A stretch of DNA of 64,000 bases, taken from positions 2,108,001-2,172,000 of the forward strand of contig NZ_PPDK01000001.1 in assembly GCF_003074135.1 (NCBI RefSeq), in the 5' to 3' direction. Positions 1-64,000 of the stretch are shown in pieces (positions within the stretch are counted from its first letter, which is position 1; every line of letters begins with the position of its first letter). This DNA is from Euzebya tangerina. Its GTDB lineage: Bacteria > Actinomycetota > Nitriliruptoria > Euzebyales > Euzebyaceae. Both the position numbers and the translations under genes were made by a program. The notes under the pieces were generated by a model that had not been told where the DNA came from, did no database searches, and worked only from the letters and a program-made list of their open reading frames with translations.

Positions 1-132
1 ACCAGTCCGCCACTGCTGCCACGCCTCCGCCGGCCCGTCCGCCCCCGCCGCACGCACCTGACCGTAGAGCCCGGCCACCTGCCGCCGGTAGTCGAGCAGG
101 GCCAGGATCTCGTCCGGTCCACCGTCATCCAT
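1..132 (-). CDS. DUF1684-like protein, N-terminal fragment
   Basis: Only the first 44 codons lie inside the window; the gene runs off its left edge. The minus strand reads from an ATG at 132 without a stop. The residues include LLDYRRQVAGLYGQVR and a nearby EAWQQWR, which resemble the start of DUF1684 proteins, where a helix with an RRxVAxLY pattern precedes an AWxxWR pattern. The function of DUF1684 is not established. The gene is divergent from rmlB, with about 100 bp between the two starts. Assignment rests on a short stretch and could be wrong. Confidence 0.5.
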   Translation of the reverse strand, partial: MDDGGPDEILALLDYRRQVAGLYGQVRAAGADGPAEAWQQWRTG

Positions 133-230
133 GGGCGAACGATAGGACACCAGTCAGACCAGCGGCCGGACAAGTACGGTGATGGGCGCAGTCACGCGAC
201 CACCCATCTCCAACCCATCGCAGCGAGGCC

Positions 231-1265
231 ATGCGCATCTTCGTCACCGGCGGCGCCGGATTCATCGGATCGAACTTCATCCGGTACGCCCTGTCACAGG
301 ACGCCGACGTCCGGATCACCAACTTCGACAAGCTGACCTACGCCGGCAACCCCGCCAACCTGGCCGACATCGAGGCCGATCCCACGACCGCCGACCGGTA
401 CACGTTCCTCAAGGGGGACATCTGCGACCACGATCACGTGACCGAGGCGATGGCCGGGCACGACGCGATCGTCAACTTCGCGGCGGAGTCCCACGTCGAC
501 CGTTCCATCACCGGCGGCGCCGAGTTCCTGGTCAACAACGTGATCGGCGCGCAGATCGTCTTCGACACCGCTCGTCACCTCGGCATCGAGCGCACGCTGC
601 ACATCTCGACCGACGAGGTGTACGGATCGATCGAGGAGCCGGACTCCTTCGTCGAGGGAGATGCGCTCGAGCCCAACTCGCCGTACTCGGTCTCGAAGGC
701 CTCCGCGGACCTGCTGGCCCGCTCCTACGGGGTGACCTACGACTTCCCGATCACCGTCACCCGGACGGCCAACAACTTCGGGCCCTTCCACTACCCCGAG
801 AAGGTCATCCCGCTCTTCGTGACCAATCTGATCGACGGGCGCCCCGTTCCCCTCTACGGCGAGGGTTCGAACGTCCGCGATTGGACCTACGTCATCGACA
901 ACGCCGCCGCCCAGTGGCTCGTGCTGACGCAGGGCACTCCGGGAGAGGTGTACAACGTCGGCGCGGGCAACGAGTTGACGAACAAGGCGCTGACCTACGC
1001 GATCCTCGACCGCTTCGACCTGCGAGACGAGGACGCCGAGGCGATGATCCAGCACGTCGCCGACCGTCCGGGCCACGACCTGCGGTACAGCGTCGACACC
1101 GCCAAGGTTCGTGCACTCGGCTGGGAACCGGCGCACAGCTTCACCGACGCGCTGGATGCAACCGTGGAGTGGTATCGCGCCAACGAGGCCTGGTGGCGGC
1201 CGCTCAAGGACAGTGGCGCCAGCGACCGCCGAGGACTGGTCGACGCCGGCAGCACCGGGACCTAG
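231..1265 (+). CDS. rmlB: dTDP-glucose 4,6-dehydratase RmlB
   Basis: This enzyme converts dTDP-glucose to dTDP-4-keto-6-deoxyglucose in the cytoplasm, the second step of dTDP-L-rhamnose synthesis. The 344 residues match the usual family length. The N-terminal Rossmann motif GGAGFIGS lies at residues 7-14, the catalytic STDEVYG loop at 126-132, and the YSVSK catalytic Tyr/Lys pair at 152-156. The start at 231 puts the beta strand of the Rossmann fold directly at the N-terminus, and a GAGG-like ribosome-binding sequence precedes it. It is six bases upstream of rmlD and probably cotranscribed with it. RmlA and RmlC are not in the window, so the pathway must be completed elsewhere. Confidence 0.95.
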   Translation: MRIFVTGGAGFIGSNFIRYALSQDADVRITNFDKLTYAGNPANLADIEADPTTADRYTFLKGDICDHDHVTEAMAGHDAIVNFAAESHVDRSITGGAEFLVNNVIGAQIVFDTARHLGIERTLHISTDEVYGSIEEPDSFVEGDALEPNSPYSVSKASADLLARSYGVTYDFPITVTRTANNFGPFHYPEKVIPLFVTNLIDGRPVPLYGEGSNVRDWTYVIDNAAAQWLVLTQGTPGEVYNVGAGNELTNKALTYAILDRFDLRDEDAEAMIQHVADRPGHDLRYSVDTAKVRALGWEPAHSFTDALDATVEWYRANEAWWRPLKDSGASDRRGLVDAGSTGT

Positions 1266-1271
1266 CCCCGC

Positions 1272-2114
1272 ATGCGCGTGCTCATCACAGGTGCCGGTGG
1301 CCAGTTGGGCACAGACCTGACATCGGTGTTCGAGTCGGCCGGCGACACCGTCACCGCGCTGGACCGTGCTGGTCTCGACATCACCGACGTCGACGCCGTC
1401 GATTCGGCGATCCAGACGACCAGCCCTGACGTGGTCATCCACTCGGCAGCCTTCACCGCCGTCGATGCGTGTGAGACCAAGACCGAACACGCCTGGTCGG
1501 TCAACACCACCGGCTCGTGGAACGTGGCCCGCGCCTGCGACACCTACGACGCGCAGATGGTCTACGTCTCGACCGACTACGTCTTCGACGGCAGCCTGGG
1601 CCGTCCGTACACCGAGTTCGACCCGACCTGTCCCGTCTCGATGTACGGCCGGACGAAGGAGGCGGGGGAGCAGAAGGTCCGTGACAGCCTCCCGCAGCAC
1701 TACATCGTCCGGACCTCCTGGGTGCACGGCGCCGCCGGAGGCAACTTCGCCAAGACGATGCTTCGCCTGGGACGGGAACGGGACGCGGTGCAGGTGGTCG
1801 ACGACCAGTGCGGCTCACCGACGTTCACCGACGACCTGGCGGCGCAGATCCGACGGCTGACGCAGACCGACGCCTACGGGACCTACCACCTCACCAACAC
1901 CGGTCACTGCACCTGGTTCGAGTTCGCCAAGCTCATCTTCGAGTTGGCCGACGTCACCGTCGACCTCACCCCGACGGACACCGCGTCGTTCGGTGCGCCG
2001 GCGCCGCGGCCGGCCTACTCGGTGCTCGACAACCTGATGAGCCGCCAGATCGGCCTGCCGGCCATGCCGGCCTGGGAGGACTCGCTGGCGCGATTGATCG
2101 AGCGGATCGCGTGA
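1272..2114 (+). CDS. rmlD: dTDP-4-dehydrorhamnose reductase RmlD
   Basis: This short-chain-type reductase makes dTDP-L-rhamnose from the 4-keto intermediate using NAD(P)H. It has 280 residues, typical for the family. The nucleotide-binding motif TGAGGQLG is at residues 6-13 and the catalytic YGRTK at 125-129. It follows rmlB by six bases and precedes a GT2 glycosyltransferase by ten, so the three genes probably form one transcript that makes and uses activated rhamnose. The GT2 may therefore be a rhamnosyltransferase; that is inferred from position only. Confidence 0.94.
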   Translation: MRVLITGAGGQLGTDLTSVFESAGDTVTALDRAGLDITDVDAVDSAIQTTSPDVVIHSAAFTAVDACETKTEHAWSVNTTGSWNVARACDTYDAQMVYVSTDYVFDGSLGRPYTEFDPTCPVSMYGRTKEAGEQKVRDSLPQHYIVRTSWVHGAAGGNFAKTMLRLGRERDAVQVVDDQCGSPTFTDDLAAQIRRLTQTDAYGTYHLTNTGHCTWFEFAKLIFELADVTVDLTPTDTASFGAPAPRPAYSVLDNLMSRQIGLPAMPAWEDSLARLIERIA

Positions 2115-2124
2115 CGAGCCACCC

Positions 2125-3018
2125 GTGAGCCGGGGTCCGAGCGGCGAGCCCGCCAGCGGGCTGATCATCGTCAACCACAACACCAAGGGTGACCTCCTGG
2201 CCTGCCTCGAGACGGCCAAGACCGCCGGCGCGGATCACGTGGTGGTGGTCGACTGCGGCTCCACGGACGGTTCCCTCACGGCCGTCGCCCGGTCCCACCC
2301 CTGGGTCATCCGGGTGGCACTGCCGAACCTCGGCTTCGGTCGTGGGGTGAATGCCGGTGTGCGGCGACTCGACATCGAGCAGCCGAGCGACGTGATCGTG
2401 GTGGCCAACGCCGACACCCGCTTCGAGCCCGAGGCCGTGCGCGACCTGGCGACCTACCTCCGGGCCAATCCCGACGTGGGCGCGGCCGGCCCCCGCGTGG
2501 TCTTCCCCGACGGCCGCCTGCAGTTCTCGGCACGGAGCTTCCCCGACATCTCCACCGCCCTGGGCCATGCGCTGTTCGGCCTGTTGCGCCCCACCAACCG
2601 CTGGACCCGGCGCTACCGCCTGACGGACTGGGATCACGAGTCGCCCCGCGACGTCGATTGGCTCTCCGGCTGCTGCGTGGCCTTCAACGCCGCGGCCTTC
2701 GACGAGGCCGGCGGCTTCGACCCCGCCTACTTCATGTTCGTGGAGGACGTGGACCTCTGCTGGCGGCTGGGGCAACTCGGCTGGCGGGTGACGTTTGCCC
2801 CCGTGACCCAGGTCACCCACGCGATCGGTGCCTCCGTCGGCAGCCGCCGGACACGGATGGTGCTCGAGCACGCACGCAGCCTGGACCGCTTCTTCGACCG
2901 GCGCTACAGCCCGGGCCTGGCCACTCGGCTGCTCATCCGCCTCGGTCTGCTGGGCTGGGCCGTGTCGGTCATCGTGTGGTCCCGAATGCAAGGTCGGACT
3001 CATGCCCAAGCTGCGTGA
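2125..3018 (+). CDS. GT2 glycosyltransferase, possible rhamnosyltransferase
   Basis: A 297-residue GT-A fold glycosyltransferase of family 2 that probably transfers a sugar from a nucleotide donor to a lipid-linked glycan at the inner face of the membrane. The N-terminal strand LIIVNHNT (13-20), the CGSTDGS nucleotide site (44-50), NADTR as the DxD-like element (95-99) and the EDVDLCWR acceptor motif (207-214) are all present. A C-terminal hydrophobic segment (LLIRLGLLGWAVSVIVW) may tether it to the membrane. The start is GTG. The position after rmlB-rmlD suggests a rhamnose donor, as for WbbL-type enzymes, but the sequence alone does not prove the donor. Confidence 0.88.
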   Translation: MSRGPSGEPASGLIIVNHNTKGDLLACLETAKTAGADHVVVVDCGSTDGSLTAVARSHPWVIRVALPNLGFGRGVNAGVRRLDIEQPSDVIVVANADTRFEPEAVRDLATYLRANPDVGAAGPRVVFPDGRLQFSARSFPDISTALGHALFGLLRPTNRWTRRYRLTDWDHESPRDVDWLSGCCVAFNAAAFDEAGGFDPAYFMFVEDVDLCWRLGQLGWRVTFAPVTQVTHAIGASVGSRRTRMVLEHARSLDRFFDRRYSPGLATRLLIRLGLLGWAVSVIVWSRMQGRTHAQAA

Positions 3019-3075
3019 GCCGATGACTAGACTGGTCCGTCTTCCCCACCTGCCCCTGACGGCTCATCTTCCCCA

Positions 3076-5484
3076 ATGAACCTGACACTCCTCCACCACC
3101 GTGTGGCCCCGCTCCTGCGTGCGCTCGTCGTCGCCGCGCTCACTCTGGCGTTGCTGGCGCTCCCGACGGTCGCCGACGCGGCCCAGGGCTTCGGCCCGAC
3201 CACGGACCTGACCGGATTCGATGACGCCGCACCGGCGCCGCCACTCGCCTCGTTCCACCAGGGCTGTTTCCCTGCCGGAGGCGCCGAGATCCCCGATCCT
3301 GAGATCCCCGAGGGCGACGCCGTGTTCGTCGGCGGCGGCTGGGGCCACGGTGCCGGCATGAGCCAGTACGGGGCGCAGGGGGCGGCCCAGCTGGGCTGCA
3401 CCTCCACCCAGATCCTGGAGACCTACTTCCCGGGTGCCAGCGTCGCCTCGACCCCAGGCGACGCGGGGATCGTGATCGGGTTGTCCTCCAGCGTCCAGAG
3501 CACGACCCTGACGGCCGAGTCCGAGCCGGTCGCGTGGGAGCTGTGCCACTACGAGACCGGCGAGTGCGAGGATCTGCCAGTTGTCCAGGACACTCGCGAT
3601 GTCTGGACGGTCCAGATCCTCGGGGACGCCAGCTACCGAATCACGGAGGGCGGTGAGGTCGTCTTCGAGGGCGGCGACTTCGAGCAGAACCTGCGCGCCC
3701 AGCTGTCGGGGAGCGACGACGACGATCGGCGTCTGGGTGTCTCGACCACGGGACACACCTACCGCTGGGGTGTGCTCCAACTCGACTCGGTGCAGTCCGC
3801 CACCTCCGCCGCGTTCCTGACACTGCACTTCGAGGAGATGGAGCGGTATCTCTTGGGGCTTGCCGAGGTGCCGTCGTCCTGGCCGGCTGCGGCGCTGGAG
3901 GCGCAGGCCATCTCCGGCCGGTCCTACGCACTATCGCGCATCGCCACGCAGGGTCTGCGCGACTCGTGCCGCTGCAACCTGCTCGCCACCCCGCAGGACC
4001 AGAACTACGAGGGCTACGACTACGAGTTGGCTGACGCCCGGGGAGGTGGCGCCTGGCGCGCGGGTGTCGAGGCAACGAGCGGCACCATGCTGGCCTACGA
4101 GGGGCAGCCGGCGGAGACGTTCTACTCCTCGAGCCATGGCGGGTTCAGCGAGTCGGCCCGGTTCGTCTTCGGCGGTGAGGTCCCCTACACCGCACCGGTT
4201 GACGACTCCCGTTGGGATCTGGCGAGCAGCAACCCACGCCGACGGTGGACCAGCGCGGTGAGTGCCGCAGAGCTCGGTGCCGCCGCCGGCGTCGGTGTGG
4301 CCACCGACATCGAGCTGCTGGAACCCCGCGGCGCCGGGGGCCGGGTGGGTCACCCCAGCCGGGGCTACGGCGGTGTCCAGGTGACCGGCACGGACGGGCA
4401 GGTGGTCCTGACCGGCGATGACGTCCGGCGCGCGTTCGGTCTCTTCTCGACGCTCTACGACGTGATCGACAACCTCTCTGGCGAAGCCGGGACTCCGGAG
4501 CCCGACCCACCCGGCATCCCCGATCCCGAGATCCCCGAGCCCGCCGATCCCAACGCACCGGGCTTGGTCCGGGCCGCCGGGCAGAGCCGCATCGACACCG
4601 CCGTCCAGGTGAGTCGGTTGGAGTGGGACACCGCCCCCGCGGTTGTCCTGAGCGCAGCCGACCGCTTTCCCGATGCGCTGGCCGGCGTCCGGCTGGCGGC
4701 CACGCTGGAGGCGCCCCTGCTGCTGACCGACTCGACCCAGCTCTCCTCTGCGGTGGCAGCCGAACTCGAGCGCCTCGAGACCGACACGGTCTGGTTGCTG
4801 GGCGGCTCGGCCGCGTTGTCCAGTCAGGTTCGCAGCGCCATCGAGGCCCTGGACATCCACACCCGGCGGCTGTCGGGGCCGGACCGGTTCGCGACGGCCG
4901 CAGCCATTGCCACCGCCGCGACCGTGACGTCGGAGGAGGTGACGGTCGCCCTCGGGTCCGACTGGCCCGATGCCGTGTCGGCGTCGTCTCTGGCCGCCTT
5001 GGCTGATGGCCCGCCGACCCTCCTCGTCCAGCCGGACTCGGTCCCCGAGGCCACGGTCCGCGCCATTCGTGACCTGCAGGCCGAGCGGGCCTCCATCGTG
5101 GGTGGGAGCGCCGTCATCAGCGCGGCAGTGGAGGCGGAACTCCGAGTCCTGGGGCTGGAGGTGACCCGACTGGCCGGTCCCGACCGCTTCGCCACGGCCG
5201 CTGCCGTCGCCGGCGCGGCGCTCGAGCGACGTGCGGCGGAGGAGGTTCCCGTGATCGTGGCAGCCGGGAGTGGCTTCCCCGATGCGCTCGCCGCCGGGGC
5301 CCTGGCTGGCCGAATGGGCGGCGTGCTGGTGCTGGCCCCCGCAGTCCAGCTCTCCGACGGCGCCGCCACAGGTTCGTTCATCGAGGCCAACGCCGACGTC
5401 CTCAGCGGCGGCGTCGTGGTCGGCGGGACCGGTGTGATCTCCCGGGAGGTGGAGCAGGCGCTCGAGGATCGGATCGGCGACTGA
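3076..5484 (+). CDS. Secreted SpoIID/LytB-domain protein with three CWB2 repeats
   Basis: An 802-residue exported protein. A signal peptide covers about residues 1-35. A SpoIID/LytB domain follows, with the characteristic GGGWGHGAGMSQYGAQG stretch at about 86-102 and the conserved ALEAQAISGRSYAL helix near 275. SpoIID is a lytic transglycosylase acting on denuded glycan in endospore formers; SpoIID-like domains also occur in non-sporulating bacteria, where the role is unclear. Three CWB2 repeats occupy about 500-802, each with the xxDRFATAAAxA and GGxxxIS patterns, and should anchor it to a wall polymer. The linker phrase IPDPEIPE occurs twice (about 72-79 and again before the CWB2 part). A TAGACT hexamer at 3028-3033 could be a -10 box, with no clear -35. 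Confidence 0.9.
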   Translation: MNLTLLHHRVAPLLRALVVAALTLALLALPTVADAAQGFGPTTDLTGFDDAAPAPPLASFHQGCFPAGGAEIPDPEIPEGDAVFVGGGWGHGAGMSQYGAQGAAQLGCTSTQILETYFPGASVASTPGDAGIVIGLSSSVQSTTLTAESEPVAWELCHYETGECEDLPVVQDTRDVWTVQILGDASYRITEGGEVVFEGGDFEQNLRAQLSGSDDDDRRLGVSTTGHTYRWGVLQLDSVQSATSAAFLTLHFEEMERYLLGLAEVPSSWPAAALEAQAISGRSYALSRIATQGLRDSCRCNLLATPQDQNYEGYDYELADARGGGAWRAGVEATSGTMLAYEGQPAETFYSSSHGGFSESARFVFGGEVPYTAPVDDSRWDLASSNPRRRWTSAVSAAELGAAAGVGVATDIELLEPRGAGGRVGHPSRGYGGVQVTGTDGQVVLTGDDVRRAFGLFSTLYDVIDNLSGEAGTPEPDPPGIPDPEIPEPADPNAPGLVRAAGQSRIDTAVQVSRLEWDTAPAVVLSAADRFPDALAGVRLAATLEAPLLLTDSTQLSSAVAAELERLETDTVWLLGGSAALSSQVRSAIEALDIHTRRLSGPDRFATAAAIATAATVTSEEVTVALGSDWPDAVSASSLAALADGPPTLLVQPDSVPEATVRAIRDLQAERASIVGGSAVISAAVEAELRVLGLEVTRLAGPDRFATAAAVAGAALERRAAEEVPVIVAAGSGFPDALAAGALAGRMGGVLVLAPAVQLSDGAATGSFIEANADVLSGGVVVGGTGVISREVEQALEDRIGD

Positions 5485-5487
5485 CGC

Positions 5488-5506
5488 CGACGCTGCCCCG
5501 GCGTCG
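5488..5506. terminator. Weak hairpin between convergent genes
   Basis: A 6-bp perfect stem, CGACGC at 5488-5493 and GCGTCG at 5501-5506, with a 7-nt loop lies in the 25-bp gap between convergent genes. There is no U tract. It may act as a bidirectional terminator. Confidence 0.35.
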
Positions 5507-5509
5507 TGC

Positions 5510-6475
5510 CTAGAGCCGGTTCGCCCGCACCCACGCCACGGTCCGGGCCAGTCCCTCGTCCACGGGGACTTGTGCGTGCCAGTCCAGCTCCCGCTCGGCC
5601 AGCGACGTGTCCGGCCGACGGACCCTCGGGTCATCGATCGGCGCAGGCTGGTGCACGATCCTCGACGTCGAGTCGCAGGTGCGGATGATGCGCTCGGCGA
5701 GGTCGAGGATGGTCATCTCGTGTGGGTTGCCGATGTTGACCGGTGTGTCGCCGTAGTCGCTGGAGAGCAAGCGGAGCAGACCCTCGACCAGATCGTCGAC
5801 GAAGCACAGCGAGCGCGTCTGCATGCCATCGCCGAACACCGTGATGTCCTCGCCACGGAGGGCCTGCCCGATGAAGGTGGGCACGGCCCGGCCGTCGTCC
5901 ATCCGCATGAACGGGCCGAACGTATTGAAGATCCTCGGGACCCGGACATCCAGGCCGTGATAGCTGTGATAGGCGTAGGTGAGGGCCTCGGCGTAGCGCT
6001 TCGCCTCGTCGTAGACCCCGCGCGGACCGACGGGGTTGACGTTGCCCCAGTAGGTCTCCGGCTGCGGGTGCACCTCGGGATCGCCGTACACCTCGCTGGT
6101 CGACGCGAGCATGAACCGGGCGGTCTTGTTCCGCGCCAGCCCCAGGGCCTTGTGCGTACCCAGGCCGCCGACCTTCATCGTCTGGATCGGCATCTGCAGG
6201 TAGTCGATGGGGGAGGCGGGGGAGGCCCAGTGCAGGACGAAGTCGACCTCGCCGCCGATGTGGAGATACTCGGTGACGTCGTAGTTCATGAACCGGAACC
6301 GGCTGTGGCCGAACAGGTCGTCGATGTTCCCCGCGCGTCCCGTGGAGAGGTTGTCGAGGACGATGACGTGGGCGCCGAGCTCGATCAGCCTCCGCGAGAG
6401 GTGCGAGCCGAGGAACCCGGCACCGCCGGTGATCACCGTTGTGGAGCCGTCGAACTGCGTGAAGTCGTAACCCAT
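5510..6475 (-). CDS. UDP-glucuronate decarboxylase-like NAD-dependent epimerase/dehydratase
   Basis: A 321-residue extended short-chain dehydrogenase. [10 protein letters not shown] marks the Rossmann loop at the N-terminus, STSEVYGDP the catalytic Ser/Thr loop and YDEAKR the catalytic Tyr/Lys pair. The run [18 protein letters not shown] and the phrase [12 protein letters not shown] are close to UDP-xylose synthases (UXS), which oxidise and decarboxylate UDP-glucuronate to UDP-xylose. Related 4,6-dehydratases share parts of these motifs, so the substrate is inferred. It would supply another nucleotide sugar for the nearby glycosyltransferases. It is divergent from the gene at 6570, with a 94-bp shared promoter region. 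Confidence 0.85.
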
Positions 6476-6569
6476 CGGCGGCGAAGCGTACCGGTCAGCC
6501 TACGGGTGCCCGGACTACTCTTGGACGCGCCCGACCACCCATGCCGAGACACACCAGAGAGTTCCAGCG

Positions 6570-7502
6570 ATGAGCAACCAGCCCCCACCTGGATGGGGAG
6601 AAGGCAGCCAGCCCGGCCAGCCGGGGTATCCGCAGCAACCGCCCTACCAGCCCCAGGGTGGCGGGTACGGCGGTCAGCCGCAGGGACCCGGTCAGTACGG
6701 ACAAGGTGGGTACGGACCCGGCGGGTATGGCCCCGGCGGCCCGGGCGGACAGGGTCAGCCCCCACCTGGCTACGGCGGACAGCAGCAGCCGTACGGCGGC
6801 GGATACGGTCCTCCGCCAGGGTTCAACCAGCCGCCGAAGAAGAGCAAGGCGGGGTGGATCATCGGCGGCGTGCTCGCGCTGATCGTGCTCGGCATCATCG
6901 CTGCCGCCGTCGTCATCTTCGTGGCAGCGGACAACCCGGAGACCGTGGTGACCGCACCAGCCTCAGCCTCAGCCTCACCCTCGGCGGCCGCACCGGCCAA
7001 CCCCCCTGGGACGGCCACGGACGCGCCGACGGACCCGGCCACACCCGCCCCCGCGACGCCGACGGACCCCGGGACCGACGCACCAGCGGCACCGCCGGCA
7101 CCCTCGCCGGGTGCAACGGTCCCCGGTGTGGAGCAGTCGGTCTTCGAGTTGGCGGTCGGAACGTGCTTCAACAACCCCGGCACAGCCGACGAGATCGAGA
7201 ACGTCGCGGAGGTCCCCTGCGAGACGCCGCACGACAACGAGGTGTTCGCCTTGGTCGACTTCCCCGGTGCCGACGGCGAACCGTTCCCCGGTCGCGAACC
7301 CATCCAGCAGTTCGCGGACGAGCAGTGCCGCGGCGCCCTGTTCAGCGACTACGTCGGCAGCGAGTACCTGGAGTCGCGCTACTTCGTGAGCCAGCTGACA
7401 CCGACCGAGGGCTCGTGGGACCAGGGGGATCGTGAGATCGTCTGCATCCTGTTCTCGAGCGGCGAGCAGTTGAGTGGTTCGGTGCGCGGTGCCGGTGACT
7501 GA
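6570..7502 (+). CDS. Gly/Pro/Gln-rich membrane protein with septum-formation domain
   Basis: A 310-residue single-pass protein. Residues 1-90 are a low-complexity cytoplasmic tail rich in Gly, Pro, Gln and Tyr with GYGPGGYGPGG-type repeats. A single membrane helix (IIGGVLALIVLGIIAAAVVIFVA) spans about 97-119. An Ala/Pro/Thr-rich linker leads to an extracellular domain (about 185-310) with conserved Cys pairs (VGTCFN, VPCETPHDNEVFAL, EQCRG, IVCILF) that fits the actinobacterial septum-formation domain family. Such proteins are thought to act near division sites; no enzyme activity is known. An AGAGAG ribosome-binding sequence precedes the ATG. Confidence 0.8.
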   Translation: MSNQPPPGWGEGSQPGQPGYPQQPPYQPQGGGYGGQPQGPGQYGQGGYGPGGYGPGGPGGQGQPPPGYGGQQQPYGGGYGPPPGFNQPPKKSKAGWIIGGVLALIVLGIIAAAVVIFVAADNPETVVTAPASASASPSAAAPANPPGTATDAPTDPATPAPATPTDPGTDAPAAPPAPSPGATVPGVEQSVFELAVGTCFNNPGTADEIENVAEVPCETPHDNEVFALVDFPGADGEPFPGREPIQQFADEQCRGALFSDYVGSEYLESRYFVSQLTPTEGSWDQGDREIVCILFSSGEQLSGSVRGAGD

Positions 7503-7519
7503 AGCACGGTGACGGCCCG

Positions 7520-8890
7520 GTGACCGAGCAGCTGTTCGAGCCCGACACCGGAGAGGCGCACAGCACCACCGAGCCGCCGGGCCAGCCACTCGCGGCCCGT
7601 CTGCGACCGCAGACCCTGGACGAGGTCGTTGGCCAGGCCCACCTGATCGGACCCGATGGGCCGGTCAGGAAGGCGCTGGAACGAGGGCGGATCCCCTCGA
7701 TGATCCTGTGGGGCCCACCCGGGACCGGCAAGACGACCCTGGCCGGGGTGATCGCGGCGGAGTACGGCGCCGCCATGACCGTGCTGTCCGCCGTCACGGC
7801 CGGCGTGAAGGACGTCAGGGCGGCCGTGACGGAGGCCGGGGAGCGTCGTCGACGCGTGGGCCGCGCGACCGTGCTGTTCATCGACGAGATCCACCGGTTC
7901 AACAAGGCACAGCAGGACGCCCTGCTGCCGTCCGTCGAGGCCGGCGACGTCACCCTGATCGGGGCCACCACGGAGAACCCGAGCTTCGAGGTCAACTCCG
8001 CCCTGCTGTCCCGCAGCATCCTCTACCGGCTGGAGCCGCTTCCCGACGACGATCTACGGGTCCTCATCGAGCGGGGGCTCGACCGCCTCAACGAGCCGGT
8101 CGAGGGCGAGGCTGCCGCGGCCCTCACCATGGCGGCCGAGGCCCGGACCGCCCTGATCCACGCGGCGGACGGCGACGCGCGGGTGCTGCTCACCGGCCTG
8201 GAGGCTGCGGCCGCGCTGGTCGAGCAGGACGCCACGATCAGTGCCGAGGTCGTCACCGCGGCGCTGGCGCAACCCCACCTCCGCTACGACAAGACCGGCG
8301 ACAACCACTACGACCAGGTCAGCGCGTTCATCAAGTCCATGCGGGGCTCGGACCCGGACGCCGCGCTGTACTGGCTGATCCGCATGTTGACCCAGGGGGA
8401 GGACCCGCGGTTCCTGGCTCGTCGCATGGTGATCCTGGCATCGGAGGACGTGGGCCTCGCCGATCCCCAAGCGCTCAACGTGGCCGTCAACGCCTTCGAC
8501 GCCCTGGACCGGGTGGGCCTGCCCGAAGCCCGATTCGCCCTGGCGGAGGCCTGCCTCTACCTCTCCCTCACCCCGAAGTCCAACTCCGTCACCACGGCAC
8601 TGGCGGCCGCCGATGAGGCCGTGGCACGTCTCGGCAACGCCCCGGTGCCGCCAGCACTGCGGGACGCCCACTACAAGGGCGCGAGGAAGCTCGGGCACGG
8701 GGTCGGCTACCGCTATCCCCACAACGATCCCAGCGGCTGGGTCGAGCAGCAGTACGGCCCGGATCGCCTCGGTCGCCTCTACTCGCCCGGCGAGCACGGG
8801 CACGAGCCCCGGATCAACGCGTGGCGCGACTCGCGACGCGACGATCCCGACACCTACCATCCTGGTCATGGCAGAGACCACGACGCCTGA
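7520..8890 (+). CDS. rarA: Replication-associated recombination protein RarA (MgsA)
   Basis: A 456-residue AAA+ ATPase that acts at stalled replication forks and interacts with SSB in well-studied homologues. The Walker A motif is GPPGTGKTT, Walker B is FIDEIHRFN with the DEIH form typical of the family, and sensor 1 is the GATTENPSF phrase. The C-terminal MgsA tetramerisation region follows, with a DNHYDQVSAFIKSMRGSDPD stretch and a HYKGARKLGHG motif near the end. The start is GTG, 17 bases after the previous stop. Its last 23 bases overlap the next gene. Confidence 0.95.
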   Translation: MTEQLFEPDTGEAHSTTEPPGQPLAARLRPQTLDEVVGQAHLIGPDGPVRKALERGRIPSMILWGPPGTGKTTLAGVIAAEYGAAMTVLSAVTAGVKDVRAAVTEAGERRRRVGRATVLFIDEIHRFNKAQQDALLPSVEAGDVTLIGATTENPSFEVNSALLSRSILYRLEPLPDDDLRVLIERGLDRLNEPVEGEAAAALTMAAEARTALIHAADGDARVLLTGLEAAAALVEQDATISAEVVTAALAQPHLRYDKTGDNHYDQVSAFIKSMRGSDPDAALYWLIRMLTQGEDPRFLARRMVILASEDVGLADPQALNVAVNAFDALDRVGLPEARFALAEACLYLSLTPKSNSVTTALAAADEAVARLGNAPVPPALRDAHYKGARKLGHGVGYRYPHNDPSGWVEQQYGPDRLGRLYSPGEHGHEPRINAWRDSRRDDPDTYHPGHGRDHDA

Positions 8891-9326
8891 GCCGACCACC
8901 GTGATCGTCAGCGGATACTTCAATCCGCTCCACATCGGCCACCTCCGCTACCTGCAGGCCGGTGCGGCTGCTGGCGACAGGTTGATCGTGATCGTCAACA
9001 ACGACCTCCAGCAGCAGTTGAAGAAGGGCAGGGTCATCATGTCCGCCGAGGACCGCCGGGAGATCGTCGCGGCTCTCGGCATGGTCGATGAGGCGGTGAT
9101 CGCGATCGACCAGGACCCGACGGTCGTGGCGACGATCGAGTCCATCGCCCAACGCGAGACCGGTGCCCGCCTGGTGTTCGGCAACGGTGGCGACCGGGAC
9201 TCGGCTGCGGAGGTGCCCGAGCAGACGGTCTGTGACCGCTACAGCATCGAGATGGTCTTCGACATGGGCGGGACGGAGAAGGCGGACTCCTCGACCCGGA
9301 TCAACGCCGCGATGGCCTCGGAGTAG
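8868..9326 (+). CDS. Cytidylyltransferase-like nucleotidyltransferase
   Basis: A 152-residue protein of the nucleotidylyl transferase superfamily, which joins a nucleotide to a phosphorylated sugar, polyol or similar substrate. The diagnostic HIGH motif follows the first strand in VIVSGYFNPLHIGHLRYL, and a KKGR phrase and late SSTRIN motif correspond to the nucleotide-binding lysine and the ISSTxxR motif. Related enzymes are RfaE-C, TagD and Ect. No partner kinase lies beside it, so the substrate is unknown. I chose the ATG at 8868 because the upstream frame is the antiphase of rarA and the GYFNPLHxGH strand begins just after it. The gene overlaps rarA by 23 bases. Confidence 0.8.
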   Translation: MAETTTPEPTTVIVSGYFNPLHIGHLRYLQAGAAAGDRLIVIVNNDLQQQLKKGRVIMSAEDRREIVAALGMVDEAVIAIDQDPTVVATIESIAQRETGARLVFGNGGDRDSAAEVPEQTVCDRYSIEMVFDMGGTEKADSSTRINAAMASE

Positions 9327-9330
9327 TCGG

Positions 9331-11256
9331 CTACAGCGGTGTCGCTGCGAGCCCGGTTGCCGGGGCAGCGGCGCGGGGCGCTGCGGGACAACCGCCTTCG
9401 ACGTAGCTGCGAACGTTGTCGCCGAAGGCGGGCGGCAGCAGGTCGGTGTCGCCGACCATCACGAACTCCTCGACGTCCTCGATGAACCGCAGGCCGTCGG
9501 TTGCGCGACACAGGCCGTCCTCGACCCGTGGGGTGATCGTCCCGTCGGTGGTGACGATGAAGACCGCGCCCCCGAAGCGCCCCGAGACCGTCGAGGCGGC
9601 CAGGACGTGGGCGAAGTTGTTGCTCTCGAGGTCCCCGGCCAGCGAGACGCCGACGGCGTACTGCTGCGGGTTGTCAGGGACGAGGGAGGTCTGCGAGCCG
9701 AACCGACGAACCATGTCCCGGTTGAACTGGGCCACGGAGGCTCCGGTCTCCAGGCGCTCGGCCCCACCCCAACGGCACAGGAAGTTGCCCTCACCGCAGA
9801 ACTCCTGCCAGGGGTCGCTGTCGAGGTCGACACCCGGTCGGCCCTGGCCGTAGCCTCCGGCGGTCACGTGGTCACGGATGGCCGCGCCGACGTTGCCGGA
9901 GATCACCGCGTCACCCCCGATGGCGTGGATGTAGTCGGGCCGCAACTCGTCGAGCGCGGCCAGCGTGTCCGGGTGGACCGGCGGCTCGACGTCGACCAGC
10001 AGGATCGGTGTACCCCAGAAGGCCCCGACTGATCCAGCCACCACCGCGTCGGGCCAGTTCGAGCGGGTGGCCAGGAAGACCATGTTGGTGTCGATGAAGT
10101 CGGTCGTGGCGGCGAACTCGGCGACCTTGGCGTCGACCTCCTGGGAGACCAGTCGGGCCGTCTGCTCTCGACCCACCCCCGCGAAGCGGACCACCTCATA
10201 GCCCATGGCCGTCAGCGTCCCGTCCAGACCGCCGTCGAGAGCCGCAATCCCACCCATCAGGTAGACCGTCCGGCCGCGAGGGACGGTGCGAATGAGTTCC
10301 TGCCGTGTGGCAGGTGCCAGTGCCCCCGGGTCGGTACCGGGCGGTGCCGACGTCGGCGAGTAGGTGAACAGCAGCGGACCCTGGCCGAACGCCAACGAGG
10401 AGCCGGTCAGTGCGTCGGCGAAGTCGTCGTCCCGCGCGATGACGGCGTAGTCACCCTGGTAGGGATCGATGGCTGGGGTGACCGGCTCGTCGAACACGAA
10501 CTGGGATGTCGCAACGGCTTGGGAGATCGGCTCGGTCCCGCCGACGCCGCAGGCCAAGCGCCTGACCGTCAGCTCGTTGCGGGTCGAGGCCGTGGCGTTC
10601 TGACACAGCGGCGGCGACTCGGGCTCATCCGGCAGAGGGAGGGTGAGCTCACCGTCGCCCAGCTCATCGACTGCGACGGCGCCGGCCCCGGGTTGGTAGG
10701 CCATCGTCGCGGTCATGCGAAGCTCGGGGACCTGATCGACGCATGTCCGCGGGAAGCGGGCTGCGATGATCCCACCGCCGGTGAACGTCTCGGGGTCGCA
10801 CACCTCCGTGCCCGTCGCCGGGTTCATGAGGTCCGCCTCCAGGACGCCACCGTCGAGGTAGATCTCGAGCGTCCGCTCGATGGTCGGCTCACCGTCCAGG
10901 TCGAAGCCGACGGTCGCTCGCGTCGCCGAGCTCGCCCAGTTGGGGTCGGTCTCGGGCTCCAGATCGCCGACCGCGTCGAGGACGACGACGAGGTTCGGCT
11001 CGCTCGGCGCATCGTTGTAGGCCACGACGAGCTCGATGAGATCTGCTTCCGGGACGGAGACATCTCCGGCCGGGTCGGTGTACTCACCCGTTGCCTGGAA
11101 GGTTGACGCGCCGGGAACGGGCCAGTCATCGGCTGCTGCGCCTGCAGGGGACGGTCGGGCCAGGGCCAGCAGCCCGGCCACGAGGACCGCTGCGGTCAGA
11201 ACGAGGACCAACGTTGGCTGACGTCGATGCCGTCGGTCGGCGAACTGCGGTCCCAT
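9331..11256 (-). CDS. Secreted protein with CWB2-like repeats
   Basis: A 641-residue exported protein. A signal-type hydrophobic helix covers about 14-42. Residues 45-240 are a beta-rich region of unknown family containing Cys pairs, resembling a lectin-like or immunoglobulin-like fold in composition only. From about 270 there are divergent CWB2 repeats, recognisable by RDDDFADALTGSSLA, by YLMGGIAAL and by AIGGDAVISGNV. The C-terminal part carries extra Cys residues (FCGEGNFLC, LCRAT, GGCP) not seen in the other CWB2 proteins here. It ends four bases from the convergent nucleotidyltransferase. Wall anchoring is expected from the repeats; the ligand and role are unknown. Confidence 0.8.
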   Translation of the reverse strand: MGPQFADRRHRRQPTLVLVLTAAVLVAGLLALARPSPAGAAADDWPVPGASTFQATGEYTDPAGDVSVPEADLIELVVAYNDAPSEPNLVVVLDAVGDLEPETDPNWASSATRATVGFDLDGEPTIERTLEIYLDGGVLEADLMNPATGTEVCDPETFTGGGIIAARFPRTCVDQVPELRMTATMAYQPGAGAVAVDELGDGELTLPLPDEPESPPLCQNATASTRNELTVRRLACGVGGTEPISQAVATSQFVFDEPVTPAIDPYQGDYAVIARDDDFADALTGSSLAFGQGPLLFTYSPTSAPPGTDPGALAPATRQELIRTVPRGRTVYLMGGIAALDGGLDGTLTAMGYEVVRFAGVGREQTARLVSQEVDAKVAEFAATTDFIDTNMVFLATRSNWPDAVVAGSVGAFWGTPILLVDVEPPVHPDTLAALDELRPDYIHAIGGDAVISGNVGAAIRDHVTAGGYGQGRPGVDLDSDPWQEFCGEGNFLCRWGGAERLETGASVAQFNRDMVRRFGSQTSLVPDNPQQYAVGVSLAGDLESNNFAHVLAASTVSGRFGGAVFIVTTDGTITPRVEDGLCRATDGLRFIEDVEEFVMVGDTDLLPPAFGDNVRSYVEGGCPAAPRAAAPATGLAATPL

Positions 11257-11277
11257 GACTACCCCTACTCATGACGA

Positions 11278-11306
11278 TTGACGATCTGCGGTGGTGAAAC
11301 TCTATC
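11278..11306 (+). promoter_or_regulatory. Possible promoter of the kinase operon
   Basis: TTGACG (11278-11283) is followed after 17 bases by TCTATC (11301-11306), in the divergent gap between the CWB2 gene at 11256 and the kinase start at 11366. The -35 is good and the -10 poor. A GAGGG ribosome-binding sequence sits about ten bases before the GTG start. Confidence 0.3.
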
Positions 11307-11365
11307 GCCGCCCAGGCCCGCAGTAGCCTGTGGGCCGAGTATGAGACGAGAGGGTAAGAACTCAC

Positions 11366-13102
11366 GTGGCTGAGGAGCCCGGCCGCCCCGTGGATCCGGA
11401 CTGGGCGCGCTTCGCCATGCCGGACGAGTTCACCGATGCCACCCGCATCGGTCGGGGCGGGTTCGGCTACGTCTTCCGGGCGCGCGAGACGTCCCTCAGT
11501 CGAACCGTTGCGATCAAGATCCTGACGCAGCCGTCGGTCGACCAGCGAACCGACAATCGGTTCACCAGCGAACTGCAGGCCATGGGGACCCTGGCCGGGC
11601 ACCCGCACATCGTCACGGTCTACACGTGGGGCAAGACCGTCTCCAAGCACCCCTACATCGTGATGGGGTACATGAGCGGGGGCTCGCTGAAGGATCAGAT
11701 GCAGCGACGGGGGGCCGTGCCCTGGGAGGAGGCGACCGCAGCCATCATCAAGGTGGCCGGCGCCCTCGAGACGGCGCATCGCTCCGGCATCCTCCATCGC
11801 GACGTCAAGCCGGAGAACATCCTGCTGGACGGGTTCGGCGAGCCGGCGCTGGGTGACTTCGGCATCGCCCGCATCACCGGTGGGACCGAGACGGCGACCG
11901 GGTCCATCACCGGCTCACTCAGCCACGTCGCTCCGGAGGTGCTGGAGGGCCGGCGACCGTCACCCGCCTCGGACACCTACTCGCTGGCCTCGACGCTCTA
12001 CGCCCTCGTCGCCGGTCAACCGGCCTTCGCGGGCGAGGAGGACGAGACCCTCACCCCGATGTTGGCGCGGATCCTGTTGAACCCGGTCCCGCCGATCACG
12101 GATCAGGACGTCCCCGACGAGGTGATGCAGGTCATCCTGACCGGTCTGGCCAAGCAGCCGCAGGACCGCCAGGCCTCCATCGAGGAGTTCGGTCGGCAAC
12201 TCCAGGAGGCTCAGACGGAGAACGGTCTGGCGGCCACGTCGATGCTCGTGCGCGGCGACTCCGAACTGGATCTGCCGCACGGTGGATCGACCGGTGAGGT
12301 GTCGGACACGGCGCTCGGGATCGGAGTCCAGGAGCTTCCCACGATCGACCGGGAGCCGCCGCCAGCAGCCCCGAGCGACCCCTCTGCCACTCCTGATGCG
12401 GCCGGCTCCACCAGCGAGGAGGGGACGGACGACCCGGCACCGGTCGCAGCCGCGGCACCGGCTTCGGGCGATTCGACCCGAGCTGCCACCCAAGGCACCA
12501 CCCCACCCTCGCTCGACACCCGCATCGTCCCGCCGGCACCGATACCGCCGCCGGAGCGGAAGGACCGGTCGCGAGGCCGTGGTCTGCTGATCGGGCTGCT
12601 GGTCGGTGCGGTCCTGCTCGTCGGGGCAGTCGTTGGCGCCATGACCTTGACCGGCGGCGATGCCCAGCCGACGGAGACCCCGTCTGGATCGGGAACCCCA
12701 ACCGCTCCGTCGGAGTCGGAGTCCGAGACCGAGCCGACGGAGTCCGAGACCGAGGCCGAGCCGACGGAGACCGAGCCCACCGAGACGGAGGAGCCGGACA
12801 AGGAGGAGGGCCCGGGCATCGATGTCCCGACCCCGACGCCGACCCCCACGCCCACCACGGAAGAGCCCACACCCACGGCCCAGGCGACACAGCCGCAAGC
12901 TGCGAATCCGCCGCCTCCACCGCCTCCTCCACCTCCACCCCCGCCCCCACCACCGCCCCCACCTCCTCCGCCCCCCCCACCGCCCCCACCTCCACCTCCA
13001 CCTCCGCCTCCACCCCCGCCTCCACCTCCACCACCGCCTCCGCCCCCACCGCCTCCGCCCCCACCACCCCCGCCACCGGGGCCCACCACCGCGCCGTTCT
13101 GA
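11366..13102 (+). CDS. Transmembrane Ser/Thr protein kinase with 57-proline extracellular tail
   Basis: A 578-residue Hanks-type kinase (PknB-like). Motifs: glycine loop GRGGFGYV (29-36), VAIK with Lys51, HRDVKPEN (144-151), DFG (164-166). The kinase domain spans about 22-285. An acidic Ala/Pro-rich linker leads to a single membrane helix at about 406-428. Outside are repeated TE/SE segments (PTESETEAEPTETEPTETE), a TPTPTP run and then 57 uninterrupted prolines (515-571), ending PGPTTAPF. No PASTA domain is present. The start is GTG with GAGGG upstream. The stop TGA overlaps the ATG of the CopCD gene by one base, so the two are translationally coupled. The proline tract will need EF-P for translation and would form a stiff rod. 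Confidence 0.92.
   Translation: MAEEPGRPVDPDWARFAMPDEFTDATRIGRGGFGYVFRARETSLSRTVAIKILTQPSVDQRTDNRFTSELQAMGTLAGHPHIVTVYTWGKTVSKHPYIVMGYMSGGSLKDQMQRRGAVPWEEATAAIIKVAGALETAHRSGILHRDVKPENILLDGFGEPALGDFGIARITGGTETATGSITGSLSHVAPEVLEGRRPSPASDTYSLASTLYALVAGQPAFAGEEDETLTPMLARILLNPVPPITDQDVPDEVMQVILTGLAKQPQDRQASIEEFGRQLQEAQTENGLAATSMLVRGDSELDLPHGGSTGEVSDTALGIGVQELPTIDREPPPAAPSDPSATPDAAGSTSEEGTDDPAPVAAAAPASGDSTRAATQGTTPPSLDTRIVPPAPIPPPERKDRSRGRGLLIGLLVGAVLLVGAVVGAMTLTGGDAQPTETPSGSGTPTAPSESESETEPTESETEAEPTETEPTETEEPDKEEGPGIDVPTPTPTPTPTTEEPTPTAQATQPQAANPPPPPPPPPPPPPPPPPPPPPPPPPPPPPPPPPPPPPPPPPPPPPPPPPPPPPPPPPGPTTAPF
12908..13078 (+). repeat. 171-bp CCN tract encoding 57 prolines
   Basis: Every codon from 12908 to 13078 is a proline codon. 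All four third bases are used, so it is not a simple trinucleotide expansion, but the coding strand has G only at third positions and the complementary strand is strongly purine-rich. It is likely to be prone to length change by slippage. Confidence 0.95.
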
Positions 13103-15414
13103 TGAGCGGTCCGGTGGTGTTGGGGCGCCGGAGGATCCGTGTGTGGACAGCCCTCGTCGGTGCCGTGCTGGGACTGCTCGTGCTGGGACTGCCAACACCT
13201 GCGGCGGCGCACACCGCCCTCCTCGGATCCTCACCGTCGACCGGTGAGGAGCTTGCGTACTCCCCACAGGAGGTGGTGCTGCAGTTCGCTGCACCGGTGG
13301 CGACGTCCACCATGCAGGCGAGCCTTCGTAACGCCGCGGGGCAGGAATTCACCCTCGAACTGCTCACGGAGCAGCCCACGACGGAGGCGGTCATCTACGA
13401 GGTGTCCCGTCTGCCTCATGACCTGTACGGGCTGGCCTGGGAATCCGTCGGCGACGACGGGCACCGCGTCAGCGGGGAGGTGGTGTTCGGCGTCGGGACG
13501 GACGTGACCGCCACCGCCGGGTTCGCCCGCAGCACGGCCCCGCTGGACCGCACCCTGGATCTGATCGCCGTGGCCTCGCGGGTTGCCTGGTACCTCGGCT
13601 TGGCACTCCTCGCAGGGGTCGTCGTCCTGGCCCGAACTCGTGCACCACTGGTGGCCGCGCTGGCGGCACGCCGGCTGGATGCCGCGCTGCTGCTGGTCGC
13701 GCTCGCTGCCCTGCTTCGTGGTGTGGTCGGGGTCGCGACCTTCGTCGCCGCCGGTGGCGGACTGGCAGAAGCGGTGCTCAGCCGGCCGCTGCTGCTGTGG
13801 GTCGCGACGGCGCTCGGTGCGGTCGTGGTCCGGCACCGCGGCCGTGGTCGGCCGCCACCTGTCGCAGCCGGTCAGAGACCACGCGCTGGCGGCTGGCTGA
13901 CCTCACCCCTGGTCCTCCTCGCGACGGGGCTGGTCATCCTCGGGACTCTGGCTGGGCACGCACCGACACGCCCCGATCCCGCCGTCGCCGTGCTCTTCGG
14001 CGCCGTGCACCTGGCGGCGGCAGCCGTCTGGATCGGGCCGCTCGGCCTGCTGGTGATGCTCCGACGCACGCCGGCCTGGGCAGCGCTGGGTGAGGATGCC
14101 CGCCGCAGCGAGGTTCAGGCGGCGGTCGCCAGGATCGTGCCCGCGGCCGGCTGGTCGTTCGCTGCTGTCGCAACGTCCGGTGGGCTGTTGGCCCTGCGAG
14201 CGTGGGACGGCATCAGCCTGAGCGGCGGCTTCGGCCTCACCCTGGCCCTCAAGGCGGCCGTCGTCGTCGCAGTGATCGTGCCGCTCGCCATCGTCCACCA
14301 CCGCACCCGGGCGGGATGGCCGCGGATCCCACGCACCGCTGCCGTCGAGGTGGCCGCCCTCGCCGGCGTCATGATCCTCGGCGGGGTGCTGGTCGGTCAG
14401 GATCCCGGCTGGGGGGCAGCCAGCGGGCAGGCCGGCATCTCGGTTGCGCAGGTGCTCGGCGGTGCAGTCGACGAGCCCGAGGACTGCGCCCAGCTGGAGG
14501 TCGGTCGGGCGGCGTGCTACCGCAGCGCCCTGGAGAACGTGCTGGTGGCCGAGGGCCCGCAGTCGGCCATCGACATCATCCGGGATCTGGCAGTCACCAA
14601 CCCCTACGTCACGGCGAACTGTCATCAGGTCGCCCACGACCTCGGCAACGACGCAGCCGAACAGCTGCCCGACCTTGCTGTGGGTCTCGGGGTGCAGGAC
14701 GTGACCTGCTGGTCGGGCTACATCCACGGCTACGTGGAGGCAGCCCTTGCCCGCACCAGCAGTGGCGACCTGGCGACGGAGCTGCCGACCTTCTGCGACG
14801 GCGCCGCGACGACGCCCTACAACCTGACCCACTACAACTGCGTCCACGGGCTCGGGCACGGCGTCATGCTGACCGTCGACGGCGACCTCTTCGAGTCGCT
14901 CGAGCTGTGTGCCGAGGCCCGCGACAACTGGTCGGTGCAGTCCTGCGCCTCAGGTGTGTTCATGGAGAACGTCGTCGCCGCCCAGCAGGGCCTGGACGCC
15001 GAGCTGGACGACGATGACCTGCTCTACCCCTGCACGGCGGTCGACCAGACCTTCGTGGACAGCTGCTTCCTGATGCAGACCTCACACGTGCTCTGGGCGC
15101 TGGAGGATGACATCGAGGCGGCGTTCGGCTGGTGCGACAGCGCCGAGCCGGAGGTGCAGTCGACCTGCTACCGCTCGATGGGTCGGGACCTGTCCAGCCG
15201 GGCGTTGCTGGACGGGCCGGAGACCGCCCGGCTGTGCGGCCTTGGTGACCCGGCGCTGGAGCGGTGGTGCATCCACGGGGCCGCCACGAACGCCGTCTAC
15301 GACCAGATCGCGGCCGGGGCGGCCGACCCGATCTGCGAGGCCGTCGATCCAGCGCTGGAAGCCGCCTGTCGTGAGGGGCAGGCGGACGCCGCAGCGGTTG
15401 TGGCCGCCGGGTGA
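13102..15414 (+). CDS. CopC-CopD fusion with Cys/His-rich C-terminal domain
   Basis: A 770-residue membrane protein in three parts. A signal peptide (1-36) is followed by a CopC domain whose mature N-terminal His37 (AHTALLGSSPS) and GDDGHRVSGE with D119 and H121 match the Cu(II) site of CopC. A CopD-like membrane region of about eight helices spans roughly 155-440. The last 310 residues (about 460-770) are a separate extracytoplasmic domain with 16 cysteines and several conserved-looking His motifs (NCHQVAHDLG, YIHGYVEA, YNCVHGLGHGVM, RWCIHGAA). CopC/CopD proteins handle copper at the outer face of the membrane. I do not recognise the Cys/His domain; there is no CxxCH heme site. It follows the kinase gene with a one-base overlap. 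Confidence 0.85.
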   Translation: MSGPVVLGRRRIRVWTALVGAVLGLLVLGLPTPAAAHTALLGSSPSTGEELAYSPQEVVLQFAAPVATSTMQASLRNAAGQEFTLELLTEQPTTEAVIYEVSRLPHDLYGLAWESVGDDGHRVSGEVVFGVGTDVTATAGFARSTAPLDRTLDLIAVASRVAWYLGLALLAGVVVLARTRAPLVAALAARRLDAALLLVALAALLRGVVGVATFVAAGGGLAEAVLSRPLLLWVATALGAVVVRHRGRGRPPPVAAGQRPRAGGWLTSPLVLLATGLVILGTLAGHAPTRPDPAVAVLFGAVHLAAAAVWIGPLGLLVMLRRTPAWAALGEDARRSEVQAAVARIVPAAGWSFAAVATSGGLLALRAWDGISLSGGFGLTLALKAAVVVAVIVPLAIVHHRTRAGWPRIPRTAAVEVAALAGVMILGGVLVGQDPGWGAASGQAGISVAQVLGGAVDEPEDCAQLEVGRAACYRSALENVLVAEGPQSAIDIIRDLAVTNPYVTANCHQVAHDLGNDAAEQLPDLAVGLGVQDVTCWSGYIHGYVEAALARTSSGDLATELPTFCDGAATTPYNLTHYNCVHGLGHGVMLTVDGDLFESLELCAEARDNWSVQSCASGVFMENVVAAQQGLDAELDDDDLLYPCTAVDQTFVDSCFLMQTSHVLWALEDDIEAAFGWCDSAEPEVQSTCYRSMGRDLSSRALLDGPETARLCGLGDPALERWCIHGAATNAVYDQIAAGAADPICEAVDPALEAACREGQADAAAVVAAG

Positions 15415-15429
15415 GGCTTCCGGAAGAGC

Positions 15430-15972
15430 ATGCTGGAGGCCATGTCCACGCCACCGCTCCGCCTGCGCTTACCGATCGTCACCGACGAGGAGCAGGTCCG
15501 AGCCGCTGAGTCGGAGTTCGCCGGTTCGGGCTTCATCTTCGCGTTGGGTCTCCAGCCCGACGATCCCTTCGACGAGTGGGTCGAGCGGGTGCGGGCCCAC
15601 GAGCGCGGCGAGCAGTTGCCTGATTCCTGGGTGCCCTCATCGTTCCTGCTCGGCGTGATCGACGGCGCTGACGGCGACGTGGTCGTTGGTCGAACGTCCA
15701 TCCGGTACGAGCTGAACGACTTCCTGGTCCACGAGGGCGGTCATGTCGGGTACGGCGTCCGCCCGCAGCACCGGCACCAGGGGTTCGCCACCGCGATGCT
15801 CCGTCTGTCGCTGGCCCGCCTCGAGGAGCGGGGGATCACGCGAGTCCTGGTGACCTGCGACGACGACAACCTCGGGTCCGCAGCCGTGATCGAGGCGTGT
15901 GGCGGCGTCCTGGAGGACAGACGCCACCGGTCCGACGACACCATCGTGGTGCGCCGCTACTGGATCGGGTGA
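15430..15972 (+). CDS. GNAT family N-acetyltransferase
   Basis: A 180-residue cytoplasmic acyltransferase. The acetyl-CoA-binding motif A is visible as VGYGVRPQHRHQGFATAMLR, which contains the R/Q-x-x-G-x-A/G loop as RHQGFA, followed by a strand and the DDDNLGSAAVIEACGG helix typical of motif B. The substrate is not predictable. Two in-frame starts, 15430 and 15442, are possible; neither has an ideally spaced ribosome-binding site, and a GGAGG lies just before the second. It ends 40 bases from the convergent cupin gene. Confidence 0.85.
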   Translation: MLEAMSTPPLRLRLPIVTDEEQVRAAESEFAGSGFIFALGLQPDDPFDEWVERVRAHERGEQLPDSWVPSSFLLGVIDGADGDVVVGRTSIRYELNDFLVHEGGHVGYGVRPQHRHQGFATAMLRLSLARLEERGITRVLVTCDDDNLGSAAVIEACGGVLEDRRHRSDDTIVVRRYWIG

Positions 15973-16012
15973 GCGGCCGGTGTCGCCCGGTGACCGAGGT
16001 CGCGACCACCGA

Positions 16013-16384
16013 TCAGATCCAGGACTCCTCCGCGGCCGTCGCCTCGTCACCGGTGTTCGGAGTGTCGGCCGGCTCGACGATCGCGATCAGCGCCTCCTCG
16101 GACGCGATCGGTCGGTGCCTGACGCCGCGCGGGACCACGTAGAGGTCGCCTGCGGCCAGGTGTGCGGGCTCACGGCCGTCGACCTCGATCACCAGCTCGC
16201 CGCCCAGGCACATGAAGACCTCGTCGGTGTCGTCGTGGGTGTGCCACTCGAATGTCCCCTCGACCTTGACCAGTTTGACGTGGTTGCCGTTGAACTCGGC
16301 CACGATCTTCGGGGACCAGTGGTCGTCGATGAGGGCGTACTTGGCGGACAGGCTGACGGGAACATCGGGGGCGGCCATGGGCAC
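16013..16384 (-). CDS. Small cupin-domain protein
   Basis: A 123-residue single-domain cupin. The metal-binding motif 1 reads FEWHTHDDTDEVFMCLGG, with His, His and Glu positions, and motif 2 reads GDLYVVPRGVRHRP, supplying the last His. Such proteins are often small isomerases or dioxygenases, or sensors of sugar or aromatic compounds. It lies on the minus strand before two glycosyltransferases and could modify a sugar, but it does not resemble RmlC, which is a different cupin subfamily of about 180 residues. Confidence 0.85.
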   Translation of the reverse strand: MPMAAPDVPVSLSAKYALIDDHWSPKIVAEFNGNHVKLVKVEGTFEWHTHDDTDEVFMCLGGELVIEVDGREPAHLAAGDLYVVPRGVRHRPIASEEALIAIVEPADTPNTGDEATAAEESWI

Positions 16385-16411
16385 CAGCGTAGGGACACCT
16401 CGGAGAAGCCG

Positions 16412-17635
16412 TCAGCGCACGCCGCGCGTCCGCGCCGACACGATCGCCGCCCGCCATGCCTCTTCGGTCCGTTCGACGGCCGAGCCGGGGGAGAGGACCC
16501 GGCGGACCCGGTTGCCGGCCCTGAGGACGGCGGGAAGGTCGGGGTCCTCCAGCGCCTCCACCAGGCGGGCTCGCAAGGTCCCGATGTCACCCGGACGGAC
16601 CAAGAGCCCGCGCTCCAGCAGGTCCCGAACGCCGCCAGAGTCGGTCGCGACCAGTGGCCGCCCGAGCATCGCGGCCTCGGCCGCGACCAAGCCGAAGCCC
16701 TCGCCATGTGACGGTTGGACGACGACGTCCGCGGCCGTGTACTCGTCGACCACCTCGGCGGGGGTGACAGAGCCCGGTAGCTCCAACGCCACGTCGAGGT
16801 CAGCGGCCAACCGTCTGAGCCGGGTTGCATCGGGTCCCTCGCCGACGATGCGGACGCGCACCTCGCGATCCAAGCCCGCCGCGGCGCTGATCAGGTCCGC
16901 AAAGCCCTTCTCGGGGACCAGGCGGCCGACGGCCAGGATGACGGGCACGTCCAGCGACACGACGTGCTCTGACGGGACCAGCCGCTCGGTGTCAACCGGC
17001 ATCGGGTTCAAGCCGTCAACCACGACCCCGATGGCACCAGCCGCCCGCTCGGCCAACGAGGTCGAGACCACCTCGATCCGATCCACGCCGTCCAGCGCCC
17101 ACCGGGCCAGCGGCGCCAGCCAGGGACGAGACTCGATGACCCCCACGTCTGTCCCGTGCAGGTGCACCACGGTCGGGAGGCGGACCCCGGCCAGGCGGGT
17201 GATGACGGCCCCCGGCATCCACCAGTGCACGTGCAGCACATCGGGTTGCCAGCGCCGGACCGCGCGTCGGAGGCTGGCAGCCAGCTCCGTCACGAAGGCC
17301 CCGAGCAGGGGTGGCCCGAACGGGGGACGGGTTGCGATGCGGTGCATCTCGCCGCGGTAGGCCAACGTCTCGTGTGCCTCGTCGGCATACCGCACCCTGC
17401 GGACCGGCACACCCCCGACCATCCCGACCTCCGTCAACCCGACGTCGTGCGGCGCGATCACCCGCACGTCGTGGCCGGCCTGCCGGAGCGCCTGGGCCCA
17501 GGTCAGCAGGAATGCCGCGGACGGGTCTCCGTCGTAGCGGGGGAAGACGTGGGTCAGGACCAGCGCTCGTACAGCTCGACCGACGTCGGAGGGGTCCGTG
17601 GCCGATGGCGGCTGCCTGTCCTGCGGTTCGGTCAC
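16412..17635 (-). CDS. GT4 glycosyltransferase
   Basis: A 407-residue GT-B fold enzyme. The N-terminal acceptor domain begins RALVLTHVFPRYDGDPSAAF, with the FPRxxxxxxG phrase common in GT4 enzymes of this kind. The C-terminal donor domain has ILAVGRLVPEKGF, RIVGEGPD and SHGEGFGLVAAEA containing the E-x7-E motif. It probably adds a sugar to a lipid-linked or cell-wall glycan. The GTG start overlaps the stop of the upstream GT2 gene by four bases (GTGA), so the two are coupled on the minus strand. Confidence 0.9.
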   Translation of the reverse strand: MTEPQDRQPPSATDPSDVGRAVRALVLTHVFPRYDGDPSAAFLLTWAQALRQAGHDVRVIAPHDVGLTEVGMVGGVPVRRVRYADEAHETLAYRGEMHRIATRPPFGPPLLGAFVTELAASLRRAVRRWQPDVLHVHWWMPGAVITRLAGVRLPTVVHLHGTDVGVIESRPWLAPLARWALDGVDRIEVVSTSLAERAAGAIGVVVDGLNPMPVDTERLVPSEHVVSLDVPVILAVGRLVPEKGFADLISAAAGLDREVRVRIVGEGPDATRLRRLAADLDVALELPGSVTPAEVVDEYTAADVVVQPSHGEGFGLVAAEAAMLGRPLVATDSGGVRDLLERGLLVRPGDIGTLRARLVEALEDPDLPAVLRAGNRVRRVLSPGSAVERTEEAWRAAIVSARTRGVR

Positions 17636-18720
17636 GTCGCCCGCGTCGCCTCCTCACCCGGTAGGGTCGACTCGATGGACGGACGCCCGTCCACCCGCCG
17701 CGAGTCATGATTCCTATGTTGGGTCGAGGAGCCTGATCCTCGGTCTGCCTCGTCGACGCGCTCGACACCGAGGCTGCGTCGCACCCGGAACGGTTGCTGA
17801 TGTCGGGCAGCCGTGTGTCGCAGCACGTCCCCGATGAATCCGGTGCCGATCAGCTGCACACCGACCAACAGCAGCAGGATGCCGAACAGCAGCAGCGGTC
17901 GGGTGCCGATGCCCTCGTCGAGGACCAGCCGCAGGTAGCTGAGATATCCCAGGATGAGGACGCCCAGGATCGAGAACACCGCGCCCACCCCGCCGAACAG
18001 GTAGAGCGGGCGATCGGCGAACCGCGTCAGGAAGAGCACGGTCAGCAGGTCCAGCATGGTCTTCGGGAACCGGGTCAGGCTGAGGAACTTCGATGTCCCC
18101 GCTTCGCGTGGTCGGTGTTCCACGGGTACCTCGTCGACCCGGAACCCGAGGTCGTAGGCGAGCACCGGCACGAAGCGGTGGAACTCGCCGTACAGCGGTA
18201 GCTCCTCGACGACCTCGCGGCGCATCAGCTTGAAGCCGGTGTTGAAGTCGTGCAGGTCGAGGCCCGTCACCAGTCGGGTGACCGCGTTGTACATCTGACT
18301 GGTCCGTCGCTTCACCGAACGATCGATCCGGTGGGCCCGCCAGCCGCCGACGAGGTCGACGTCGCGCTCGATCAGGGTGTCGACGAGGGTCCCGATCTCG
18401 CCAGGAACGTCCTGCCCGTCGGCATCCAGCGTCACGATGAGATCGCCGGTCGCCGCCTCGAACCCGGCCGCGAGTGCGCCGGACTTCCCGAAGTTGCGGC
18501 GCAGGACCACAACGCGGACTCGCGCAGGATCGACCTGCTGGAACTCCTCGAGCAGTCCGGTGGACCCATCCGTGGAGCCGTCGTCGACGTAGATGATCTC
18601 CCGCTCCGGCAGACGCGTCAGGTCATCGAGCGCAGCGCACAGCGATGCATGGAACGCGGGCAGCGACTCGACCTCGTCGTACACCGGCACCACGCAGGAC
18701 AGGCTGCTGGGCGTACTCAT
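17632..18720 (-). CDS. Polyprenyl-phosphate-type GT2 glycosyltransferase
   Basis: A 362-residue GT2 enzyme of the dolichol-phosphate-mannose synthase/ArnC/GtrB type. It has CVVPVYDEVESLPAF at the start, YVDDGSTDGS, LDADGQDVPGE as the metal-binding DxD and DFNTGFKLMRREV. Two membrane helices follow (LYLFGGVGAVFSILGVLILG and LLLFGILLLLVGVQLIG). Such enzymes make polyprenyl-phosphate sugars, the donors used on the outer face by GT-C enzymes like the one at 23874. An in-frame ATG exists 54 bases upstream, but the ATG at 18720 has GGAG just before it and gives the expected N-terminus. It is divergent from the gene at 18775 across 54 bases. Confidence 0.9.
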   Translation of the reverse strand: MSTPSSLSCVVPVYDEVESLPAFHASLCAALDDLTRLPEREIIYVDDGSTDGSTGLLEEFQQVDPARVRVVVLRRNFGKSGALAAGFEAATGDLIVTLDADGQDVPGEIGTLVDTLIERDVDLVGGWRAHRIDRSVKRRTSQMYNAVTRLVTGLDLHDFNTGFKLMRREVVEELPLYGEFHRFVPVLAYDLGFRVDEVPVEHRPREAGTSKFLSLTRFPKTMLDLLTVLFLTRFADRPLYLFGGVGAVFSILGVLILGYLSYLRLVLDEGIGTRPLLLFGILLLLVGVQLIGTGFIGDVLRHTAARHQQPFRVRRSLGVERVDEADRGSGSSTQHRNHDSRRVDGRPSIESTLPGEEATRAT

Positions 18721-18774
18721 CTGCTCCGTAGGGTAATCGTCGCTCAGCAGCACTCCCATACACTCCCAGACCAC

Positions 18775-21336
18775 ATGCCACCCCCACCCGCATCAGCGTC
18801 TGCGTCTGCATCCGGAGAGCCCGACGGCCGCGACCTGCCCACGATCACGGTCGTGGTCGTCAACCTCAACGGCAAGGACCTGCTGGGTCCGTGTCTGGAC
18901 TCGCTGGCGGCGCAGGCCTACCCGGCCGAGCAGATCGAGATCATCCTGATCGACAACGCCTCGACGGACGGGTCGGTGGCGCAGGTGCGGCGAACGCACC
19001 CGGACGTCCGGATCCTGGTCAACGACACCAACGTCGGCTTCAGCCCCGCGGTCAACCAGGCGGCCGTGACCGCCCAGGGCACCTACCTCGCCCTGCTGAA
19101 CAACGACGCCGTCGCCGATCCGCTGTGGCTCAGCGAGGCCGTCCAGCACCTCGAGTCCTACGACGAGGCCGCCTGTGTCGCCTCCCTGATCCTGCGCGAC
19201 GACAAGCAGACCATCGACTACGCCGGCGGGACGATGGCGTTCAACGGGATGGGGTACGCCGAGCACGTGGAGCAGGACAAGGCCATGGCGCCGACGGCCA
19301 GCCAGCCGACGCTGTTCGCCTCTGGTGGTGCGATGGTCACGCGGACGGTCGTGTTCCGGGAGACCGGCGGCTTCGACGACAGCTACTTCGCGTTCTTCGA
19401 GGACGTCGACTTCGGCTGGCGGCTGTGGGTCATGGGGTATGAGACCCACCTCGTTCCCAGCTCGGTCGTCTACCACCGGCACCACGGCACCATCAAGCGA
19501 TTCGGCTACGCCAGGGAGCGGTATCTGCTGGAGCGCAACGCCCTGGCCACCATCTTCAAGAACTATGGCGACCAGAACCTGGCCACGGCGCTGCCACCCG
19601 CAATCCTGCTGACCGTCCTGCGAGGTCTGTCCGACGTCGACGGTGGCGACGGTCTGCCCGACTTCACCATCACCACGGGGGCGAGGAACCTGGATGAGGA
19701 GCGGGTGGCGATCCCCGCCCTGACCGCCGCGCACCTGGCCGCCCTGAGGGACTTCGGGCGGGCCCTCCCGGAACTCAACGGCAAGCGGCAGCAGATCCAG
19801 CTGCGCCGAGCCCGACCGGACGACGTCATCCTGCCGCTGTTCAACGAGACGCTGCGGCCCAACGTCTCGGGGCCGGAGTACAAAGAGGCGTGGGAAGCCG
19901 CACTGGAGATCTTCGGCCTCCGAGAGCACCTGGACCGACCAACCCGGGTGTTGATCATCACCGGCGACCGGCTGACGCCCAAGATGGCCGGCCCTGCCAT
20001 CCGGGCCTACGAGATGGCGACGGCACTCACCGAAGCCGGCCTGGACGTCACGCTCGGGTCGCTGTCCCCGCCGCAGATCGGCGGCCGCACGATCGGCAAG
20101 CGCGAGTTCGTCACCACGGACGTGGGTGCGCCCGGCGCCATCGACAACTACCTGGGCGCCACGGACGTGGTGATCTTCCAGGGCTTCGTCATGCACGACC
20201 TGCCGCAGATCGACGCCTTCGACGGGCCGGTGGTGGTCGACATCTACGACCCCTTCCACCTGGAGAACATGACGTCCCGCAAGGACGACCACGGCTGGTT
20301 CCGCTACGCCACCCACCACTCGGACACCGCGGTGCTGAACCGCCAGTTGGAGCGCGGCGACTTCTTCGTCTGCGCGTCGGAGAAGCAGCGTGACTTCTGG
20401 CTGGGGCAGCTGTCGGCGGTCAAGCGGGTCAATCCGGCCACCTTCGACGCTGACGAGTCCCTTCGCGGTCTGGTCGACGTCGCCCCCTTCGGCCTCCCCG
20501 GCGGGCCGCCGATCATGACCGAGCCGCGGGCCATCAGGAGCCGGCACGAGGCGATCGAGACCGGGGACTTCGTGCTGCTCTGGGGTGGCGGGATCTACAA
20601 CTGGTTCGACCCGCTCACGCTGCTGCGAGCGGTCGGCCAGGTCGCCCATGACCACCCGGCCGTGAAGCTGTTCTTCATGGGCAACGCCCACCCGAACCCC
20701 GACGTGCCGAAGTTCGCCATGGCGGGGAGGGCATTCGCGCTGGCCCAGGAGCTGGACCTGCTCGACTCCCACGTCTTCTTCAACGACGGCTGGGTCGAGT
20801 ACGCCCACCGACAGAACTTCCTGCTGGATGCCAGCGTCGGGGTCTCCACCCACTACGAGCACCTGGAGACGCGCTTCAGCTTCCGCACGAGGATCCTGGA
20901 CTACATCTGGTGCGAGTTGCCGATCCTCGCGACCGAGGGTGACACCCTGTCGGCGCTGATCCGCGAGCGCGGGCTGGGCCTCACCCTTCCCCCCGAGGAC
21001 GTCGACGCGTGCGCCGAGGCCATCGTCCGGCTGCACACCGACACCGAGTTCTTCGAGAGCTGTGTGGCCAACCTGCGGGAGATCCAGGCCGAGATGACCT
21101 GGGGTCAGGCCATGGCCCCGGTGGTGGAGTTCTGCCGCAGCCCCCGTCGAGCGCCCGACAAGGCCGGCCTGCGGCGTGAGTACGTGACCGGCTCCCGACT
21201 GCCGGAGCCGCCAGCCCACGACGCCTCCGCGGTGGAGTACGCCGCCCGATTCGCCGAGGCGGTCAAGCGGGATGGCCTCGGCGCGGCCGTTCAGTACACG
21301 CGCAACATCGTCCGATCCAGGCTGAATCGGCGGTGA
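18775..21336 (+). CDS. Bifunctional GT2-GT4 glycosyltransferase
   Basis: An 853-residue protein carrying two glycosyltransferase domains. The N-terminal GT2 domain (about 20-270) shows TVVVVNLNGKD, LIDNASTDGS, LLNNDAVADP and FFEDVDFGWRL. The C-terminal part (about 385-800) is GT-B: it opens with RVLIITGDRLTPKMAGPAIR, has VLLWGGGIYNWFDPLTLL at the start of the donor domain and SVGVSTHYEHLETRFSFR in place of the usual E-x7-E region. Two transfers, perhaps consecutive in one glycan, are likely. An ATG at 18775 was chosen because upstream sequence is antisense to the neighbouring GT2 gene. It heads a four-gene overlapping operon. Confidence 0.88.
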   Translation: MPPPPASASASASGEPDGRDLPTITVVVVNLNGKDLLGPCLDSLAAQAYPAEQIEIILIDNASTDGSVAQVRRTHPDVRILVNDTNVGFSPAVNQAAVTAQGTYLALLNNDAVADPLWLSEAVQHLESYDEAACVASLILRDDKQTIDYAGGTMAFNGMGYAEHVEQDKAMAPTASQPTLFASGGAMVTRTVVFRETGGFDDSYFAFFEDVDFGWRLWVMGYETHLVPSSVVYHRHHGTIKRFGYARERYLLERNALATIFKNYGDQNLATALPPAILLTVLRGLSDVDGGDGLPDFTITTGARNLDEERVAIPALTAAHLAALRDFGRALPELNGKRQQIQLRRARPDDVILPLFNETLRPNVSGPEYKEAWEAALEIFGLREHLDRPTRVLIITGDRLTPKMAGPAIRAYEMATALTEAGLDVTLGSLSPPQIGGRTIGKREFVTTDVGAPGAIDNYLGATDVVIFQGFVMHDLPQIDAFDGPVVVDIYDPFHLENMTSRKDDHGWFRYATHHSDTAVLNRQLERGDFFVCASEKQRDFWLGQLSAVKRVNPATFDADESLRGLVDVAPFGLPGGPPIMTEPRAIRSRHEAIETGDFVLLWGGGIYNWFDPLTLLRAVGQVAHDHPAVKLFFMGNAHPNPDVPKFAMAGRAFALAQELDLLDSHVFFNDGWVEYAHRQNFLLDASVGVSTHYEHLETRFSFRTRILDYIWCELPILATEGDTLSALIRERGLGLTLPPEDVDACAEAIVRLHTDTEFFESCVANLREIQAEMTWGQAMAPVVEFCRSPRRAPDKAGLRREYVTGSRLPEPPAHDASAVEYAARFAEAVKRDGLGAAVQYTRNIVRSRLNRR

Positions 21337-22871
21337 TCCGCAAGATCGTCCGTCGACTGCTGCCCTACGGCAGTCGGCGCAACCACAACGCCAAGGTGGC
21401 GCTGGCGAGCCTGCGGGTCATCGAGCACCCGAACTACGATGCCAACTACAACCGGTGGATGGTGCTGGTGGAGCCCGAGGGGTGGCGGGCCGTCGTCCCG
21501 CACACCGACGCCGAGCCGCTCATCTCGGTGGTCGTGCCGTGCTTCAACACGCCGGCGCGCTACCTGGACCCGCTGATCGAGTCGCTGCACAACCAGTCCT
21601 TCGCCGGCTGGGAGGCCATCTTGGTGGACGCCTCGGACGAGGCTGCGTCTGCCGATCGAATCCGCGATGCCGCCACCACCGATTCGCGGTTCCGCTACCT
21701 GCGGGCCGAGGACAACGCGGGCATCTCGGCCAACACCAACGCCGGGATCGCGGCCGCGCGGGGGGCGTATGTGGCTTTCGTCGACCACGACGACACGCTC
21801 AGCGTCCACGCCCTCAACGAGGTCGCGGGCCGGCTGGCCGACGACCCCGGCCTGGACATCCTGTACTCCGACGAGGACAAGCTGAGCGAGGACGGTCGCT
21901 GGCGCCACACGCCGCTGTTCAAGCCGGGGTGGTCACCGCACACGTTCATGCAGGTCAACTACACCAATCACCTCTCGGTCATCCGCCGGGACCTGGTGGA
22001 GTCCGTCGGCCGGCTGCGTCCTGAGTTCGACGGGGCCCAGGACTACGACCTGCTGCTGCGCATCCACGCGACGACGCCCGACGTGCAGGTCGGTCACATC
22101 AACCGGGTGCTGTACCACTGGCGCGAGGCGTCCGGCTCGACCGCGCACCGGGTGGACGCCAAGACCTATGCCTTCGATGCCGGGGTCAAGGCCCACCAGG
22201 AGGTCCTCGACGCCTCCCCCTTCGAGGGAACGGTCGAGCGGATGTGGATGCGGCCGGGCTTCTACCGCCACATCATCACGCCGACCCAGCTGCGCAGAGC
22301 CGAGGTGTACGTCGCGCCGACCGAGCGGCTGGCCGACAACACCCGCCTGGCCGAGCGGCTGCGATCGATGACCTCGGCGCCGGCACTGGCGGTGTCGTTC
22401 CGGCCTTGTCTGCCGGAGGAATTGGAGGCGGCTCCGCCAGCTGATGGCGCCGACACCGCGGTGGTGAAGATCCGCATGCCGGTTCTGCCGGACCAGGCGA
22501 CGTGGTTGCAGGAGCTGGTCGGCATCCTCCAACTGCCGGACGTGAACGAGATCGCGCCGCTGATCGTGTCCGCGGACGCCGGCCTGATCGTCGACAGCGG
22601 CCTGGTCGAACGGGAGGGGGAGCTGGTTGGCCTGTTCGCCGACCGACCCGCGGACGAGCAGTCGCCGGTCGGCCCACCCGAGTGGGTCCGTGACGTCGAT
22701 GCGCTCTCCGGCGCCGTGGTGGCGTCCGCGCCTGATCCGACGGACGACGGGTACCGCGTCGTCTGGTCACACGTGCGCATGCGCCGGATCCCGGCGTTCG
22801 ACAGCGCGTCGCCGCTGCTCAGCCGCAACCTCACCCTCGATGATGTCGGGGGGTTGATCCCCGATGGCTAG
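21333..22871 (+). CDS. GT2 glycosyltransferase with extra C-terminal region
   Basis: A 512-residue cytoplasmic enzyme. About 60 residues precede the GT2 core, which begins SVVVPCFNTPARYLDPLIES and contains FVDHDDTLSVHAL as the DxD region and GAQDYDLLLRI as the acceptor motif typical of rhamnosyl- and galactosyltransferase-like members. The last 180 residues form a second region of unknown fold without a second GT signature. The GTG start overlaps the preceding stop by four bases (GTGA) and the end overlaps the next gene by eight bases. Donor and acceptor are unknown. Confidence 0.87.
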   Translation: MIRKIVRRLLPYGSRRNHNAKVALASLRVIEHPNYDANYNRWMVLVEPEGWRAVVPHTDAEPLISVVVPCFNTPARYLDPLIESLHNQSFAGWEAILVDASDEAASADRIRDAATTDSRFRYLRAEDNAGISANTNAGIAAARGAYVAFVDHDDTLSVHALNEVAGRLADDPGLDILYSDEDKLSEDGRWRHTPLFKPGWSPHTFMQVNYTNHLSVIRRDLVESVGRLRPEFDGAQDYDLLLRIHATTPDVQVGHINRVLYHWREASGSTAHRVDAKTYAFDAGVKAHQEVLDASPFEGTVERMWMRPGFYRHIITPTQLRRAEVYVAPTERLADNTRLAERLRSMTSAPALAVSFRPCLPEELEAAPPADGADTAVVKIRMPVLPDQATWLQELVGILQLPDVNEIAPLIVSADAGLIVDSGLVEREGELVGLFADRPADEQSPVGPPEWVRDVDALSGAVVASAPDPTDDGYRVVWSHVRMRRIPAFDSASPLLSRNLTLDDVGGLIPDG

Positions 22872-23877
22872 TGGTTCGGGGGACAGCTACATCGCCTACC
22901 TGGTGGTGTGCTGGAACAACGTCGACGTCATCAGCATGTGCCTCGAGGCCATCGCCGCGCAGACGGAGGCCGAGCACTCGGTGCTGGTGCTCGACAACAA
23001 CTCCTCCGACGGCACCGCCGGGCACGTCAAGGCGACTCACCTGGCTGACTCGCGGGTCCGGCTGTTCCGGTCGGGGTCCAACCTCGGCTTCGCCAAGGGT
23101 GTGAACGCGCTGATCCCGCACGCGCTGGCCGACCCTCGGGTCACCCACGTCGCGCTGATCAACTCCGACGCAATCCTCGACCCCGCCTGGGCGGCGGAGC
23201 TGATGGGCGGCCTGGCCGACAAGCAGCGCGTGGCCTGTGCCCAGGGCACCACCCTGGACTTCGACGACCGGGCCCTGATCGACTCCACGCACATCTACAT
23301 CCGCAGCGACCTGCAGGGTGCCCAGTACGGCTACACCGAGGTGTTCCGGCCCGAGCACGCCTGGACCCGCCAGGTCTTCGGCGTCAACGCTGCCGCGGGC
23401 CTGTTCAGCCGCGCGTTCATCGAGTCCCAACCCGGCCACCAGCTGTTCGACTCGCGGTTCTACATGTACCTGGAGGACGTCGACGTGGCGTTCCGGTCGA
23501 CGATGGAGGGGTGGAACAACTACTACGTCCCGAGCGCGCGGGCCTACCACATGGGGTCGGTGTCGTCGAGCCGCCGGGCCAGCCACTACAACTACTTCAT
23601 GACGTGGCGCAACCACACCGCGGTGCTGGTCAAGAACGCGCCACTGCGGACCATCGCGGCCCACCTCCCGCGTCTGCTGCTGGCCGAGTACGCCTTCTAC
23701 CGGCACATGCAGGTGACCGGCGAGACGGAGGTGTTCAGCAACGTCAGCCGCGGCCGACTGGCCGGGCTGGCGCGGGCCCCCCTGTACCTGGGCAGCCGGG
23801 TGCAGCTGTGGCGTCGGCGACGGATCGACCATGCCAAGCTCGAGCGGTTCATCGCCGGTGACGGGATGCTCGGGTGA
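22864..23877 (+). CDS. GT2 glycosyltransferase
   Basis: A 337-residue GT2 enzyme. It shows YLVVCWNNVDVISMC at the N-terminus, VLDNNSSDGTAG, LINSDAILDP as the DxD-like element and MYLEDVDVAFR as the acceptor ED motif. This resembles rhamnosyltransferases of the WbbL type in spacing. It overlaps the upstream gene by eight bases and the downstream membrane protein by four, so all four are translated as one unit. Confidence 0.88.
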   Translation: MASGSGDSYIAYLVVCWNNVDVISMCLEAIAAQTEAEHSVLVLDNNSSDGTAGHVKATHLADSRVRLFRSGSNLGFAKGVNALIPHALADPRVTHVALINSDAILDPAWAAELMGGLADKQRVACAQGTTLDFDDRALIDSTHIYIRSDLQGAQYGYTEVFRPEHAWTRQVFGVNAAAGLFSRAFIESQPGHQLFDSRFYMYLEDVDVAFRSTMEGWNNYYVPSARAYHMGSVSSSRRASHYNYFMTWRNHTAVLVKNAPLRTIAAHLPRLLLAEYAFYRHMQVTGETEVFSNVSRGRLAGLARAPLYLGSRVQLWRRRRIDHAKLERFIAGDGMLG

Positions 23878-25277
23878 ACGATCCGATGGTGAGCGAGCGA
23901 CCTCGGACACGTGGGTCGCGGCGTGCTCCGTTGGCCCGGGCAGTGCAGGCGCGGGTTCCGGAGGTGCTCACCCGCCCGGGCACCCTGCGCTGGCTGGGAA
24001 TCGGACTGATCATCCGGCTGCTGATCGCCCCGTTCACGATCAGCGCTGACCTGCTGGCGGTGTACTGGCGCAGTCACCTGATCGCCTACGACGGGGAGGT
24101 GTTCAGCGAGTACCTGGTCAACATGGGCGCCCACTACACCCACGCGCTCAGCCTGCGGCTGCTCGATCCCGTCCTGCCCTCCGCCGATGTGCTGTGGACC
24201 GACCCGTGGTGGTGGTCCGACAGCGCGGGCCTGGCGCCGCAGATCCAACGCGCGTTCGTGGACACCGATGGGATCTTCGGGACCTTGCTGGCGCTCAAGA
24301 CGCCGTATCTGCTCTTCGACCTCGCCGCCGGTGTCGTGATCCTGCTGATGGTGGCCCGGGTTCCGGCGCGACAGGCTCAGCGGGCCTGGGCGTTCTGGAT
24401 GCTCTCACCCATCGGCCTCTACGCCTCCTACGCCTTCGGTCGGTACGAGATGTTCGCGGTGGCGCTGGTGGTCGTGGCGATCTGGGCGTGTGAGAGCGAC
24501 CATCCGTGGTGGGCTGCGGTGGCGCTCGGGGTCGCCATCACCATGCGGGGCTACCCGGTGATGCTCATCCCGATCTTCGCGTTGGTGGCGATGCGAGGGG
24601 TCACGCGTCAGGCGGCGTGGACGGCCCTGTCGTTGCTCCCCCTGGGTCTCGTGCTGTGGACCAACACGCTCTGGGCGGACACGCTGGGGGAGTTCTCGCG
24701 TCTGCGGGACTTCAACACGGGCGCGACCTTCTTCGCCTACACGCTGCCGGTGGACGGGCCGGGGCCGATCTACCTCTTCGGCCTGTTCGCCGTCGGGCTG
24801 TACGTGGTGCTGCTCGGCCGGTCCTACGACTGGTGGGGAGAGAGGCCGCCCGAGGTGAGCGAGCTCTGGGTGTGGCTGGCGGTGTTCCACGCCGGACTGT
24901 TCGCGCTCACGACGTTCAGTGCGCACTACTTCGCCTGGTTCACGCCGTTCGTGGCGTTGGCGCTGGCTCGCCGACCGACGTGGCGCGGGAATCTGGGCAC
25001 CCACCTGCTGATGGTGGTGGTCGTGTTCGGGCTGGCCGATCTGCTGGGTGGGCCGGGGACGACGTGGGGGCTGTTCCAGCCGCTGGCGCCGGACCTGGCG
25101 GACGCCGTGCCCAACCTGCGGGAGGTGACATTGACCAGCCCGGACCTCGCGACCCAGCTGGCCGGCGGGTTCCGCTCGGCCTTCATCGCGGTGATGGTGA
25201 TCTGGGCGTGGCCGGCGGTGCGTGAGCTGGCGCGGTCGTCGGGTCCGTCGTCGGGTCCGTCGCCCACTCGGCCGTGA
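23874..25277 (+). CDS. Multispan GT-C-like mannosyltransferase family membrane protein
   Basis: A 467-residue integral membrane protein with about ten hydrophobic segments. The first extracytoplasmic loop contains acidic and Trp-rich sequence (YDGEVFSEYL, TDPWWWSDSAGL), and later loops contain ASYAFGRYEMFAVAL and AITMRGYPVMLIPI, a pattern seen in GT-C transferases (PIG-M/GT87-like), which use polyprenyl-phosphate sugars on the outer face of the membrane. The ArnC/DPM1-like enzyme at 17632 could supply such a donor. The GTG start overlaps the preceding gene by four bases. The stop codon lies inside the first of three direct repeats. Confidence 0.75.
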   Translation: MNDPMVSERPRTRGSRRAPLARAVQARVPEVLTRPGTLRWLGIGLIIRLLIAPFTISADLLAVYWRSHLIAYDGEVFSEYLVNMGAHYTHALSLRLLDPVLPSADVLWTDPWWWSDSAGLAPQIQRAFVDTDGIFGTLLALKTPYLLFDLAAGVVILLMVARVPARQAQRAWAFWMLSPIGLYASYAFGRYEMFAVALVVVAIWACESDHPWWAAVALGVAITMRGYPVMLIPIFALVAMRGVTRQAAWTALSLLPLGLVLWTNTLWADTLGEFSRLRDFNTGATFFAYTLPVDGPGPIYLFGLFAVGLYVVLLGRSYDWWGERPPEVSELWVWLAVFHAGLFALTTFSAHYFAWFTPFVALALARRPTWRGNLGTHLLMVVVVFGLADLLGGPGTTWGLFQPLAPDLADAVPNLREVTLTSPDLATQLAGGFRSAFIAVMVIWAWPAVRELARSSGPSSGPSPTRP

Positions 25278-25336
25278 CCGCCAGGGGTCAGAGGCCGTGA
25301 CCGCGAGGGGTCATGGGCCGTGACCGCCAGGGGTCA
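25270..25336. repeat. Three direct repeats with 23-bp period, each containing an inverted repeat
   Basis: The 21-bp unit GGCCGTGACCGCCAGGGGTCA occurs at 25270, 25293 (one mismatch) and 25316, exactly 23 bases apart. Each unit contains TGACC-N6-GGTCA, an inverted repeat. The first copy includes the stop codon of the GT-C-like gene. The array sits in the 150-bp gap between convergent genes. Confidence 0.9.
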
Positions 25337-25364
25337 CAGGTCCTCGGGGCGGCCTGGGCCTGGC

Positions 25365-25403
25365 GGGTGGACTTCCCGCCCGTGAGGGCTGGGAAGTCCA
25401 CCC
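25365..25403. terminator. Perfect 13-bp hairpin between convergent genes
   Basis: GGGTGGACTTCCC (25365-25377) pairs perfectly with GGGAAGTCCACCC (25391-25403) around a 13-nt loop. It lies between the convergent GT-C-like and CWB2 genes, which fits a bidirectional terminator without a U tract. A sister hairpin with the same arm core is at 37395-37434. Confidence 0.7.
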
Positions 25404-25427
25404 ACCCCTGGCCGGGCACGAGTGGGA

Positions 25428-28271
25428 TCAGCAGGCGCTGTGGTCCACCTGGAGCGGGCCCGTGGCGTACACGCTGGCCGAGGTGTCACCGCGGGTTCCG
25501 GTGACGTGGACCCAGTACGTGCCCGGTGGCACCTGGCACGTGTCGACCTCCACACCCGTGCCCGTTGTGCTCGTGCCGGTCCCAAGGACCTTCCCGTCGA
25601 ACCCGACCCGGTCGGTGTCCAGGGCCACGGTCAGCTGGGTGGCGTCCAACCCCTCGTCCGCCCGGGTCTCGGCGATGTCCACCACGAACGGGCCCGATGC
25701 CTCGTCGTCGGCCCGGATGGCGATCTCGTCGATCGTCCAGTTCCGAGCTCCGGGGTCCTCGTTGGGGTCGAACCGAAGCTGCTCGACCGGCTGAGTGGTC
25801 CACGGCGCCACACCAGGTTCCAGCGCCAAGGGATCCAGCATGGAGAACGTGAACGAGTCGTAGGCGGCGTAGGACACGATGTCGTTGCCCGTCTGGAAGT
25901 TGTCGCTGCGGCCCCACAGCAGCCGGGCCATCGACCCACCGCCGGGATTGAAGGACAGGTCAGCGGGGCCCTCGTTGCCGAAGCGCAGGGTCACCCGGTG
26001 GTAGCGGGTCGGGTCCAAGGGTACCGGCCCCATCCGCAGGTCGACGCCGGGGTCGTTGGAGGTGTTGGTGCCGAACAGTACGCCGCCCTCGAAGCGCTGG
26101 TTCCGGGTGCTCCAGAAGCGGGTGACATCGGTCGGCTGGTCGAAGTCCCACGCATCCCCGGTGGTGGCCGTGATGTAGTCCTCCCCGCCTTGATCGTCGG
26201 GGTTGGTGATCTGGATCCGGGGCGGCTCCACGACCTCGAGCTCGCTGCTGACACCGTCTGCGCCCGTGAGCGTGTAGGTGCCGTTGGGGGCACCGTTCAG
26301 CGAGAACGTCGTGCCGTCGAGAACCGGCTGGATGTCCCCCTCAGGACCAGCGGTGATCTGGAGGGGTGCGACACCTGCCACCGTGGTGCTGGGCTGTGCG
26401 GTGGGGATGACGCGGGCCCAGTCGACCCGCAGGTCCGCGGCACCCGTGGCCCCGAAGCGGAGGCCGTAGACCGGTCCGTCCCAGTTCGGCTCGACCTCGA
26501 TGGTCTGCCAGCCGGGTCGGAGTGGTGCGGTGTGGTTCAGGCTGCAGTGGCCCGGCGGCTCGAGGCACATCTGCGACCCGACGACGCCGAGCGTCTCGAC
26601 GCTGGAGTGGACGCGGACCTGGACCCGCCCGAAGCGGCCTGGATCGATGGGGTTGAGGGCGCCGTCGCGACCCATGGCGATCGCGCCGGGCATGCCCTGC
26701 CACAGCAGGTGGACGTGCCCGGCGTTGGTGCTGAAGCGCAACTCACCCTCCTCGAGCCGCGCGTTCCAAGCTTGGTACATGGTCCCGGGCGCGAGGACGA
26801 TGTCCTCGATGTTGTCGTAGTCCCACGGGTCACCGAGCACATGGGTGGCGAAGTCGGGGACTCCGGCCAGTTGCGGTGAGCGCCCAGGGAGGACGGTGGC
26901 GATCGCGGTCTGGGTGACACCGTCCGCGTCAACCGAGGTGATCACGAGGTGACAGGACGATCCGACGTCGCCAGCCAGCGCGACGGACCCGCCCGAGGGA
27001 ATGGAGGTAGCGGCGCTGATGCAGGTGCCGAGCAGACCGATGTCCCCACTCGCCCCCTCCACGGTGACGCTCATCTCCTCGCCGGGGCCGGGATTCGGCG
27101 GTGTCACGGTGACCGCCGTTCCCGGGGCCAGTTCCATGGCGGAGGCCGCGTCGGCGCACGCGCCGGAGTCGCCGGCACAGACCAGCGGGCCCGATTGGTT
27201 GGCAAGACCGGCGCGCGCGGCGTCGCTGAGGCCACCGGCTGAGAGGACGACCGCGGCACCGGTCGCCGACGCAAGCGATGCGCTCGCGAAGCCAGCGACC
27301 CAGGCGTCGGGTGCGCCGGCGTCGAGGACGACGGCGTGGGCACTCGGCTGGGCTCCGTCATCGTCCTGCGACGCACCGCCCGGACGGGTCGCGCCGCTCA
27401 GCGGTGAGACCGCGCGGAACGCGCTGCGCTCACCTTGGACGGCCTCAGCGGTCTCGACCCGAGTGCTGCCCGCTAGGCGACGGGTCGCGAAGCCCAGCTC
27501 GTCCAAGCGGCCCTCCACCGCAGCGCCGACCGCCGCACCACCGCCGATGAGGATGACCTCACGCGGCTGCAAGTCGATCAGGGCGGCCTCGGTCTCACCG
27601 GAGAGGACGTCGGTCTGGGTGAGCAGGATCGGGCGTCCGGCCTCGGCGGCCAGGGACCCGGCGGCCAGCGAGTCTGCGAAGGCGCGGGTCTCGTCGCCAC
27701 CGTCGCCGAACGCGCGGGCGAGCATGACCGCGTCCACGCCGTCGGTGCGCTGGCCCGCGACCTCGTCGGCGATCGCCGCTGCCGTGGCCAGTCGTGTCGA
27801 GCCGGCGATCCGGAGGACGCTCAGACCGAGTGCGGCGACGCTGTCTGCCGTGGTCCGACTCACCGCGCCCTCACCACCCAGGACCAGGGCCTCACCGGCT
27901 TCCAGCCGTTCGATCTCCGCCGCGACTGCCGTCGGGACAGGAGCGGTCCCGTCGACGAGCAGGAGCGGCGCGCCCGACTGCAGCACCCCCGCCGCCAGCG
28001 CATCGGCGAAGGCATCCGAACGGGCGATCAGAACACGCTCCGCGGACATCCCCGGAGGGAAGGACAGCCGGGCCAGGGCAAGACTTGCGGCCGTCGGGTC
28101 CGACGGGATCCAACGCAGGTCGGGTGAGGCGATCACGTCGGGCTGCTCGGCATCGGGCTGGGGCTGGGCGGATGCCGAGCGCGGCGGGGCCACAAGAGCC
28201 AGGCTCACAGCGAGGGCGAGCAGCCCAGCGATGAGCAGACGCCACGGCCATCTGTCACTCAGGGTAGTCAC
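25428..28271 (-). CDS. Secreted CWB2 protein with tandem beta-sandwich modules
   Basis: A 947-residue exported protein. A signal peptide (about 1-36) is followed by a CWB2 triad (about 55-375) with ARSDAFADALAAGVLQ, ALVLGGEGAVS and EVILIGGGAAVG, closed by a Cys pair (LVCAGDSGACADA). An Ig-like segment follows. The C-terminal half has two modules that align with each other: GDPWDYDNIEDI near 475 and GDAWDFDQPTDV near 700, each about 150 residues of predicted beta strands ending in a WTxDEI- or DWARV-type strand. Composition and size resemble carbohydrate-binding jelly rolls. A final beta domain precedes a C-terminal Cys. It should sit on the wall through CWB2 and may bind external glycans; the latter is inference. 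Confidence 0.82.
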   Translation of the reverse strand: MTTLSDRWPWRLLIAGLLALAVSLALVAPPRSASAQPQPDAEQPDVIASPDLRWIPSDPTAASLALARLSFPPGMSAERVLIARSDAFADALAAGVLQSGAPLLLVDGTAPVPTAVAAEIERLEAGEALVLGGEGAVSRTTADSVAALGLSVLRIAGSTRLATAAAIADEVAGQRTDGVDAVMLARAFGDGGDETRAFADSLAAGSLAAEAGRPILLTQTDVLSGETEAALIDLQPREVILIGGGAAVGAAVEGRLDELGFATRRLAGSTRVETAEAVQGERSAFRAVSPLSGATRPGGASQDDDGAQPSAHAVVLDAGAPDAWVAGFASASLASATGAAVVLSAGGLSDAARAGLANQSGPLVCAGDSGACADAASAMELAPGTAVTVTPPNPGPGEEMSVTVEGASGDIGLLGTCISAATSIPSGGSVALAGDVGSSCHLVITSVDADGVTQTAIATVLPGRSPQLAGVPDFATHVLGDPWDYDNIEDIVLAPGTMYQAWNARLEEGELRFSTNAGHVHLLWQGMPGAIAMGRDGALNPIDPGRFGRVQVRVHSSVETLGVVGSQMCLEPPGHCSLNHTAPLRPGWQTIEVEPNWDGPVYGLRFGATGAADLRVDWARVIPTAQPSTTVAGVAPLQITAGPEGDIQPVLDGTTFSLNGAPNGTYTLTGADGVSSELEVVEPPRIQITNPDDQGGEDYITATTGDAWDFDQPTDVTRFWSTRNQRFEGGVLFGTNTSNDPGVDLRMGPVPLDPTRYHRVTLRFGNEGPADLSFNPGGGSMARLLWGRSDNFQTGNDIVSYAAYDSFTFSMLDPLALEPGVAPWTTQPVEQLRFDPNEDPGARNWTIDEIAIRADDEASGPFVVDIAETRADEGLDATQLTVALDTDRVGFDGKVLGTGTSTTGTGVEVDTCQVPPGTYWVHVTGTRGDTSASVYATGPLQVDHSAC

Positions 28272-28329
28272 CCGTTACTTGTCGGTGAGTACAGCGGAGG
28301 GCTTGAGTGGTCGGCGTACCATTCCCCCG

Positions 28330-29193
28330 ATGTCGTCCCCCGTCGCTGTAGCCACCGAGGTCTGGCAGACCCGGGAACTCCTCGCCAACCTCATCCGCAA
28401 GGAGTTGAAGGTCCGGTACAAGGGATCGGCGCTCGGGTTCGCGTGGTCGATGATCACGCCGCTCGCGCTGGCGGCCATCTTCACGCTGGTCTTCGCGACG
28501 TTCCTGCGGATCCCCTTCGGGGACGGCAACTTCACCGTCTTCTTCCTGGCCGGCTACCTGGTGTGGGGGTTCTTCCAGAACTCGGTGATGTCGTCGGCGG
28601 GCTCGATCATCGCCAACGGGGGGCTCATCTCCAAGGTCTACTTCCCCCGAGAGCTGATCCCCATGTCGCTGGTGATCGCCCAGGGGGTCCACCTGCTGAT
28701 CGGCCTGGCGGTCGTGAGCCCGCTGTTCATCTGGGAACGAGGGTTCCACCCCGAACTCCTACCGGCGATCGTCGTCGCGCTGCTGCTCGTCGCGCTCTTC
28801 ACCGCTGGGGTGTCGATGCTGTTCGGCGCACTCACGGTCAAGTTCCGTGACCTCACCGAGTTGCTCCCCGTGGTGATGATGGCGTGGTTCTACCTGACCC
28901 CGATCATCTACTCGATCGAGACGATCCGGGGGGCCGCCAGCAACGGCGACACCTGGGTCACCGTGCTGCGCGTCAACCCGATGACGTGGTTCGCCGAGCT
29001 GTTCCACACGCTGCTGTACGGCATCGCGCTGCCACTCGACCCGAGCAACCCACTCGGCAGCCCACCACACCCACCGCCGCAGATCCCCGACCTCGCCACC
29101 TGGGGCGTCTGCACCCTCTGCGCCGCCCTGGCCTTCGTCTTCGGCTACGTGGTCTTCCGGCGCTCGGCCTCGAGCTTCGCCAAACAGGTCTGA
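28330..29193 (+). CDS. ABC polysaccharide exporter permease (Wzm-like)
   Basis: A 287-residue ABC-2 type permease with about six membrane helices. Conserved features of the polysaccharide-exporter branch are the N-terminal LIRKELKVRYKGSALGFAWSM stretch before the first helix (broken here for length at the final residue), GGLISKVYFPRELIP in the cytoplasmic loop, and LTPIIYSIETI. With the ATPase at 30128 it should move undecaprenyl-diphosphate-linked glycan across the membrane, as in galactan or O-antigen export. The ATG at 28330 was chosen because upstream sequence in the frame is antisense to the divergent CWB2 gene; a TACCAT hexamer lies at 28317-28322. Confidence 0.9.
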   Translation: MSSPVAVATEVWQTRELLANLIRKELKVRYKGSALGFAWSMITPLALAAIFTLVFATFLRIPFGDGNFTVFFLAGYLVWGFFQNSVMSSAGSIIANGGLISKVYFPRELIPMSLVIAQGVHLLIGLAVVSPLFIWERGFHPELLPAIVVALLLVALFTAGVSMLFGALTVKFRDLTELLPVVMMAWFYLTPIIYSIETIRGAASNGDTWVTVLRVNPMTWFAELFHTLLYGIALPLDPSNPLGSPPHPPPQIPDLATWGVCTLCAALAFVFGYVVFRRSASSFAKQV

Positions 29194-29219
29194 GCGTGCC
29201 CGGGCGCTAACCTCCTCGC

Positions 29220-30131
29220 ATGGACGTGCGCAGCAGACTCTCGCGGCTCAAGCCGCGCCTGGTTCGATCAGGCGGGAGCGGCAGCGCGCCGGCCGAGCCA
29301 GTGTTGCCTGCTGAGCCAATGTTGCCTGCTGAGCCAGCGGAGCCCCCCGTGGCCGATGGGCCCACCCCGATCCTCGATACCCACGTCAACGAGCCCCCCA
29401 CCGTCCAGGGGACGCTGGACATCTTCCACGGCGGCTGGGCCTCTGCCATGCCGGGGTCCCTCGGCGAGGTCCAGGCCGGCCAGAGCCCCCTGTTCGAGGA
29501 CCCCCGCATCACCCAGACCATTGCTGCCGTCGGTGGCGTCGACGGCAAGCGCGTCCTCGAGCTCGGACCGCTCGAGGCCGCCCACACCACCATGCTCGAG
29601 CAGGCCGGCGCCGCGTCGGTCCTCGCGATCGAGGGCAACACCAAGTCCTACCTCAAGTGCCTCGTCGTCAAGGAGCTGCTCGGGCTGCAGCGCTCGCGGT
29701 TCCTCTGCGGCGACTTCGTCAGCTGGATGGAGGACAACCCCGAGGAGCACTTCGACCTGGTCGTGGCCTGTGGGGTGCTGTACCACATGCAGGATCCGGT
29801 GCGGGTCATCGAGCTGGCGGCTGGTGCGGGGGACCACCTCTACATCTGGACCCACTACTACGACGCCTCCTCCTTCAGCGAGGAGGTGGCGGCCATGTTC
29901 TCGGAGGCCGTGCCCGTCGAGCGCGGCGAGCGCACCTACACCTACAACAAGCACCAGTACCGCGACGACCGGGCGGCGGACCACTTCTGGGGGAGCGGGC
30001 ATCACTACAGCGTCTGGCTGAGCCACGACGACCTCCTGGCGGCCGTCAGGTCCACAGGCCTCGAGGTCGTGGACACCACGCTGCACACCGACGGGGTGCC
30101 CAGCATCGAGATCCTCGCCTCACGACCGTGA
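29220..30131 (+). CDS. Class I SAM-dependent methyltransferase between exporter genes
   Basis: A 303-residue methyltransferase. The first 50 residues are Pro/Ala/Glu-rich and are encoded partly by an 18-bp tandem repeat (29303-29320 and 29321-29338, 16 of 18 bases identical). The SAM-binding motif I is RVLELGPLEAAHT at about 111-123, followed by an acidic strand end in VLAIEGN, and motif IV is DLVVACGVLYHMQDPVRVI. An aromatic C-terminal part (IWTHYYDASSF, HHYSVWLSHDDLL) is shared with sugar or wall methyltransferases annotated only generally. It lies 26 bases after the permease and overlaps the ATPase start by four bases. Position suggests it methylates the exported glycan. Confidence 0.85.
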   Translation: MDVRSRLSRLKPRLVRSGGSGSAPAEPVLPAEPMLPAEPAEPPVADGPTPILDTHVNEPPTVQGTLDIFHGGWASAMPGSLGEVQAGQSPLFEDPRITQTIAAVGGVDGKRVLELGPLEAAHTTMLEQAGAASVLAIEGNTKSYLKCLVVKELLGLQRSRFLCGDFVSWMEDNPEEHFDLVVACGVLYHMQDPVRVIELAAGAGDHLYIWTHYYDASSFSEEVAAMFSEAVPVERGERTYTYNKHQYRDDRAADHFWGSGHHYSVWLSHDDLLAAVRSTGLEVVDTTLHTDGVPSIEILASRP

Positions 30132-31537
30132 GCATGTCGACTCCTGCGCCTGGCCAGCCCATGAGCCAGCGCACGCCCGCGATCCGCGTCACCGACCTCC
30201 ACGAGGTCTTCAAGATCTACGACGAGGTCCCACCCGGCATCAAGGAACGGCTGACCAGCTTCCGGCGCAGCTCGTTCCGCGAGTTCCACGCGCTGAACGG
30301 CGTCACCCTGGACATCATGCCGGGGGAGCGGGTCGGGCTGATCGGTCACAACGGCTCCGGCAAGTCGACCCTGCTCAAGTGCATGGCCGGAATCCTCCCC
30401 GCAGACCAGGGGTCCGTGGAGACCAACGGCCGCGTTGCCACGCTGCTCGAACTGGGGGCCGGGTTCTCCCCGGAGCTGACCGGCCGGGAGAACATGTTCC
30501 TGAACGGGTCGATCCTGGGTCTCTCGCGCGCAGAGGTGGAGGCGAGCTTCGACGACATCGTCGACTTCGCGGGCATCCGGGATTTCATCGACAACCCGGT
30601 CAAGAACTACTCCAGCGGCATGTACGTGCGGCTGGGCTTTGCGATCGCCGTCCACGTCGACCCCGACATCCTGCTGGTCGATGAGGTCCTGGCCGTGGGC
30701 GATCAGACGTTCCAGGAGCGGTCGCTTGCGCGGATGACCGCCTTCGCCGAGGCCGGCAAGACCGTCGTGCTCGTCTCCCACGACCTGGAGTCCATCAACA
30801 ACCTGTGCGACCGCGGGATCCTGCTCGAGTCCGGCCGGGTGGTCTTCGACGGCCCGGTCTCCCAGGCGCTGGAGGAGTACCAGCGCCGCCTGGCCAGCGG
30901 GCACGGGGCGGAGATGCGCCTGCCCGAGCTGTCGGCTCACGAGTCCGTCGAGGAGGACGAGGACACGGTGACCGGAGCGGTCACGATCACCGATGTCGGC
31001 GTGACGTTCCCGGATCTGCCGGCATCCGAGACGCCGAGCGGACCCTCGGAGGCCGTCGACACGGGCACCGCGGCCCGGTTGACGGTGACGGCCCAGCCGA
31101 CGCGGCAGCTGATCGGCGACGGGGGCCTGTACGTGCGGATCGTGCTGCGCCGACCGGACCTGGCGATGCCGCTGTACGACTCGCGGACCTCCTACCGCGT
31201 GCAGTACGTCGCCCCGCCGCCGCCTGACACGCCGTTCACCACCACCGTGGACCTGCGGCTCAACGTGTTGTCCGGCACCTACCTGGTCGATGTCGAGATC
31301 GGCAACGCCGAGACCGACGAGGTGCATGACCAGGCGCTGGAGGCGGCCCGTGTGGTCGTGCGGGGCGAGCCGTGGGATGTGGGGGTCGTCCCGGTGGAGG
31401 CGACCTTCACCGTCGACAACCCGGCCGGGGTCTGGCCACCGGAGTCCGAGCCACCGGCGCCCGAGGACGGTGGGCCGGCGGCACACCCGGACCCGCTGTG
31501 GCCGCGGGGCGCGGAGCCACCGACGGCCACTCGCTGA
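30128..31537 (+). CDS. ABC polysaccharide exporter ATPase with C-terminal Wzt-type domain
   Basis: A 469-residue ATPase. Walker A is GHNGSGKST (73-81), the ABC signature is the YSSGMYVRLGFA variant typical of polysaccharide exporters (161-172) and Walker B is ILLVDE followed by VLAVGD. Residues about 270-450 form an extra beta-rich domain like the C-terminal carbohydrate-binding domain of E. coli O9a Wzt, which recognises the modified end of the chain. A proline/acidic tail ends the protein. The GTG at 30128 overlaps the methyltransferase stop (GTGA); an ATG at 30134 is an equally possible start. Confidence 0.9.
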   Translation: MSMSTPAPGQPMSQRTPAIRVTDLHEVFKIYDEVPPGIKERLTSFRRSSFREFHALNGVTLDIMPGERVGLIGHNGSGKSTLLKCMAGILPADQGSVETNGRVATLLELGAGFSPELTGRENMFLNGSILGLSRAEVEASFDDIVDFAGIRDFIDNPVKNYSSGMYVRLGFAIAVHVDPDILLVDEVLAVGDQTFQERSLARMTAFAEAGKTVVLVSHDLESINNLCDRGILLESGRVVFDGPVSQALEEYQRRLASGHGAEMRLPELSAHESVEEDEDTVTGAVTITDVGVTFPDLPASETPSGPSEAVDTGTAARLTVTAQPTRQLIGDGGLYVRIVLRRPDLAMPLYDSRTSYRVQYVAPPPPDTPFTTTVDLRLNVLSGTYLVDVEIGNAETDEVHDQALEAARVVVRGEPWDVGVVPVEATFTVDNPAGVWPPESEPPAPEDGGPAAHPDPLWPRGAEPPTATR

Positions 31538-31594
31538 GGACCGCCGCCTCGCCGGGTCGCACGAAGCGCCTCCTCTAGCGCGATCGCGCAGTTC

Positions 31595-31610
31595 CTCGGC
31601 TCTGGCCGAG
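31595..31610. terminator. Hairpin between convergent genes
   Basis: CTCGGC (31595-31600) pairs with GCCGAG (31605-31610) around a TCTG loop in the 106-bp gap between the exporter ATPase and the convergent lipoprotein gene. No U tract follows. CGATCGCG occurs on both sides of it (31581 and 31620 regions). It is a plausible bidirectional terminator. Confidence 0.4.
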
Positions 31611-31643
31611 TATCTCCACGATCGCGCACCAGCGGCGCGCCGG

Positions 31644-32303
31644 TCAGCGCTTGGAAACCTGTCTGCGGCGGCCGAGCGCCACCAGCACGCCCGCCCCACC
31701 AAGCAGCACCAGCCAGACCAGCGCGAACCACGGCTGGTCCAGCAGCCGGGCACCAGCGCCTCGCACGACCTCGACCACGTGGTCGCTGACGGAACCGTCG
31801 GTCGTCACCACCCGGAAGGCCAGATCGCCATCGGTTGGCCGTCCGTCCACCACCAGCTGTCCCGCCGCGTACGGATCGTTCTCGATGCCGACGGTCCCCG
31901 CCAGCGTCCGGTTGCTCCACACCGCGAGCGGCGTCGCCCCGTCCCAGGACAGCTGCACCTCGGCCAGGTCCCCCACCACGACGGGCGGGTCGAAGGAGGC
32001 CGCAACCCACGCGCCGTCGGTGAGGTCTGCGCCCGACACCGCCGTCTCCCTCGGTCCGCTGGCCCCCTCCACCGTCACCGTCAGTATGCCCTCGGGATCG
32101 GGCTCCTGGGCGAACGTGGCAACGCTCACGTCGATCCGACTGACGGATTCGCCGACCGGGTTGAGAATTTGTCCGACCGAACTGTCCGCTTCAACCACCA
32201 GCGGGACGTTCAGCGACGGTTGGAACGGCTCCCCACCCACGCGTCCACACCCAGCGCTGAGCAGGAGAATCGTTGCAATTCCGAGCCTTGCCACACGGCG
32301 CAT
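31644..32303 (-). CDS. Putative membrane-anchored lipoprotein, unknown function
   Basis: A 219-residue protein I do not recognise. It begins with a basic n-region and a hydrophobic stretch ending ILLLSAGCG, close to a lipobox with the modified Cys at about 19. The body is beta-rich with no catalytic motif. A C-terminal membrane helix (WFALVWLVLLGGAGVLVAL) followed by GRRRQVSKR would place the tail in the cytoplasm. Both a lipid anchor and a C-terminal helix on one protein is unusual; one may be non-functional. It is convergent with the exporter genes and divergent from the CAP-domain gene. Confidence 0.7.
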   Translation of the reverse strand: MRRVARLGIATILLLSAGCGRVGGEPFQPSLNVPLVVEADSSVGQILNPVGESVSRIDVSVATFAQEPDPEGILTVTVEGASGPRETAVSGADLTDGAWVAASFDPPVVVGDLAEVQLSWDGATPLAVWSNRTLAGTVGIENDPYAAGQLVVDGRPTDGDLAFRVVTTDGSVSDHVVEVVRGAGARLLDQPWFALVWLVLLGGAGVLVALGRRRQVSKR

Positions 32304-32422
32304 CGGCTCACTGTAGTCCGATCAGGCAGGTGGACCACCGGACGATGAGTGCTCGGGAGCACCTGAGGCATTCTCCCTGGCATTACGGCTTGAGGGCCCG
32401 CCGACTACGGAGAGTGAGACCC

Positions 32423-33895
32423 ATGAGCGCACCAGCCTCGACCGTCCACCGGTCGCCCGTCCGCCTGAACCGTCGCACGCTGCTGGGGGGCTTCGCCGCC
32501 GCCGGCGCCCTGGCAGCCATCCCCGCGGTACCCGCATCAGCTCAGTCCGCCGCCGACAGCACACTGCTGCGGCTCATCAACGAGTACCGGCAGCGCAACG
32601 GTCTCCCGGCTCTCACCGAGGATCCGGCCCTGTCGGCGGTCTCGCGAGGCTGGTCGCAGGTGATGGCCGCGAACGGTGGCCTGTCGCACAACCCGAACGC
32701 CGTGCAGCAGTACGGCCGCGCCGTCGGCGCCTCGGGTGAGATCGTCGGGTATGCGGCGCAGAGCGGCGTCGCCGACGAGGAGCTGGCAGCACGCGTCGTC
32801 CAAGGCTGGATCAACTCCCCACCACACCGCGCCATCATGCTCGGCAGCAACTGGAACCGGATCGGCGTCGGGTCGGTCAGGGCCGCCGATGGCCGCCTGT
32901 ACGGCACCGGCAACTTCGTCCAGCTGCTGGAGGAGGAGTCCGCCCCGCCACCACCACCCCCACCACCACCGCCAGCCGAGGAGCCAGAGCTGTCCCCGGC
33001 AGGCGCGGAGGCGCTGGCGCTCTCACAGGCGCTCATGGCGGCAGCCAGCTGCCCCCGGATCGTGATCAGCCGGGACGACCTGGCGGTCGACGCCCTCGCT
33101 GGCTCGGGACTCGCGGGCGCGGACAGCCCGATCCTGTTCGTCAAGCAAGGACGACGCCTGCCCACCGCGGTCGTCGAGGAGATCAGCCGAGTATCGACCG
33201 CCGACACCCGCGTCTACCTGCTCGGCGGCGGCCTCTCGAGCGAGGCCGAACAACAGATCGCCGCAACGGGCGCGCAGCCCGTCCGCCTGGCGGGCTCCTC
33301 CCGCTACGCCACGGCCCTCTTGGTCGCACGAGAGCTGCTGGCCGTGCGCGGCCGTCCGTCACGCATCCACCTGATCGGCGCCGACGCATGGGCCGACGCC
33401 GTGTCCATCGCCGGCCAGTCAGCCCTGCACGGCGAGCCGGTGCTGCTCCTCGACCGGAGCCGAGTGCCCGGCGAGACCGCCGAGATGCTCGACGCCGTGC
33501 CCGAGGCAGACCGGCTGGTGATCGGTGGGACCGCGGTGGTCAGCGACCCCACGATGCGGGCCGCAGGGGCCCGTCGCCTGACTGGTCGTGACCGCTCGGA
33601 GACCGGGGCCAACGTCATGCGTGGGCTGTGGGCCCAGGAGCCCCGCTTCGGGGGGCACCTGATGGTGACGCCGGGATGGGCAGCGGACGGCTGGGCCTCC
33701 GCGCTGGCCCACAGCTCCTACGCCGCCAGGCATCAGGCTCCGTTGCTGTTCGCCGGTGACACCGAAACTCCCGGGCCGGTCCGGACGGTCCTGGCCGAGC
33801 AGAACTACGGACCAGCATCTGCGCCGACGCTGCGGTTTGCCGAGGGCGTGAACGCGACCGTCCGCGACGAGATCCGGGCTCTGACCGGCAACTGA
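32423..33895 (+). CDS. Secreted CAP/SCP-domain protein with CWB2 repeats
   Basis: A 490-residue exported protein. The N-terminus has a twin-arginine-like signal (RLNRRTLLGGFAAAG at 14-28, cleavage near 41). A CAP/SCP domain (about 44-172) contains LLRLINEYRQRNGLPAL, GLSHNP and the WINSPPHRAIMLGSNWNRIGVG signature. A ten-proline linker leads to three CWB2-type repeats (about 200-490), with YLLGGGLSSEAEQQI, AGSSRYATALLVA and VIGGTAVVS. The start at 32423 has GGAGAG eight bases upstream. CAP proteins in bacteria are of mostly unknown function; here it would be fixed to the wall. Confidence 0.88.
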   Translation: MSAPASTVHRSPVRLNRRTLLGGFAAAGALAAIPAVPASAQSAADSTLLRLINEYRQRNGLPALTEDPALSAVSRGWSQVMAANGGLSHNPNAVQQYGRAVGASGEIVGYAAQSGVADEELAARVVQGWINSPPHRAIMLGSNWNRIGVGSVRAADGRLYGTGNFVQLLEEESAPPPPPPPPPPAEEPELSPAGAEALALSQALMAAASCPRIVISRDDLAVDALAGSGLAGADSPILFVKQGRRLPTAVVEEISRVSTADTRVYLLGGGLSSEAEQQIAATGAQPVRLAGSSRYATALLVARELLAVRGRPSRIHLIGADAWADAVSIAGQSALHGEPVLLLDRSRVPGETAEMLDAVPEADRLVIGGTAVVSDPTMRAAGARRLTGRDRSETGANVMRGLWAQEPRFGGHLMVTPGWAADGWASALAHSSYAARHQAPLLFAGDTETPGPVRTVLAEQNYGPASAPTLRFAEGVNATVRDEIRALTGN

Positions 33896-34017
33896 CCGCC
33901 CACACCCCGGCGTGACAATCCCGCGCATGAGGTATCAGTGACGACGGCCGGTTCGTCCTAGGGTTACGCGGCGGTCCGTTCGAGACCGCCATCGCCCAAG
34001 GGAGCCTCAGGCCCGCA

Positions 34018-36351
34018 ATGCGCACGACCTCACCCACTCGCCACCCCCGTTCACGACTGCTGGTCGCCATCGCCGTCCTTGCGCTGCTCGCCGGCACCAT
34101 GACGGCAGCGATCGCTGATCCCGCCGACACGATCTCCATCATCAAGGACGGGGAGGAGGGGCTGTCCACGGCTGAGATCGCCTCACGCCTGACGGACGCG
34201 ACGTTCGCCTCGGCGGAGCGGGTCCTGATCGGTCGTGACGACGAGTTCGCGGACGCCATGACCTCCGGCCTGCTGCAGAGCGAGAGTCCGCTGCTGCTGG
34301 TCCCGTCGGCGGGTCCGATCCCACCGGAGATCATGACCCAGATCGAGCTGCTGGATCCGGCGGAGGTGCTCCTGCTGGGCGGCGTCGATGCCATCTCCGC
34401 CGGGGTGGAGGCGGAGCTGACCGGTGAGGGCTACGCCGTCGATCGCACCTTCGGTCCCTCGCGCATCGAGACGGCGACGGCCATCGCCGACGTGGGAGCG
34501 CAGGGCTCCGAGACCGTCCTGATCGCCCGGGCCTTCTCCGACCCGACGGTGGGGGATCCGACCCAGGCCTTCGCCGACGCGATGGCCGCCGGCGGTTGGT
34601 CCGCGTCGTCGGGCTGGCCCATCCTCCTGACCGAGACCGAGGTCCTGACCGGGACGACACGCAACTACCTGTCGAGCGGCGCTGTCCGCAATGCGTTCAT
34701 CCTGGGCGGCACTGCCGCGGTCAGCGCCGAGGTCGAGGCCGAGCTCCGGCTGCTGGTGGACAATGTGGAGCGGGTGGCGGGCAGCGACCGGTTCGGCACG
34801 GCGGTCGCCGTGGCCGAGAAGGTCGGCGCCCCGACGGCTTCCGATGCCGCTCGGCTGACGCTGGTCGACGGGCAGGGCGACAACGCCTGGGCGGGCGGGT
34901 TCGCCGCGGCGGCCCACTCCGCTCGCTTCGGCGCACCGATCGTGCTCACCTCCGGCGAGGTCATCCCGCCGGCCACGGCGGCCTGGCTGAGCAGTGCTCA
35001 GACCCCCGAGGCCCGACGGGGATCGGTGGGCGACACCCCCAATGACACCGATCCGATCCGACTCACCTGCGTGACCGTGGCCTCGGTCTGCGACGAGGCC
35101 CGCAGCCTGCTCGAGCTGCCGCCGCGGGTCCTGCTGCGCTTCGACCCGCCGAGCGGATCGACCATCACCCAGGGCGATGGGGTCGAGATCCTGGCCAACA
35201 ACACCGTGGACGAGCTCCAGATCAGCGGATCCTGCACCGACGGGCCGATCGCGGGGCCCAGTCCGACAGACGTGACGATCACCACGGTCGGGGAGTGCGA
35301 GCTGATCGTCACGCCGATCCTGCCGGGTGGTGTGGCTCAGGACGCAACGACGGCCTCCTACACGGTCATCCCGCCCGAGGATCCCGTGCCCCAGGTCGTG
35401 TTCCATGCGGGGGAGGAGGCGACGGACCAGACGACCGGAGAGCTGCGACTGGTTGGTGTCGATGGCTCGAACCCGCGCGTCATCGACGCGTGCGACGGCT
35501 GCCGCGACCTTCGGGTGTCGGCGGACGGCCAGACGCTGGTGTACGTGCACGATGACCAGATCATCACCCGCACGGGCCAGGACTTCGCCACGCCGACGAC
35601 CCTGGTCCCGTTGGCAGACGCCGTCAGCTGGTCCGAGCCGCAGTTCACCCCCGATGGCCAGGCCGTGATCGCCACCCGCAACAACAACGGCGACATCGGC
35701 GTGGAACGCATCACTCTCGCGGACGGAACCATCACCCCCCTGGCCCCGGGTCACCGCGTCGCCGGCAGCGATGCCGTCGGCGCCGCCGACGGCGCGGCCA
35801 GTGGTGCGGGGGTGTTGGTGTACGTGATCGAGAGCGTCCAACCTGGTGTCCAGAGCAATCTGGGTCTGGTCGACATCGCCGGTGGCCCGGTGATGCCGCT
35901 CGTGACCGTCCCAGGGGTGCTCCAGTCGGCCGCCCTCAGTCCCGACGGCACGGCCTACGCCTACGACCGCGGCGGAGATCCGCAGGTCAGCGTCGGGTTC
36001 TTCGAGCAGCGCCCCACACTTGACACCGATCTCGGCGCGGACCTGCGGATCGGCCAGCTGGTCTGGGCTGACGACAGCACCGTCCAAGGTCTTGACTACA
36101 ACCCTCCACCGCTCAAGGCGGCTGGACTGGCGACCACCGCCCAGGTCGATGTGACCGTCGGGGCGCAGGACCTGACCGTGGACGAGGGACCGCGCCGGCA
36201 GACCCTCATCGATGTCGGCCGTCCCGGTCCCTCTGGCGGCTCCCTGATCGCCCAGATCGGCACCGATCTGGCCTTCGCCGACACCGGCGTCACGATCACC
36301 GACGTGACCGGAACCCAGGTGACCAACCCCCACGTCCTGCCCGTCCCATGA
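34018..36351 (+). CDS. Secreted CWB2 protein with TolB-like beta-propeller segment
   Basis: A 777-residue exported protein. After a signal peptide (about 1-37), a CWB2 triad (about 45-360) shows GRDDEFADAMTSGLLQ, VLLLGGVDAIS and AGSDRFGTAVAVAEK, closed by a Cys pair (LTCVTVASVCDEA). An Ig-like domain with another Cys pair (SGSCTDGP, GECELIV) follows. Residues about 460-720 contain blade-like repeats of the TolB/WD40 type (RVSADGQTLVYVHDD, PQFTPDGQAVIATRN, AALSPDGTAYAYDR). The propeller probably mediates protein or glycan contact on the cell surface. It ends four bases before the GT2 gene start. Confidence 0.83.
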   Translation: MRTTSPTRHPRSRLLVAIAVLALLAGTMTAAIADPADTISIIKDGEEGLSTAEIASRLTDATFASAERVLIGRDDEFADAMTSGLLQSESPLLLVPSAGPIPPEIMTQIELLDPAEVLLLGGVDAISAGVEAELTGEGYAVDRTFGPSRIETATAIADVGAQGSETVLIARAFSDPTVGDPTQAFADAMAAGGWSASSGWPILLTETEVLTGTTRNYLSSGAVRNAFILGGTAAVSAEVEAELRLLVDNVERVAGSDRFGTAVAVAEKVGAPTASDAARLTLVDGQGDNAWAGGFAAAAHSARFGAPIVLTSGEVIPPATAAWLSSAQTPEARRGSVGDTPNDTDPIRLTCVTVASVCDEARSLLELPPRVLLRFDPPSGSTITQGDGVEILANNTVDELQISGSCTDGPIAGPSPTDVTITTVGECELIVTPILPGGVAQDATTASYTVIPPEDPVPQVVFHAGEEATDQTTGELRLVGVDGSNPRVIDACDGCRDLRVSADGQTLVYVHDDQIITRTGQDFATPTTLVPLADAVSWSEPQFTPDGQAVIATRNNNGDIGVERITLADGTITPLAPGHRVAGSDAVGAADGAASGAGVLVYVIESVQPGVQSNLGLVDIAGGPVMPLVTVPGVLQSAALSPDGTAYAYDRGGDPQVSVGFFEQRPTLDTDLGADLRIGQLVWADDSTVQGLDYNPPPLKAAGLATTAQVDVTVGAQDLTVDEGPRRQTLIDVGRPGPSGGSLIAQIGTDLAFADTGVTITDVTGTQVTNPHVLPVP

Positions 36352-36355
36352 CGGC

Positions 36356-37375
36356 GTGGCCATGAGGGTCACGGTCTGCGTGGTGTCCTACAACACCGCG
36401 GACCACCTGGCGGCCGCGCTGACCAGCCTGCTGGACCAGACCCACCCCGACCTGCACCTCGTCGTGGTGGACAACAACTCACATGACGGTTCGGCGGATA
36501 TCGCGCGGCGGTTCTCCGACGTCGAGGTGATCGCCAACCGCCGCAACCTGGGCTACACCGGGGCCGCCAATCAGGCGCTGGCCCGTGCCGCCGACGGTGG
36601 GTTCTTCCTCGTCACGCCAGACGTGCGCCTGGATCCCGGCCACATCGCAGCCCTCGCGACGGGTCTGGAGGCCCGGCCGCACGCAGCCAGCGTGCAGGGC
36701 CGGCTGCACCGCATGCGGCCCGACGGGTCCGTCGTCACCGTCGATGGCCAGCCGATGATCGACTCCGCCGGGCACAGCGCCCACACCAACCGGGTCTTCC
36801 GCAACCGCGGTGACGGCCTCCCGGACGACGGCAGCTACGACGACCCGGTCGAGATCTTCGGCGTCACCGGCGCCGCTGCGCTCCACCGCGTCGCCGCCCT
36901 CCACGACATCGCCCTCGACGGGGAGGTGTTCGACGACGATCTCTTCGCGTTCTTCGAGGACGTCGACATCGACTGGCGGCTGAAGGCGCGAGGGTGGCAG
37001 GCGTGGTACCTCCCCGATGCCGTCGGCCGTCACGAGCGAGGCGGGGAGGGCGCCCGCCGGAGCCGACTGGTCGAGCGACTCAGCTACCGCAACTGGTTCC
37101 TGACCGTGGCCAAGAACGACGACCCCGGATCGCTGCTGCGCCACTGGCACCTGCTGGGCGCGACGACGGCCCTCCGCACCGCCGACCTCGCGCTGACCGT
37201 GCCGCTGGCGTTCCTCGGCGCCGTCCGCGATCTGGCAGATCCTCGCTCGACTCTGCGCAAGCGCCGGCTGGCCGAGGCCCACCGGACGGTCCCGAACGCC
37301 GAGATCGTGGCGCGTTGGTTCGAGCCCTTCGACTACCGGGCCTGGGTGGCCAAGCGGATCAGACGGGGCTGGTAG
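36356..37375 (+). CDS. GT2 glycosyltransferase
   Basis: A 339-residue GT2 enzyme with TVCVVSYNTADHLAAAL at the start, VVDNNSHDGSA, TPDVRLDPGHI as the DxD-like element and FFEDVDIDWRLKARGW as the acceptor motif. This is the pattern of rhamnosyl- and related transferases. The GTG at 36356 and an ATG at 36362 are alternative starts two codons apart. It follows the propeller-CWB2 gene by four bases, so an exported surface protein and a glycan-building enzyme are apparently cotranscribed. A very strong hairpin follows 19 bases after the stop. Confidence 0.88.
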   Translation: MAMRVTVCVVSYNTADHLAAALTSLLDQTHPDLHLVVVDNNSHDGSADIARRFSDVEVIANRRNLGYTGAANQALARAADGGFFLVTPDVRLDPGHIAALATGLEARPHAASVQGRLHRMRPDGSVVTVDGQPMIDSAGHSAHTNRVFRNRGDGLPDDGSYDDPVEIFGVTGAAALHRVAALHDIALDGEVFDDDLFAFFEDVDIDWRLKARGWQAWYLPDAVGRHERGGEGARRSRLVERLSYRNWFLTVAKNDDPGSLLRHWHLLGATTALRTADLALTVPLAFLGAVRDLADPRSTLRKRRLAEAHRTVPNAEIVARWFEPFDYRAWVAKRIRRGW

Positions 37376-37394
37376 TCGCCCGGCCAGAGCGGGC

Positions 37395-37434
37395 GGGTGG
37401 ACTTCTCCGGCCTGGGGGCCGGGGAAGTCCACCC
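37395..37434 (+). terminator. Strong 18-bp hairpin after the GT2 gene
   Basis: The left arm 37395-37412 and right arm 37417-37434 pair over 18 positions with one U-G wobble and a 4-nt loop (TGGG). The arms start GGGTGGACTTC and end GAAGTCCACCC, the same core as the hairpin at 25365-25403. No U tract follows. Confidence 0.7.
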
Positions 37435-37467
37435 ACCCGGTCAGGTACCAGCCCGGCCACGCGCCAC

Positions 37468-37511
37468 GGCACCGATCCAGCCAACGGATGGCACCGATCT
37501 GGACAACGGAT
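37468..37511. repeat. Two adjacent 22-bp direct repeats upstream of the coiled-coil gene
   Basis: GGCACCGATCCAGCCAACGG and its neighbour GGCACCGATCTGGACAACGG, each followed by AT, lie back to back (37468-37489, 37490-37511) with 19 of 22 bases identical. They sit 82 bases before the ATG at 37593. A TAGGCT hexamer at 37551-37556 could be the -10 box. The rest of the 217-bp gap shows nothing else I can name. Confidence 0.75.
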
Positions 37512-37592
37512 GGACGGTGTTGCCCCACCGGAGTTGGCGGCGCCGCCGTTTAGGCTGGGCCGGAGAGCAATTGCCGAAAGGTACACCTGCGC

Positions 37593-40500
37593 ATGAGCGA
37601 CATCGAATCACGAGTGGACCAGGCCTTCGAGAGCGCGGTGACCGCTCAACTCGAGGAGCAGCGCCGGATCCGGCGCCTGGTCAGCCGTGTCGAGGAGAGC
37701 CTGGTCACGGTGTCCGATGGCCTTGCGACACTGTCCGACCAGTTCGGCGGGGCAGCCAGTGAGCTGACCAAGAACACCGTCAGCCCACGGGAGCTCGACT
37801 ACGTCCGGGACCAGCTCGTCACCGCCCTCGACCGCGTCGAAGGCGGCATCGCCGGCGTGGGGGCGCAACTGGCCGACAGCGAGACCCTCACCGAGTTGCG
37901 GCGCACCGTCGCAACCCTGCGTGAGGAGATGATCAGCGGCCTCGAGCGGGTCGAGCACGGGGCCTCCCCGATCGCCGACGCCGTGGCCCAATCGCGCAGT
38001 GACGTCCTGGTCGCCATCGACCGGGTGGCCGACATCGCCCGATCGGAGCAGGACCGTCGCTGGACGGGCGCGATCGAGCGTCTGGACGACGCGATCGAGA
38101 GCCTGGAGGACCGGGCGGACGCGCAGACCGCGGGGACCCGCGAAGCCGTCGAGACCCTGCAGCGCAGCGCGGCCGGTGCGCTGGCCAGCCTGGCCGAGTC
38201 CACGGAACGAGACCTGGCCGCGCTCCTCGAGTCGGCGCGGGCGGACATCGGCGACGCCAGCCGTGCGGCAGGCGAGACGGCAGCTGCGACCGGCTCGGCG
38301 GCCATCGAGGAGATCGCGGTCGCCGCAGCACAGCAGGCCATCGCGGCCCTCCAGGAGCAGTCCCAGGCATCGGTGGAGCGGCTCTCGCGGGTGTCCGAGC
38401 GCCAACTGACGGAGGTCGTGACGACCGCCGCCACGCAGGCCGCGACCGAGGTGGCCACCCGCCTGAGCAACGTCGCCAGCCAGGTCACCGTGGACCTCAC
38501 GGAGTCCTCACGGCAACTGGACGAGGCCAGCACGGCCGTCGGTGACGCCGCAGCCCAAGCCACCCGCGAGGCCATCGCCGGTGAGCTGGCCGGACTCCTG
38601 GACACCGCGGCCGATCGCAACGAGCGGCTCGCCGGACTCATCGATCGGGCCGCCGATCTTCGCACGGACCTGGAGCCGCAGCTTCGTGACGCACTGGCTG
38701 GCACCACCGAGCAGCTGGCCACGATGTTGGACGCCCAGCGTCAGCAGATCGTGGAGACCGTCACGGAGCTGGCCGGGGCACGAGGTGCCGGCATCGGCGA
38801 TGTGCGCTCCATCGTCGACCAGGCGGTCGCCCGGCTGGAGCGCAGCAGTGTCGAGCGCTTCGCCGACCTCACCGAACACTCCACCCAGGCAGCCGACGCG
38901 CTCACCCAGGCGGCAGCGCTGGTCACCCAGGTCACCACCGACAACGCCGCGCAGACCCGACAGACGCTGGACACCGCCCTCGATGCCCTGCTGGGCGCCA
39001 ACGAGGACCGGACCGAACGCGTGGCCGCGGCTGCGGCCCTGCTGACCGACGCGGCGTCGTCGCTCGAGCCGCGCCTGGCGCGCGCGCTCGCGGACGTGCA
39101 GACCTCCTTGCGGGAGGTGGCGGCGGAGGACCGGGCCGAGGTCGACGCGGCACTTGCGGCGCTCACCGAGGCGTCTTCGTCTGCCCGCGAGGGCGTGCTG
39201 GAGGCGGTGGGGCGGGCGACGGCCAGGCTGGCGGAGGCGCACGGATCGGGCCTGGCGCGCCTGACCGAGGCGGCCGAGACCCTGGAGCAGATGCCGGCGG
39301 AGCTGCAGCCGGTGCTGCTGGCCGCGGTCACGCAGGTCCAGGACGGCGTTGCGCAGGCCGTGGAGGACCTGGGCGCCGCCTCGGCTGCAGCGGCCCAGAC
39401 CCTGGAGCCCCAGGTCCGGCAGTCCCTGGTCGACGTCCAGCAGGCGCTGGGCGAGGTCGTCAGCGGCGAGAAGGCCCGGTCCGACCAGGCCATGGCGATG
39501 CTGACCGACACCGCCCGTGCGGCTGCCGAGCGGGTCCAGTCCGCCGCCGACGAGGCCACTCGCCGCTTCACCGAGGCGCAGGTCGAGAGTCTGACGGGCT
39601 TGACGGAGGCATCCCGGACCCTCCGCGACGTGGTCGAGTCCGTCCCGGGCAGGATCGAGGGGGCCACGCAGCGACTGCAGCAGTCGCTCACCGACGTGGC
39701 GCTGGCCGACCGCGAACGGGTGGAGGCGTCCCTGGCCGAGCTGACGCAGGCCGCGGCCGACATGACCGAGATCGCCCAGTCCTTCAGCGACACCGGGCGC
39801 AGCTTCCTCCCCTCGGCGAAGGGGCTGGTGAATCAACTGGCGGCGGCGGTCGACCAGGCGGCCGAACGCTCCAGCGGGGTGGCCAGCGAGGTCACCGCCG
39901 AAGCTCGCGGGATGCTGACCGAGGCCATCGGCCAGGTCCGCACCGAGCTGGCCGAGGACCTCGAGCAGACCAGCACACGCATCGAACAGACGACGGCCGC
40001 GCTCTCCGAGGCCAGCCTGGCCAACACCGATCGGCTGCAGCAGGCGGCCGAGGACCTCGCCGCGGTTGCCCTGCAGATCAGGCCGGACGTCACGGCGCTC
40101 GTGACCGACGTCCGCCAAGCCCTGCAGGACGACGTCGCAGCATCCCGGTCCGCCACGACGGAGTCGATGACGCTGCTCGGGGATGCGACGCGGCAGACCC
40201 GGGCGGCCCTCGAGGCCGGGCTGGCCGATGTCACCGGGGACCTGGCGTCGACCATGACCGAGAGCCTGGCCTCCCTCCAGGAGCGCTTGCAGGCCGCCGG
40301 CGAGGACCAGGTCGCCCAGACCTCTGCACTGACCGCAGCGACGTCGGAGCTGTCCGTACGGGTGGGTGAGGCGCTGGAGATCGCCGTCGACGGCCTCCGG
40401 CAGGCAGCCGAGCAGGCTGCAGGCCAGCTGGGTGAGGCCTCCGACCAGATGGCGACGCGGATCGAGGCGAGTACGGAGGCCGTGGCCGGCGGGTTGGCCG

Positions 40501-42347
40501 AGCAGATCACCCGGGCACGAGACAGCGTCGCGGAGGCCAGCACCCGGATCGACGGTGCCGTCGAGCAGCTGGGCTCGGCCGGACAGTCGATCGCCGCCGA
40601 CATCCAGGCGGCCAGTTCGGACGTCGGACGGCAGCTCTCCCAGGACGTCGCGGGAACGCGGCGGGAGCTGGAGACGATCCACCGCCGGCACACCGAGCAG
40701 CTGGAGACCCTCATCACCGAGGCCACCGAGCGGCTGACGGCCGAGCTGACGTCGACCCGGGAGGGCCTCGCGGAGACGTTGACCGGCGGTCGGGCCGCTG
40801 GACAGGAGACGGTGGCGGGGGTCGAGGCCACGGTGACCCGGCTCATGGACGGCTTGGGCGACCAGGTCAGTGCCCTGGAGGGCGTGGTGAGCCGCGCTGT
40901 CGACCAGAGCGAGGAGCTCAGCTCGCGCGGACACACCGAGGTGGGGGAGCTGCTCACCGCCGTCCGCGAGGAGATCGACACCCAGATCAGCCTCACCCGG
41001 ACGGCCCTGCGGGGCCAGGTGGATCGGCTCGCGCAGCGGGAGCGTGAGGACGCCGGCCGGGTCGGCGACATCGCCGGACGCATGGAGGAGCTGCTGCTCG
41101 ACCTGCCCTCCGACGTGACCTCGACCGTCTCGAGTGTCCGAGATGCCCTGGTCGCCAGCGTCGAGGAGGACCGTCGCCAACGGGATGAGGTGGTCCGGGA
41201 CCTCGGCGCGGTCGTCGAGTCGGTCCGGTCGGAGATCATCGACGCGGTCGGCCAGCTGAACCAGGCCGTCACTGTCGCGCCCTCGCTCTTCGAGGACCCC
41301 GCGTCCACCGCTCTGGGGACGATGCTGTCCTCCATGGAGCGGCGCCTGGCCGACCAGATCCAGCAGATGGTCGCCGCGGCGATCGAACAGCAACCCGTGC
41401 CGCCGCCGCCCGGTCCATCACGGCGAGACGTCGTGAGCATGATCGACGCTGCGGTCGAGCGGATGAGTGCCGCCACGGAGGAGGGGCTCAGGGTTTCGCT
41501 GTCGGACACCGATCAACGGCTCGCAGACCTGGCTGTCGCCGTCGATTCGCTCCGCGGACGACTCGAGGAGGGGCCGGCCACCGGACCAGATGGCATGGAG
41601 GTGATGGAACGGGCCGACCGCCTCATCACGGACCTCCGCCGCGGGCTGCGCACCGATGCGGATGCCGTCCTCGATGCTCTCGCAGTCCGAGCGGACGAGG
41701 TCCTGGCCGGGGTCGACGCGCAGGCCAGCACCGTGCTGGCGCAGCTCGCGAGCGCCGAATCCTCGCTGCGGACCCAGCTGTCCCAGGCCTTCCAGCAGGC
41801 TCAGGACGACAGCCTCGGCAGGCTGGACGAGGCCACCTCCCGACTGGCAGCCATCAGCCCCGGAGTGGACCGCCAACGGCGGCCGAGTGCGGAGGGCGCC
41901 GAGGTCGGCCTGGCCGACGTCAGAGCCTTGCTGTCGGACGTGACGGACCGCTTCGAGCAGTTGGAGATGGCCATGACCGGGCACGTCCAGGACCTCAAGG
42001 GCGATGCGGAGGACACCGAGCGAGTGTTGGCCACCATGGCCGGACAGCTGCAGGATCTCCTGTCGCGCGATGCAGACGGCGGGCGGCACCGCTGGGCCCA
42101 GCCCCGTCCCGGTGACCGCCCTCCGGCTGACCGCCCCCGGGCTGACCGGCCGCCGGTTGACGTGAGGGACACCGCTGCTCGGGTGACGGCGCCACCACCG
42201 CCGTCCGTGCCCGCGCCGGTCGCCGATGTGCCGGTGCTGGAGCGCCGGCGGGGGCTCGGCAACGTCTGCCCGGACTGCGGCTTCGTGGCCAAGACGCCAC
42301 CGGGACTGGCAGCGCACCGGCGGACCTGCACCGGCGCCTCCGAGTAA
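37593..42347 (+). CDS. Giant coiled-coil protein with C-terminal C2HC zinc knuckle
   Basis: A 1584-residue protein, almost wholly alpha-helical by composition (Ala, Glu, Gln, Arg, Leu, Thr, Ser; few Gly or Pro) from about residue 1 to 1500. A recurring segment starting [L/I]xP and continuing with LxDVQxxL is visible near 360, 491, 605, 684 and 829. No signal peptide or membrane helix is seen, so it is cytoplasmic. After a Pro/Arg/Asp-rich linker (about 1505-1550) it ends in CPDCGFVAKTPPGLAAHRRT followed by C, a C-x2-C-x11-H-x4-C zinc knuckle. Long coiled-coil proteins such as Scy and FilP organise polarity in streptomycetes; similarity here is only architectural. An AAAGG sequence lies about ten bases before the ATG. 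Confidence 0.85.
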   Translation: MSDIESRVDQAFESAVTAQLEEQRRIRRLVSRVEESLVTVSDGLATLSDQFGGAASELTKNTVSPRELDYVRDQLVTALDRVEGGIAGVGAQLADSETLTELRRTVATLREEMISGLERVEHGASPIADAVAQSRSDVLVAIDRVADIARSEQDRRWTGAIERLDDAIESLEDRADAQTAGTREAVETLQRSAAGALASLAESTERDLAALLESARADIGDASRAAGETAAATGSAAIEEIAVAAAQQAIAALQEQSQASVERLSRVSERQLTEVVTTAATQAATEVATRLSNVASQVTVDLTESSRQLDEASTAVGDAAAQATREAIAGELAGLLDTAADRNERLAGLIDRAADLRTDLEPQLRDALAGTTEQLATMLDAQRQQIVETVTELAGARGAGIGDVRSIVDQAVARLERSSVERFADLTEHSTQAADALTQAAALVTQVTTDNAAQTRQTLDTALDALLGANEDRTERVAAAAALLTDAASSLEPRLARALADVQTSLREVAAEDRAEVDAALAALTEASSSAREGVLEAVGRATARLAEAHGSGLARLTEAAETLEQMPAELQPVLLAAVTQVQDGVAQAVEDLGAASAAAAQTLEPQVRQSLVDVQQALGEVVSGEKARSDQAMAMLTDTARAAAERVQSAADEATRRFTEAQVESLTGLTEASRTLRDVVESVPGRIEGATQRLQQSLTDVALADRERVEASLAELTQAAADMTEIAQSFSDTGRSFLPSAKGLVNQLAAAVDQAAERSSGVASEVTAEARGMLTEAIGQVRTELAEDLEQTSTRIEQTTAALSEASLANTDRLQQAAEDLAAVALQIRPDVTALVTDVRQALQDDVAASRSATTESMTLLGDATRQTRAALEAGLADVTGDLASTMTESLASLQERLQAAGEDQVAQTSALTAATSELSVRVGEALEIAVDGLRQAAEQAAGQLGEASDQMATRIEASTEAVAGGLAEQITRARDSVAEASTRIDGAVEQLGSAGQSIAADIQAASSDVGRQLSQDVAGTRRELETIHRRHTEQLETLITEATERLTAELTSTREGLAETLTGGRAAGQETVAGVEATVTRLMDGLGDQVSALEGVVSRAVDQSEELSSRGHTEVGELLTAVREEIDTQISLTRTALRGQVDRLAQREREDAGRVGDIAGRMEELLLDLPSDVTSTVSSVRDALVASVEEDRRQRDEVVRDLGAVVESVRSEIIDAVGQLNQAVTVAPSLFEDPASTALGTMLSSMERRLADQIQQMVAAAIEQQPVPPPPGPSRRDVVSMIDAAVERMSAATEEGLRVSLSDTDQRLADLAVAVDSLRGRLEEGPATGPDGMEVMERADRLITDLRRGLRTDADAVLDALAVRADEVLAGVDAQASTVLAQLASAESSLRTQLSQAFQQAQDDSLGRLDEATSRLAAISPGVDRQRRPSAEGAEVGLADVRALLSDVTDRFEQLEMAMTGHVQDLKGDAEDTERVLATMAGQLQDLLSRDADGGRHRWAQPRPGDRPPADRPRADRPPVDVRDTAARVTAPPPPSVPAPVADVPVLERRRGLGNVCPDCGFVAKTPPGLAAHRRTCTGASE

Positions 42348-42495
42348 CCCCGCCGGCGGGCCCAGGAACCCCGTACCACAGATTCGCCGGATCGGGGTTG
42401 ACGTTCCGCACGTCTTGCCACAGACTTACAGGCACGTAGTTACACACCGGATACTCGAGGCCACTGGATGTGGCCGGTGACCTGAAGGACGGCAC
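42348..42495 (+). promoter_or_regulatory. whiB upstream region with possible promoter
   Basis: A 148-bp gap. TTGACG at 42398-42403 is followed after 17 bases by CAGACT (42421-42426), a weak promoter pair. The perfect palindrome CCCGCCGGCGGG lies just after the previous stop codon. The region is less GC-rich than its surroundings, as expected for a regulated promoter. No operator can be named. Confidence 0.3.
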
Positions 42496-42729
42496 ATGAT
42501 CGGCATAGAGCAACTGCCATGGGCAGACCAGGCCAAGTGCCTGCAGGCCGAGCCTGACACCTTCTTCCCGGAGAAGGGGGGCTCCACCCGCGAGGCCAAG
42601 CGCATCTGCTCGATGTGCGAGGTGAAGGCCGAGTGTCTGGAGTTCGCCCTGGCCAACGAGGAACGATTCGGCATCTGGGGCGGGATGAGCGAGCGGGAGC
42701 GGCGCAAACTCAAGCGACTGGCCTCCTGA
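42496..42729 (+). CDS. whiB: WhiB-family transcription factor (WhiB/WhmD type)
   Basis: A 77-residue iron-sulfur regulator. Four cysteines that bind a [4Fe-4S] cluster are at 15, 38, 41 and 47 (C-x22-C-x2-C-x5-C). FFPEKGGSTREAKRIC, GIWGG (59-63) and the basic tail ERERRKLKRL match Streptomyces WhiB and mycobacterial WhmD/WhiB2, which control septation or sporulation together with WhiA or sigma factors. The position ahead of a GT2/membrane fusion, DUF5719 and DUF3499 is the locus of that orthologue in many actinobacteria, which supports the subtype. A GAAGGA ribosome-binding sequence precedes the ATG. Confidence 0.94.
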   Translation: MIGIEQLPWADQAKCLQAEPDTFFPEKGGSTREAKRICSMCEVKAECLEFALANEERFGIWGGMSERERRKLKRLAS

Positions 42730-42788
42730 CCACCCCCAGCCCGTGGCTCGATGCTCCGGCCGACCCATAGGCTGGAGGCAGTAGCGCC

Positions 42789-45700
42789 ATGACGACCGCT
42801 CCCGCACCTTCCCCACCGTCGGCGTCGCGGTCATCCGCGACCCCGCGTGTCTTGGCGATCATCGTTGCCAGTTCAGGCGGCGACTGGCTCCGAGCAGCGC
42901 TGCGCACCCTTCGCGCGCAGGGGTATCCGCGCCTGGCAGTCGTCGGCGTGGACAACGCCTCGACCGACGACACGGGCGAGATCATGCGGGAGCGGCTGGG
43001 CGCCAGTCGTGTCCTCCGCCTCGACCGCAATCGCGGGTTCGCCCGCGCCGTGTTCGAGGCCCTGCGCGAGTACACGGACGCCAAGGCCGACTACGTCCTG
43101 CTGGTCCACGACGACATGGCCCTGATGCCGGACGCCGTGCAGTGGCTGGTCCGAGCCATGGAGGCCGACCCGCGTCTCGCGATCGCCGGCCCGAAGCTGC
43201 GGGAGTGGGACGAGGACGCGCTGCTGCAGAGCGTCGGCATGAGCGCCGACGTGTTCGGGCGGGCCGAGCGGCAGTTGGACGACGGCGAGTTGGATCAGGG
43301 GCAGCACGACAGTCGGCGGGACACGCTGTACGTCCCCACTGCCGGGATGATGATCCGCGCTGACCTGTTCAACAGGATCGGCGGGTTCGATCCACGGTTC
43401 GTGGTGTTCCGAGAGGACATGGACCTGTGCTGGCGGGCGTGGAACACCGGCTCACGGGTCGCGGTGGTGCCGGAGGCCGTCGGCTACCACGTTGCCGCGG
43501 CTGCCAACGGGCTGCGCGAGTCGATGGACATGAGCCGGGCTCGATACCTCATCGAGCGCAACACCCTGGCCACGACGATCAAGAACTACTCGCTGCGTCG
43601 GTTGGCGTGGCTGCTCCCAGCCGGCTTCGCGTTGGCCGTGATCAGGACGCTTGCCCTCGTCGTCGCCCGGCGGTTCGGTGAGGCCTTCTCGATCATCCGG
43701 GCGTACGTCTGGAACATCAGCCAACTCGGTGGGACGCTCACCCGTCGCCGTGTGGTCCAGACGGCCAGGACCCGGACCGACAAGCAGGTCGGCGCCCTGT
43801 TCGCCGCCGGCCTCCCTCGTCTGCAGCAGTACTCCGACTCCTTCAACGAGTTGATCGCCGGGACGAACACCTCAGCCCTGATCGACGCGGAGGAGGTGGA
43901 GCGCATCGGCATCGACCCGTTGGCGGACCAGCCGTTGCAGCGCTTCCTCCGCGACCGACCCCTGGTCCTCCTCGGCGTCCCGCTGCTGCTGGCGTTCCTG
44001 TTCTCGATCGCCCCACTGCTCGGCAGCGGGCCGGTCGTCGGCGGACAGATCACCCCCTGGCCCGACTCGGCCGCCACGTTCCTCCGCAACTACGTCAGCC
44101 CCTGGGGAGCCGAGCCGCTCGGCTCAGCGTCGTTCCCCTCACCCATCCAGGCGGTCTTCGGCATCGTCGGGACGGTCCTCGGCGGCAACGCCTGGCTGTC
44201 CGGGCGGCTCCTGGTCTTCGGCTTGCTGCCCCTGGCCTTCGTCACGACCCTCCGCGCCGGACGTCTGGTCACGTCACGGCCATGGCCGCGCGTCGTCGGC
44301 GCGACCGTCTACGTCCTCTCGCCGGTCGTGCTCGGAACCTTGTCCCGCGGACAGTACGGGCTGCTCGTGGTCGCGGCCCTGTTGCCTGCGGCCGCGTCCC
44401 TCACGATCACCACCGCCTCGCCCCAGACCGTCCGAGGCCGGGCGTGGCGCAGCACCGCGCTGCTCGGCCTGACCCTGATGCTGGCCCTGGCCGCGGCACC
44501 CATCGACGGGCTGCTCCTGGTCGTCGGCGTTCTCGTGGGCGCGGTCACCGCCGCCCTGCGTGGCTGGTGGCGACCACTGGCTCGGCTGCTGGTCGGGCTG
44601 GCCGGAGCCGGCGCGCTGTTGGCACCCTGGTTGCTGGACCTGGCCCGGAACGGCGGCCCCGCCGGCGGCACCCTGGCCAACACCGTGGGACTGCCCGCCA
44701 CCGAGCCGCTGTCCCCCTGGCGGGCGCTGCTCGGGCAACCCCAGACCGTGGACGGCCTGGATGGCGTGCTCGGGTTCGGGATGCTCCTGCTGCCGGCCGC
44801 GGTGTTCATCGGGGTGCTCTTCGTCGGCATGCGCTCCCGCCCGCTGATCACCGGGGCGTTGTGTCTGGCCGTTGCGGTCGCCGGGACGCTGGCCTGGTTG
44901 GCGCAGTGGGCCGGCGTGCCGTTGCTCGACACCACCACCCTGCTGCTGCCTGGGGTCCTGGCCCTGGCTGTTCTGGCGACCGTGGTGACGCGATGGTCTG
45001 CCGACCTCCTGACCGCCGCTGACTTCGGCGCCAGCCAGGTCGGCGCTGCCGTCGGCGTCTTGGTTGGCATCGGCGGCGTGCTGGCAGGTCTCGGTCTGCT
45101 GACGGCTGGTCCGTGGCAGTCCCTGAGCCTGGACCCGACGTTGGTGCCGGCCTTCATCGGGTCAGAGGGTGATGAGGTCGGCCAGTACCGGGTGCTGCTG
45201 CTGGACACCGACGATGAGGGCGGCGTCACGTGGGAGATCACCGACGACGACGGCCCGGACATGTCCGAGTACGGGACCATCCGGGATCAGGCGCTCACCG
45301 ACCTGATCAACGACACCGTCACCCAGATCAGTGATGGTGTCGGCAGCGGTGCGGCCGCCACACTGGGTGTCCTCAACATCCGCTACGTCGTCCTGCTCGA
45401 ACCCGATCCCACGTTGCAGACCGCGCTGTCGGGCCAGGTTGACCTCGACCCGCTGTCGTCGCAGGCGGCCGTGACATACCAGGTGCGCACGTGGTTGCCC
45501 CGGGCCGGAATCCTCGGCCAGCCGCAGGCCGATCGGCTGCTGGCCACCGGTGACCCCGGGCCCACCGGGCCGCTCGACATCACGCTGTCGCAGGTCCGGC
45601 CCGGCCGCTACACCACCGACACCCTGGACTCCGACCGCGGCTTGCTGGTCGTCAGCGAGTCGACCTCCTCTGCGTGGCGTGCTGTCGGCGGCGGAGACGA

Positions 45701-45980
45701 GCTCCAACAGGTCGAGGTGCCGGCCATCAACGCCTTCCGGGTGGAGGAGACCACCTTCAACTTCACCGTTGCGGTCGAGGGTGGCCTGCGGCGCCGGGCC
45801 GTGGTCGCGGGCCAGATCCTGGTCGCGCTGATCGTGCTCTCGCTCGCCGTCCGACCGCCCGGCGCCTCGGTCAGGGAGGAGCGCGTGACGTCGATGCCGG
45901 CTGACCTGGTCGGACTGGCGGATCAGACCATGGCGCTGCCGAAGATCGACCCCGACCGACCGCCAGCGGGGGCATCATGA
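42789..45980 (+). CDS. GT2 glycosyltransferase fused to multispan membrane region
   Basis: A 1063-residue protein. The GT2 domain (about 18-290) has VDNASTDDTGE, LLVHDDMALMPDA and FREDMDLCWRAW. Then about ten to twelve membrane helices run from roughly 275 to 790, followed by an extracytoplasmic domain and a last helix near 1015-1035. The layout combines a cytoplasmic GT-A domain with a GT-C-like membrane portion. This gene follows whiB in many actinobacteria and its exact role is not established. A TAGGCT hexamer at 42768-42773 may be a -10 box. It overlaps the next gene by four bases. Confidence 0.88.
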   Translation: MTTAPAPSPPSASRSSATPRVLAIIVASSGGDWLRAALRTLRAQGYPRLAVVGVDNASTDDTGEIMRERLGASRVLRLDRNRGFARAVFEALREYTDAKADYVLLVHDDMALMPDAVQWLVRAMEADPRLAIAGPKLREWDEDALLQSVGMSADVFGRAERQLDDGELDQGQHDSRRDTLYVPTAGMMIRADLFNRIGGFDPRFVVFREDMDLCWRAWNTGSRVAVVPEAVGYHVAAAANGLRESMDMSRARYLIERNTLATTIKNYSLRRLAWLLPAGFALAVIRTLALVVARRFGEAFSIIRAYVWNISQLGGTLTRRRVVQTARTRTDKQVGALFAAGLPRLQQYSDSFNELIAGTNTSALIDAEEVERIGIDPLADQPLQRFLRDRPLVLLGVPLLLAFLFSIAPLLGSGPVVGGQITPWPDSAATFLRNYVSPWGAEPLGSASFPSPIQAVFGIVGTVLGGNAWLSGRLLVFGLLPLAFVTTLRAGRLVTSRPWPRVVGATVYVLSPVVLGTLSRGQYGLLVVAALLPAAASLTITTASPQTVRGRAWRSTALLGLTLMLALAAAPIDGLLLVVGVLVGAVTAALRGWWRPLARLLVGLAGAGALLAPWLLDLARNGGPAGGTLANTVGLPATEPLSPWRALLGQPQTVDGLDGVLGFGMLLLPAAVFIGVLFVGMRSRPLITGALCLAVAVAGTLAWLAQWAGVPLLDTTTLLLPGVLALAVLATVVTRWSADLLTAADFGASQVGAAVGVLVGIGGVLAGLGLLTAGPWQSLSLDPTLVPAFIGSEGDEVGQYRVLLLDTDDEGGVTWEITDDDGPDMSEYGTIRDQALTDLINDTVTQISDGVGSGAAATLGVLNIRYVVLLEPDPTLQTALSGQVDLDPLSSQAAVTYQVRTWLPRAGILGQPQADRLLATGDPGPTGPLDITLSQVRPGRYTTDTLDSDRGLLVVSESTSSAWRAVGGGDELQQVEVPAINAFRVEETTFNFTVAVEGGLRRRAVVAGQILVALIVLSLAVRPPGASVREERVTSMPADLVGLADQTMALPKIDPDRPPAGAS

Positions 45981-47749
45981 CCGCCGTCCGGGGACGTAAG
46001 CGAGGGAGCGTCCTGCTGCTGCTGGCGATCGGGCTGGCGGCAGCGCTGGTCCTGGGCAGTGCCGTGCTGCCCGACCCGCCCGACCAGGTCGTTCAGGCGG
46101 AGACCGGTGAGGTGCAGCGCGCCCGGTCCGGAACGGCCTACTGCCCGATGACCGCCTCGGAGGGCGACACCGCGGCCCTCGAGATCGCCTCGACCTCCGC
46201 CGATGAGGACTCCCAGATCACGATCACGCGCTTCATCGACGGCGTGCCGCAGATCGACGAGCCGCGTGTGCTCGAGGCGGGACGGTCCTCGACCCTCGAG
46301 ATACCGGCAGACCAGCTCTCGACCCCGGTCACGGTCGACTGGTTGGGCGCGCCGGTCCTGGCCCAGTACCGCCTGACCGATGACACCGAGCAGGCGGTCG
46401 CAACCTGTCAGACGAGACCCTCCGACCGCTGGTACCTGTCCGGCTTCGACACCAACCGCGGCAACACCTCCACGATCAACCTGTTCAATCCGTTCGAGAG
46501 CGACGCCATCGTCACCCTCCGCTTCGGGACCACCGAGGGAGCCGTCGAGTTGATCATCGCCGACGAGTTGTCCGTCCCCTCCGGTGAGGTGGTGGTCACG
46601 GACCTAGCGGACTTCCGTCCCGAGACGGCGGACCTGGCGGTCACCGTCCAGGCGCGCACCGGGCGAGTCATCCCGCAGGGACAGATCGTCCGCGGGCCCG
46701 CAGGCGAAGGACTCGAGGCCATCACGGGCCGTGCGCTGATCCCGGCCGTGCCCGAGGCCAGCGAGACCCTCTACCTCCCCGAGGCCCAGGTGGACTCGTC
46801 AACCGACTCGTGGGTGACCGTCTACAACCCCGAGGACCGAGCGGCAGCCGTCCAGGTCAGCGTCACCACGCCACTTGCCACCACGGCGGCGTCCGTCGGT
46901 GAGGTCACCGTCCCCGCTGGTGGCACGACCCGGTTCGACCTCGCCGACCAGTCAGCCCTCCCTCGTATGGGTGTCGCGCTCACCAGTGTCAACGGCGTCC
47001 GCCTGGTGGCCACGCGGACGACGGCCCTGATGGAGGGGGAAGCCGGCTCCGACGCCGAGCGGGACGGCGTGTCGATCGCGGCTGCAGCCAACGCCGCTGA
47101 CGTGGCGTGGACGCTGCCGGGCGCCCGACCACCCGATGGCGTCATCACGATCTTCAACCCGGGCGCCGAGGTGGCCTCAGCACGCCTGAGCACGGCCGGG
47201 TCCGCACCCCCGGAGTGGGATGCGGTCTCGATCCCACCGAACGCGGTGGTGGAGCTCCCGCTGCAGGACGCAGCACCGGAGGGGCCCGTGCTGGTCGACG
47301 CCGACCGACCGGTGGTGGCGGCCGTGGTGTCGGTGTCGCCGGGCAGCGCGCCTCAGCTGTGGTCGGCGACCGGGACCCCGGTCCGCGAGTTGCTGGGCCC
47401 TGATGAGGCCGACCAGGCCAGACGTGATCCCGCCCTGTCCACCCGGCCGGCGACATCCGCGACGGCAACACCCAGCGCGGCTCCGGTGATCGATGACGGC
47501 GGCGGCGAGGGTCAGCTCGATCCGCTGGAGTCCAGCCCGACACCCTCGATCGTCCCCGAGCCGACGGTCACGCCGACCTTCTCGCCCGGACCGCTGCCCA
47601 CGGATGCGCTCCCGACCGATGAGGCGCCGGGGGAGGCCGGAGCCGGTGGCGACGCGCCAACCGGGACACCTGAGCCCGACGAGAGTCCGCCACCGCAACA
47701 GCCCGCGCCGGGGGAGGAGGCAACCGAAGAGGGCAACCTCTTCGGCTGA
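45977..47749 (+). CDS. DUF5719 family exported protein
   Basis: A 590-residue membrane-anchored or exported protein. One hydrophobic segment near the N-terminus (VLLLLAIGLAAALVLGSAVL) is followed by a long beta-rich extracytoplasmic region with repeated motifs such as NLFNPFESDAIVTLRFG, TVYNPEDRAAAVQVSV and TIFNPGAEVASARL, matching DUF5719 proteins that follow the same glycosyltransferase in actinobacteria. The last 110 residues are Pro/Thr/Glu-rich. The ATG overlaps the preceding stop by four bases. Its function is unknown; the repeated NP-containing strands suggest a repeated sandwich fold. Confidence 0.8.
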   Translation: MTAVRGRKRGSVLLLLAIGLAAALVLGSAVLPDPPDQVVQAETGEVQRARSGTAYCPMTASEGDTAALEIASTSADEDSQITITRFIDGVPQIDEPRVLEAGRSSTLEIPADQLSTPVTVDWLGAPVLAQYRLTDDTEQAVATCQTRPSDRWYLSGFDTNRGNTSTINLFNPFESDAIVTLRFGTTEGAVELIIADELSVPSGEVVVTDLADFRPETADLAVTVQARTGRVIPQGQIVRGPAGEGLEAITGRALIPAVPEASETLYLPEAQVDSSTDSWVTVYNPEDRAAAVQVSVTTPLATTAASVGEVTVPAGGTTRFDLADQSALPRMGVALTSVNGVRLVATRTTALMEGEAGSDAERDGVSIAAAANAADVAWTLPGARPPDGVITIFNPGAEVASARLSTAGSAPPEWDAVSIPPNAVVELPLQDAAPEGPVLVDADRPVVAAVVSVSPGSAPQLWSATGTPVRELLGPDEADQARRDPALSTRPATSATATPSAAPVIDDGGGEGQLDPLESSPTPSIVPEPTVTPTFSPGPLPTDALPTDEAPGEAGAGGDAPTGTPEPDESPPPQQPAPGEEATEEGNLFG

Positions 47750-47802
47750 CGAATTGCATGAGATCCGAGGAAAACAGCCGACTTGGCCGTACGGTCCCTT
47801 GC

Positions 47803-48480
47803 ATGCCGGACATGCGCTCGTGTATCAAGACAGGTTGTCGGTGGCCTGCTGCTGCCACGTTGTCCTATCGCTACGGCACCAGCGAGGTCTGGTTGTCCGA
47901 CCTCGGTGAGGACCACCCGGCGACCCACGATCTGTGCCCCCACCACGCTGACAACCTCAAGGTGCCGCGAGGGTGGAGCCTGGTCGACGAACGGCAGCCG
48001 GCACCGGTCGTCCACGAGCCCTCCGCGGCTGAGATCGTGGAGCGCGTGGCCACGCTCCGTGAGACCGTCGACCGTCGCCTCGAGGAGCAGCTCCCGAAGC
48101 CCGAACGCACCTCGCGCTACGCCGATCTGCTCGACGGGCTGCCGACCTACAACCCCGACGGAACCGACCAGCGAGCGGGCAGCGAGGCCGTCACGCAGCC
48201 CACGCCCCTGGTGACCGCCGACGAGGACGAGGCAGGCGAGCCCGAATCCGTCGGGGCGGCACCGTCGGTTCGGATGGTCTCCGCCGCCGAGATCTCCCAC
48301 GGCATGGCCCCGGTGCCCCGCAACCTGCCAGCCCTGGCCACGACGATGCAGCAGACGAGCTCCCACCAGGCGGGGACCCAGCACCGTGGCGCTGCGGACG
48401 ACGCAGACGGGCCGGCCGTGGTCCTCACGTTGCCGCTGCGCACGGACGGGCCGGTCGACGAGACCCCCACCGACCAGTAG
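47803..48480 (+). CDS. DUF3499 family protein
   Basis: A 225-residue cytoplasmic protein. The first 60 residues match DUF3499, with CIKTGCRWPAAATLSYRYG, LCPHHADNLKVPRGW and therefore Cys/His positions that could bind zinc. The remaining 160 residues are variable and probably disordered. DUF3499 lies between DUF5719 and phosphomannomutase in many actinobacteria; its role is not known. Several in-frame ATG codons (47758, 47803, 47812) compete; I chose 47803 because family members begin close to the first Cys, but the start is uncertain. Confidence 0.8.
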   Translation: MPDMRSCIKTGCRWPAAATLSYRYGTSEVWLSDLGEDHPATHDLCPHHADNLKVPRGWSLVDERQPAPVVHEPSAAEIVERVATLRETVDRRLEEQLPKPERTSRYADLLDGLPTYNPDGTDQRAGSEAVTQPTPLVTADEDEAGEPESVGAAPSVRMVSAAEISHGMAPVPRNLPALATTMQQTSSHQAGTQHRGAADDADGPAVVLTLPLRTDGPVDETPTDQ

Positions 48481-48492
48481 CCGGGGCCGGTC

Positions 48493-48888
48493 ATGGCGCT
48501 CCCACGCTGGCTGGTGGAGGAGATCCGTCGTCTCGACGAGCCCCAACTGCGACAGTTGCTGGTGCTCGGGCGTGGACTGCTGGTCACATCGGAGTCGCCC
48601 GTGCTGGAGATCGAGGGGCTTCCGGGGATGCCGACCGTCCGCTACCGCCAGAAGCCGGTGAAGTGTGGCAAGCCCACCTGCACTCGGTGCCCCCACGGTC
48701 CGTACTGGTACGCCCACTGGGTCGAGGACGGCAGGCGCAGAAGCCGGTACATCGGTGCCGAACTCCCCCCTGACGTCCGTCGGAAGCTTGAGGAGATGGA
48801 GACCGAGGTCGCCGAGGAGGGTGCGATCGCGGCCGATGGGACCACCACGGCTGACCCGCGGCCGACGCTCCGCCTCGTCAGAGAGTAA
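48493..48888 (+). CDS. DUF6788-like small protein
   Basis: A 131-residue protein. The central part reads KCGKPTCTRCPHGPYWYAHW and then RSRYIG, a Cys-rich element followed by an aromatic strand that is typical of DUF6788 proteins. These are common in bacteria and often lie near mobile or repeated genes; no function is known. The three Cys residues may bind a metal. It follows the DUF3499 gene by 12 bases and has no obvious relation to the sugar genes, so it looks like an addition to the conserved locus. Confidence 0.65.
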   Translation: MALPRWLVEEIRRLDEPQLRQLLVLGRGLLVTSESPVLEIEGLPGMPTVRYRQKPVKCGKPTCTRCPHGPYWYAHWVEDGRRRSRYIGAELPPDVRRKLEEMETEVAEEGAIAADGTTTADPRPTLRLVRE

Positions 48889-48999
48889 CTAGTTAGTCGG
48901 TGAGGAAAAGATAGCCCAGGATGCCCATGGGGTTTCGGTGTCGTGCCGCCGATCACTACACCACGTTCCGATCCTCAGAGCACCGAAGGTCAAACCCCC

Positions 49000-49173
49000 A
49001 TGACGCGTGACGCCACCTGCCCGACCTGCACATCCACCGACCTCCTCCGCGTGGAATTGAAGCCGCAGGACACCCCGATGATGTTCAACACCTGCCGCGA
49101 GTGCGAGAACACCTGGTGGGACGCCGTCGACGCCTCCATCGACCTCACCGACGTGCTCGAGGTCCTGTCCTAG
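49000..49173 (+). CDS. Small zinc-ribbon protein (TFIIS-C-like)
   Basis: A 57-residue protein consisting of one zinc ribbon: CPTCTSTDL at the N-terminus, then FNTCRECENTWW, giving C-x2-C-x21-C-x2-C with an aromatic end, like the C-terminal ribbon of TFIIS or RNA polymerase subunit RpoM. It may bind nucleic acid or another protein. AAGG lies about 11 bases upstream of the ATG. The upstream gap (48889-48999) contains a short AT-rich stretch around 48889-48915 that could hold a promoter. It is convergent with the gene ending at 49180. Confidence 0.65.
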   Translation: MTRDATCPTCTSTDLLRVELKPQDTPMMFNTCRECENTWWDAVDASIDLTDVLEVLS

Positions 49174-49179
49174 AAACCC

Positions 49180-50862
49180 TCACGGTCCCTCGACGCCCGG
49201 TGTGCTCGCCCCATGCCCGGCGTCGACCCCATTTTGGGCATGATCGCCCGGCAACGGGATGAGCTTGCCGGGGTTCATGATCCCGGCCGGGTCCAACTCC
49301 TGCTTGACGGCCCGCAGCAGCGCCGCGCCTCGTTCGCCGATCTCCGCGGTCAGATGGGCACGATGCTCCGTTCCGACGCCGTGGTGATGGGTGATCGTCC
49401 CACCCGCTCGGGTGATCGCCGTGCTCGCCGCCTCCTTGATGGTCCGGTACTGCCCCAGCACGTCATCAGCGCGCTCGCGACACAGCCACGTGAAGTACAG
49501 CGAACAGCCGCTGTCGTAGAGGTGGCTGACGTGGCAGAGCACCACGCCCGGTCGGCCGCTGTCCGCCATGGCGTGCCGGATCGCACCGCGGACGGCTGAG
49601 TAGAGCCGCTCCACGTTGGTATACGTGGTCGCGGTCTCCAGCGTCTCGACCATCACACCACGGTCCATGAGGGCATCGCGGAGGTAGGGGCCGTCGAAGC
49701 GTCCCTGCGCCCATGACTGCCCCGGTCGCGAGCCCAGCCGGATCGTGGTGTGCTCGCTCAGCACCCGCGCGGCGGCCGCGCGGCTGAGGGCGATCTGCCG
49801 TCGCAGGCCACTCCACCCCAGCAGCAGCAGGCAGCCGTCGCCGTACCCGCGTGTCCGCAGGTACCCCCGGAACAGGCGGCCTGCGCCGCCGTCGGCCTGC
49901 TGGGCGAACAGCCGCGTCTCATCAGGGTCGGAGAGCCGACAGACGTCGGGCGCCATTCCCTCCTGCTGGAGGTGGCGGAGCACCTCCAACCCCCGATGGA
50001 ACGAGCCGACCGCTCGCGCCTCGTAGCGCTCCTCCTCGGGGGCCGGCTGGATCTGCAACGTGGCCTGGGTGATCACCCCGAGCGTGCCCTCGCTGCCGAT
50101 CAGCAACTGGCGCAGGTCCGGCCCCGCAGCACTCGCTGGCGCACCTCCGGCCACGACGGTTCCCGTCGGCGTGGCCAGACGCACCTGATGGACCAGCTGA
50201 TCGACACGCCCGTAGCCGGTTGACGCCTGGCCGGCAGATCGGGTTGCCACGTAGCCGCCGATCGAGGCGTAGGCGTAGCTCTGCGGGAAGTGCCCCAGCG
50301 TGAACCCGCGACGCCGCAGCTCTGCCTCGGCTGCGGGCCCGCGGACACCCGGTTCGAACGTGGCCAGTCGGCTGGTCTCGTCCACCGCAACCACACGGTC
50401 CATGCGGGACAGATCCAGGCTGACCAGCGTCTGCCGGTCCTCACGGCACGGCTCGAGGCCACCGACGACGGACGTCCCCCCGCCGTAGGGGACGATGGCG
50501 GCACCGTGGCGTGTGGCCACCTCCAGGACCTGCGTGACCTCGTCGTGGTCCGCGGGGAAGACCACGGCGTCGGGGGCGCCCTCGGCATCACCGTCCCGGC
50601 GTCGCCAGAGGTCGGTGTAGCTCTTGCCTCCGGACCGTCGAATCCGAGCGAGGCGGTCCGTGGTCAGATGCGCCGCACCGACGGTCCGTTCGAGGTCGGT
50701 TTGCAGGGCGCTGCTCACCGTCGACGGGCGGAGCCGAACCTCGTCCACGGTGACCGGTGTGGTCGTGGCTGCGAGCGTGCCGATCTCGGCCTCCAGCGCC
50801 TTCACGACGCGGGGTGTGAGGTCCGGGATGTGGCGTGGATCTCCCCAGCCTCGCCAGCTCAT
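49180..50862 (-). CDS. FAD-linked oxidase, alkyldihydroxyacetonephosphate synthase-like
   Basis: A 560-residue flavoprotein. It starts MSWRGWGDP, the typical start of alkyl-DHAP synthases, so I chose the ATG at 50862 over longer readings. The PP-loop FAD domain has PYGGGTSVVGG and SIGGYVATRSAGQASTGYGR, and the C-terminal cap has ITHHHGVGTEHR with the His-rich loop of AGPS and other VAO-family enzymes. AGPS exchanges an acyl for an alkyl chain on DHAP, the committed step of ether-lipid synthesis. Some homologues in actinobacteria have not been tested. It is divergent from glpD across 64 bases, which supports a link to glycerophosphate metabolism. Confidence 0.85.
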   Translation of the reverse strand: MSWRGWGDPRHIPDLTPRVVKALEAEIGTLAATTTPVTVDEVRLRPSTVSSALQTDLERTVGAAHLTTDRLARIRRSGGKSYTDLWRRRDGDAEGAPDAVVFPADHDEVTQVLEVATRHGAAIVPYGGGTSVVGGLEPCREDRQTLVSLDLSRMDRVVAVDETSRLATFEPGVRGPAAEAELRRRGFTLGHFPQSYAYASIGGYVATRSAGQASTGYGRVDQLVHQVRLATPTGTVVAGGAPASAAGPDLRQLLIGSEGTLGVITQATLQIQPAPEEERYEARAVGSFHRGLEVLRHLQQEGMAPDVCRLSDPDETRLFAQQADGGAGRLFRGYLRTRGYGDGCLLLLGWSGLRRQIALSRAAAARVLSEHTTIRLGSRPGQSWAQGRFDGPYLRDALMDRGVMVETLETATTYTNVERLYSAVRGAIRHAMADSGRPGVVLCHVSHLYDSGCSLYFTWLCRERADDVLGQYRTIKEAASTAITRAGGTITHHHGVGTEHRAHLTAEIGERGAALLRAVKQELDPAGIMNPGKLIPLPGDHAQNGVDAGHGASTPGVEGP

Positions 50863-50926
50863 CGGCTGGTCCGGTGGTGCGATGTGTGTCGAGGATGCCG
50901 GCATGTGGTCGCTACTGTGCCTCGGG

Positions 50927-52489
50927 ATGCCCGACACCGTCACAGCCCGCCGGACCGGAGAGGTCCCGAGGCCGGTGCCGTCGGCGTTGTCGGCCGCCAG
51001 ACGGCGGGCCGACCTGGACCGCCTGGGCAACGGCTGGCGGCCGGACGTCCTGGTGATCGGTGCCGGCTTCACCGGCTGCGGGGTGGCGCTCGACGCGGTG
51101 ACGCGCGGACTGTCGGTGGCCGTCGTCGACGTGGGGGACCTGGGCTCGGGTACGTCCGGCTGGTCGTCCAAGCTGGTCCACGGCGGCCTGCGGTACCTGG
51201 CCAGCGGCGACGTGAGGCTGGCCTGGGAGTCCGCGGTGGAGCGTGGTGTGCTGATGGAGCGAACGGCGCCCCACCTGACCAGGGCACTGCCGTTCCTGAC
51301 CCCGATCGGGGTCGGCGCATCGGTCGCCATGACCGCACTGGTCGGGTTGGGGTATCTGGCGGGGGACGTGCTGCGACTGACCGCCGGGACGGCCGGTCGG
51401 ACCTTGCCGTCACCTCGGTGGGTCTCCTCGCGTGTGGCACGGCGTCTGGCCCCGACCGTGCGGACGGCCGGAGCGGCCGGCGCACTGGTGAACACCGACG
51501 GCCAGGTGGTCGATGACGTCCGGTTGGTGGTTGCGCTGGCCCGCACCGCAGCGGCCTTCGGAGCACGGGTGCTGCCCTACGTCGGCGCGGCAGCGGTCGA
51601 GCGGACCCGTGCGGAACTCAGGGATGAGATGACCGGCGAGACGTTCACCGCGACGGCTGGTCGGGTGGTCGTGGCGGCCGGGGTGTGGTCGGACACGCTG
51701 GACGACCGGGTTGCCCTGCGGCCGAGTCGTGGTGCTCATCTGGTGATCGACGGCGCAGCGCTGGGACATCCGACAGCCGGCATCACCGCACCGGTGCCGG
51801 GCCACCCGACCCGGTTCGTGTTCCTGCTACCCCAGCCCGACGGTCGGGTCTATCTCGGTCTGACCGACGAGGAGGCCGGCGGGCCGATCCCCCGCGAGGC
51901 TTCAGTCACGCCGGAGGAGCAGGCGTTCCTGCTGGACGTGGCCGGTGGGGTGCTCACGCGGCCGCTCGCACCCGATGCTGTCCTGGGTGGCTTCGTGGGC
52001 TACCGCCCGTTGGTCCAGCCCATCGACGCCTCGGGAGCGCGGGGCAGCACCCCCGATCTGTCCCGCCGGCATCTGGTCGTGGACGACGGGGAGGGGCCCA
52101 TCACGGTGGTCGGCGGCAAGCTGACGACGTACCGGGCCATGGCCGCCCAGACCGTCGACCGTCTGACCGATCGGCCCGGTCGCACTCGCTCGCAGCCGCT
52201 GGTTGGGGCGCTGCCCCGAGCGCGACTGGCCGCCTGGCCGGAGGACCCGTGGTTGGTGGCCCGCTACGGGGCAGAGGCGTCGGTCCTGTCGAGCATGATG
52301 CGCGACGAGCCCTCCCTGGCCGAACCCGTCGTACCGGGACTGCCCTACCGCAGAGCGGAGTTCCGGTTCGCCGTCGACCGCGAGGGGGCACTCACCGTCG
52401 ACGACCTCGTCGACCGGCGAACCCGCCTGGGGTTGGTCCGCGCGGACCGTGTGCTGGCCGCCCCGGTGGCGGCGTCGTTCGTGCCGTGA
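50927..52489 (+). CDS. glpD: FAD-dependent glycerol-3-phosphate dehydrogenase
   Basis: A 520-residue membrane-associated enzyme that oxidises glycerol 3-phosphate to DHAP and passes electrons to quinone. The dinucleotide-binding motif DVLVIGAGFTGCGVALDAVTR (broken here at the final residue) lies near 40, SGTSGWSSKLVHGGLRYL is the conserved active-site stretch, and GGKLTTYR is the late FAD motif. DAO superfamily length is normal. The start at 50927 is chosen because it is the last ATG before the fold. Paired divergently with the AGPS-like gene, it could supply DHAP for ether lipids. Confidence 0.9.
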   Translation: MPDTVTARRTGEVPRPVPSALSAARRRADLDRLGNGWRPDVLVIGAGFTGCGVALDAVTRGLSVAVVDVGDLGSGTSGWSSKLVHGGLRYLASGDVRLAWESAVERGVLMERTAPHLTRALPFLTPIGVGASVAMTALVGLGYLAGDVLRLTAGTAGRTLPSPRWVSSRVARRLAPTVRTAGAAGALVNTDGQVVDDVRLVVALARTAAAFGARVLPYVGAAAVERTRAELRDEMTGETFTATAGRVVVAAGVWSDTLDDRVALRPSRGAHLVIDGAALGHPTAGITAPVPGHPTRFVFLLPQPDGRVYLGLTDEEAGGPIPREASVTPEEQAFLLDVAGGVLTRPLAPDAVLGGFVGYRPLVQPIDASGARGSTPDLSRRHLVVDDGEGPITVVGGKLTTYRAMAAQTVDRLTDRPGRTRSQPLVGALPRARLAAWPEDPWLVARYGAEASVLSSMMRDEPSLAEPVVPGLPYRRAEFRFAVDREGALTVDDLVDRRTRLGLVRADRVLAAPVAASFVP

Positions 52490-52492
52490 GGG

Positions 52493-54631
52493 TCACTGCA
52501 CGCGAACGGACATCGTTCCGGTCCGGCCGTCCACGATGGTGCTCTCCAGGACGTACTCCCCGCTGATCGGCAGGGTGAGCGGGTCGCTGACGTTCGTGGT
52601 TCCCTGGCCGGTGCAGTCGCTGAACCCGTTGTTGAGCTGCCCCACTCGAGCGCCGGTGGGGCTTCGCAGTTCGACGTCGACGCACACCTCGCCCTGGGCA
52701 TCGGTTGAGGTGAGCCCGGAGTAGCTGATCGCCACGGTCTGTCCCTCGGCGCCCGTGAACGTCCCGCGGTGGAGCAGCCCCGGCCGATCGACGGTGACCG
52801 GGATGGGCGTGCCGAGCGTCAGCGGCTCGTTGACGACGGGTGTGACGTGCAGGTCCAGGTCGGCGCGTCCGCCGAAGGCCATCGCCGCCTCGACCACGTA
52901 GGTGCCGTCGGTCGGCAGGACGACAGCATCGGTCAGGCCCTGGGACGGACTCTGTTCGGTGCAGTGGGTGAAGCCATTGGTCATCTGTGCGATCACGCTG
53001 TTGTCCAGCGGCGTTCGCAGCCGGATCTCGGTGCAGACGCCGCGGTCCACGTCGTCGGGGACGAAGTTGCGATAGCCGATGGAGACCTGGTCGTTCTCCT
53101 GTCCCTCGAACACCGTTCGATGGACCTCGCCGGGCCGGCTGACCGACACCGGTACCGCTGGGTCGCCGGGCTGGATCTCGACCTCGGGCGCCCCCGTCAC
53201 GAAGACCTCGAGGGTCGCGGAGAGACCGTCCGCGATGGAGGTCTGCAGGTTGTAGGTGCCGCCCGCCCCGAGGAGGATCGACGACACGGAGCCGGCAGCG
53301 GCGTTCGGTCGATCGCTGCAGTGGGAGAAGCCGTTGGTCAGCGCGGCGATCTCCCGGCCGTCGGGATCGGTCAGGATCATCTCCACGCAGACCGTCGTCT
53401 CGGAGTCGGCGGCGATCAGGTCGCGGTAGCCGATGCCGATCCGCTCACCCGGTAGCGCATCGAAGGTGATCCGGTCGACATCATCGCTCGTCAGCGACAG
53501 GGCCACTGGACCGATGTCCTCGAACGGCGTGGTGGGCGTCGGCGGCAGTCCCGCCGTGACCCGGGTCTCCTCGCAGAGCGAGGCGACGATCGCACAGGTC
53601 AGGACCGGGCTTGCAGCCGGGTCGCCACCCACACCGCCATCCAGGAAGGCCTGGGTCGGCGCGGGGATCCGGCCGTCCTGCGCCAGCACGATCGGCGCGT
53701 CGAAGGCGGCGGCGTGGGAGGCGAGCGCAAACCCACTGGCCCAGGCGTTCTCACCCTCGCCCTGGGTGATGATGACCCGCTCGGCATCTGCCGCGCTCTC
53801 ATCACCCGCGATCTTGGCGATCTCGATGGCGGTCTCGTCCCGCGAGTTACCGGCAACGCGTTCGACGGCGATGCCCATGCCGGCAAGCTGGTCGGTGACT
53901 GCTGCGCTGACGGCGGCGGTCCCGCCCATGACGAGCACCGTCGTGATGTTCGAACCCGACAGGTAGTCGGCCGTCGCCCGGGTCAGCGTCTCGGTCTGCG
54001 TGAGCAGGATGGGCAGCTTCTGGCGCGCGGCGACACCCCCGGCGGCCAGCGTGTCGGCGAAGCCCTGTGACTCCGGTCCGCCGGGGGCCGGAAACGCCCG
54101 TGCCAGCATGGCGGTGGTTGCGCCCGCGGCATCGGTGGCCGCCACGTCGATGGCCGTCTCGAACCGGGAACCCCCCTCCCGTCGCTCGACCTCCAGGCCC
54201 TGACCCGACAACTCCGCCTCCACAGCGGCCGACACCGCCGCGGTGCCACCGAGGATCACCGCACGAGTTGCGCCCAGATCCGTGATCTGCTGGGTGACGC
54301 TGGCCGGGATCGGCCCATCGGTCGGGACCATCAGCAGCGGCGCGGTGTCCTGCAGGTAGCCCGACGCCAGGGCATCGGCGAAGCGGTCGTCCCGGGTGAT
54401 GAGGACCGTCTCACTGGTGGTGAACGTCTCCTCGGCGATCGTGACCGCGATGTCGATGTTGGTCGGCTGCTGCTCGTCCTCCACCAGGGCCAGCGTGTCC
54501 CCAGCCCGTGTCTCCTCACCGGCCTGCGCACGCGATCCCGGCAGCAACGCCGCCACGAGCGCGAGGAGGAGGATGGGTGGAAGGAGGGTGAGGCGTGCGG
54601 CCGATCCCGCTGCGGTGTGTGATGTCCCCAT
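52493..54631 (-). CDS. Secreted CWB2 protein with three tandem NGFxxC domains
   Basis: A 712-residue exported protein, numbered from the ATG at 54631; a GTG five codons upstream is also possible. A signal peptide covers about 1-36. A CWB2 triad (about 50-345) is closed by LTCAIVASLCEET. Three copies of a domain of about 105 residues follow (about 376-482, 493-597, 610-712). Each contains a strand with Cys, then NGFSHC, NGFTHC or NGFSDC 23-24 residues later, suggesting one disulfide per domain. These resemble bacterial PPC-type beta sandwiches. It ends four bases from the glpD stop, in convergent orientation. Confidence 0.85.
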   Translation of the reverse strand: MGTSHTAAGSAARLTLLPPILLLALVAALLPGSRAQAGEETRAGDTLALVEDEQQPTNIDIAVTIAEETFTTSETVLITRDDRFADALASGYLQDTAPLLMVPTDGPIPASVTQQITDLGATRAVILGGTAAVSAAVEAELSGQGLEVERREGGSRFETAIDVAATDAAGATTAMLARAFPAPGGPESQGFADTLAAGGVAARQKLPILLTQTETLTRATADYLSGSNITTVLVMGGTAAVSAAVTDQLAGMGIAVERVAGNSRDETAIEIAKIAGDESAADAERVIITQGEGENAWASGFALASHAAAFDAPIVLAQDGRIPAPTQAFLDGGVGGDPAASPVLTCAIVASLCEETRVTAGLPPTPTTPFEDIGPVALSLTSDDVDRITFDALPGERIGIGYRDLIAADSETTVCVEMILTDPDGREIAALTNGFSHCSDRPNAAAGSVSSILLGAGGTYNLQTSIADGLSATLEVFVTGAPEVEIQPGDPAVPVSVSRPGEVHRTVFEGQENDQVSIGYRNFVPDDVDRGVCTEIRLRTPLDNSVIAQMTNGFTHCTEQSPSQGLTDAVVLPTDGTYVVEAAMAFGGRADLDLHVTPVVNEPLTLGTPIPVTVDRPGLLHRGTFTGAEGQTVAISYSGLTSTDAQGEVCVDVELRSPTGARVGQLNNGFSDCTGQGTTNVSDPLTLPISGEYVLESTIVDGRTGTMSVRVQ

Positions 54632-54713
54632 GGGCGTGTAGCACACCAGACGGCGCGTCCAGATCCAAGCCGACGTTGGGGAACCGGTAGGATCCCGCCG
54701 CGTGGAAGCCCTG

Positions 54714-56048
54714 ATGACGCAGATCGTGAAGGCCTACGACGTTCGCGGGACCGTGCCGGACCAGCTGAACTCCGACGTCTGCCTCGCCCTCGGCCGCGCC
54801 GCCGCAGTGGAGCTCGGTGGCCCCGAGATCGTCGTGGCTCGTGACATGCGGCCGTCCGGTGTGGAGCTGGCGGACGCCTTCATGCGTGGCGTCCGGATGC
54901 ACGGGGTCGGTACGGTCGACCTGGGCCTCGGCTCCACCGACCTGCTGTACTACGCGTCGGGCTCACTCGACCTCCCCGGGGTCATGTTCACGGCCAGCCA
55001 CAACCCCGCTGGCTACAACGGGATGAAGTTCTGCCGGGCCGGTGCCGCGCCGGTGTCCACCAACACCGGGCTGCTGGCCATGCGCGACCGGGCGGCCAGT
55101 GGAGCATTGGCTGCACCGGCCAGGCGACCCGGCTCGCACCGCACCATCGATGACATGGTCGGTCGGTTCGCCGAGCACGTCCGATCCTTCATCGACGTCG
55201 CCCAGATGAGCCCGCTCCGAGTCGCCGTCGATGCTGGGAACGGGATGGCCGGTCTGATGGTGCCGGCCGTGTTCGAGAGCCTGCCGATCGACCTGGTGCC
55301 GCTGTACTTCGAGTTGGACGGCACGTTCCCGAACCACCCGGCCAACCCGCTCGAGCCGGAGAACCTCCGTGATCTGCAGGCGCGCGTGGTGGCCGAGGGA
55401 TGCGACATCGGCCTGGCCTTCGACGGCGACGCCGACCGGATGTTCTGCGTCGACGAGCAGGGGAGGGCGGTGTCCCCCTCGATCGTGACGGCCATGATCA
55501 GCGAGTCGCTGCTGGCGGCCGACCCCGGGGCCACGATCCTGTTCAACGTGATCTGCTCGCGGATCGTCCCCGAGACGATCGAGCGTGCCGGCGGCGTCGG
55601 GGTCCGGACCCGTGTCGGCCACAGCTTCATCAAGGAGGTCATGGCCGAGACCGGTGCGATCTTCGGTGGCGAGCACTCGGCGCACTACTACTTCAGGGAC
55701 AACTACCGGGCCGACTCCGGTCTCATCGCCGCCGTCATCCTGCTCGAGATTCTCGCCCGGTCAGCCCAGCCCTTCTCCGCCCTGGCCGCCCCCTACGACG
55801 TCTACGCCGCGTCAGGCGAGATCAACTCGACGGTGCCCGATACCGATGCCGCGATGAATGCGGTCCGGGCCGACTTCGCTGCTGAGGCCGAGATCGCGGA
55901 CCGTGACGGGCTGCTGGTGGAGGCCGACACGTGGTGGTTCAACCTGCGCCCCTCGAACACCGAGCCGTTCCTGCGCCTCAACGTCGAGGCGGAGGACCCT
56001 GCCATCATGGCAGCGGTCCGCGACCGCGTACTGTCCATCATCCGGTAA
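54714..56048 (+). CDS. manB: Phosphomannomutase/phosphoglucomutase
   Basis: A 444-residue alpha-D-phosphohexomutase that interconverts hexose 1- and 6-phosphates, feeding GDP-mannose and other sugars to glycan synthesis. The phosphoserine loop is TASHNP (Ser95), the metal loop is DGDADR (237-242), the sugar loop is GEHSAHY (319-325) and the phosphate loop is RPSNTEP (412-418). The start at 54714 has GGAAG five bases upstream; a GTG at 54702 is possible. A TAGGAT hexamer at 54688-54693 could be a -10 box. In many actinobacteria this gene follows DUF3499; here several genes are inserted between them. Confidence 0.94.
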   Translation: MTQIVKAYDVRGTVPDQLNSDVCLALGRAAAVELGGPEIVVARDMRPSGVELADAFMRGVRMHGVGTVDLGLGSTDLLYYASGSLDLPGVMFTASHNPAGYNGMKFCRAGAAPVSTNTGLLAMRDRAASGALAAPARRPGSHRTIDDMVGRFAEHVRSFIDVAQMSPLRVAVDAGNGMAGLMVPAVFESLPIDLVPLYFELDGTFPNHPANPLEPENLRDLQARVVAEGCDIGLAFDGDADRMFCVDEQGRAVSPSIVTAMISESLLAADPGATILFNVICSRIVPETIERAGGVGVRTRVGHSFIKEVMAETGAIFGGEHSAHYYFRDNYRADSGLIAAVILLEILARSAQPFSALAAPYDVYAASGEINSTVPDTDAAMNAVRADFAAEAEIADRDGLLVEADTWWFNLRPSNTEPFLRLNVEAEDPAIMAAVRDRVLSIIR

Positions 56049-56076
56049 GACGTCCATCCGAGAGAGAGCACCCCAC

Positions 56077-56298
56077 ATGGCTGTCCCCAAAGACCTGGTC
56101 GAACTGCTGCGCTGCCCGTGCGACACCCACTCCGAGATCGAGTACAAGGAGCGGCGCCAGGTGATCCTGTGCAACGAGTGCACTGCGGTCTTCCCCGTCC
56201 GCGACAACATCCCGGTGATGCTGCTGGACGAGGCGAAGCCGCCGCGTGGTCAGCAGGAGATCACCACCGGCGACGGCACCATCATCCGCAGCAAGTAG
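56077..56298 (+). CDS. Trm112-family zinc protein
   Basis: A 73-residue protein with two Cys pairs, LLRCPCD and LCNECTAVFPVRDNIPVML, which is the zinc fold of Trm112. In eukaryotes Trm112 activates methyltransferases; bacterial members are less understood but commonly lie next to manB. It follows manB by 28 bases with GAGAGAG upstream of the ATG and seven bases before the next gene. Operon membership with manB and the phosphorylase is likely. Confidence 0.9.
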   Translation: MAVPKDLVELLRCPCDTHSEIEYKERRQVILCNECTAVFPVRDNIPVMLLDEAKPPRGQQEITTGDGTIIRSK

Positions 56299-56305
56299 GA
56301 CTGTT

Positions 56306-57091
56306 GTGACTGACACCGCATCTGCACTTCGGGAACGCCTCGGCGACCGGCAGCCGACCGTCATGATGACCCTCGGGTCGGGGCTCGGATCCCTGGCCGA
56401 TGGTGTGGAGGACCGCCTCGAGATCCCCTTCGCCGACGTCGGACTGCCCGACACCTCGGTGCCCGGACACGCCGGGAAGTTCGTCTCGGGGACGATCGAC
56501 GGCGTCCAGGTACTGGTCCAGCAGGGGCGGGTGCACCTCTACGAGGGGCTGGGCGTCGACCGGGTCGTGGCTGCCGTGCTCGCCGCGGCGGAGATCGGGG
56601 TTGGTACCTATGTCGTCACGAACGCCGCGGGGGGGTTGGCTGACACCTTCGACCCCGGCGACCTCATGGTCATCGCCGACCACATCAACCTGAGCGGTCA
56701 CAACGCACTGACCGGGCGGGTGCCGCCACTGTTCCTGGACCAGTCCAACGCCTACGACGCGGACCTGCGGGCCTCCTTCGAGGCGACCGCCAAGGACCTC
56801 GGCGTGTCGTTGCAGCGCGGGGTGTACGTCGGCCTGGCGGGGCCCACCTACGAGACACCGGCCGAGGTGATGATGCTCCGCGTCGTGGGCGGGCACGCCG
56901 TCGGGATGTCCACCGTCAACGAGGTGATCGCCGCCAACGCCGAGGGCATGCGGGTGATGGGCTGCTCCCTGATCACCAATGTCCACCGGTTGGGGGGCAC
57001 CCCGACCGATCACGAGGAAGTGATGCGGGAGGGCAAGGCTGCAGGTCCCCGCCTCGCCGGCGTGCTGAAGGCCTGGCTGCCGACGCTCTGA
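56306..57091 (+). CDS. Purine nucleoside phosphorylase (trimeric type)
   Basis: A 261-residue enzyme that splits purine nucleosides with phosphate to base and ribose 1-phosphate. TLGSGLGSLAD carries the phosphate-binding Ser, HLYEG the sugar/phosphate His and Glu, TNAAGGL and GPTYETPAE the base-binding loops, and a late TNVHR the base-recognising Asn. This is the low-molecular-mass trimeric family including the MTA phosphorylase-related branch. The start is the GTG at 56306, with AGGA a few bases upstream. A TTG three bases earlier is possible. Confidence 0.92.
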   Translation: MTDTASALRERLGDRQPTVMMTLGSGLGSLADGVEDRLEIPFADVGLPDTSVPGHAGKFVSGTIDGVQVLVQQGRVHLYEGLGVDRVVAAVLAAAEIGVGTYVVTNAAGGLADTFDPGDLMVIADHINLSGHNALTGRVPPLFLDQSNAYDADLRASFEATAKDLGVSLQRGVYVGLAGPTYETPAEVMMLRVVGGHAVGMSTVNEVIAANAEGMRVMGCSLITNVHRLGGTPTDHEEVMREGKAAGPRLAGVLKAWLPTL

Positions 57092-57137
57092 GCGGCGGAC
57101 CGGGCTCGCGGGAGGGCGGGTACCATCTGCCGCCGAC

Positions 57138-57422
57138 ATGGCCGACCTCCTGACCGACCTCGACGCGCTGTTGCAGAGCCGCAAGCGCGAGCAGCCGGCT
57201 GACTCCTACTCCGTCTCCCTGATCACCGATCCGGTCGTGGCGCAGCGCAAGATCATGGAGGAGGCCTTCGAGGTCTGCCTGGAGCTCGGTGCCGCGGAGG
57301 TGGATCAGGACCGGACGGCGTCCGAGGCCGCCGACCTGGTCTTCCACCTGATGGCGGGGCTCACCGGCGCCGGGGTGAGGTGGGAACAGGTCCTGGCCCA
57401 TCTGGCCCGTCGCCGCCGCTGA
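57138..57422 (+). CDS. hisE: Phosphoribosyl-ATP pyrophosphatase HisE
   Basis: A 94-residue enzyme catalysing the second step of histidine synthesis, hydrolysis of PR-ATP to PR-AMP. The EEAFEV helix and EAADLVFHLM motif carry the metal-binding Glu and Asp residues of the MazG-like fold. A TACCAT hexamer (57121-57126) lies 12 bases before the ATG. It precedes hisG by 45 bases, the standard hisE-hisG pair of actinobacteria. Confidence 0.94.
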   Translation: MADLLTDLDALLQSRKREQPADSYSVSLITDPVVAQRKIMEEAFEVCLELGAAEVDQDRTASEAADLVFHLMAGLTGAGVRWEQVLAHLARRRR

Positions 57423-57467
57423 GCCCGACGTCGACCCACACGTCCTGTTGCCGGAGAGTCCTGCCTG

Positions 57468-58355
57468 ATGAACGCCATCCCTGCCCGACAATCGACCAAC
57501 GGCCGCGCCCGCGTCGCCGTCCCCTCCAAGGGGCGGTTGCGCGACGAGGTGCTCAAGCTGCTGACGACCGCCGGGTATCCCACCTCCGGCCTGCGGGGCT
57601 CCGGATCGATGGCCCTGGCCGGCAAGGGCCTGGAGCTGATCGAGATGCGCCCGCGGGACGCCGCCGCCGCGCTCTGTGCTGGTGCGCTTGACGGCGCCTT
57701 CATCGCCACCGACATCGCCATGGAGCACAGAGTCACCGAGTTCGCCTCCCAGCCCCTCGGGTTCGCTCGCTCGACGTTGGTCGTGGCCAGCAAGGACGAC
57801 GACGGCCGAGCGGACCTAGCTGACCTGTCCGGCTGTGTCGTCGCGACGCACATGCCGAACCTCACCGAGCAGTTCTTCGAGGAGAAGGGTGTCGACGTCC
57901 GGGTCGTGGCCATGGGCGGGTCGCTCGAGGGCGTCTGTGCCGCCGGGCTTGCCGACGCGATCGTGGACAACTCCGAGACCGGGACGTCGCTGCGGCAGAA
58001 CCGGCTGAAGGTCCTGACCGAGATCAAGGCGTGCGAGGCCGAGTTCGTCCACCAGTCAGGCCACCCTGCCCTCGAGGACCTCGAGCTGCGGCTGGAGGCC
58101 GCCCTTGCCGCCCGGCAGCACCGCTACGTCATGCTGCACCTGCCACGGGAGCGGATCGAGGACCTGATCCTGATGTTCCACGGGCTCGAGTCGCCGACCG
58201 TGCTGCCGTTGGCGGGCCGTGACGACCTGGCTGCCGTCCACTTCGTCGCGCAGAACGGGCAGCTGTGGGAGCGGCTGACGGACCTCCGTGACATCGGGGC
58301 CACCGACATCGTGGCCACCCAGCCGGTCGCCCTCCTCGACTTCCTACCGGAGTAG
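57468..58355 (+). CDS. hisG: ATP phosphoribosyltransferase HisG, long form
   Basis: A 295-residue enzyme that starts histidine synthesis by joining ATP and PRPP. The N-terminal RVAVPSKGRLRDEVLKLL and the PRPP loop GLADAIVDNSETGTSLRQN are clear. The extra C-terminal domain (about 215-295, with YVMLHLPRERI and IGATDIVATQPVALL) is the allosteric histidine-binding domain of the long form, so HisZ is not needed. The next 236 bases hold no gene and contain one copy of the flanking repeat described at 58423. Confidence 0.94.
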   Translation: MNAIPARQSTNGRARVAVPSKGRLRDEVLKLLTTAGYPTSGLRGSGSMALAGKGLELIEMRPRDAAAALCAGALDGAFIATDIAMEHRVTEFASQPLGFARSTLVVASKDDDGRADLADLSGCVVATHMPNLTEQFFEEKGVDVRVVAMGGSLEGVCAAGLADAIVDNSETGTSLRQNRLKVLTEIKACEAEFVHQSGHPALEDLELRLEAALAARQHRYVMLHLPRERIEDLILMFHGLESPTVLPLAGRDDLAAVHFVAQNGQLWERLTDLRDIGATDIVATQPVALLDFLPE

Positions 58356-58422
58356 CCGCCCACGGGCCCCGTCCCCTCCCGAGACAGCGGTCGGTCTGAC
58401 TTTCGGTCCACCGTCTCGCGGC

Positions 58423-58549
58423 TGACTTTCGGTACATGAGTTGGTGCCGCCCCGGGTCCTGCGCGTACCGAGAGTTCTGTGGCCCCAGGTCAGGCCCCAC
58501 TCTCAGTACACCAGCCGGAGCCCGGCTCCCACGTGTGCACCGAGAGTCC
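58423..58549. repeat. Left copy of the ars-flanking repeat element
   Basis: The element begins with GACTTTCGGTAC on the plus strand, then GTACCGAGAGT at 58465, GTCAGG at 58489 and GTGTGCACCGAGAGTC at 58533-58548. A further inverted copy of the core (GACTTTCGGTCC) lies just outside at 58398. The same order and nearly the same spacing recur at 59985-60113. The remainder of the 58356-58591 gap shows no gene. Confidence 0.75.
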
Positions 58550-58591
58550 AGGCTGCGCGAGATGATGGCTGCCCGCGCCCCCCACGACGAA

Positions 58592-59233
58592 CTAGACCGA
58601 GGCCGGCGTCCGCAACTCTGCCAACAGGTCTCGGACGCGCTGTTCCAGATCATCGCGGATCGGCCGCACGGCCTCCAGAGCCTTGCCCGATGGGTCCTCG
58701 ATCTCCCAGTCGAGATACCGCTTGCCGGGGAACACCGCGCAGGCGTCACCGCAACCCATCGTGACCACCACGTCGGCCGCTCGGACGATCTCGTCGGCCC
58801 AGGGCTGGGGGATCTCCTGACTGATGTCGATGCCCTTCTCCTTCATCGCTGCCACGGCTGCACGGTTCACCTCGCTTGCTGGCTCCGAGCCGCCCGAGAA
58901 GACGTCGACCGCGCCGCCGGAGAGATGACGCATCCACCCCGCCGCCATCTGGGAGCGTCCGGCGTTGTGGACGCAGAGGAACAGGACGCTGGGATTCAGG
59001 TCGAGGTCGCTCGACTCCAGGCGGATCAAGGCGCGGAGGCGGTCGGCGGCAAACCGCTCCGCAAGCAGCGGCACCCAGTCAGGGATGGTGGCGTTCGCGA
59101 CGATCCGGTCAAGCGACTCATCGACGAATCTGGCGATTGTCTCGGTGTTCAACTGCCCGTCAAACCGCTGACGGAGGCGTTCGACGGCCTGCTTGACGTC
59201 GAGTTGCTGGCTGGGAGTGAGTTGGACGGTCAT
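58592..59233 (-). CDS. arsC: Arsenate reductase (LMW phosphatase type) with N-terminal helical domain
   Basis: A 213-residue enzyme that reduces arsenate to arsenite. The N-terminal 75 residues are a helical extension seen in actinobacterial ArsC proteins. The catalytic P-loop FLCVHNAGRS has the nucleophile Cys87 and the Arg/Ser pair, and TMGCGDACAVFPG supplies resolving Cys161 and Cys165. DPSGK near the end is the conserved acid loop. A GAAGGA ribosome-binding sequence precedes the ATG, which overlaps the upstream fusion gene by four bases. No arsenite efflux pump is adjacent. Confidence 0.92.
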   Translation of the reverse strand: MTVQLTPSQQLDVKQAVERLRQRFDGQLNTETIARFVDESLDRIVANATIPDWVPLLAERFAADRLRALIRLESSDLDLNPSVLFLCVHNAGRSQMAAGWMRHLSGGAVDVFSGGSEPASEVNRAAVAAMKEKGIDISQEIPQPWADEIVRAADVVVTMGCGDACAVFPGKRYLDWEIEDPSGKALEAVRPIRDDLEQRVRDLLAELRTPASV

Positions 59234-59922
59234 GGCGGGGTCCTTCCTTCGTGTCGATTCGGTTGCGAGGCCGCTCCGGCGGCAACAGCGCGGATGCGCT
59301 GATCGATCTCTGTGAACGCGGTCCGGAACGCGGCAGCGGTGCCAACCTGTCGGGGATCGGGGACCGACCAGTGCCAACGTCTGCGGGCCGGCCAGGCCCC
59401 GGCCTCGTTTGCCCGATCGCACACCGAGATCACGAGGGCAGAGTCCAAAGACACCTGGTCGTAGCCCTGTGGCCGCACGACGGAGAGGTCAACGCCGAAG
59501 TCCCGGGCGATCTCGACCGCGATCGGGTGGACGCGTGATGCCGGTTGGCACCCTGCACTGCGGGCTTGATCACCCACGATGTTCGTCCACAGTCCGGCCG
59601 CAAACGGCGAGCGCGCGGAGTTGTGCGTGCAGACGAAGACGACGCTCTGCCCTGGCATGGGGACCCCAACCGTCAACTGACTCACTCGCGATCGATCGAG
59701 CTGCAGGTACCGGCGGCGGCGATCACCCTCCGAGGTATGTCGACGGACCAGATCGGCATCTTCCAAGACCTTGAGGTGATGGGCCAGACGGTTACCCCGG
59801 AGACCGGTCAGCCGCGCCGCCTCAGAGAACGTCATATCGGTCCACTGCAGCGCGTCAACGATCTGGAGGCGGTGCGCATCGCCGAGGGCGGCATGCCCTG
59901 CGGCTCGTTCAGCCACGTTCAC
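59230..59922 (-). CDS. ArsR-type repressor fused to LMW phosphatase/ArsC domain
   Basis: A 230-residue fusion. Residues 1-85 form a winged helix of the ArsR type (GDAHRLQIVDAL, RLAHHLKVLEDADLV, DRRRRYLQL). Residues about 92-210 form a low-molecular-weight phosphatase/arsenate-reductase domain with P-loop VCTHNSARS (nucleophile Cys98) and HWSVPDP as the acid loop. ArsR-ArsC fusions are known in actinobacteria; sensing may be linked to substrate. The start is GTG, two to six bases from the predicted transcription start, so the message may be leaderless. It overlaps the downstream arsC by four bases. Confidence 0.88.
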   Translation of the reverse strand: MNVAERAAGHAALGDAHRLQIVDALQWTDMTFSEAARLTGLRGNRLAHHLKVLEDADLVRRHTSEGDRRRRYLQLDRSRVSQLTVGVPMPGQSVVFVCTHNSARSPFAAGLWTNIVGDQARSAGCQPASRVHPIAVEIARDFGVDLSVVRPQGYDQVSLDSALVISVCDRANEAGAWPARRRWHWSVPDPRQVGTAAAFRTAFTEIDQRIRAVAAGAASQPNRHEGRTPP

Positions 59923-59928
59923 ACCAGG

Positions 59929-59977
59929 ACCTTATAGGTCAAGCCATTTTGAGTCAAATTCGACGGACCTATTAGGT
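59929..59977 (-). promoter_or_regulatory. ArsR-type operator/promoter of the ars genes
   Basis: Upstream of the GTG at 59922 lie three palindromes: ACCTTATAGGT (59929-59939), TTGAGTCAA (59949-59957) and the perfect ACCTATTAGGT (59967-59977). On the minus strand TTGACT (59957-59952) and TATAAG (59936-59931) form a promoter with a 15-nt spacer. The overlap of palindromes and promoter boxes is what repression by ArsR requires. The stretch is notably AT-rich for this genome. Confidence 0.65.
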
Positions 59978-59984
59978 GTGGAGT

Positions 59985-60113
59985 GAGTCTCTCGGTACAC
60001 CGGGCGTTGTCCTCCGCGAGCCGGTCGGGTACCGAGAGTCTTGATGGCGCGGGTCAGGTACGACTTCCAGCGCAACGGTCTCCCGCACCGCCTACCCCTG
60101 TGTGCGGAGAGTC
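59985..60113. repeat. Right copy of the ars-flanking repeat element
   Basis: It contains GTCTCTCGGTAC (inverted core), GTACCGAGAGTC at 60029, GTCAGG at 60053 and GTGTGCGGAGAGTC at 60100-60113. From GTACCGAG to GTCAGG is 24 bases in both copies; to GTGTGC it is 68 bases on the left and 71 here. The two cores flanking 59990-60038 could form a hairpin with a 10-bp stem (CTCTCGGTAC/GTACCGAGAG). No gene is seen in the rest of the 59923-60158 gap apart from the operator region. Confidence 0.75.
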
Positions 60114-60158
60114 GCGGGCAGCCCCAATGACGAGATCTGACCTCGCTCTCGCCGACGT

Positions 60159-61124
60159 CTACGTCGTCAGGACGATCTTGCCGAAGAGCTCACCCTCGGC
60201 CATCCGGCTGTACGCCTCATGGGCCTCGGACAGCGGGTAGGTGGCGTCGATCAGCGGCGTCAGCCCACTGGTGGCCATGAACTGCATCAGCTTGGCCAGC
60301 TCCTTGCGGGTGCCCATGGTCGACCCGATGACCCGCAGCTGACGGAAGAACAGGTGCGCCAGCCCTCCCGGTGCGTCCCCGCTTGTCATCCCGGCGACCA
60401 CGACGGTGCCCTGGGTCCGGACCGAGCGGAGGGAGTGCTCCCACGTCGCCCGGCCGACGGTCTCGAGGACCCCGTCGACGCGCTCCGGCAGACGGGAGCC
60501 GGACTCGAACGCCTCATGGGCGCCGAGCTCGACGGCCTTCTCCTGCTTCTGCTCCGAGCGACTGGTCACCCACATCCGCAGGCCGGCCGCGCGACCCAGC
60601 AGGATCGCGGCGGTGGAGACCCCACCACCGGCGCCCTGCACCAGCACGGTGTCGCCGGGCTTGAAGCCGCCCTGGACGAAGAGCATCCGATACGCCGTCA
60701 GGTACGCGACCGGGAGGCAGGCAGCCTGCTCGAATGTCAGCTCCGCCGGCTTGTCGATCAGATTGGGGGAGGGGACGGCCAGCTTCTCCGCGTGGGTGCC
60801 CGGGTGGTGTTCGCTGAACAGCGAGAACCGCACATCGGGGTCGTTCTCGTCGCCCATCCCGTCCGCCCCGACGACGACGCCGTGGCACACGACCTCGCGC
60901 CCGTCGGCGGTGACACCGGCGGCGTCACCTCCCAGGATCATCGGCAGTTGGCTCTCCTTCAGACCCACGCCCTTCAGCGACCAGATGTCGTGGTGGTTCA
61001 GTCCGGCCGCCTTGACGGTGACCAGCTCCCAGCCGTCGGGGACTGCTGGGTCGTCGACCTCCTCCACACGCAGTCCCTGCAGGGGGTTCTCGGCGTCGAA
61101 TGATTCCGCATAGGCAGCAAGCAT
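60159..61124 (-). CDS. Medium-chain dehydrogenase/quinone reductase-like protein
   Basis: A 321-residue MDR-superfamily NAD(P)H oxidoreductase. The GroES-like half includes LNHHDIWSLKGVG and GGDAAGVTADGREVV; the cofactor half includes VLVQGAGGGVSTAAILLGRAAGL with the AxxGxxA-type Rossmann loop. The C-terminal phrase GKIVLTT ends most members. The zinc-binding Cys cluster of alcohol dehydrogenases is absent, so a quinone or enone reductase is more likely than a zinc alcohol dehydrogenase. Its own promoter is presumably in the gap before comF, from which it is divergent. Confidence 0.88.
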   Translation of the reverse strand: MLAAYAESFDAENPLQGLRVEEVDDPAVPDGWELVTVKAAGLNHHDIWSLKGVGLKESQLPMILGGDAAGVTADGREVVCHGVVVGADGMGDENDPDVRFSLFSEHHPGTHAEKLAVPSPNLIDKPAELTFEQAACLPVAYLTAYRMLFVQGGFKPGDTVLVQGAGGGVSTAAILLGRAAGLRMWVTSRSEQKQEKAVELGAHEAFESGSRLPERVDGVLETVGRATWEHSLRSVRTQGTVVVAGMTSGDAPGGLAHLFFRQLRVIGSTMGTRKELAKLMQFMATSGLTPLIDATYPLSEAHEAYSRMAEGELFGKIVLTT

Positions 61125-61200
61125 GTCCGCAGCCTCGCACAGATCCCTCGCCTGTGGACAACGGGGCCGGCAACGAGCGGAGCCGTGCCACCATCACGAG

Positions 61201-61821
61201 ATGTCGGTCATCCTCGATCTGCTGGTCCCACCACGCTGCCTCGGCTGCCTGGCACGGAGCCGTGATGGGCTCTGCACCACCTGCGCGGCAGATCTGGAGG
61301 ACGACGGTGTCCCTCACCGCCTCGCGCCGGGTGTGCTCGCCACGGCGGTCTTTGCCTACGAGGACCCGCTGGCGGGAGCCATCAAGCGCGTCAAGACCGA
61401 CGGCATGCGGGAGGGGGCCCGACACCTGGCGACGATCATCGACCCGCATCTGCCGCGTCAGGTGCCTCGAACCTGGGTGCCCGCCCCCCGGCGGCGGGCT
61501 CGACGCCGCGGGCTGGATCTTCCAGAGGTCTTGGCCGGGCCACAGGCCACCCGCCTGCTCAGCGCCCGGGCCGGCCGGCGCGATCAGGGTGGGTTGAGCG
61601 CGAAGGACCGGCGGCGCTCAGCAATCGGCGCGTTCGAGGCCCACGGGCGGGTGCCGCAACGGCTGGTGCTCGTCGACGACGTCCGTGCCACCGGCGCCAC
61701 GCTGCTCGCCGCTGCCAGGGCACTCCAGGCCGCCGGCGCGCAGCGCGTGCTGGCGATCACGCTCGCGGGCGCAGCAGGCGCACCCTCGGCAGCACGTCAA
61801 GCCGAGTCGGGACGCTGGTGA
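61201..61821 (+). CDS. ComF-family phosphoribosyltransferase
   Basis: A 206-residue protein. The N-terminal zinc finger (PPRCLGCLARSRDGLCTTCA, four Cys) is followed by a phosphoribosyltransferase domain with a PRPP loop LVLVDDVRATGATLLAA. ComF takes part in DNA uptake in competent bacteria; in actinobacteria its role is unsettled, and no other competence genes are in the window. I chose the ATG at 61201 because the zinc finger begins a few residues later. Its last 65 bases overlap the 3' end of the convergent permease gene. Confidence 0.87.
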   Translation: MSVILDLLVPPRCLGCLARSRDGLCTTCAADLEDDGVPHRLAPGVLATAVFAYEDPLAGAIKRVKTDGMREGARHLATIIDPHLPRQVPRTWVPAPRRRARRRGLDLPEVLAGPQATRLLSARAGRRDQGGLSAKDRRRSAIGAFEAHGRVPQRLVLVDDVRATGATLLAAARALQAAGAQRVLAITLAGAAGAPSAARQAESGRW

Positions 61822-64000
61822 TGACCACACCTCGCTGGAACAGCAGCGCACTCTTGAGCTGCAGCACGGAGGTGTTGTGCAACGACCGCTGCCACGGCTT
61901 GGGGAGCACGTACTCGCTCATCACGACGGTCACCACCGCGTACTGGCCGTCCGGCTCGAAGTCCTCCAGGTAGTGGCGGACCGAGTCCACCACCGCCCGG
62001 TAGGGGCTGTCGATGATGTCCAGTGGCATGTCCACGCCCAGGGTCTGCCACGCCTCCAGGATCTCCCCGGAGCGACGACCGCCGACGTTGACCGAGAGGG
62101 CCTGGATCGACGTGGACTCGAGCGACTGCGCGTAGGCGATCGCCCGCATCGCGGCCGTGTGGACGCGGTTGACCAGGACGACCACATGGTGCTGGACCGG
62201 TTCGATGACCTGGTAGGGGCCGTCCCCCCCGGGTGGGGCCACCACGTTGGTGACCACCGTCCGTCCGTCCGCTACCAGCGCGGCTTTGGCCCGTTGGGCG
62301 CCACGGTGGGCCCTGGCCAGATCGACCCAGGTGTCGGAGCGGGTCTCCGGGATCATCGAGACCACGAAGGCATCGGGTCGCTGGGCCGCCAACTCTCGCG
62401 CCGCGTTGCGCATCGACAGGGCGGGTGAGGTGGTGATGCCCTGCGCCAACTCGGCGACGTCCAGGTCGGGTGCCAGCGTGCGCCAGCGCTCCCGGGTGTT
62501 CGCCCGCCGGCTGCCGCTTGGGACGAGCACACCCTCAACCCTGTCCGAGCCGATGGCGATGGCGTAGGCGACGGCGGCTGCAGTGGCCGCGTCGACCCGA
62601 TCCTCGATGATCGCGACGTTGATCTCTCTACGGGACTGCGGTGCCACGCCGAGTTCCTGCACGGCCTGCGCGAAGGCTCGGTAGTGCCGATTGATCGCCG
62701 CCATGCCCCACACCAGCAACGGGCCGATCAGCAGCACGATCCACGCACCGACGAAGAACTTGGTCACCAGGACGATGACCAGCACCGCAGACGTGGCAGT
62801 CGCACCGACCAGGTTGAGGGCCAGCGACGCCCGCCAGCCGGAGGACCGCTCGCGCAGCCAGTGCCGCACCATGCCGGCCTGGGAGAGCGAGAAGGCCGTG
62901 AACACGCCGACGATGTAGAGCCCGACGAGGTCGGTGACCCGAGCGCCGGCCGCCGCCACGAGCACGGCCGCAGCCGCCGAGAGCGCCAGGATGCCGTTGG
63001 AGAACACCAGCCGATCACCGCGTCGGGCCAACTGCCGCGGTAGGTACTGGTCGGCCGCCAAGGCCGACGCCAGTCGGGGGAAGTCCGCGTAGGCCGTGTT
63101 GGCCGCCAGGAACAGGATCGCGGCGGTCGCGACCTGGACGGCGAAGAAGCCCGAGCTGTCGGCACCGAACACGGCGGCCGCGATCTGGGAGGTCACCGTG
63201 CGCTCGAGGCCGTCGACCGCGACGACCCCGTCGATGCGGGTTGCCAGGTAGGCGATGCCGCCCAACAGCGGAACCGCGATCGCTCCGATGACCCCCAGCG
63301 TCTTGGCCGCATTGGCCGCAGCCGGCGGGCGGAAGACGCCGACCCCGTTGGAGACCGCCTCGACGCCGGTCAGGGAGGTGGAGGCGGTCGCAAACGCCCG
63401 CAAGACGACCAAGGCCGTCAGCCCGGTGCCGACCTCTGCCACGGCGGGTTGGTCGAAGGGCACCGTCGCACACCCCTGCACGCACTGGACGAGCCCTCGG
63501 GCGATCATGGCCACCATCACGATGAGGAAGCCGTAGACCAGCACCGCGACCGGGACACTGACATCCCGCACGCCACGCAGGTTGATGACCGTGATGACCC
63601 CCACGAAGGTCAGGGCGATCACGAGCCGAGCCGAGGTGAGCTGCGGGAAGGCTGACACGACGGCGGCGGTCCCGGCCGCGACGGACACGGCGACGGTCAG
63701 GGTGTAGTCGATCAGCAGCGCGGCTGCTGCCGAGAGACCGGCCCCCTCACCTAGGTTGGTCCGGGCGACGCGGTACGCACCGCCGCCGTCCGGATAGGCG
63801 CGGATGGTCTGGCGGTAGCCCGCGATCACCACGACGATCAGCAGTCCGACAAGTGCGGCGATCGGCCAGACCGTTGACACCGCGGCCGTCCCGGCGACCG
63901 CCAGGACGATCATCGTCTCCTCGGTTGCGTAAGCCGCGGACGAGAGCGTGTCCGAGGCGAAGACCGGCAGGCCGAGCCACGGCGGCACGACCTGTTCGGT
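61757..64000 (-). CDS. APC-superfamily amino acid permease, 5' end outside the window
   Basis: A membrane transporter of at least 747 residues with about twelve helices. Its visible N-terminus reads PPWLGLPVFASDTLSSAAYATEE, of which the SDxLSSxAYATEE part is the mark of a family of bacterial APC permeases. The frame is open to the last base and the upstream codons read TEQV, as in the longer N-terminus of relatives, so the GTG at 63988 is unlikely to be the true start. The last 280 residues form a soluble domain that includes VRHYLEDFEPDGQYAVVTVV. Substrate is unknown. The 3' end overlaps comF by 65 bases. Confidence 0.88.
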   Translation of the reverse strand, partial: TEQVVPPWLGLPVFASDTLSSAAYATEETMIVLAVAGTAAVSTVWPIAALVGLLIVVVIAGYRQTIRAYPDGGGAYRVARTNLGEGAGLSAAAALLIDYTLTVAVSVAAGTAAVVSAFPQLTSARLVIALTFVGVITVINLRGVRDVSVPVAVLVYGFLIVMVAMIARGLVQCVQGCATVPFDQPAVAEVGTGLTALVVLRAFATASTSLTGVEAVSNGVGVFRPPAAANAAKTLGVIGAIAVPLLGGIAYLATRIDGVVAVDGLERTVTSQIAAAVFGADSSGFFAVQVATAAILFLAANTAYADFPRLASALAADQYLPRQLARRGDRLVFSNGILALSAAAAVLVAAAGARVTDLVGLYIVGVFTAFSLSQAGMVRHWLRERSSGWRASLALNLVGATATSAVLVIVLVTKFFVGAWIVLLIGPLLVWGMAAINRHYRAFAQAVQELGVAPQSRREINVAIIEDRVDAATAAAVAYAIAIGSDRVEGVLVPSGSRRANTRERWRTLAPDLDVAELAQGITTSPALSMRNAARELAAQRPDAFVVSMIPETRSDTWVDLARAHRGAQRAKAALVADGRTVVTNVVAPPGGDGPYQVIEPVQHHVVVLVNRVHTAAMRAIAYAQSLESTSIQALSVNVGGRRSGEILEAWQTLGVDMPLDIIDSPYRAVVDSVRHYLEDFEPDGQYAVVTVVMSEYVLPKPWQRSLHNTSVLQLKSALLFQRGVVITSVPTRLDVLPRVRLLRPRA

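Follow-up and report, generated by a model that had tools for sequence, protein, structure and literature searches.

A five-histidine, putatively disulfide-stapled helical repeat domain at the C-terminus of a CopC-CopD protein in Euzebya tangerina

What does a third, cysteine- and histidine-bearing domain contribute to a protein that already contains CopC and CopD? The question is raised by a gene in the window, the 64,000-nucleotide stretch of Euzebya tangerina DNA analysed here, for which a previous reading made from the sequence alone (the sequence-only reading) had proposed an unrecognised metal-binding domain of about 310 residues. Copper import is poorly understood in such bacteria, and, if the interpretation developed below is true, a CopC-CopD importer would possess, in its third domain, a new station for copper outside the membrane. 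The wider five-His family, which is unnamed in the libraries searched, occurs in minimal Patescibacteria and in Woesearchaeota, the extracellular redox and metal biology of which is little known, and knowledge of its cofactor could give a function to dozens of unannotated proteins.

The gene and its CopC and CopD parts

The CopC-CopD-X protein gene (13102..15414, forward strand) was present as previously described, as an open reading frame of 770 aa. A hydrophobic stretch marks a putative signal peptide (residues 1-36; 13102..13209, forward strand), and cleavage after the motif AAA would make His37 the first residue of the mature protein. The CopC domain that follows (residues 37-131; 13210..13494, forward strand) matched Pfam PF04234 at E=1e-13, and the complete Cu(II) site noted earlier, consisting of H37, D119 and H121, proved unchanged across the nine fused sequences, the window protein included, that extend into the CopC part. 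The CopD-like membrane part (about residues 150-440, with about 8 TM helices by hydropathy; 13549..14421, forward strand) falls below the Pfam threshold in the window protein itself; its earlier assignment is upheld by the homologue L009, which matches PF05425 at 3.3e-10, and by three histidines conserved among the fused sequences (H286, H303 and H399). A search with this membrane region retrieved its counterpart in 25 further locus records, among them duplicates of one gene. About 8 membrane helices would set the C-terminus of the protein on the same side as CopC, i.e. outside the cell.

Three more genomes of the genus keep the CopC-CopD-X layout, at 48-56% full-length identity, and within the genus the gene is syntenic together with its neighbours. 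As context, the upstream neighbour is a protein kinase gene (11366..13102, forward strand; Pfam Pkinase, 7.8e-48), the stop codon of which shares one base with the start codon of the CopCD gene (TGATG). Two further genomes of the genus have the same order, and a kinase motif also lies upstream in a third.

An unnamed family of helical-hairpin repeat proteins

The C-terminal domain (residues 458-770; 14473..15411, forward strand), defined from an alignment of 70 members and from AlphaFold modelling, contains all 16 cysteines (462 to 756), exactly the number previously counted, and the eight histidines of the C-terminal part. We found no significant match to the window domain in Pfam, NCBIfam, PHROGs or PDB sequences, and none in PDB sequences when these were searched with the family profile. 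Scanning each of the 70 members against Pfam and NCBIfam returned scattered weak matches, none of them common to more than five; neither YtkA nor any other Pfam family was recognised in the C-terminal domain, and no match to Sel1 was found at E<=0.1. Foldseek returned nothing at E<=0.001, either for the whole domain and the five-His half against the PDB, or for the whole domain against viral models. Thus, the earlier view that the domain has no named family was sustained, there being no clear match to a known domain in the sequence libraries or in Foldseek at this threshold. A literature text search for the motif HGLGHG recovered kininogen or serum-peptide papers only.

The domain was confidently modelled by AlphaFold as an all-helical hairpin repeat (pLDDT 93.3, pTM 0.90), in agreement with the alpha-solenoid proposed by the sequence-only reading, and the five-His half was also confidently modelled alone (90.8). 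VIA comparisons gave a best Z of 6.3 for the whole domain (rmsd 11.5, 242 aligned) and a Z of 7.0 for the five-His part (rmsd 3.8, 132 aligned), values that common helical arrangements also reach, and the two kinds of fold search thus pointed to generic helical repeats only. The repeats of proteasome Rpn1/Rpn2 headed the VIA results, but were tied with unrelated rows.

No relatives were found when genome contigs were scanned with a single sequence. A search for the domain alone, as proposed earlier, using a small family alignment, yielded 78 loci, distributed across the Acidimicrobiia, Euzebya-like bacteria, Thermoleophilia, Rubrobacteraceae, many lineages of Patescibacteria and the Woesearchaeota, as well as single MAGs labelled Deinococcales, Binatia, Nitrospirae and Proteobacteria. 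We additionally identified the domain, in later searches, on Kitasatospora and Gemmatirosa plasmids. Its prevalence is patchy, with 17 of 396 genomes positive in the Actinomycetota, the phylum of the window, and 14 of 287 in the sampled Patescibacteria around genome G418. In some Patescibacteria, as many as eight diverged paralogues stand in tandem in a single genome. The 99 non-redundant homologues share 19-59% identity with the window domain. Most of the proteins are membrane-anchored or secreted, and a hydrophobic segment precedes the domain in all 93 members with a readable N-terminus, which, together with the predicted topology of the window protein, favours the location outside the membrane suggested earlier. 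The domain belongs to a real, ancient and as yet unnamed family of helical-hairpin repeat proteins, predicted to be extracytoplasmic, and deserves a name.

Paired cysteines and invariant histidines

The cysteines resolve into eight pairs (462/472, 507/536, 565/580, 603/615, 644/655, 678/689, 712/723 and 745/756; 14485..15369, forward strand), as suggested by their joint loss and by their even number, which was 14, 16 or 18 in 68 of the 70 aligned members. Within the 99 non-redundant sequences, both C507 and C536 were missing in 13 cases and only one of the two in 2 (p=2e-14), C678 and C689 were lost together four times and never singly (p=4e-7), and C712 and C723 together twice and never singly (p=3e-4), while co-loss was not significant for control pairings; these p values are indicative only, as the sequences are related. 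Since they are lost in pairs, the cysteines are almost certainly structural disulfides, and eight such disulfides in an extracytoplasmic protein are the simplest reading. From C603 onwards, successive pairs are spaced ~33-41 residues apart and the two cysteines of a pair are separated by 10 or 11 residues, indicating that each pair would staple one helical hairpin. Hcp/Sel1-like repeat proteins are disulfide-stabilised helical repeat proteins; in contrast to these, the second and third pairs of the window domain are irregular in spacing (C507-x28-C536 and C565-x14-C580).

Five of the eight histidines are retained without exception among the 99 non-redundant homologues, a pattern that does not arise by chance. 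These are H508-x3-H512 (14623..14637, forward strand), invariant in 98 of 98 aligned non-redundant homologues; H542 (14725..14727, forward strand), also invariant, with the residue four positions on (E546) being glutamate in 76 of 98; and H582-x3-H586 (14845..14859, forward strand), invariant in 99 of 99, with M589 present in 82 of 99. All five occur in every aligned sequence among the non-redundant set, down to 19% identity. Our first retrieval used patterns that contained H582, H586 and C580, so that H582 and H586 were partly selected for; however, when the 41 sequences retrieved by profile or by whole-genome search, which include divergent tandem paralogues, were checked apart, the five histidines were invariant in all 41. 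Cysteines aside, only two glycines are as constant. By comparison, H577, H662 and H725 are not conserved, E546, M589, R695 and D696 drift among the homologues, and N623, near the five-His region, is frequent without being fixed. Of the motifs highlighted previously, HxxxH (H508/H512) and HGLGH (H582/H586) are therefore invariant features of the family, whereas the histidine of CIHGAA (H725) is not, and the conservation that had been anticipated for cysteine and histidine alike extends to the five histidines, with the other three varying and some cysteine pairs lost.

In the AlphaFold model, H508/H512, H542/E546 and H582/H586 lie on three separate helices. The five invariant histidines are likely metal ligands, which would meet in one site, probably of an undescribed kind. 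The metal-binding Cys/His domain of the sequence-only reading is retained in part: a metal role is likely, because the five histidines are invariant and the partners of the domain are copper or redox proteins, but the cysteines are not expected to act as ligands. Where the C507/C536 pair is gone, H508 (beside C507) and H542 (near C536) stay, and this paired loss of cysteine with retention of histidine led us to reject a jointly ligated Cys/His site; moreover, none of the 99 domains contains a CxxC motif. The CxxCH heme attachment site, reported earlier to be missing from the window domain, is likewise found in none of the 99.

Partner proteins and candidate functions

We searched for partners of the domain in fused and adjacent genes. 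Most family members stand alone, with no obvious partner, and among 46 full-length members Pfam identified 13 with cytochrome c, three with CopC, two with CopD and one with cupredoxin. In a phylogenetic tree, the CopC-CopD fusion traces to one origin (100/100), as does the cytochrome c fusion, while the cupredoxin pairing occurs in at least two separate places. At 14 distinct loci, from both Patescibacteria and Actinomycetota, the domain was fused to or neighboured by a cupredoxin that carries the motif WPASxxHPxH...H[DN]H and lacks the blue-copper cysteine, with Pfam confirmation at three (L043, L066 and L080); these Cupredoxin_1 proteins are a recurrent partner, but a separate family from the domain, and are absent from the window protein. 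Since cupredoxins are common in the sampled Patescibacteria (183 of 287 genomes) and their co-occurrence with the domain by genome is weak (12 of 14 domain-bearing genomes versus 171 of 273 others, p=0.09), the argument for this partnership rests on adjacency and fusion. A cytochrome-b5-like gene follows the domain gene in L029 (1.7e-5) and, weakly, in L034; phmmer, though not Pfam, also detected proteins of this type beside the domain in L094 and L095. Finally, the gene next to the Kitasatospora homologue is a Caa3_CtaG (7.2e-74). The cytochrome c, cytochrome b5-like, cupredoxin and CtaG partners of the wider family point to an extracytoplasmic role in copper or redox biology.

The closest known counterpart in layout is YcnJ of Bacillus subtilis, a CopC-CopD-YtkA copper importer, in which copper-dependent growth under limitation requires both CopC and CopD (PMC12154828, PMC13344008), and the C-terminal YtkA supports the function of the CuA-oxidase (PMC13344008). 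Both proteins combine an extracellular CopC, with an N-terminal-His Cu(II) site, with CopD and an extra extracellular C-terminal domain, in this order; in the window protein, unlike YcnJ, this third domain is of ~310 aa and all-helical, with eight cysteine pairs and five invariant histidines.

By this analogy, we favour, at a probability of roughly one half, an unnamed stapled-hairpin family with an extracytoplasmic five-His metal site, probably copper-binding and redox-active, that in the window protein occupies a position like that of YtkA. CopC would capture Cu(II) outside the cell, and CopD would pass the copper through the membrane. In the C-terminal domain, each hairpin would be held by one disulfide, and consecutive helices of the N-terminal half would present HxxxH, H and HxxxH, forming the metal site. 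The domain might then serve as an external metal station, outside the membrane after CopC and CopD, at which copper is swapped, or its redox state altered, with CopC/CopD or another cuproprotein or client; that the candidate site binds metal, that the metal would be copper, and the direction of any transfer, are all parts of what we infer. The three-stage relay envisaged previously is plausible for the window fusion, again on the model of YcnJ, but cannot be the general job of the domain, because most relatives lack CopC or CopD. A bolder formulation, to which we give somewhat less credence, is that the family represents a new class of extracytoplasmic metalloprotein, a stapled helical solenoid with an all-His (five-His) copper or dinuclear centre. 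It would be common to Patescibacteria, Woesearchaeota and Actinomycetota, with a Cys-less four-His cupredoxin, CopC-CopD or cytochrome c serving it.

The strongest rival, although in our view an unlikely one, is that the domain is a catalytic extracytoplasmic metalloenzyme, an oxidoreductase with a five-His mono- or dinuclear centre that would receive electrons from cytochrome c, b5-like proteins and cupredoxins, and be loaded with metal by CopC-CopD. The alternation of these partners resembles a set of interchangeable electron donors, the tandem arrays of diverged paralogues would fit substrate diversification, and residues around the site (E546, M589 and N623) recur often without being fixed. 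Yet there is no substrate or known catalytic motif to go with such an activity, the partner cupredoxins lack the blue-copper Cys ligand and may not carry electrons, and the fusion to CopC-CopD fits trafficking better. A purely structural or protein-binding solenoid is the least probable of the alternatives considered: the domain resembles only generic helical-repeat folds, and repeat solenoids are usually binding scaffolds, but five fixed histidines are rarely needed for structural roles, these five are fixed at 19% identity while other residues of the domain drift, and copper or heme protein partners recur in several independent combinations.

It is also improbable, if slightly less so than the structural solenoid, that the domain is a counterpart of COA7, i.e. 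a heme-binding helical repeat, stapled by disulfides, that aids assembly of the copper centres of a respiratory oxidase. COA7 is a Sel1-like, heme-binding assembly factor of complex IV, which has five helix-turn-helix repeats with intra-repeat disulfides and contacts the copper chaperones SCO1/SCO2 (PMC12114033, PMC10769979). The two share an extracytoplasmic-type compartment, a link to copper-centre biogenesis, and one disulfide per hairpin with about 7-10 residues between the cysteines; however, the window domain has eight rather than five pairs, no extra unpaired cysteine, and the five-His signature, and no sequence homology to COA7 was detected by hhalign (probability 0.3%, single-sequence target). 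The absence of CxxC and the even cysteine count additionally leave no obvious reductase thiol. The CtaG gene beside the Kitasatospora homologue, and an enrichment of COX1 in the Patescibacteria that carry the domain (4 of 14, versus 15 of 273 others; p=0.009), would be consistent with a function of this type, but COX1 is absent from 10 of these 14, and from G179, which is 95% complete. Oxidase assembly thus cannot be the general job of the domain. As the partners include heme as well as copper proteins, heme or iron, rather than copper, is a possible cofactor of the domain.

Kinase gene order and the CopC genes of Euzebya tangerina

Upstream of the gene for the CopC-CopD protein with the C-terminal five-His domain (window 13102-15414), we identified a Ser/Thr protein kinase gene (window 11366-13102; Pkinase match 7.8e-48), whose product contains a proline run of dozens of residues. 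The kinase stop codon and the CopCD start overlap in the window (TGATG). This gene order is conserved among related genomes, suggesting that the kinase and the copper importer are translationally coupled. The E. tangerina genome contains six CopC genes in total, and the new domain is present on the window gene only.

Paralogue arrays and Cys-less cupredoxins

In Patescibacteria, we found six to eight diverged domain paralogues in tandem (L133 3686-14622, on contig C54 of genome G418, and loci L137 and L138), some of them carrying a fused Cys-less cupredoxin. The five His were retained, both on inspection by eye and in those members within the non-redundant set. Near the L133 array lies a protein with long GYYQGYYQ/GYYEG repeats (L133 2-1429). 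Cupredoxins from three other loci (L043 4959-5366; L080 3813-4196; L066, N-terminus) conserve HPxH and H[DN]H and lack the blue-copper Cys; the metal site of this subfamily looks unusual.

Gene neighbourhoods in other lineages

In Saccharibacteria, the domain gene lies immediately downstream of a heliorhodopsin gene (L037 464-1243, PF18761 2e-93; L039 4428-5207). In Thermoleophilia-type genomes (L044, L045, L046, L061, L068), the gene that fuses cytochrome c to the domain is found amid suf iron-sulfur assembly genes, identified by eye as sufS, sufD, sufB and sufC, which occupy the opposite strand. Finally, the domain protein of Kitasatospora plasmid pKP058 (L158 5038-7966) has a carbonic anhydrase on one side and CtaG on the other; ccsB also lies close by.

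Follow-up and report, generated by a model that had tools for sequence, protein, structure and literature searches.

A long helical rod protein with a predicted C-terminal zinc finger, encoded beside whiB in Euzebya tangerina

Gene content of the locus

The window, that is, the whole 64-kb stretch of DNA analysed here (G+C 70%), has as its longest ORF the gene of a 1584-residue protein, P0001, at positions 37593-42347 of the forward strand. This agrees with an earlier note on this DNA, which had singled out the product as that of the largest gene of the window and had placed it beside surface glycan genes; glycosyltransferase (GT) genes indeed lie on both sides. The same note had put the rod gene two genes before whiB, whereas whiB follows it directly. 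The gene order is GT2 - rod - whiB - large GT - DUF5719 - DUF3499, with the following annotated features:

36356..37375, + strand: GT2 glycosyltransferase, directly upstream of the rod gene (domain search)
37593..42347, + strand: rod protein gene P0001, 1584 aa (ORF calling; selection measured on the relatives G002 and G003)
42496..42729, + strand: whiB-family gene, 77 aa, directly following the rod gene (PF02467, E 1.7e-25)
42789..45980, + strand: large membrane glycosyltransferase with a GT2 domain, 1063 aa, conserved partner at the locus (domain search, locus comparison)
45977..47749, + strand: DUF5719 protein, conserved downstream neighbour (PF18986, E 1.8e-25)

The region 32273-36351 encodes two secreted proteins that carry cell-wall-binding CWB2 repeats, with a CAP domain in the first; the rod orthologue of G024 also adjoins a CAP+CWB2 gene. 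A distant paralogue of the large GT is found about 23 kb upstream, at 18787-19635 (G000:C1:2126787-2127635), and several other genomes also have a second paralogue of this kind.

Domain architecture and selection

P0001 is rich in alanine (17.8%), leucine (10.4%), arginine (9.3%) and glutamate (9.2%), has only 0.3% lysine, and is strongly acidic, with a net charge of -116. Consistent with the earlier note, which had seen neither signal nor membrane segments, no signal peptide is evident in the sequence and the maximal 19-residue Kyte-Doolittle mean is 1.21, below membrane-like hydrophobicity. The protein is divided as follows:

37611..37742, + strand: conserved N-block, aa 7-50 (RVDxAFxxAVxxQLxEQRxIxRLVxRVxES), present in all family members, with 0 amino-acid changes between G002 and G003
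37770..41282, + strand: rod, aa 60-1230, amphipathic helix with a 3.637-residue hydrophobic period, length varying among orthologues
41940..42086, + strand: rod-end region, aa 1450-1498, aligned with the family C-block
42102..42227, + strand: Pro/Arg/Asp-rich flexible linker, aa 1504-1545 (from sequence; pLDDT <50 at aa 1540-1553)
42267..42329, + strand: predicted C-terminal zinc finger, aa 1559-1579, C-x2-C-x12-H-x3-C (ligand spacing, profile, AlphaFold2)

AlphaFold2 returned almost only helix for aa 1-620, at a low confidence (mean pLDDT 52.5) that led us to leave this model out of the fold comparison, and for aa 1440-1584 it gave confident helix to about aa 1490 (pLDDT about 90). Prediction of a disordered protein, which the earlier note had named as an outcome that would speak against it, was thus not obtained: P0001 is predicted to be helical apart from its proline-rich tail. 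The rod-end region is clear in G024 and in distant members and has diverged in P0001's own genus; the C-block profile gave no match to G000, the genome that encodes P0001, at E 0.001.

Comparison of the rod genes of G002 and G003, the two closest relatives, over 1886 aligned codons gave dN 0.065 and dS 0.526, with a ratio of 0.123 that is even along the rod, and the last 36 residues show 0 amino-acid changes. This ratio in relatives indicates that the P0001 gene is real and under purifying selection. Over the first 59 codons (37593-37770 in P0001), synonymous divergence between the same two genomes is 0.097 against 0.526 for the whole gene, which suggests that the start of the gene is under an additional constraint at the DNA or RNA level. 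Rfam searches, gene-start region included, and scans for promoter and terminator consensus sequences found nothing.

Family and phyletic distribution

Relatives were sought with the conserved ends of the protein: the N-block, the rod end and the finger. The first 164 residues found one orthologue each in three genus-mates, one genome of the same family and one of the same order, and a finger-only search led to these five genomes again, and to the ORFs that the N-terminal search had matched. Six-frame matches to the finger alone were many and weak (E 0.01-1) and were kept only if they lay in an N-block ORF; three weak finger matches (L033-L035) proved to be unrelated loci. The five orthologues measure 1661, 1886, 1930, 1369 and 1062 aa with constant ends, and it is therefore the ends that are conserved and not the length of the rod. 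A 51-aa N-block profile (A2, then A4 and A7) added G015, G040, G050, G054 and G060 within the class and, elsewhere in the phylum, G071, G088, G099, G102, G150, G160, G218 and G238. The rod-end profile A6 recovered G015, G040, G088, G102, G150, G160, G218 and G238 and added G179 and G296; it was built from most of the rows that it recovered, with G015, G179 and G296 independent of it. Both blocks are short and their E-values apply to single genomes; the assignments are backed by gene order. Weak N-block matches in G019, G030, G047, G056, G125 and G262 were rejected as non-orthologues from their gene context.

Orthologues thus occur in about 20 other genomes, from P0001's own class and four other families of the phylum, and not in one strain only, the finding that the earlier note would have counted against itself. 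Within the class the rod gene is present in 11 of 66 genomes, a count that excludes the weak, unconfirmed matches in G019, G056 and G065, and wherever the contig shows the whiB site it lies there. As most class genomes lack the gene, the class as a whole can dispense with its role. Members range from 964 to 1930 aa within the class and from 323 to 749 aa among the distant members, and N-block identity between the class and the distant families falls to about 25%. A tblastn search of plasmids found no relatives, a PDB sequence search with the whole protein gave no match, and no family was found in PHROGs, above the cut-off in NCBIfam, or covering P0001 in Pfam; the literature searched, with partial coverage, held no description of the rod family.

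Among the class genomes with a readable contig, whiB lies directly 3' of the rod gene in G001, G004, G015, G024, G040, G050, G054 and G060, and the same place is marked by an antisense ORF in G002 and by a gap of matching size in G003; the large GT comes after whiB in these loci. Outside the class the order is cofGH - rod - GT in G071, G099, G150, G160, G218 and G296, and cofGH - rod - whiB in G088. The upstream cofGH was identified by Pfam in G050, a genome of the class (radical SAM plus CofH_C), and elsewhere by its sequence ending. The GT of G071 starts 3 bp after the end of the rod gene. For comparison, the GT served as anchor to fetch 20 loci from class genomes in which no N-block match was convincing; these control loci were scanned with a rod detector that gives a signal in all eight positives tested (power 14.6-26.6). 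A rod or coiled coil was found in none of the 19 readable control whiB loci, the 20th being too short; the place before whiB is taken there by a GT2 gene, by a sigma-factor-like gene or by other genes. The sigma-factor-like gene (ending TYRDVAxVLGIPEGTAKSRLRDGLLRLRxxLE) stands before whiB in L145, L146, L148 and L150-L152, where the rod gene is absent. Judged by sequence, the family consists of a conserved N-block, a helical rod and a rod-end block at a cofGH-(whiB)-GT locus, and P0001 belongs to it.

Rod periodicity and internal repeats

Periodicity was computed from where L, I, V, M and F fall in the protein and compared with 50 shuffles. Residues 1-1300 of P0001 yield a single sharp period of 3.635-3.640 (power 96, against at most 9.8 in the shuffles), the rod alone peaks at 3.6365 (power 103), and the hydrophobic stripe stays coherent over about 1200 residues. 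The exception is the window of aa 1-200, where the best period is 3.47 (power 12.9); the remaining rod does not behave in this way, and a near-heptad stretch that lacks the DivIVA-like motif does not decide membership of the DivIVA-like superfamily. A period of 3.637 rather than 3.5, the latter being unfavoured except near the N-terminus, rules out a classical heptad coiled coil for the rod. The helix of the earlier note stands, albeit modelled with low confidence over aa 1-620; its term coiled coil does not hold in the heptad sense. Orthologue rods have periods of 3.624-3.642 and the wider family 3.60-3.70, bar one fragment at 3.54; in the shortest members, G150 and G238, the peak barely exceeds the shuffles. 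An undistorted helix has 3.63 residues per turn, and the difference from this value sets the supercoiling (Martinez-Goikoetxea and Lupas, PMC9858780). Set against it, a period of 3.637 predicts that the P0001 rod is an almost unsupercoiled helix, near the hendecad rods of FilP and Scy, and would make it, among natural helices, an unusually clear case of predicted supercoiling close to zero. On a helical wheel the hydrophobic stripe is narrow (~120 degrees), its flanks are enriched in Arg, and acidic residues occupy the opposite face.

Internal repeats were scored as ungapped 50-aa windows against a shuffle that preserves helix phase (maximum 75, mean 60). Two pairs of windows exceed the shuffle maximum, those at 486/599 (score 97) and 480/673 (score 83), with these copies:

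39048..39197, + strand: internal repeat copy, aa 486-535 (SLEPRLARALADVQTSLREV...), score 97 against aa 599-648
39387..39536, + strand: internal repeat copy, aa 599-648 (TLEPQVRQSLVDVQQALGEV...), pair of aa 486-535
39609..39758, + strand: internal repeat copy, aa 673-722 (SVPGRIEGATQRLQQSLTDV...), score 83 against aa 480-529

The internal duplication proposed in the earlier note is borne out by these pairs, but the weaker ones fall inside the null (321/452, 70; 541/799, 67; 598/823, 66) and are only suggestive of duplication. An [LIV]-x-P motif stands at 360, 491, 571, 604 and 829 and is also found in the three genus-mates. In the rod gene of G040 (L071, 6904-9948) a long internal stretch is duplicated almost without change (IGEAVVAGMEERLAALVRADDGDRLVSQVAGELDARV... 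twice), so that rods of the family appear to lengthen by recent tandem duplication.

The C-terminal finger and its exchange

P0001 ends in VCPDCGFVAKTPPGLAAHRRTC, in which the ligands C1559-x2-C1562-x12-H1575-x3-C1579 have the C2H2/TFIIIA spacing. The pattern C-x2-C-x12-H-x3-[HC] is present in all six finger proteins (G000-G004 and G024), with Cys as the last ligand in five and His in G024 (HRRVH), which is a regular C2H2 finger. This spacing rules out a CCHC zinc knuckle (C-x2-C-x4-H-x4-C), and the C-terminal C2HC knuckle of the earlier note has to be given up. A profile of the five orthologues' fingers matches the solved human MBP-1 finger (E 2e-4), and AlphaFold2 models the P0001 finger at pLDDT 91-93, with two bridge residues and then helix over aa 1569-1578. 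Almost all neighbours of this finger in Foldseek are C2H2 fingers, of which the nearest superpose at 0.4-0.9 A rmsd over about 22 residues, with E-values >3 for so short a motif; the Pfam finger models, zf-C2H2 included, score below their cut-offs on P0001. By ligand spacing and modelled fold, the motif is a TFIIIA-type finger of the C2H2 class, predicted to bind zinc, and P0001 would be a bacterial example of a giant helical rod that bears one finger of this type.

In four relatives a (HhH)2 domain takes the place of the finger, after the N-block and rod-end block (Pfam HHH_5, E 7.6e-17 in G050, 2e-11 in G040, 6.1e-12 in G054 and 1.7e-10 in G060); that of G054 sits on a second contig, which ends next to whiB, and its join to the rod is one that we infer. 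In the distant members G071 and G099 the C-terminus is a tail rich in Lys and Arg (31% and 25.5%), and G015, of the same order, has neither finger nor (HhH)2 module. By analogy, the property common to finger, (HhH)2 domain and basic tail would be nucleic-acid binding, and this is the strongest functional argument that we have; of the two roles that the earlier note had offered for the C-terminal module, binding of nucleic acid or of a partner, the (HhH)2 relatives argue for the first. Isolated C2H2 fingers can bind proteins, and a single finger is usually insufficient for specific DNA binding.

Functional interpretation and alternatives

The question that the locus addresses is by what physical means deep-branching actinobacterial classes coordinate the nucleoid, the septum and envelope growth at the poles; in actinobacteria, WhiB-type regulators govern division. 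A cytoplasmic scaffold is the best class of explanation for P0001, for which we count the absence of a membrane segment and signal peptide and the coherent rod period in all orthologues. More specifically, and tentatively, we favour a cytoplasmic helical scaffold or tether with a nucleic-acid-binding tip, tied to division and envelope growth. The N-block would probably let the protein associate with itself or dock onto a partner, the rod would act as a nearly straight helical spacer lengthened by internal duplication, and the finger, on its flexible proline-rich linker, would form a tip that binds nucleic acid, most likely DNA, equivalent to the (HhH)2 tip of the relatives. P0001 would in this way keep the nucleoid in place, or arrange it, with respect to the machinery of division or envelope growth, and its expression would be coupled to that of a putative operon of WhiB and the glycosyltransferase.

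The (HhH)2 domain at the finger's place supports a nucleic-acid-binding tip, and the precedent of RocS (discussed below) counts for a scaffold with a DNA tip. In Streptomyces, WhiB and WhiA control ftsZ, ftsW, ftsK and filP (PMC4850268), which together with the adjacency of whiB counts for a tie to division and the envelope. Against the DNA tip we count the frequent insufficiency of a single finger for specific DNA binding and an EEA1-like neighbour of the finger; against the proposal also count the charge of -116, by which only the tip could touch DNA, the lack of a module in G015, and the many class genomes without the gene. Somewhat unlikely, in our estimate, is the proposition that P0001 represents an undescribed actinobacterial rod family forming a physical link between the DNA of the nucleoid and the machinery of division or envelope growth, with the DNA-binding tip swapped, the base kept and a rod of up to 1930 residues.

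The main rival, which we regard as possible if doubtful, is a cytoskeletal scaffold of polar growth or the septum, like Scy, FilP or DivIVA, that would recruit envelope glycosyltransferases and whose finger would bind a protein and make no contact with DNA. The polarity scaffolds of actinobacteria are long rods rich in hendecads (PMC9858780), the rod locus is an envelope-glycan gene cluster in which the GT of G071 all but abuts the rod gene, and the protein-binding finger of EEA1 is among the Foldseek neighbours; the tip of four relatives, however, is a (HhH)2 DNA-binding domain, which protein binding alone hardly explains, and the DivIVA-like motif is missing. It is less probable that the adjacency to whiB is hitchhiking and that P0001 has nothing to do with division or envelope synthesis, serving instead as an accessory protein in stress or as structural filler: the patchy presence within the class and the persistence of the downstream whiB-GT pair without the rod gene would fit, but the locus has been kept from the class to four other families despite the low N-block identity. 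An apolipoprotein-like helix coating a membrane or lipid surface is very unlikely, since the likeness to the amphipathic-helix repeats of PF01442 (Apolipoprotein A1/A4/E), for all the Arg flanks, opposed acidic face and period near 3.64, stops at 88.3 bits, just below the gathering cut-off of 90 that decides membership, the P0001 helix is acidic and narrow-striped unlike that family, as are the other rods acidic, and a loose lipid-binding discriminant is passed by only 3% of its 18-residue windows (1-5% across long members).

Comparison with known systems

The scaffold with a nucleic-acid-binding tip that we prefer resembles several known systems in part. The DivIVA-like superfamily is defined by the RGYDxxEVD motif (PMC9858780). 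GYD is absent from P0001 and the five finger orthologues, and DivIVA of Pfam does not match P0001; the missing (R)GYDxxEVD motif rules out membership of P0001 in the DivIVA/Scy/FilP group. G000 encodes two separate DivIVA-domain proteins elsewhere, a 210-aa DivIVA (RGYDRDEVD) and a 643-aa protein (RGYHRDDVN); the latter (G000:C1:2970330-2970776) has a long Ala-rich rod and is probably the FilP-type protein of this genome. The Scy/FilP-like scaffold of the earlier note survives as an analogy: P0001 shares with these proteins a very long actinobacterial rod, in P0001 presumably cytoplasmic, high alanine and a hendecad-type, non-heptad periodicity (PMC9858780), here 3.637, and differs in its N-block, its finger or (HhH)2 tip, its locus and the lack of RGYDxxEVD, so that, as far as sequence can tell, the likeness is one of rod design and not of kinship. 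Scy recruits ParA to hyphal tips (PMC3718342). Such rods can therefore couple growth and chromosome segregation.

RacA of Bacillus subtilis anchors the chromosome by means of a DNA-binding module and a coiled-coil oligomerisation region, and it is in this proposed logic that P0001 would resemble both RacA and RocS. In RocS of Streptococcus pneumoniae, a DNA-binding domain with a coiled coil can serve chromosome segregation (PMC11500499); its DNA-binding domain is N-terminal and its amphipathic helix C-terminal, whereas the module of P0001 is C-terminal and the rod far longer. With eukaryotic tethers of the EEA1 type P0001 shares a long rod and one terminal C2H2 finger, and the Rab5-binding finger of EEA1 (3mjh) is a weak Foldseek neighbour (E 6.6), but the rods have no known homology and the position and partners of the finger differ. 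Long helical scaffolds are already known in bacteria; what is new here is the exchange of tips, the fixed locus and the lengthened rods, and a rod family fixed beside whiB and a large envelope GT, with exchangeable tips of DNA-binding type, offers a concrete and directly testable candidate for the link between nucleoid, septum and envelope growth.
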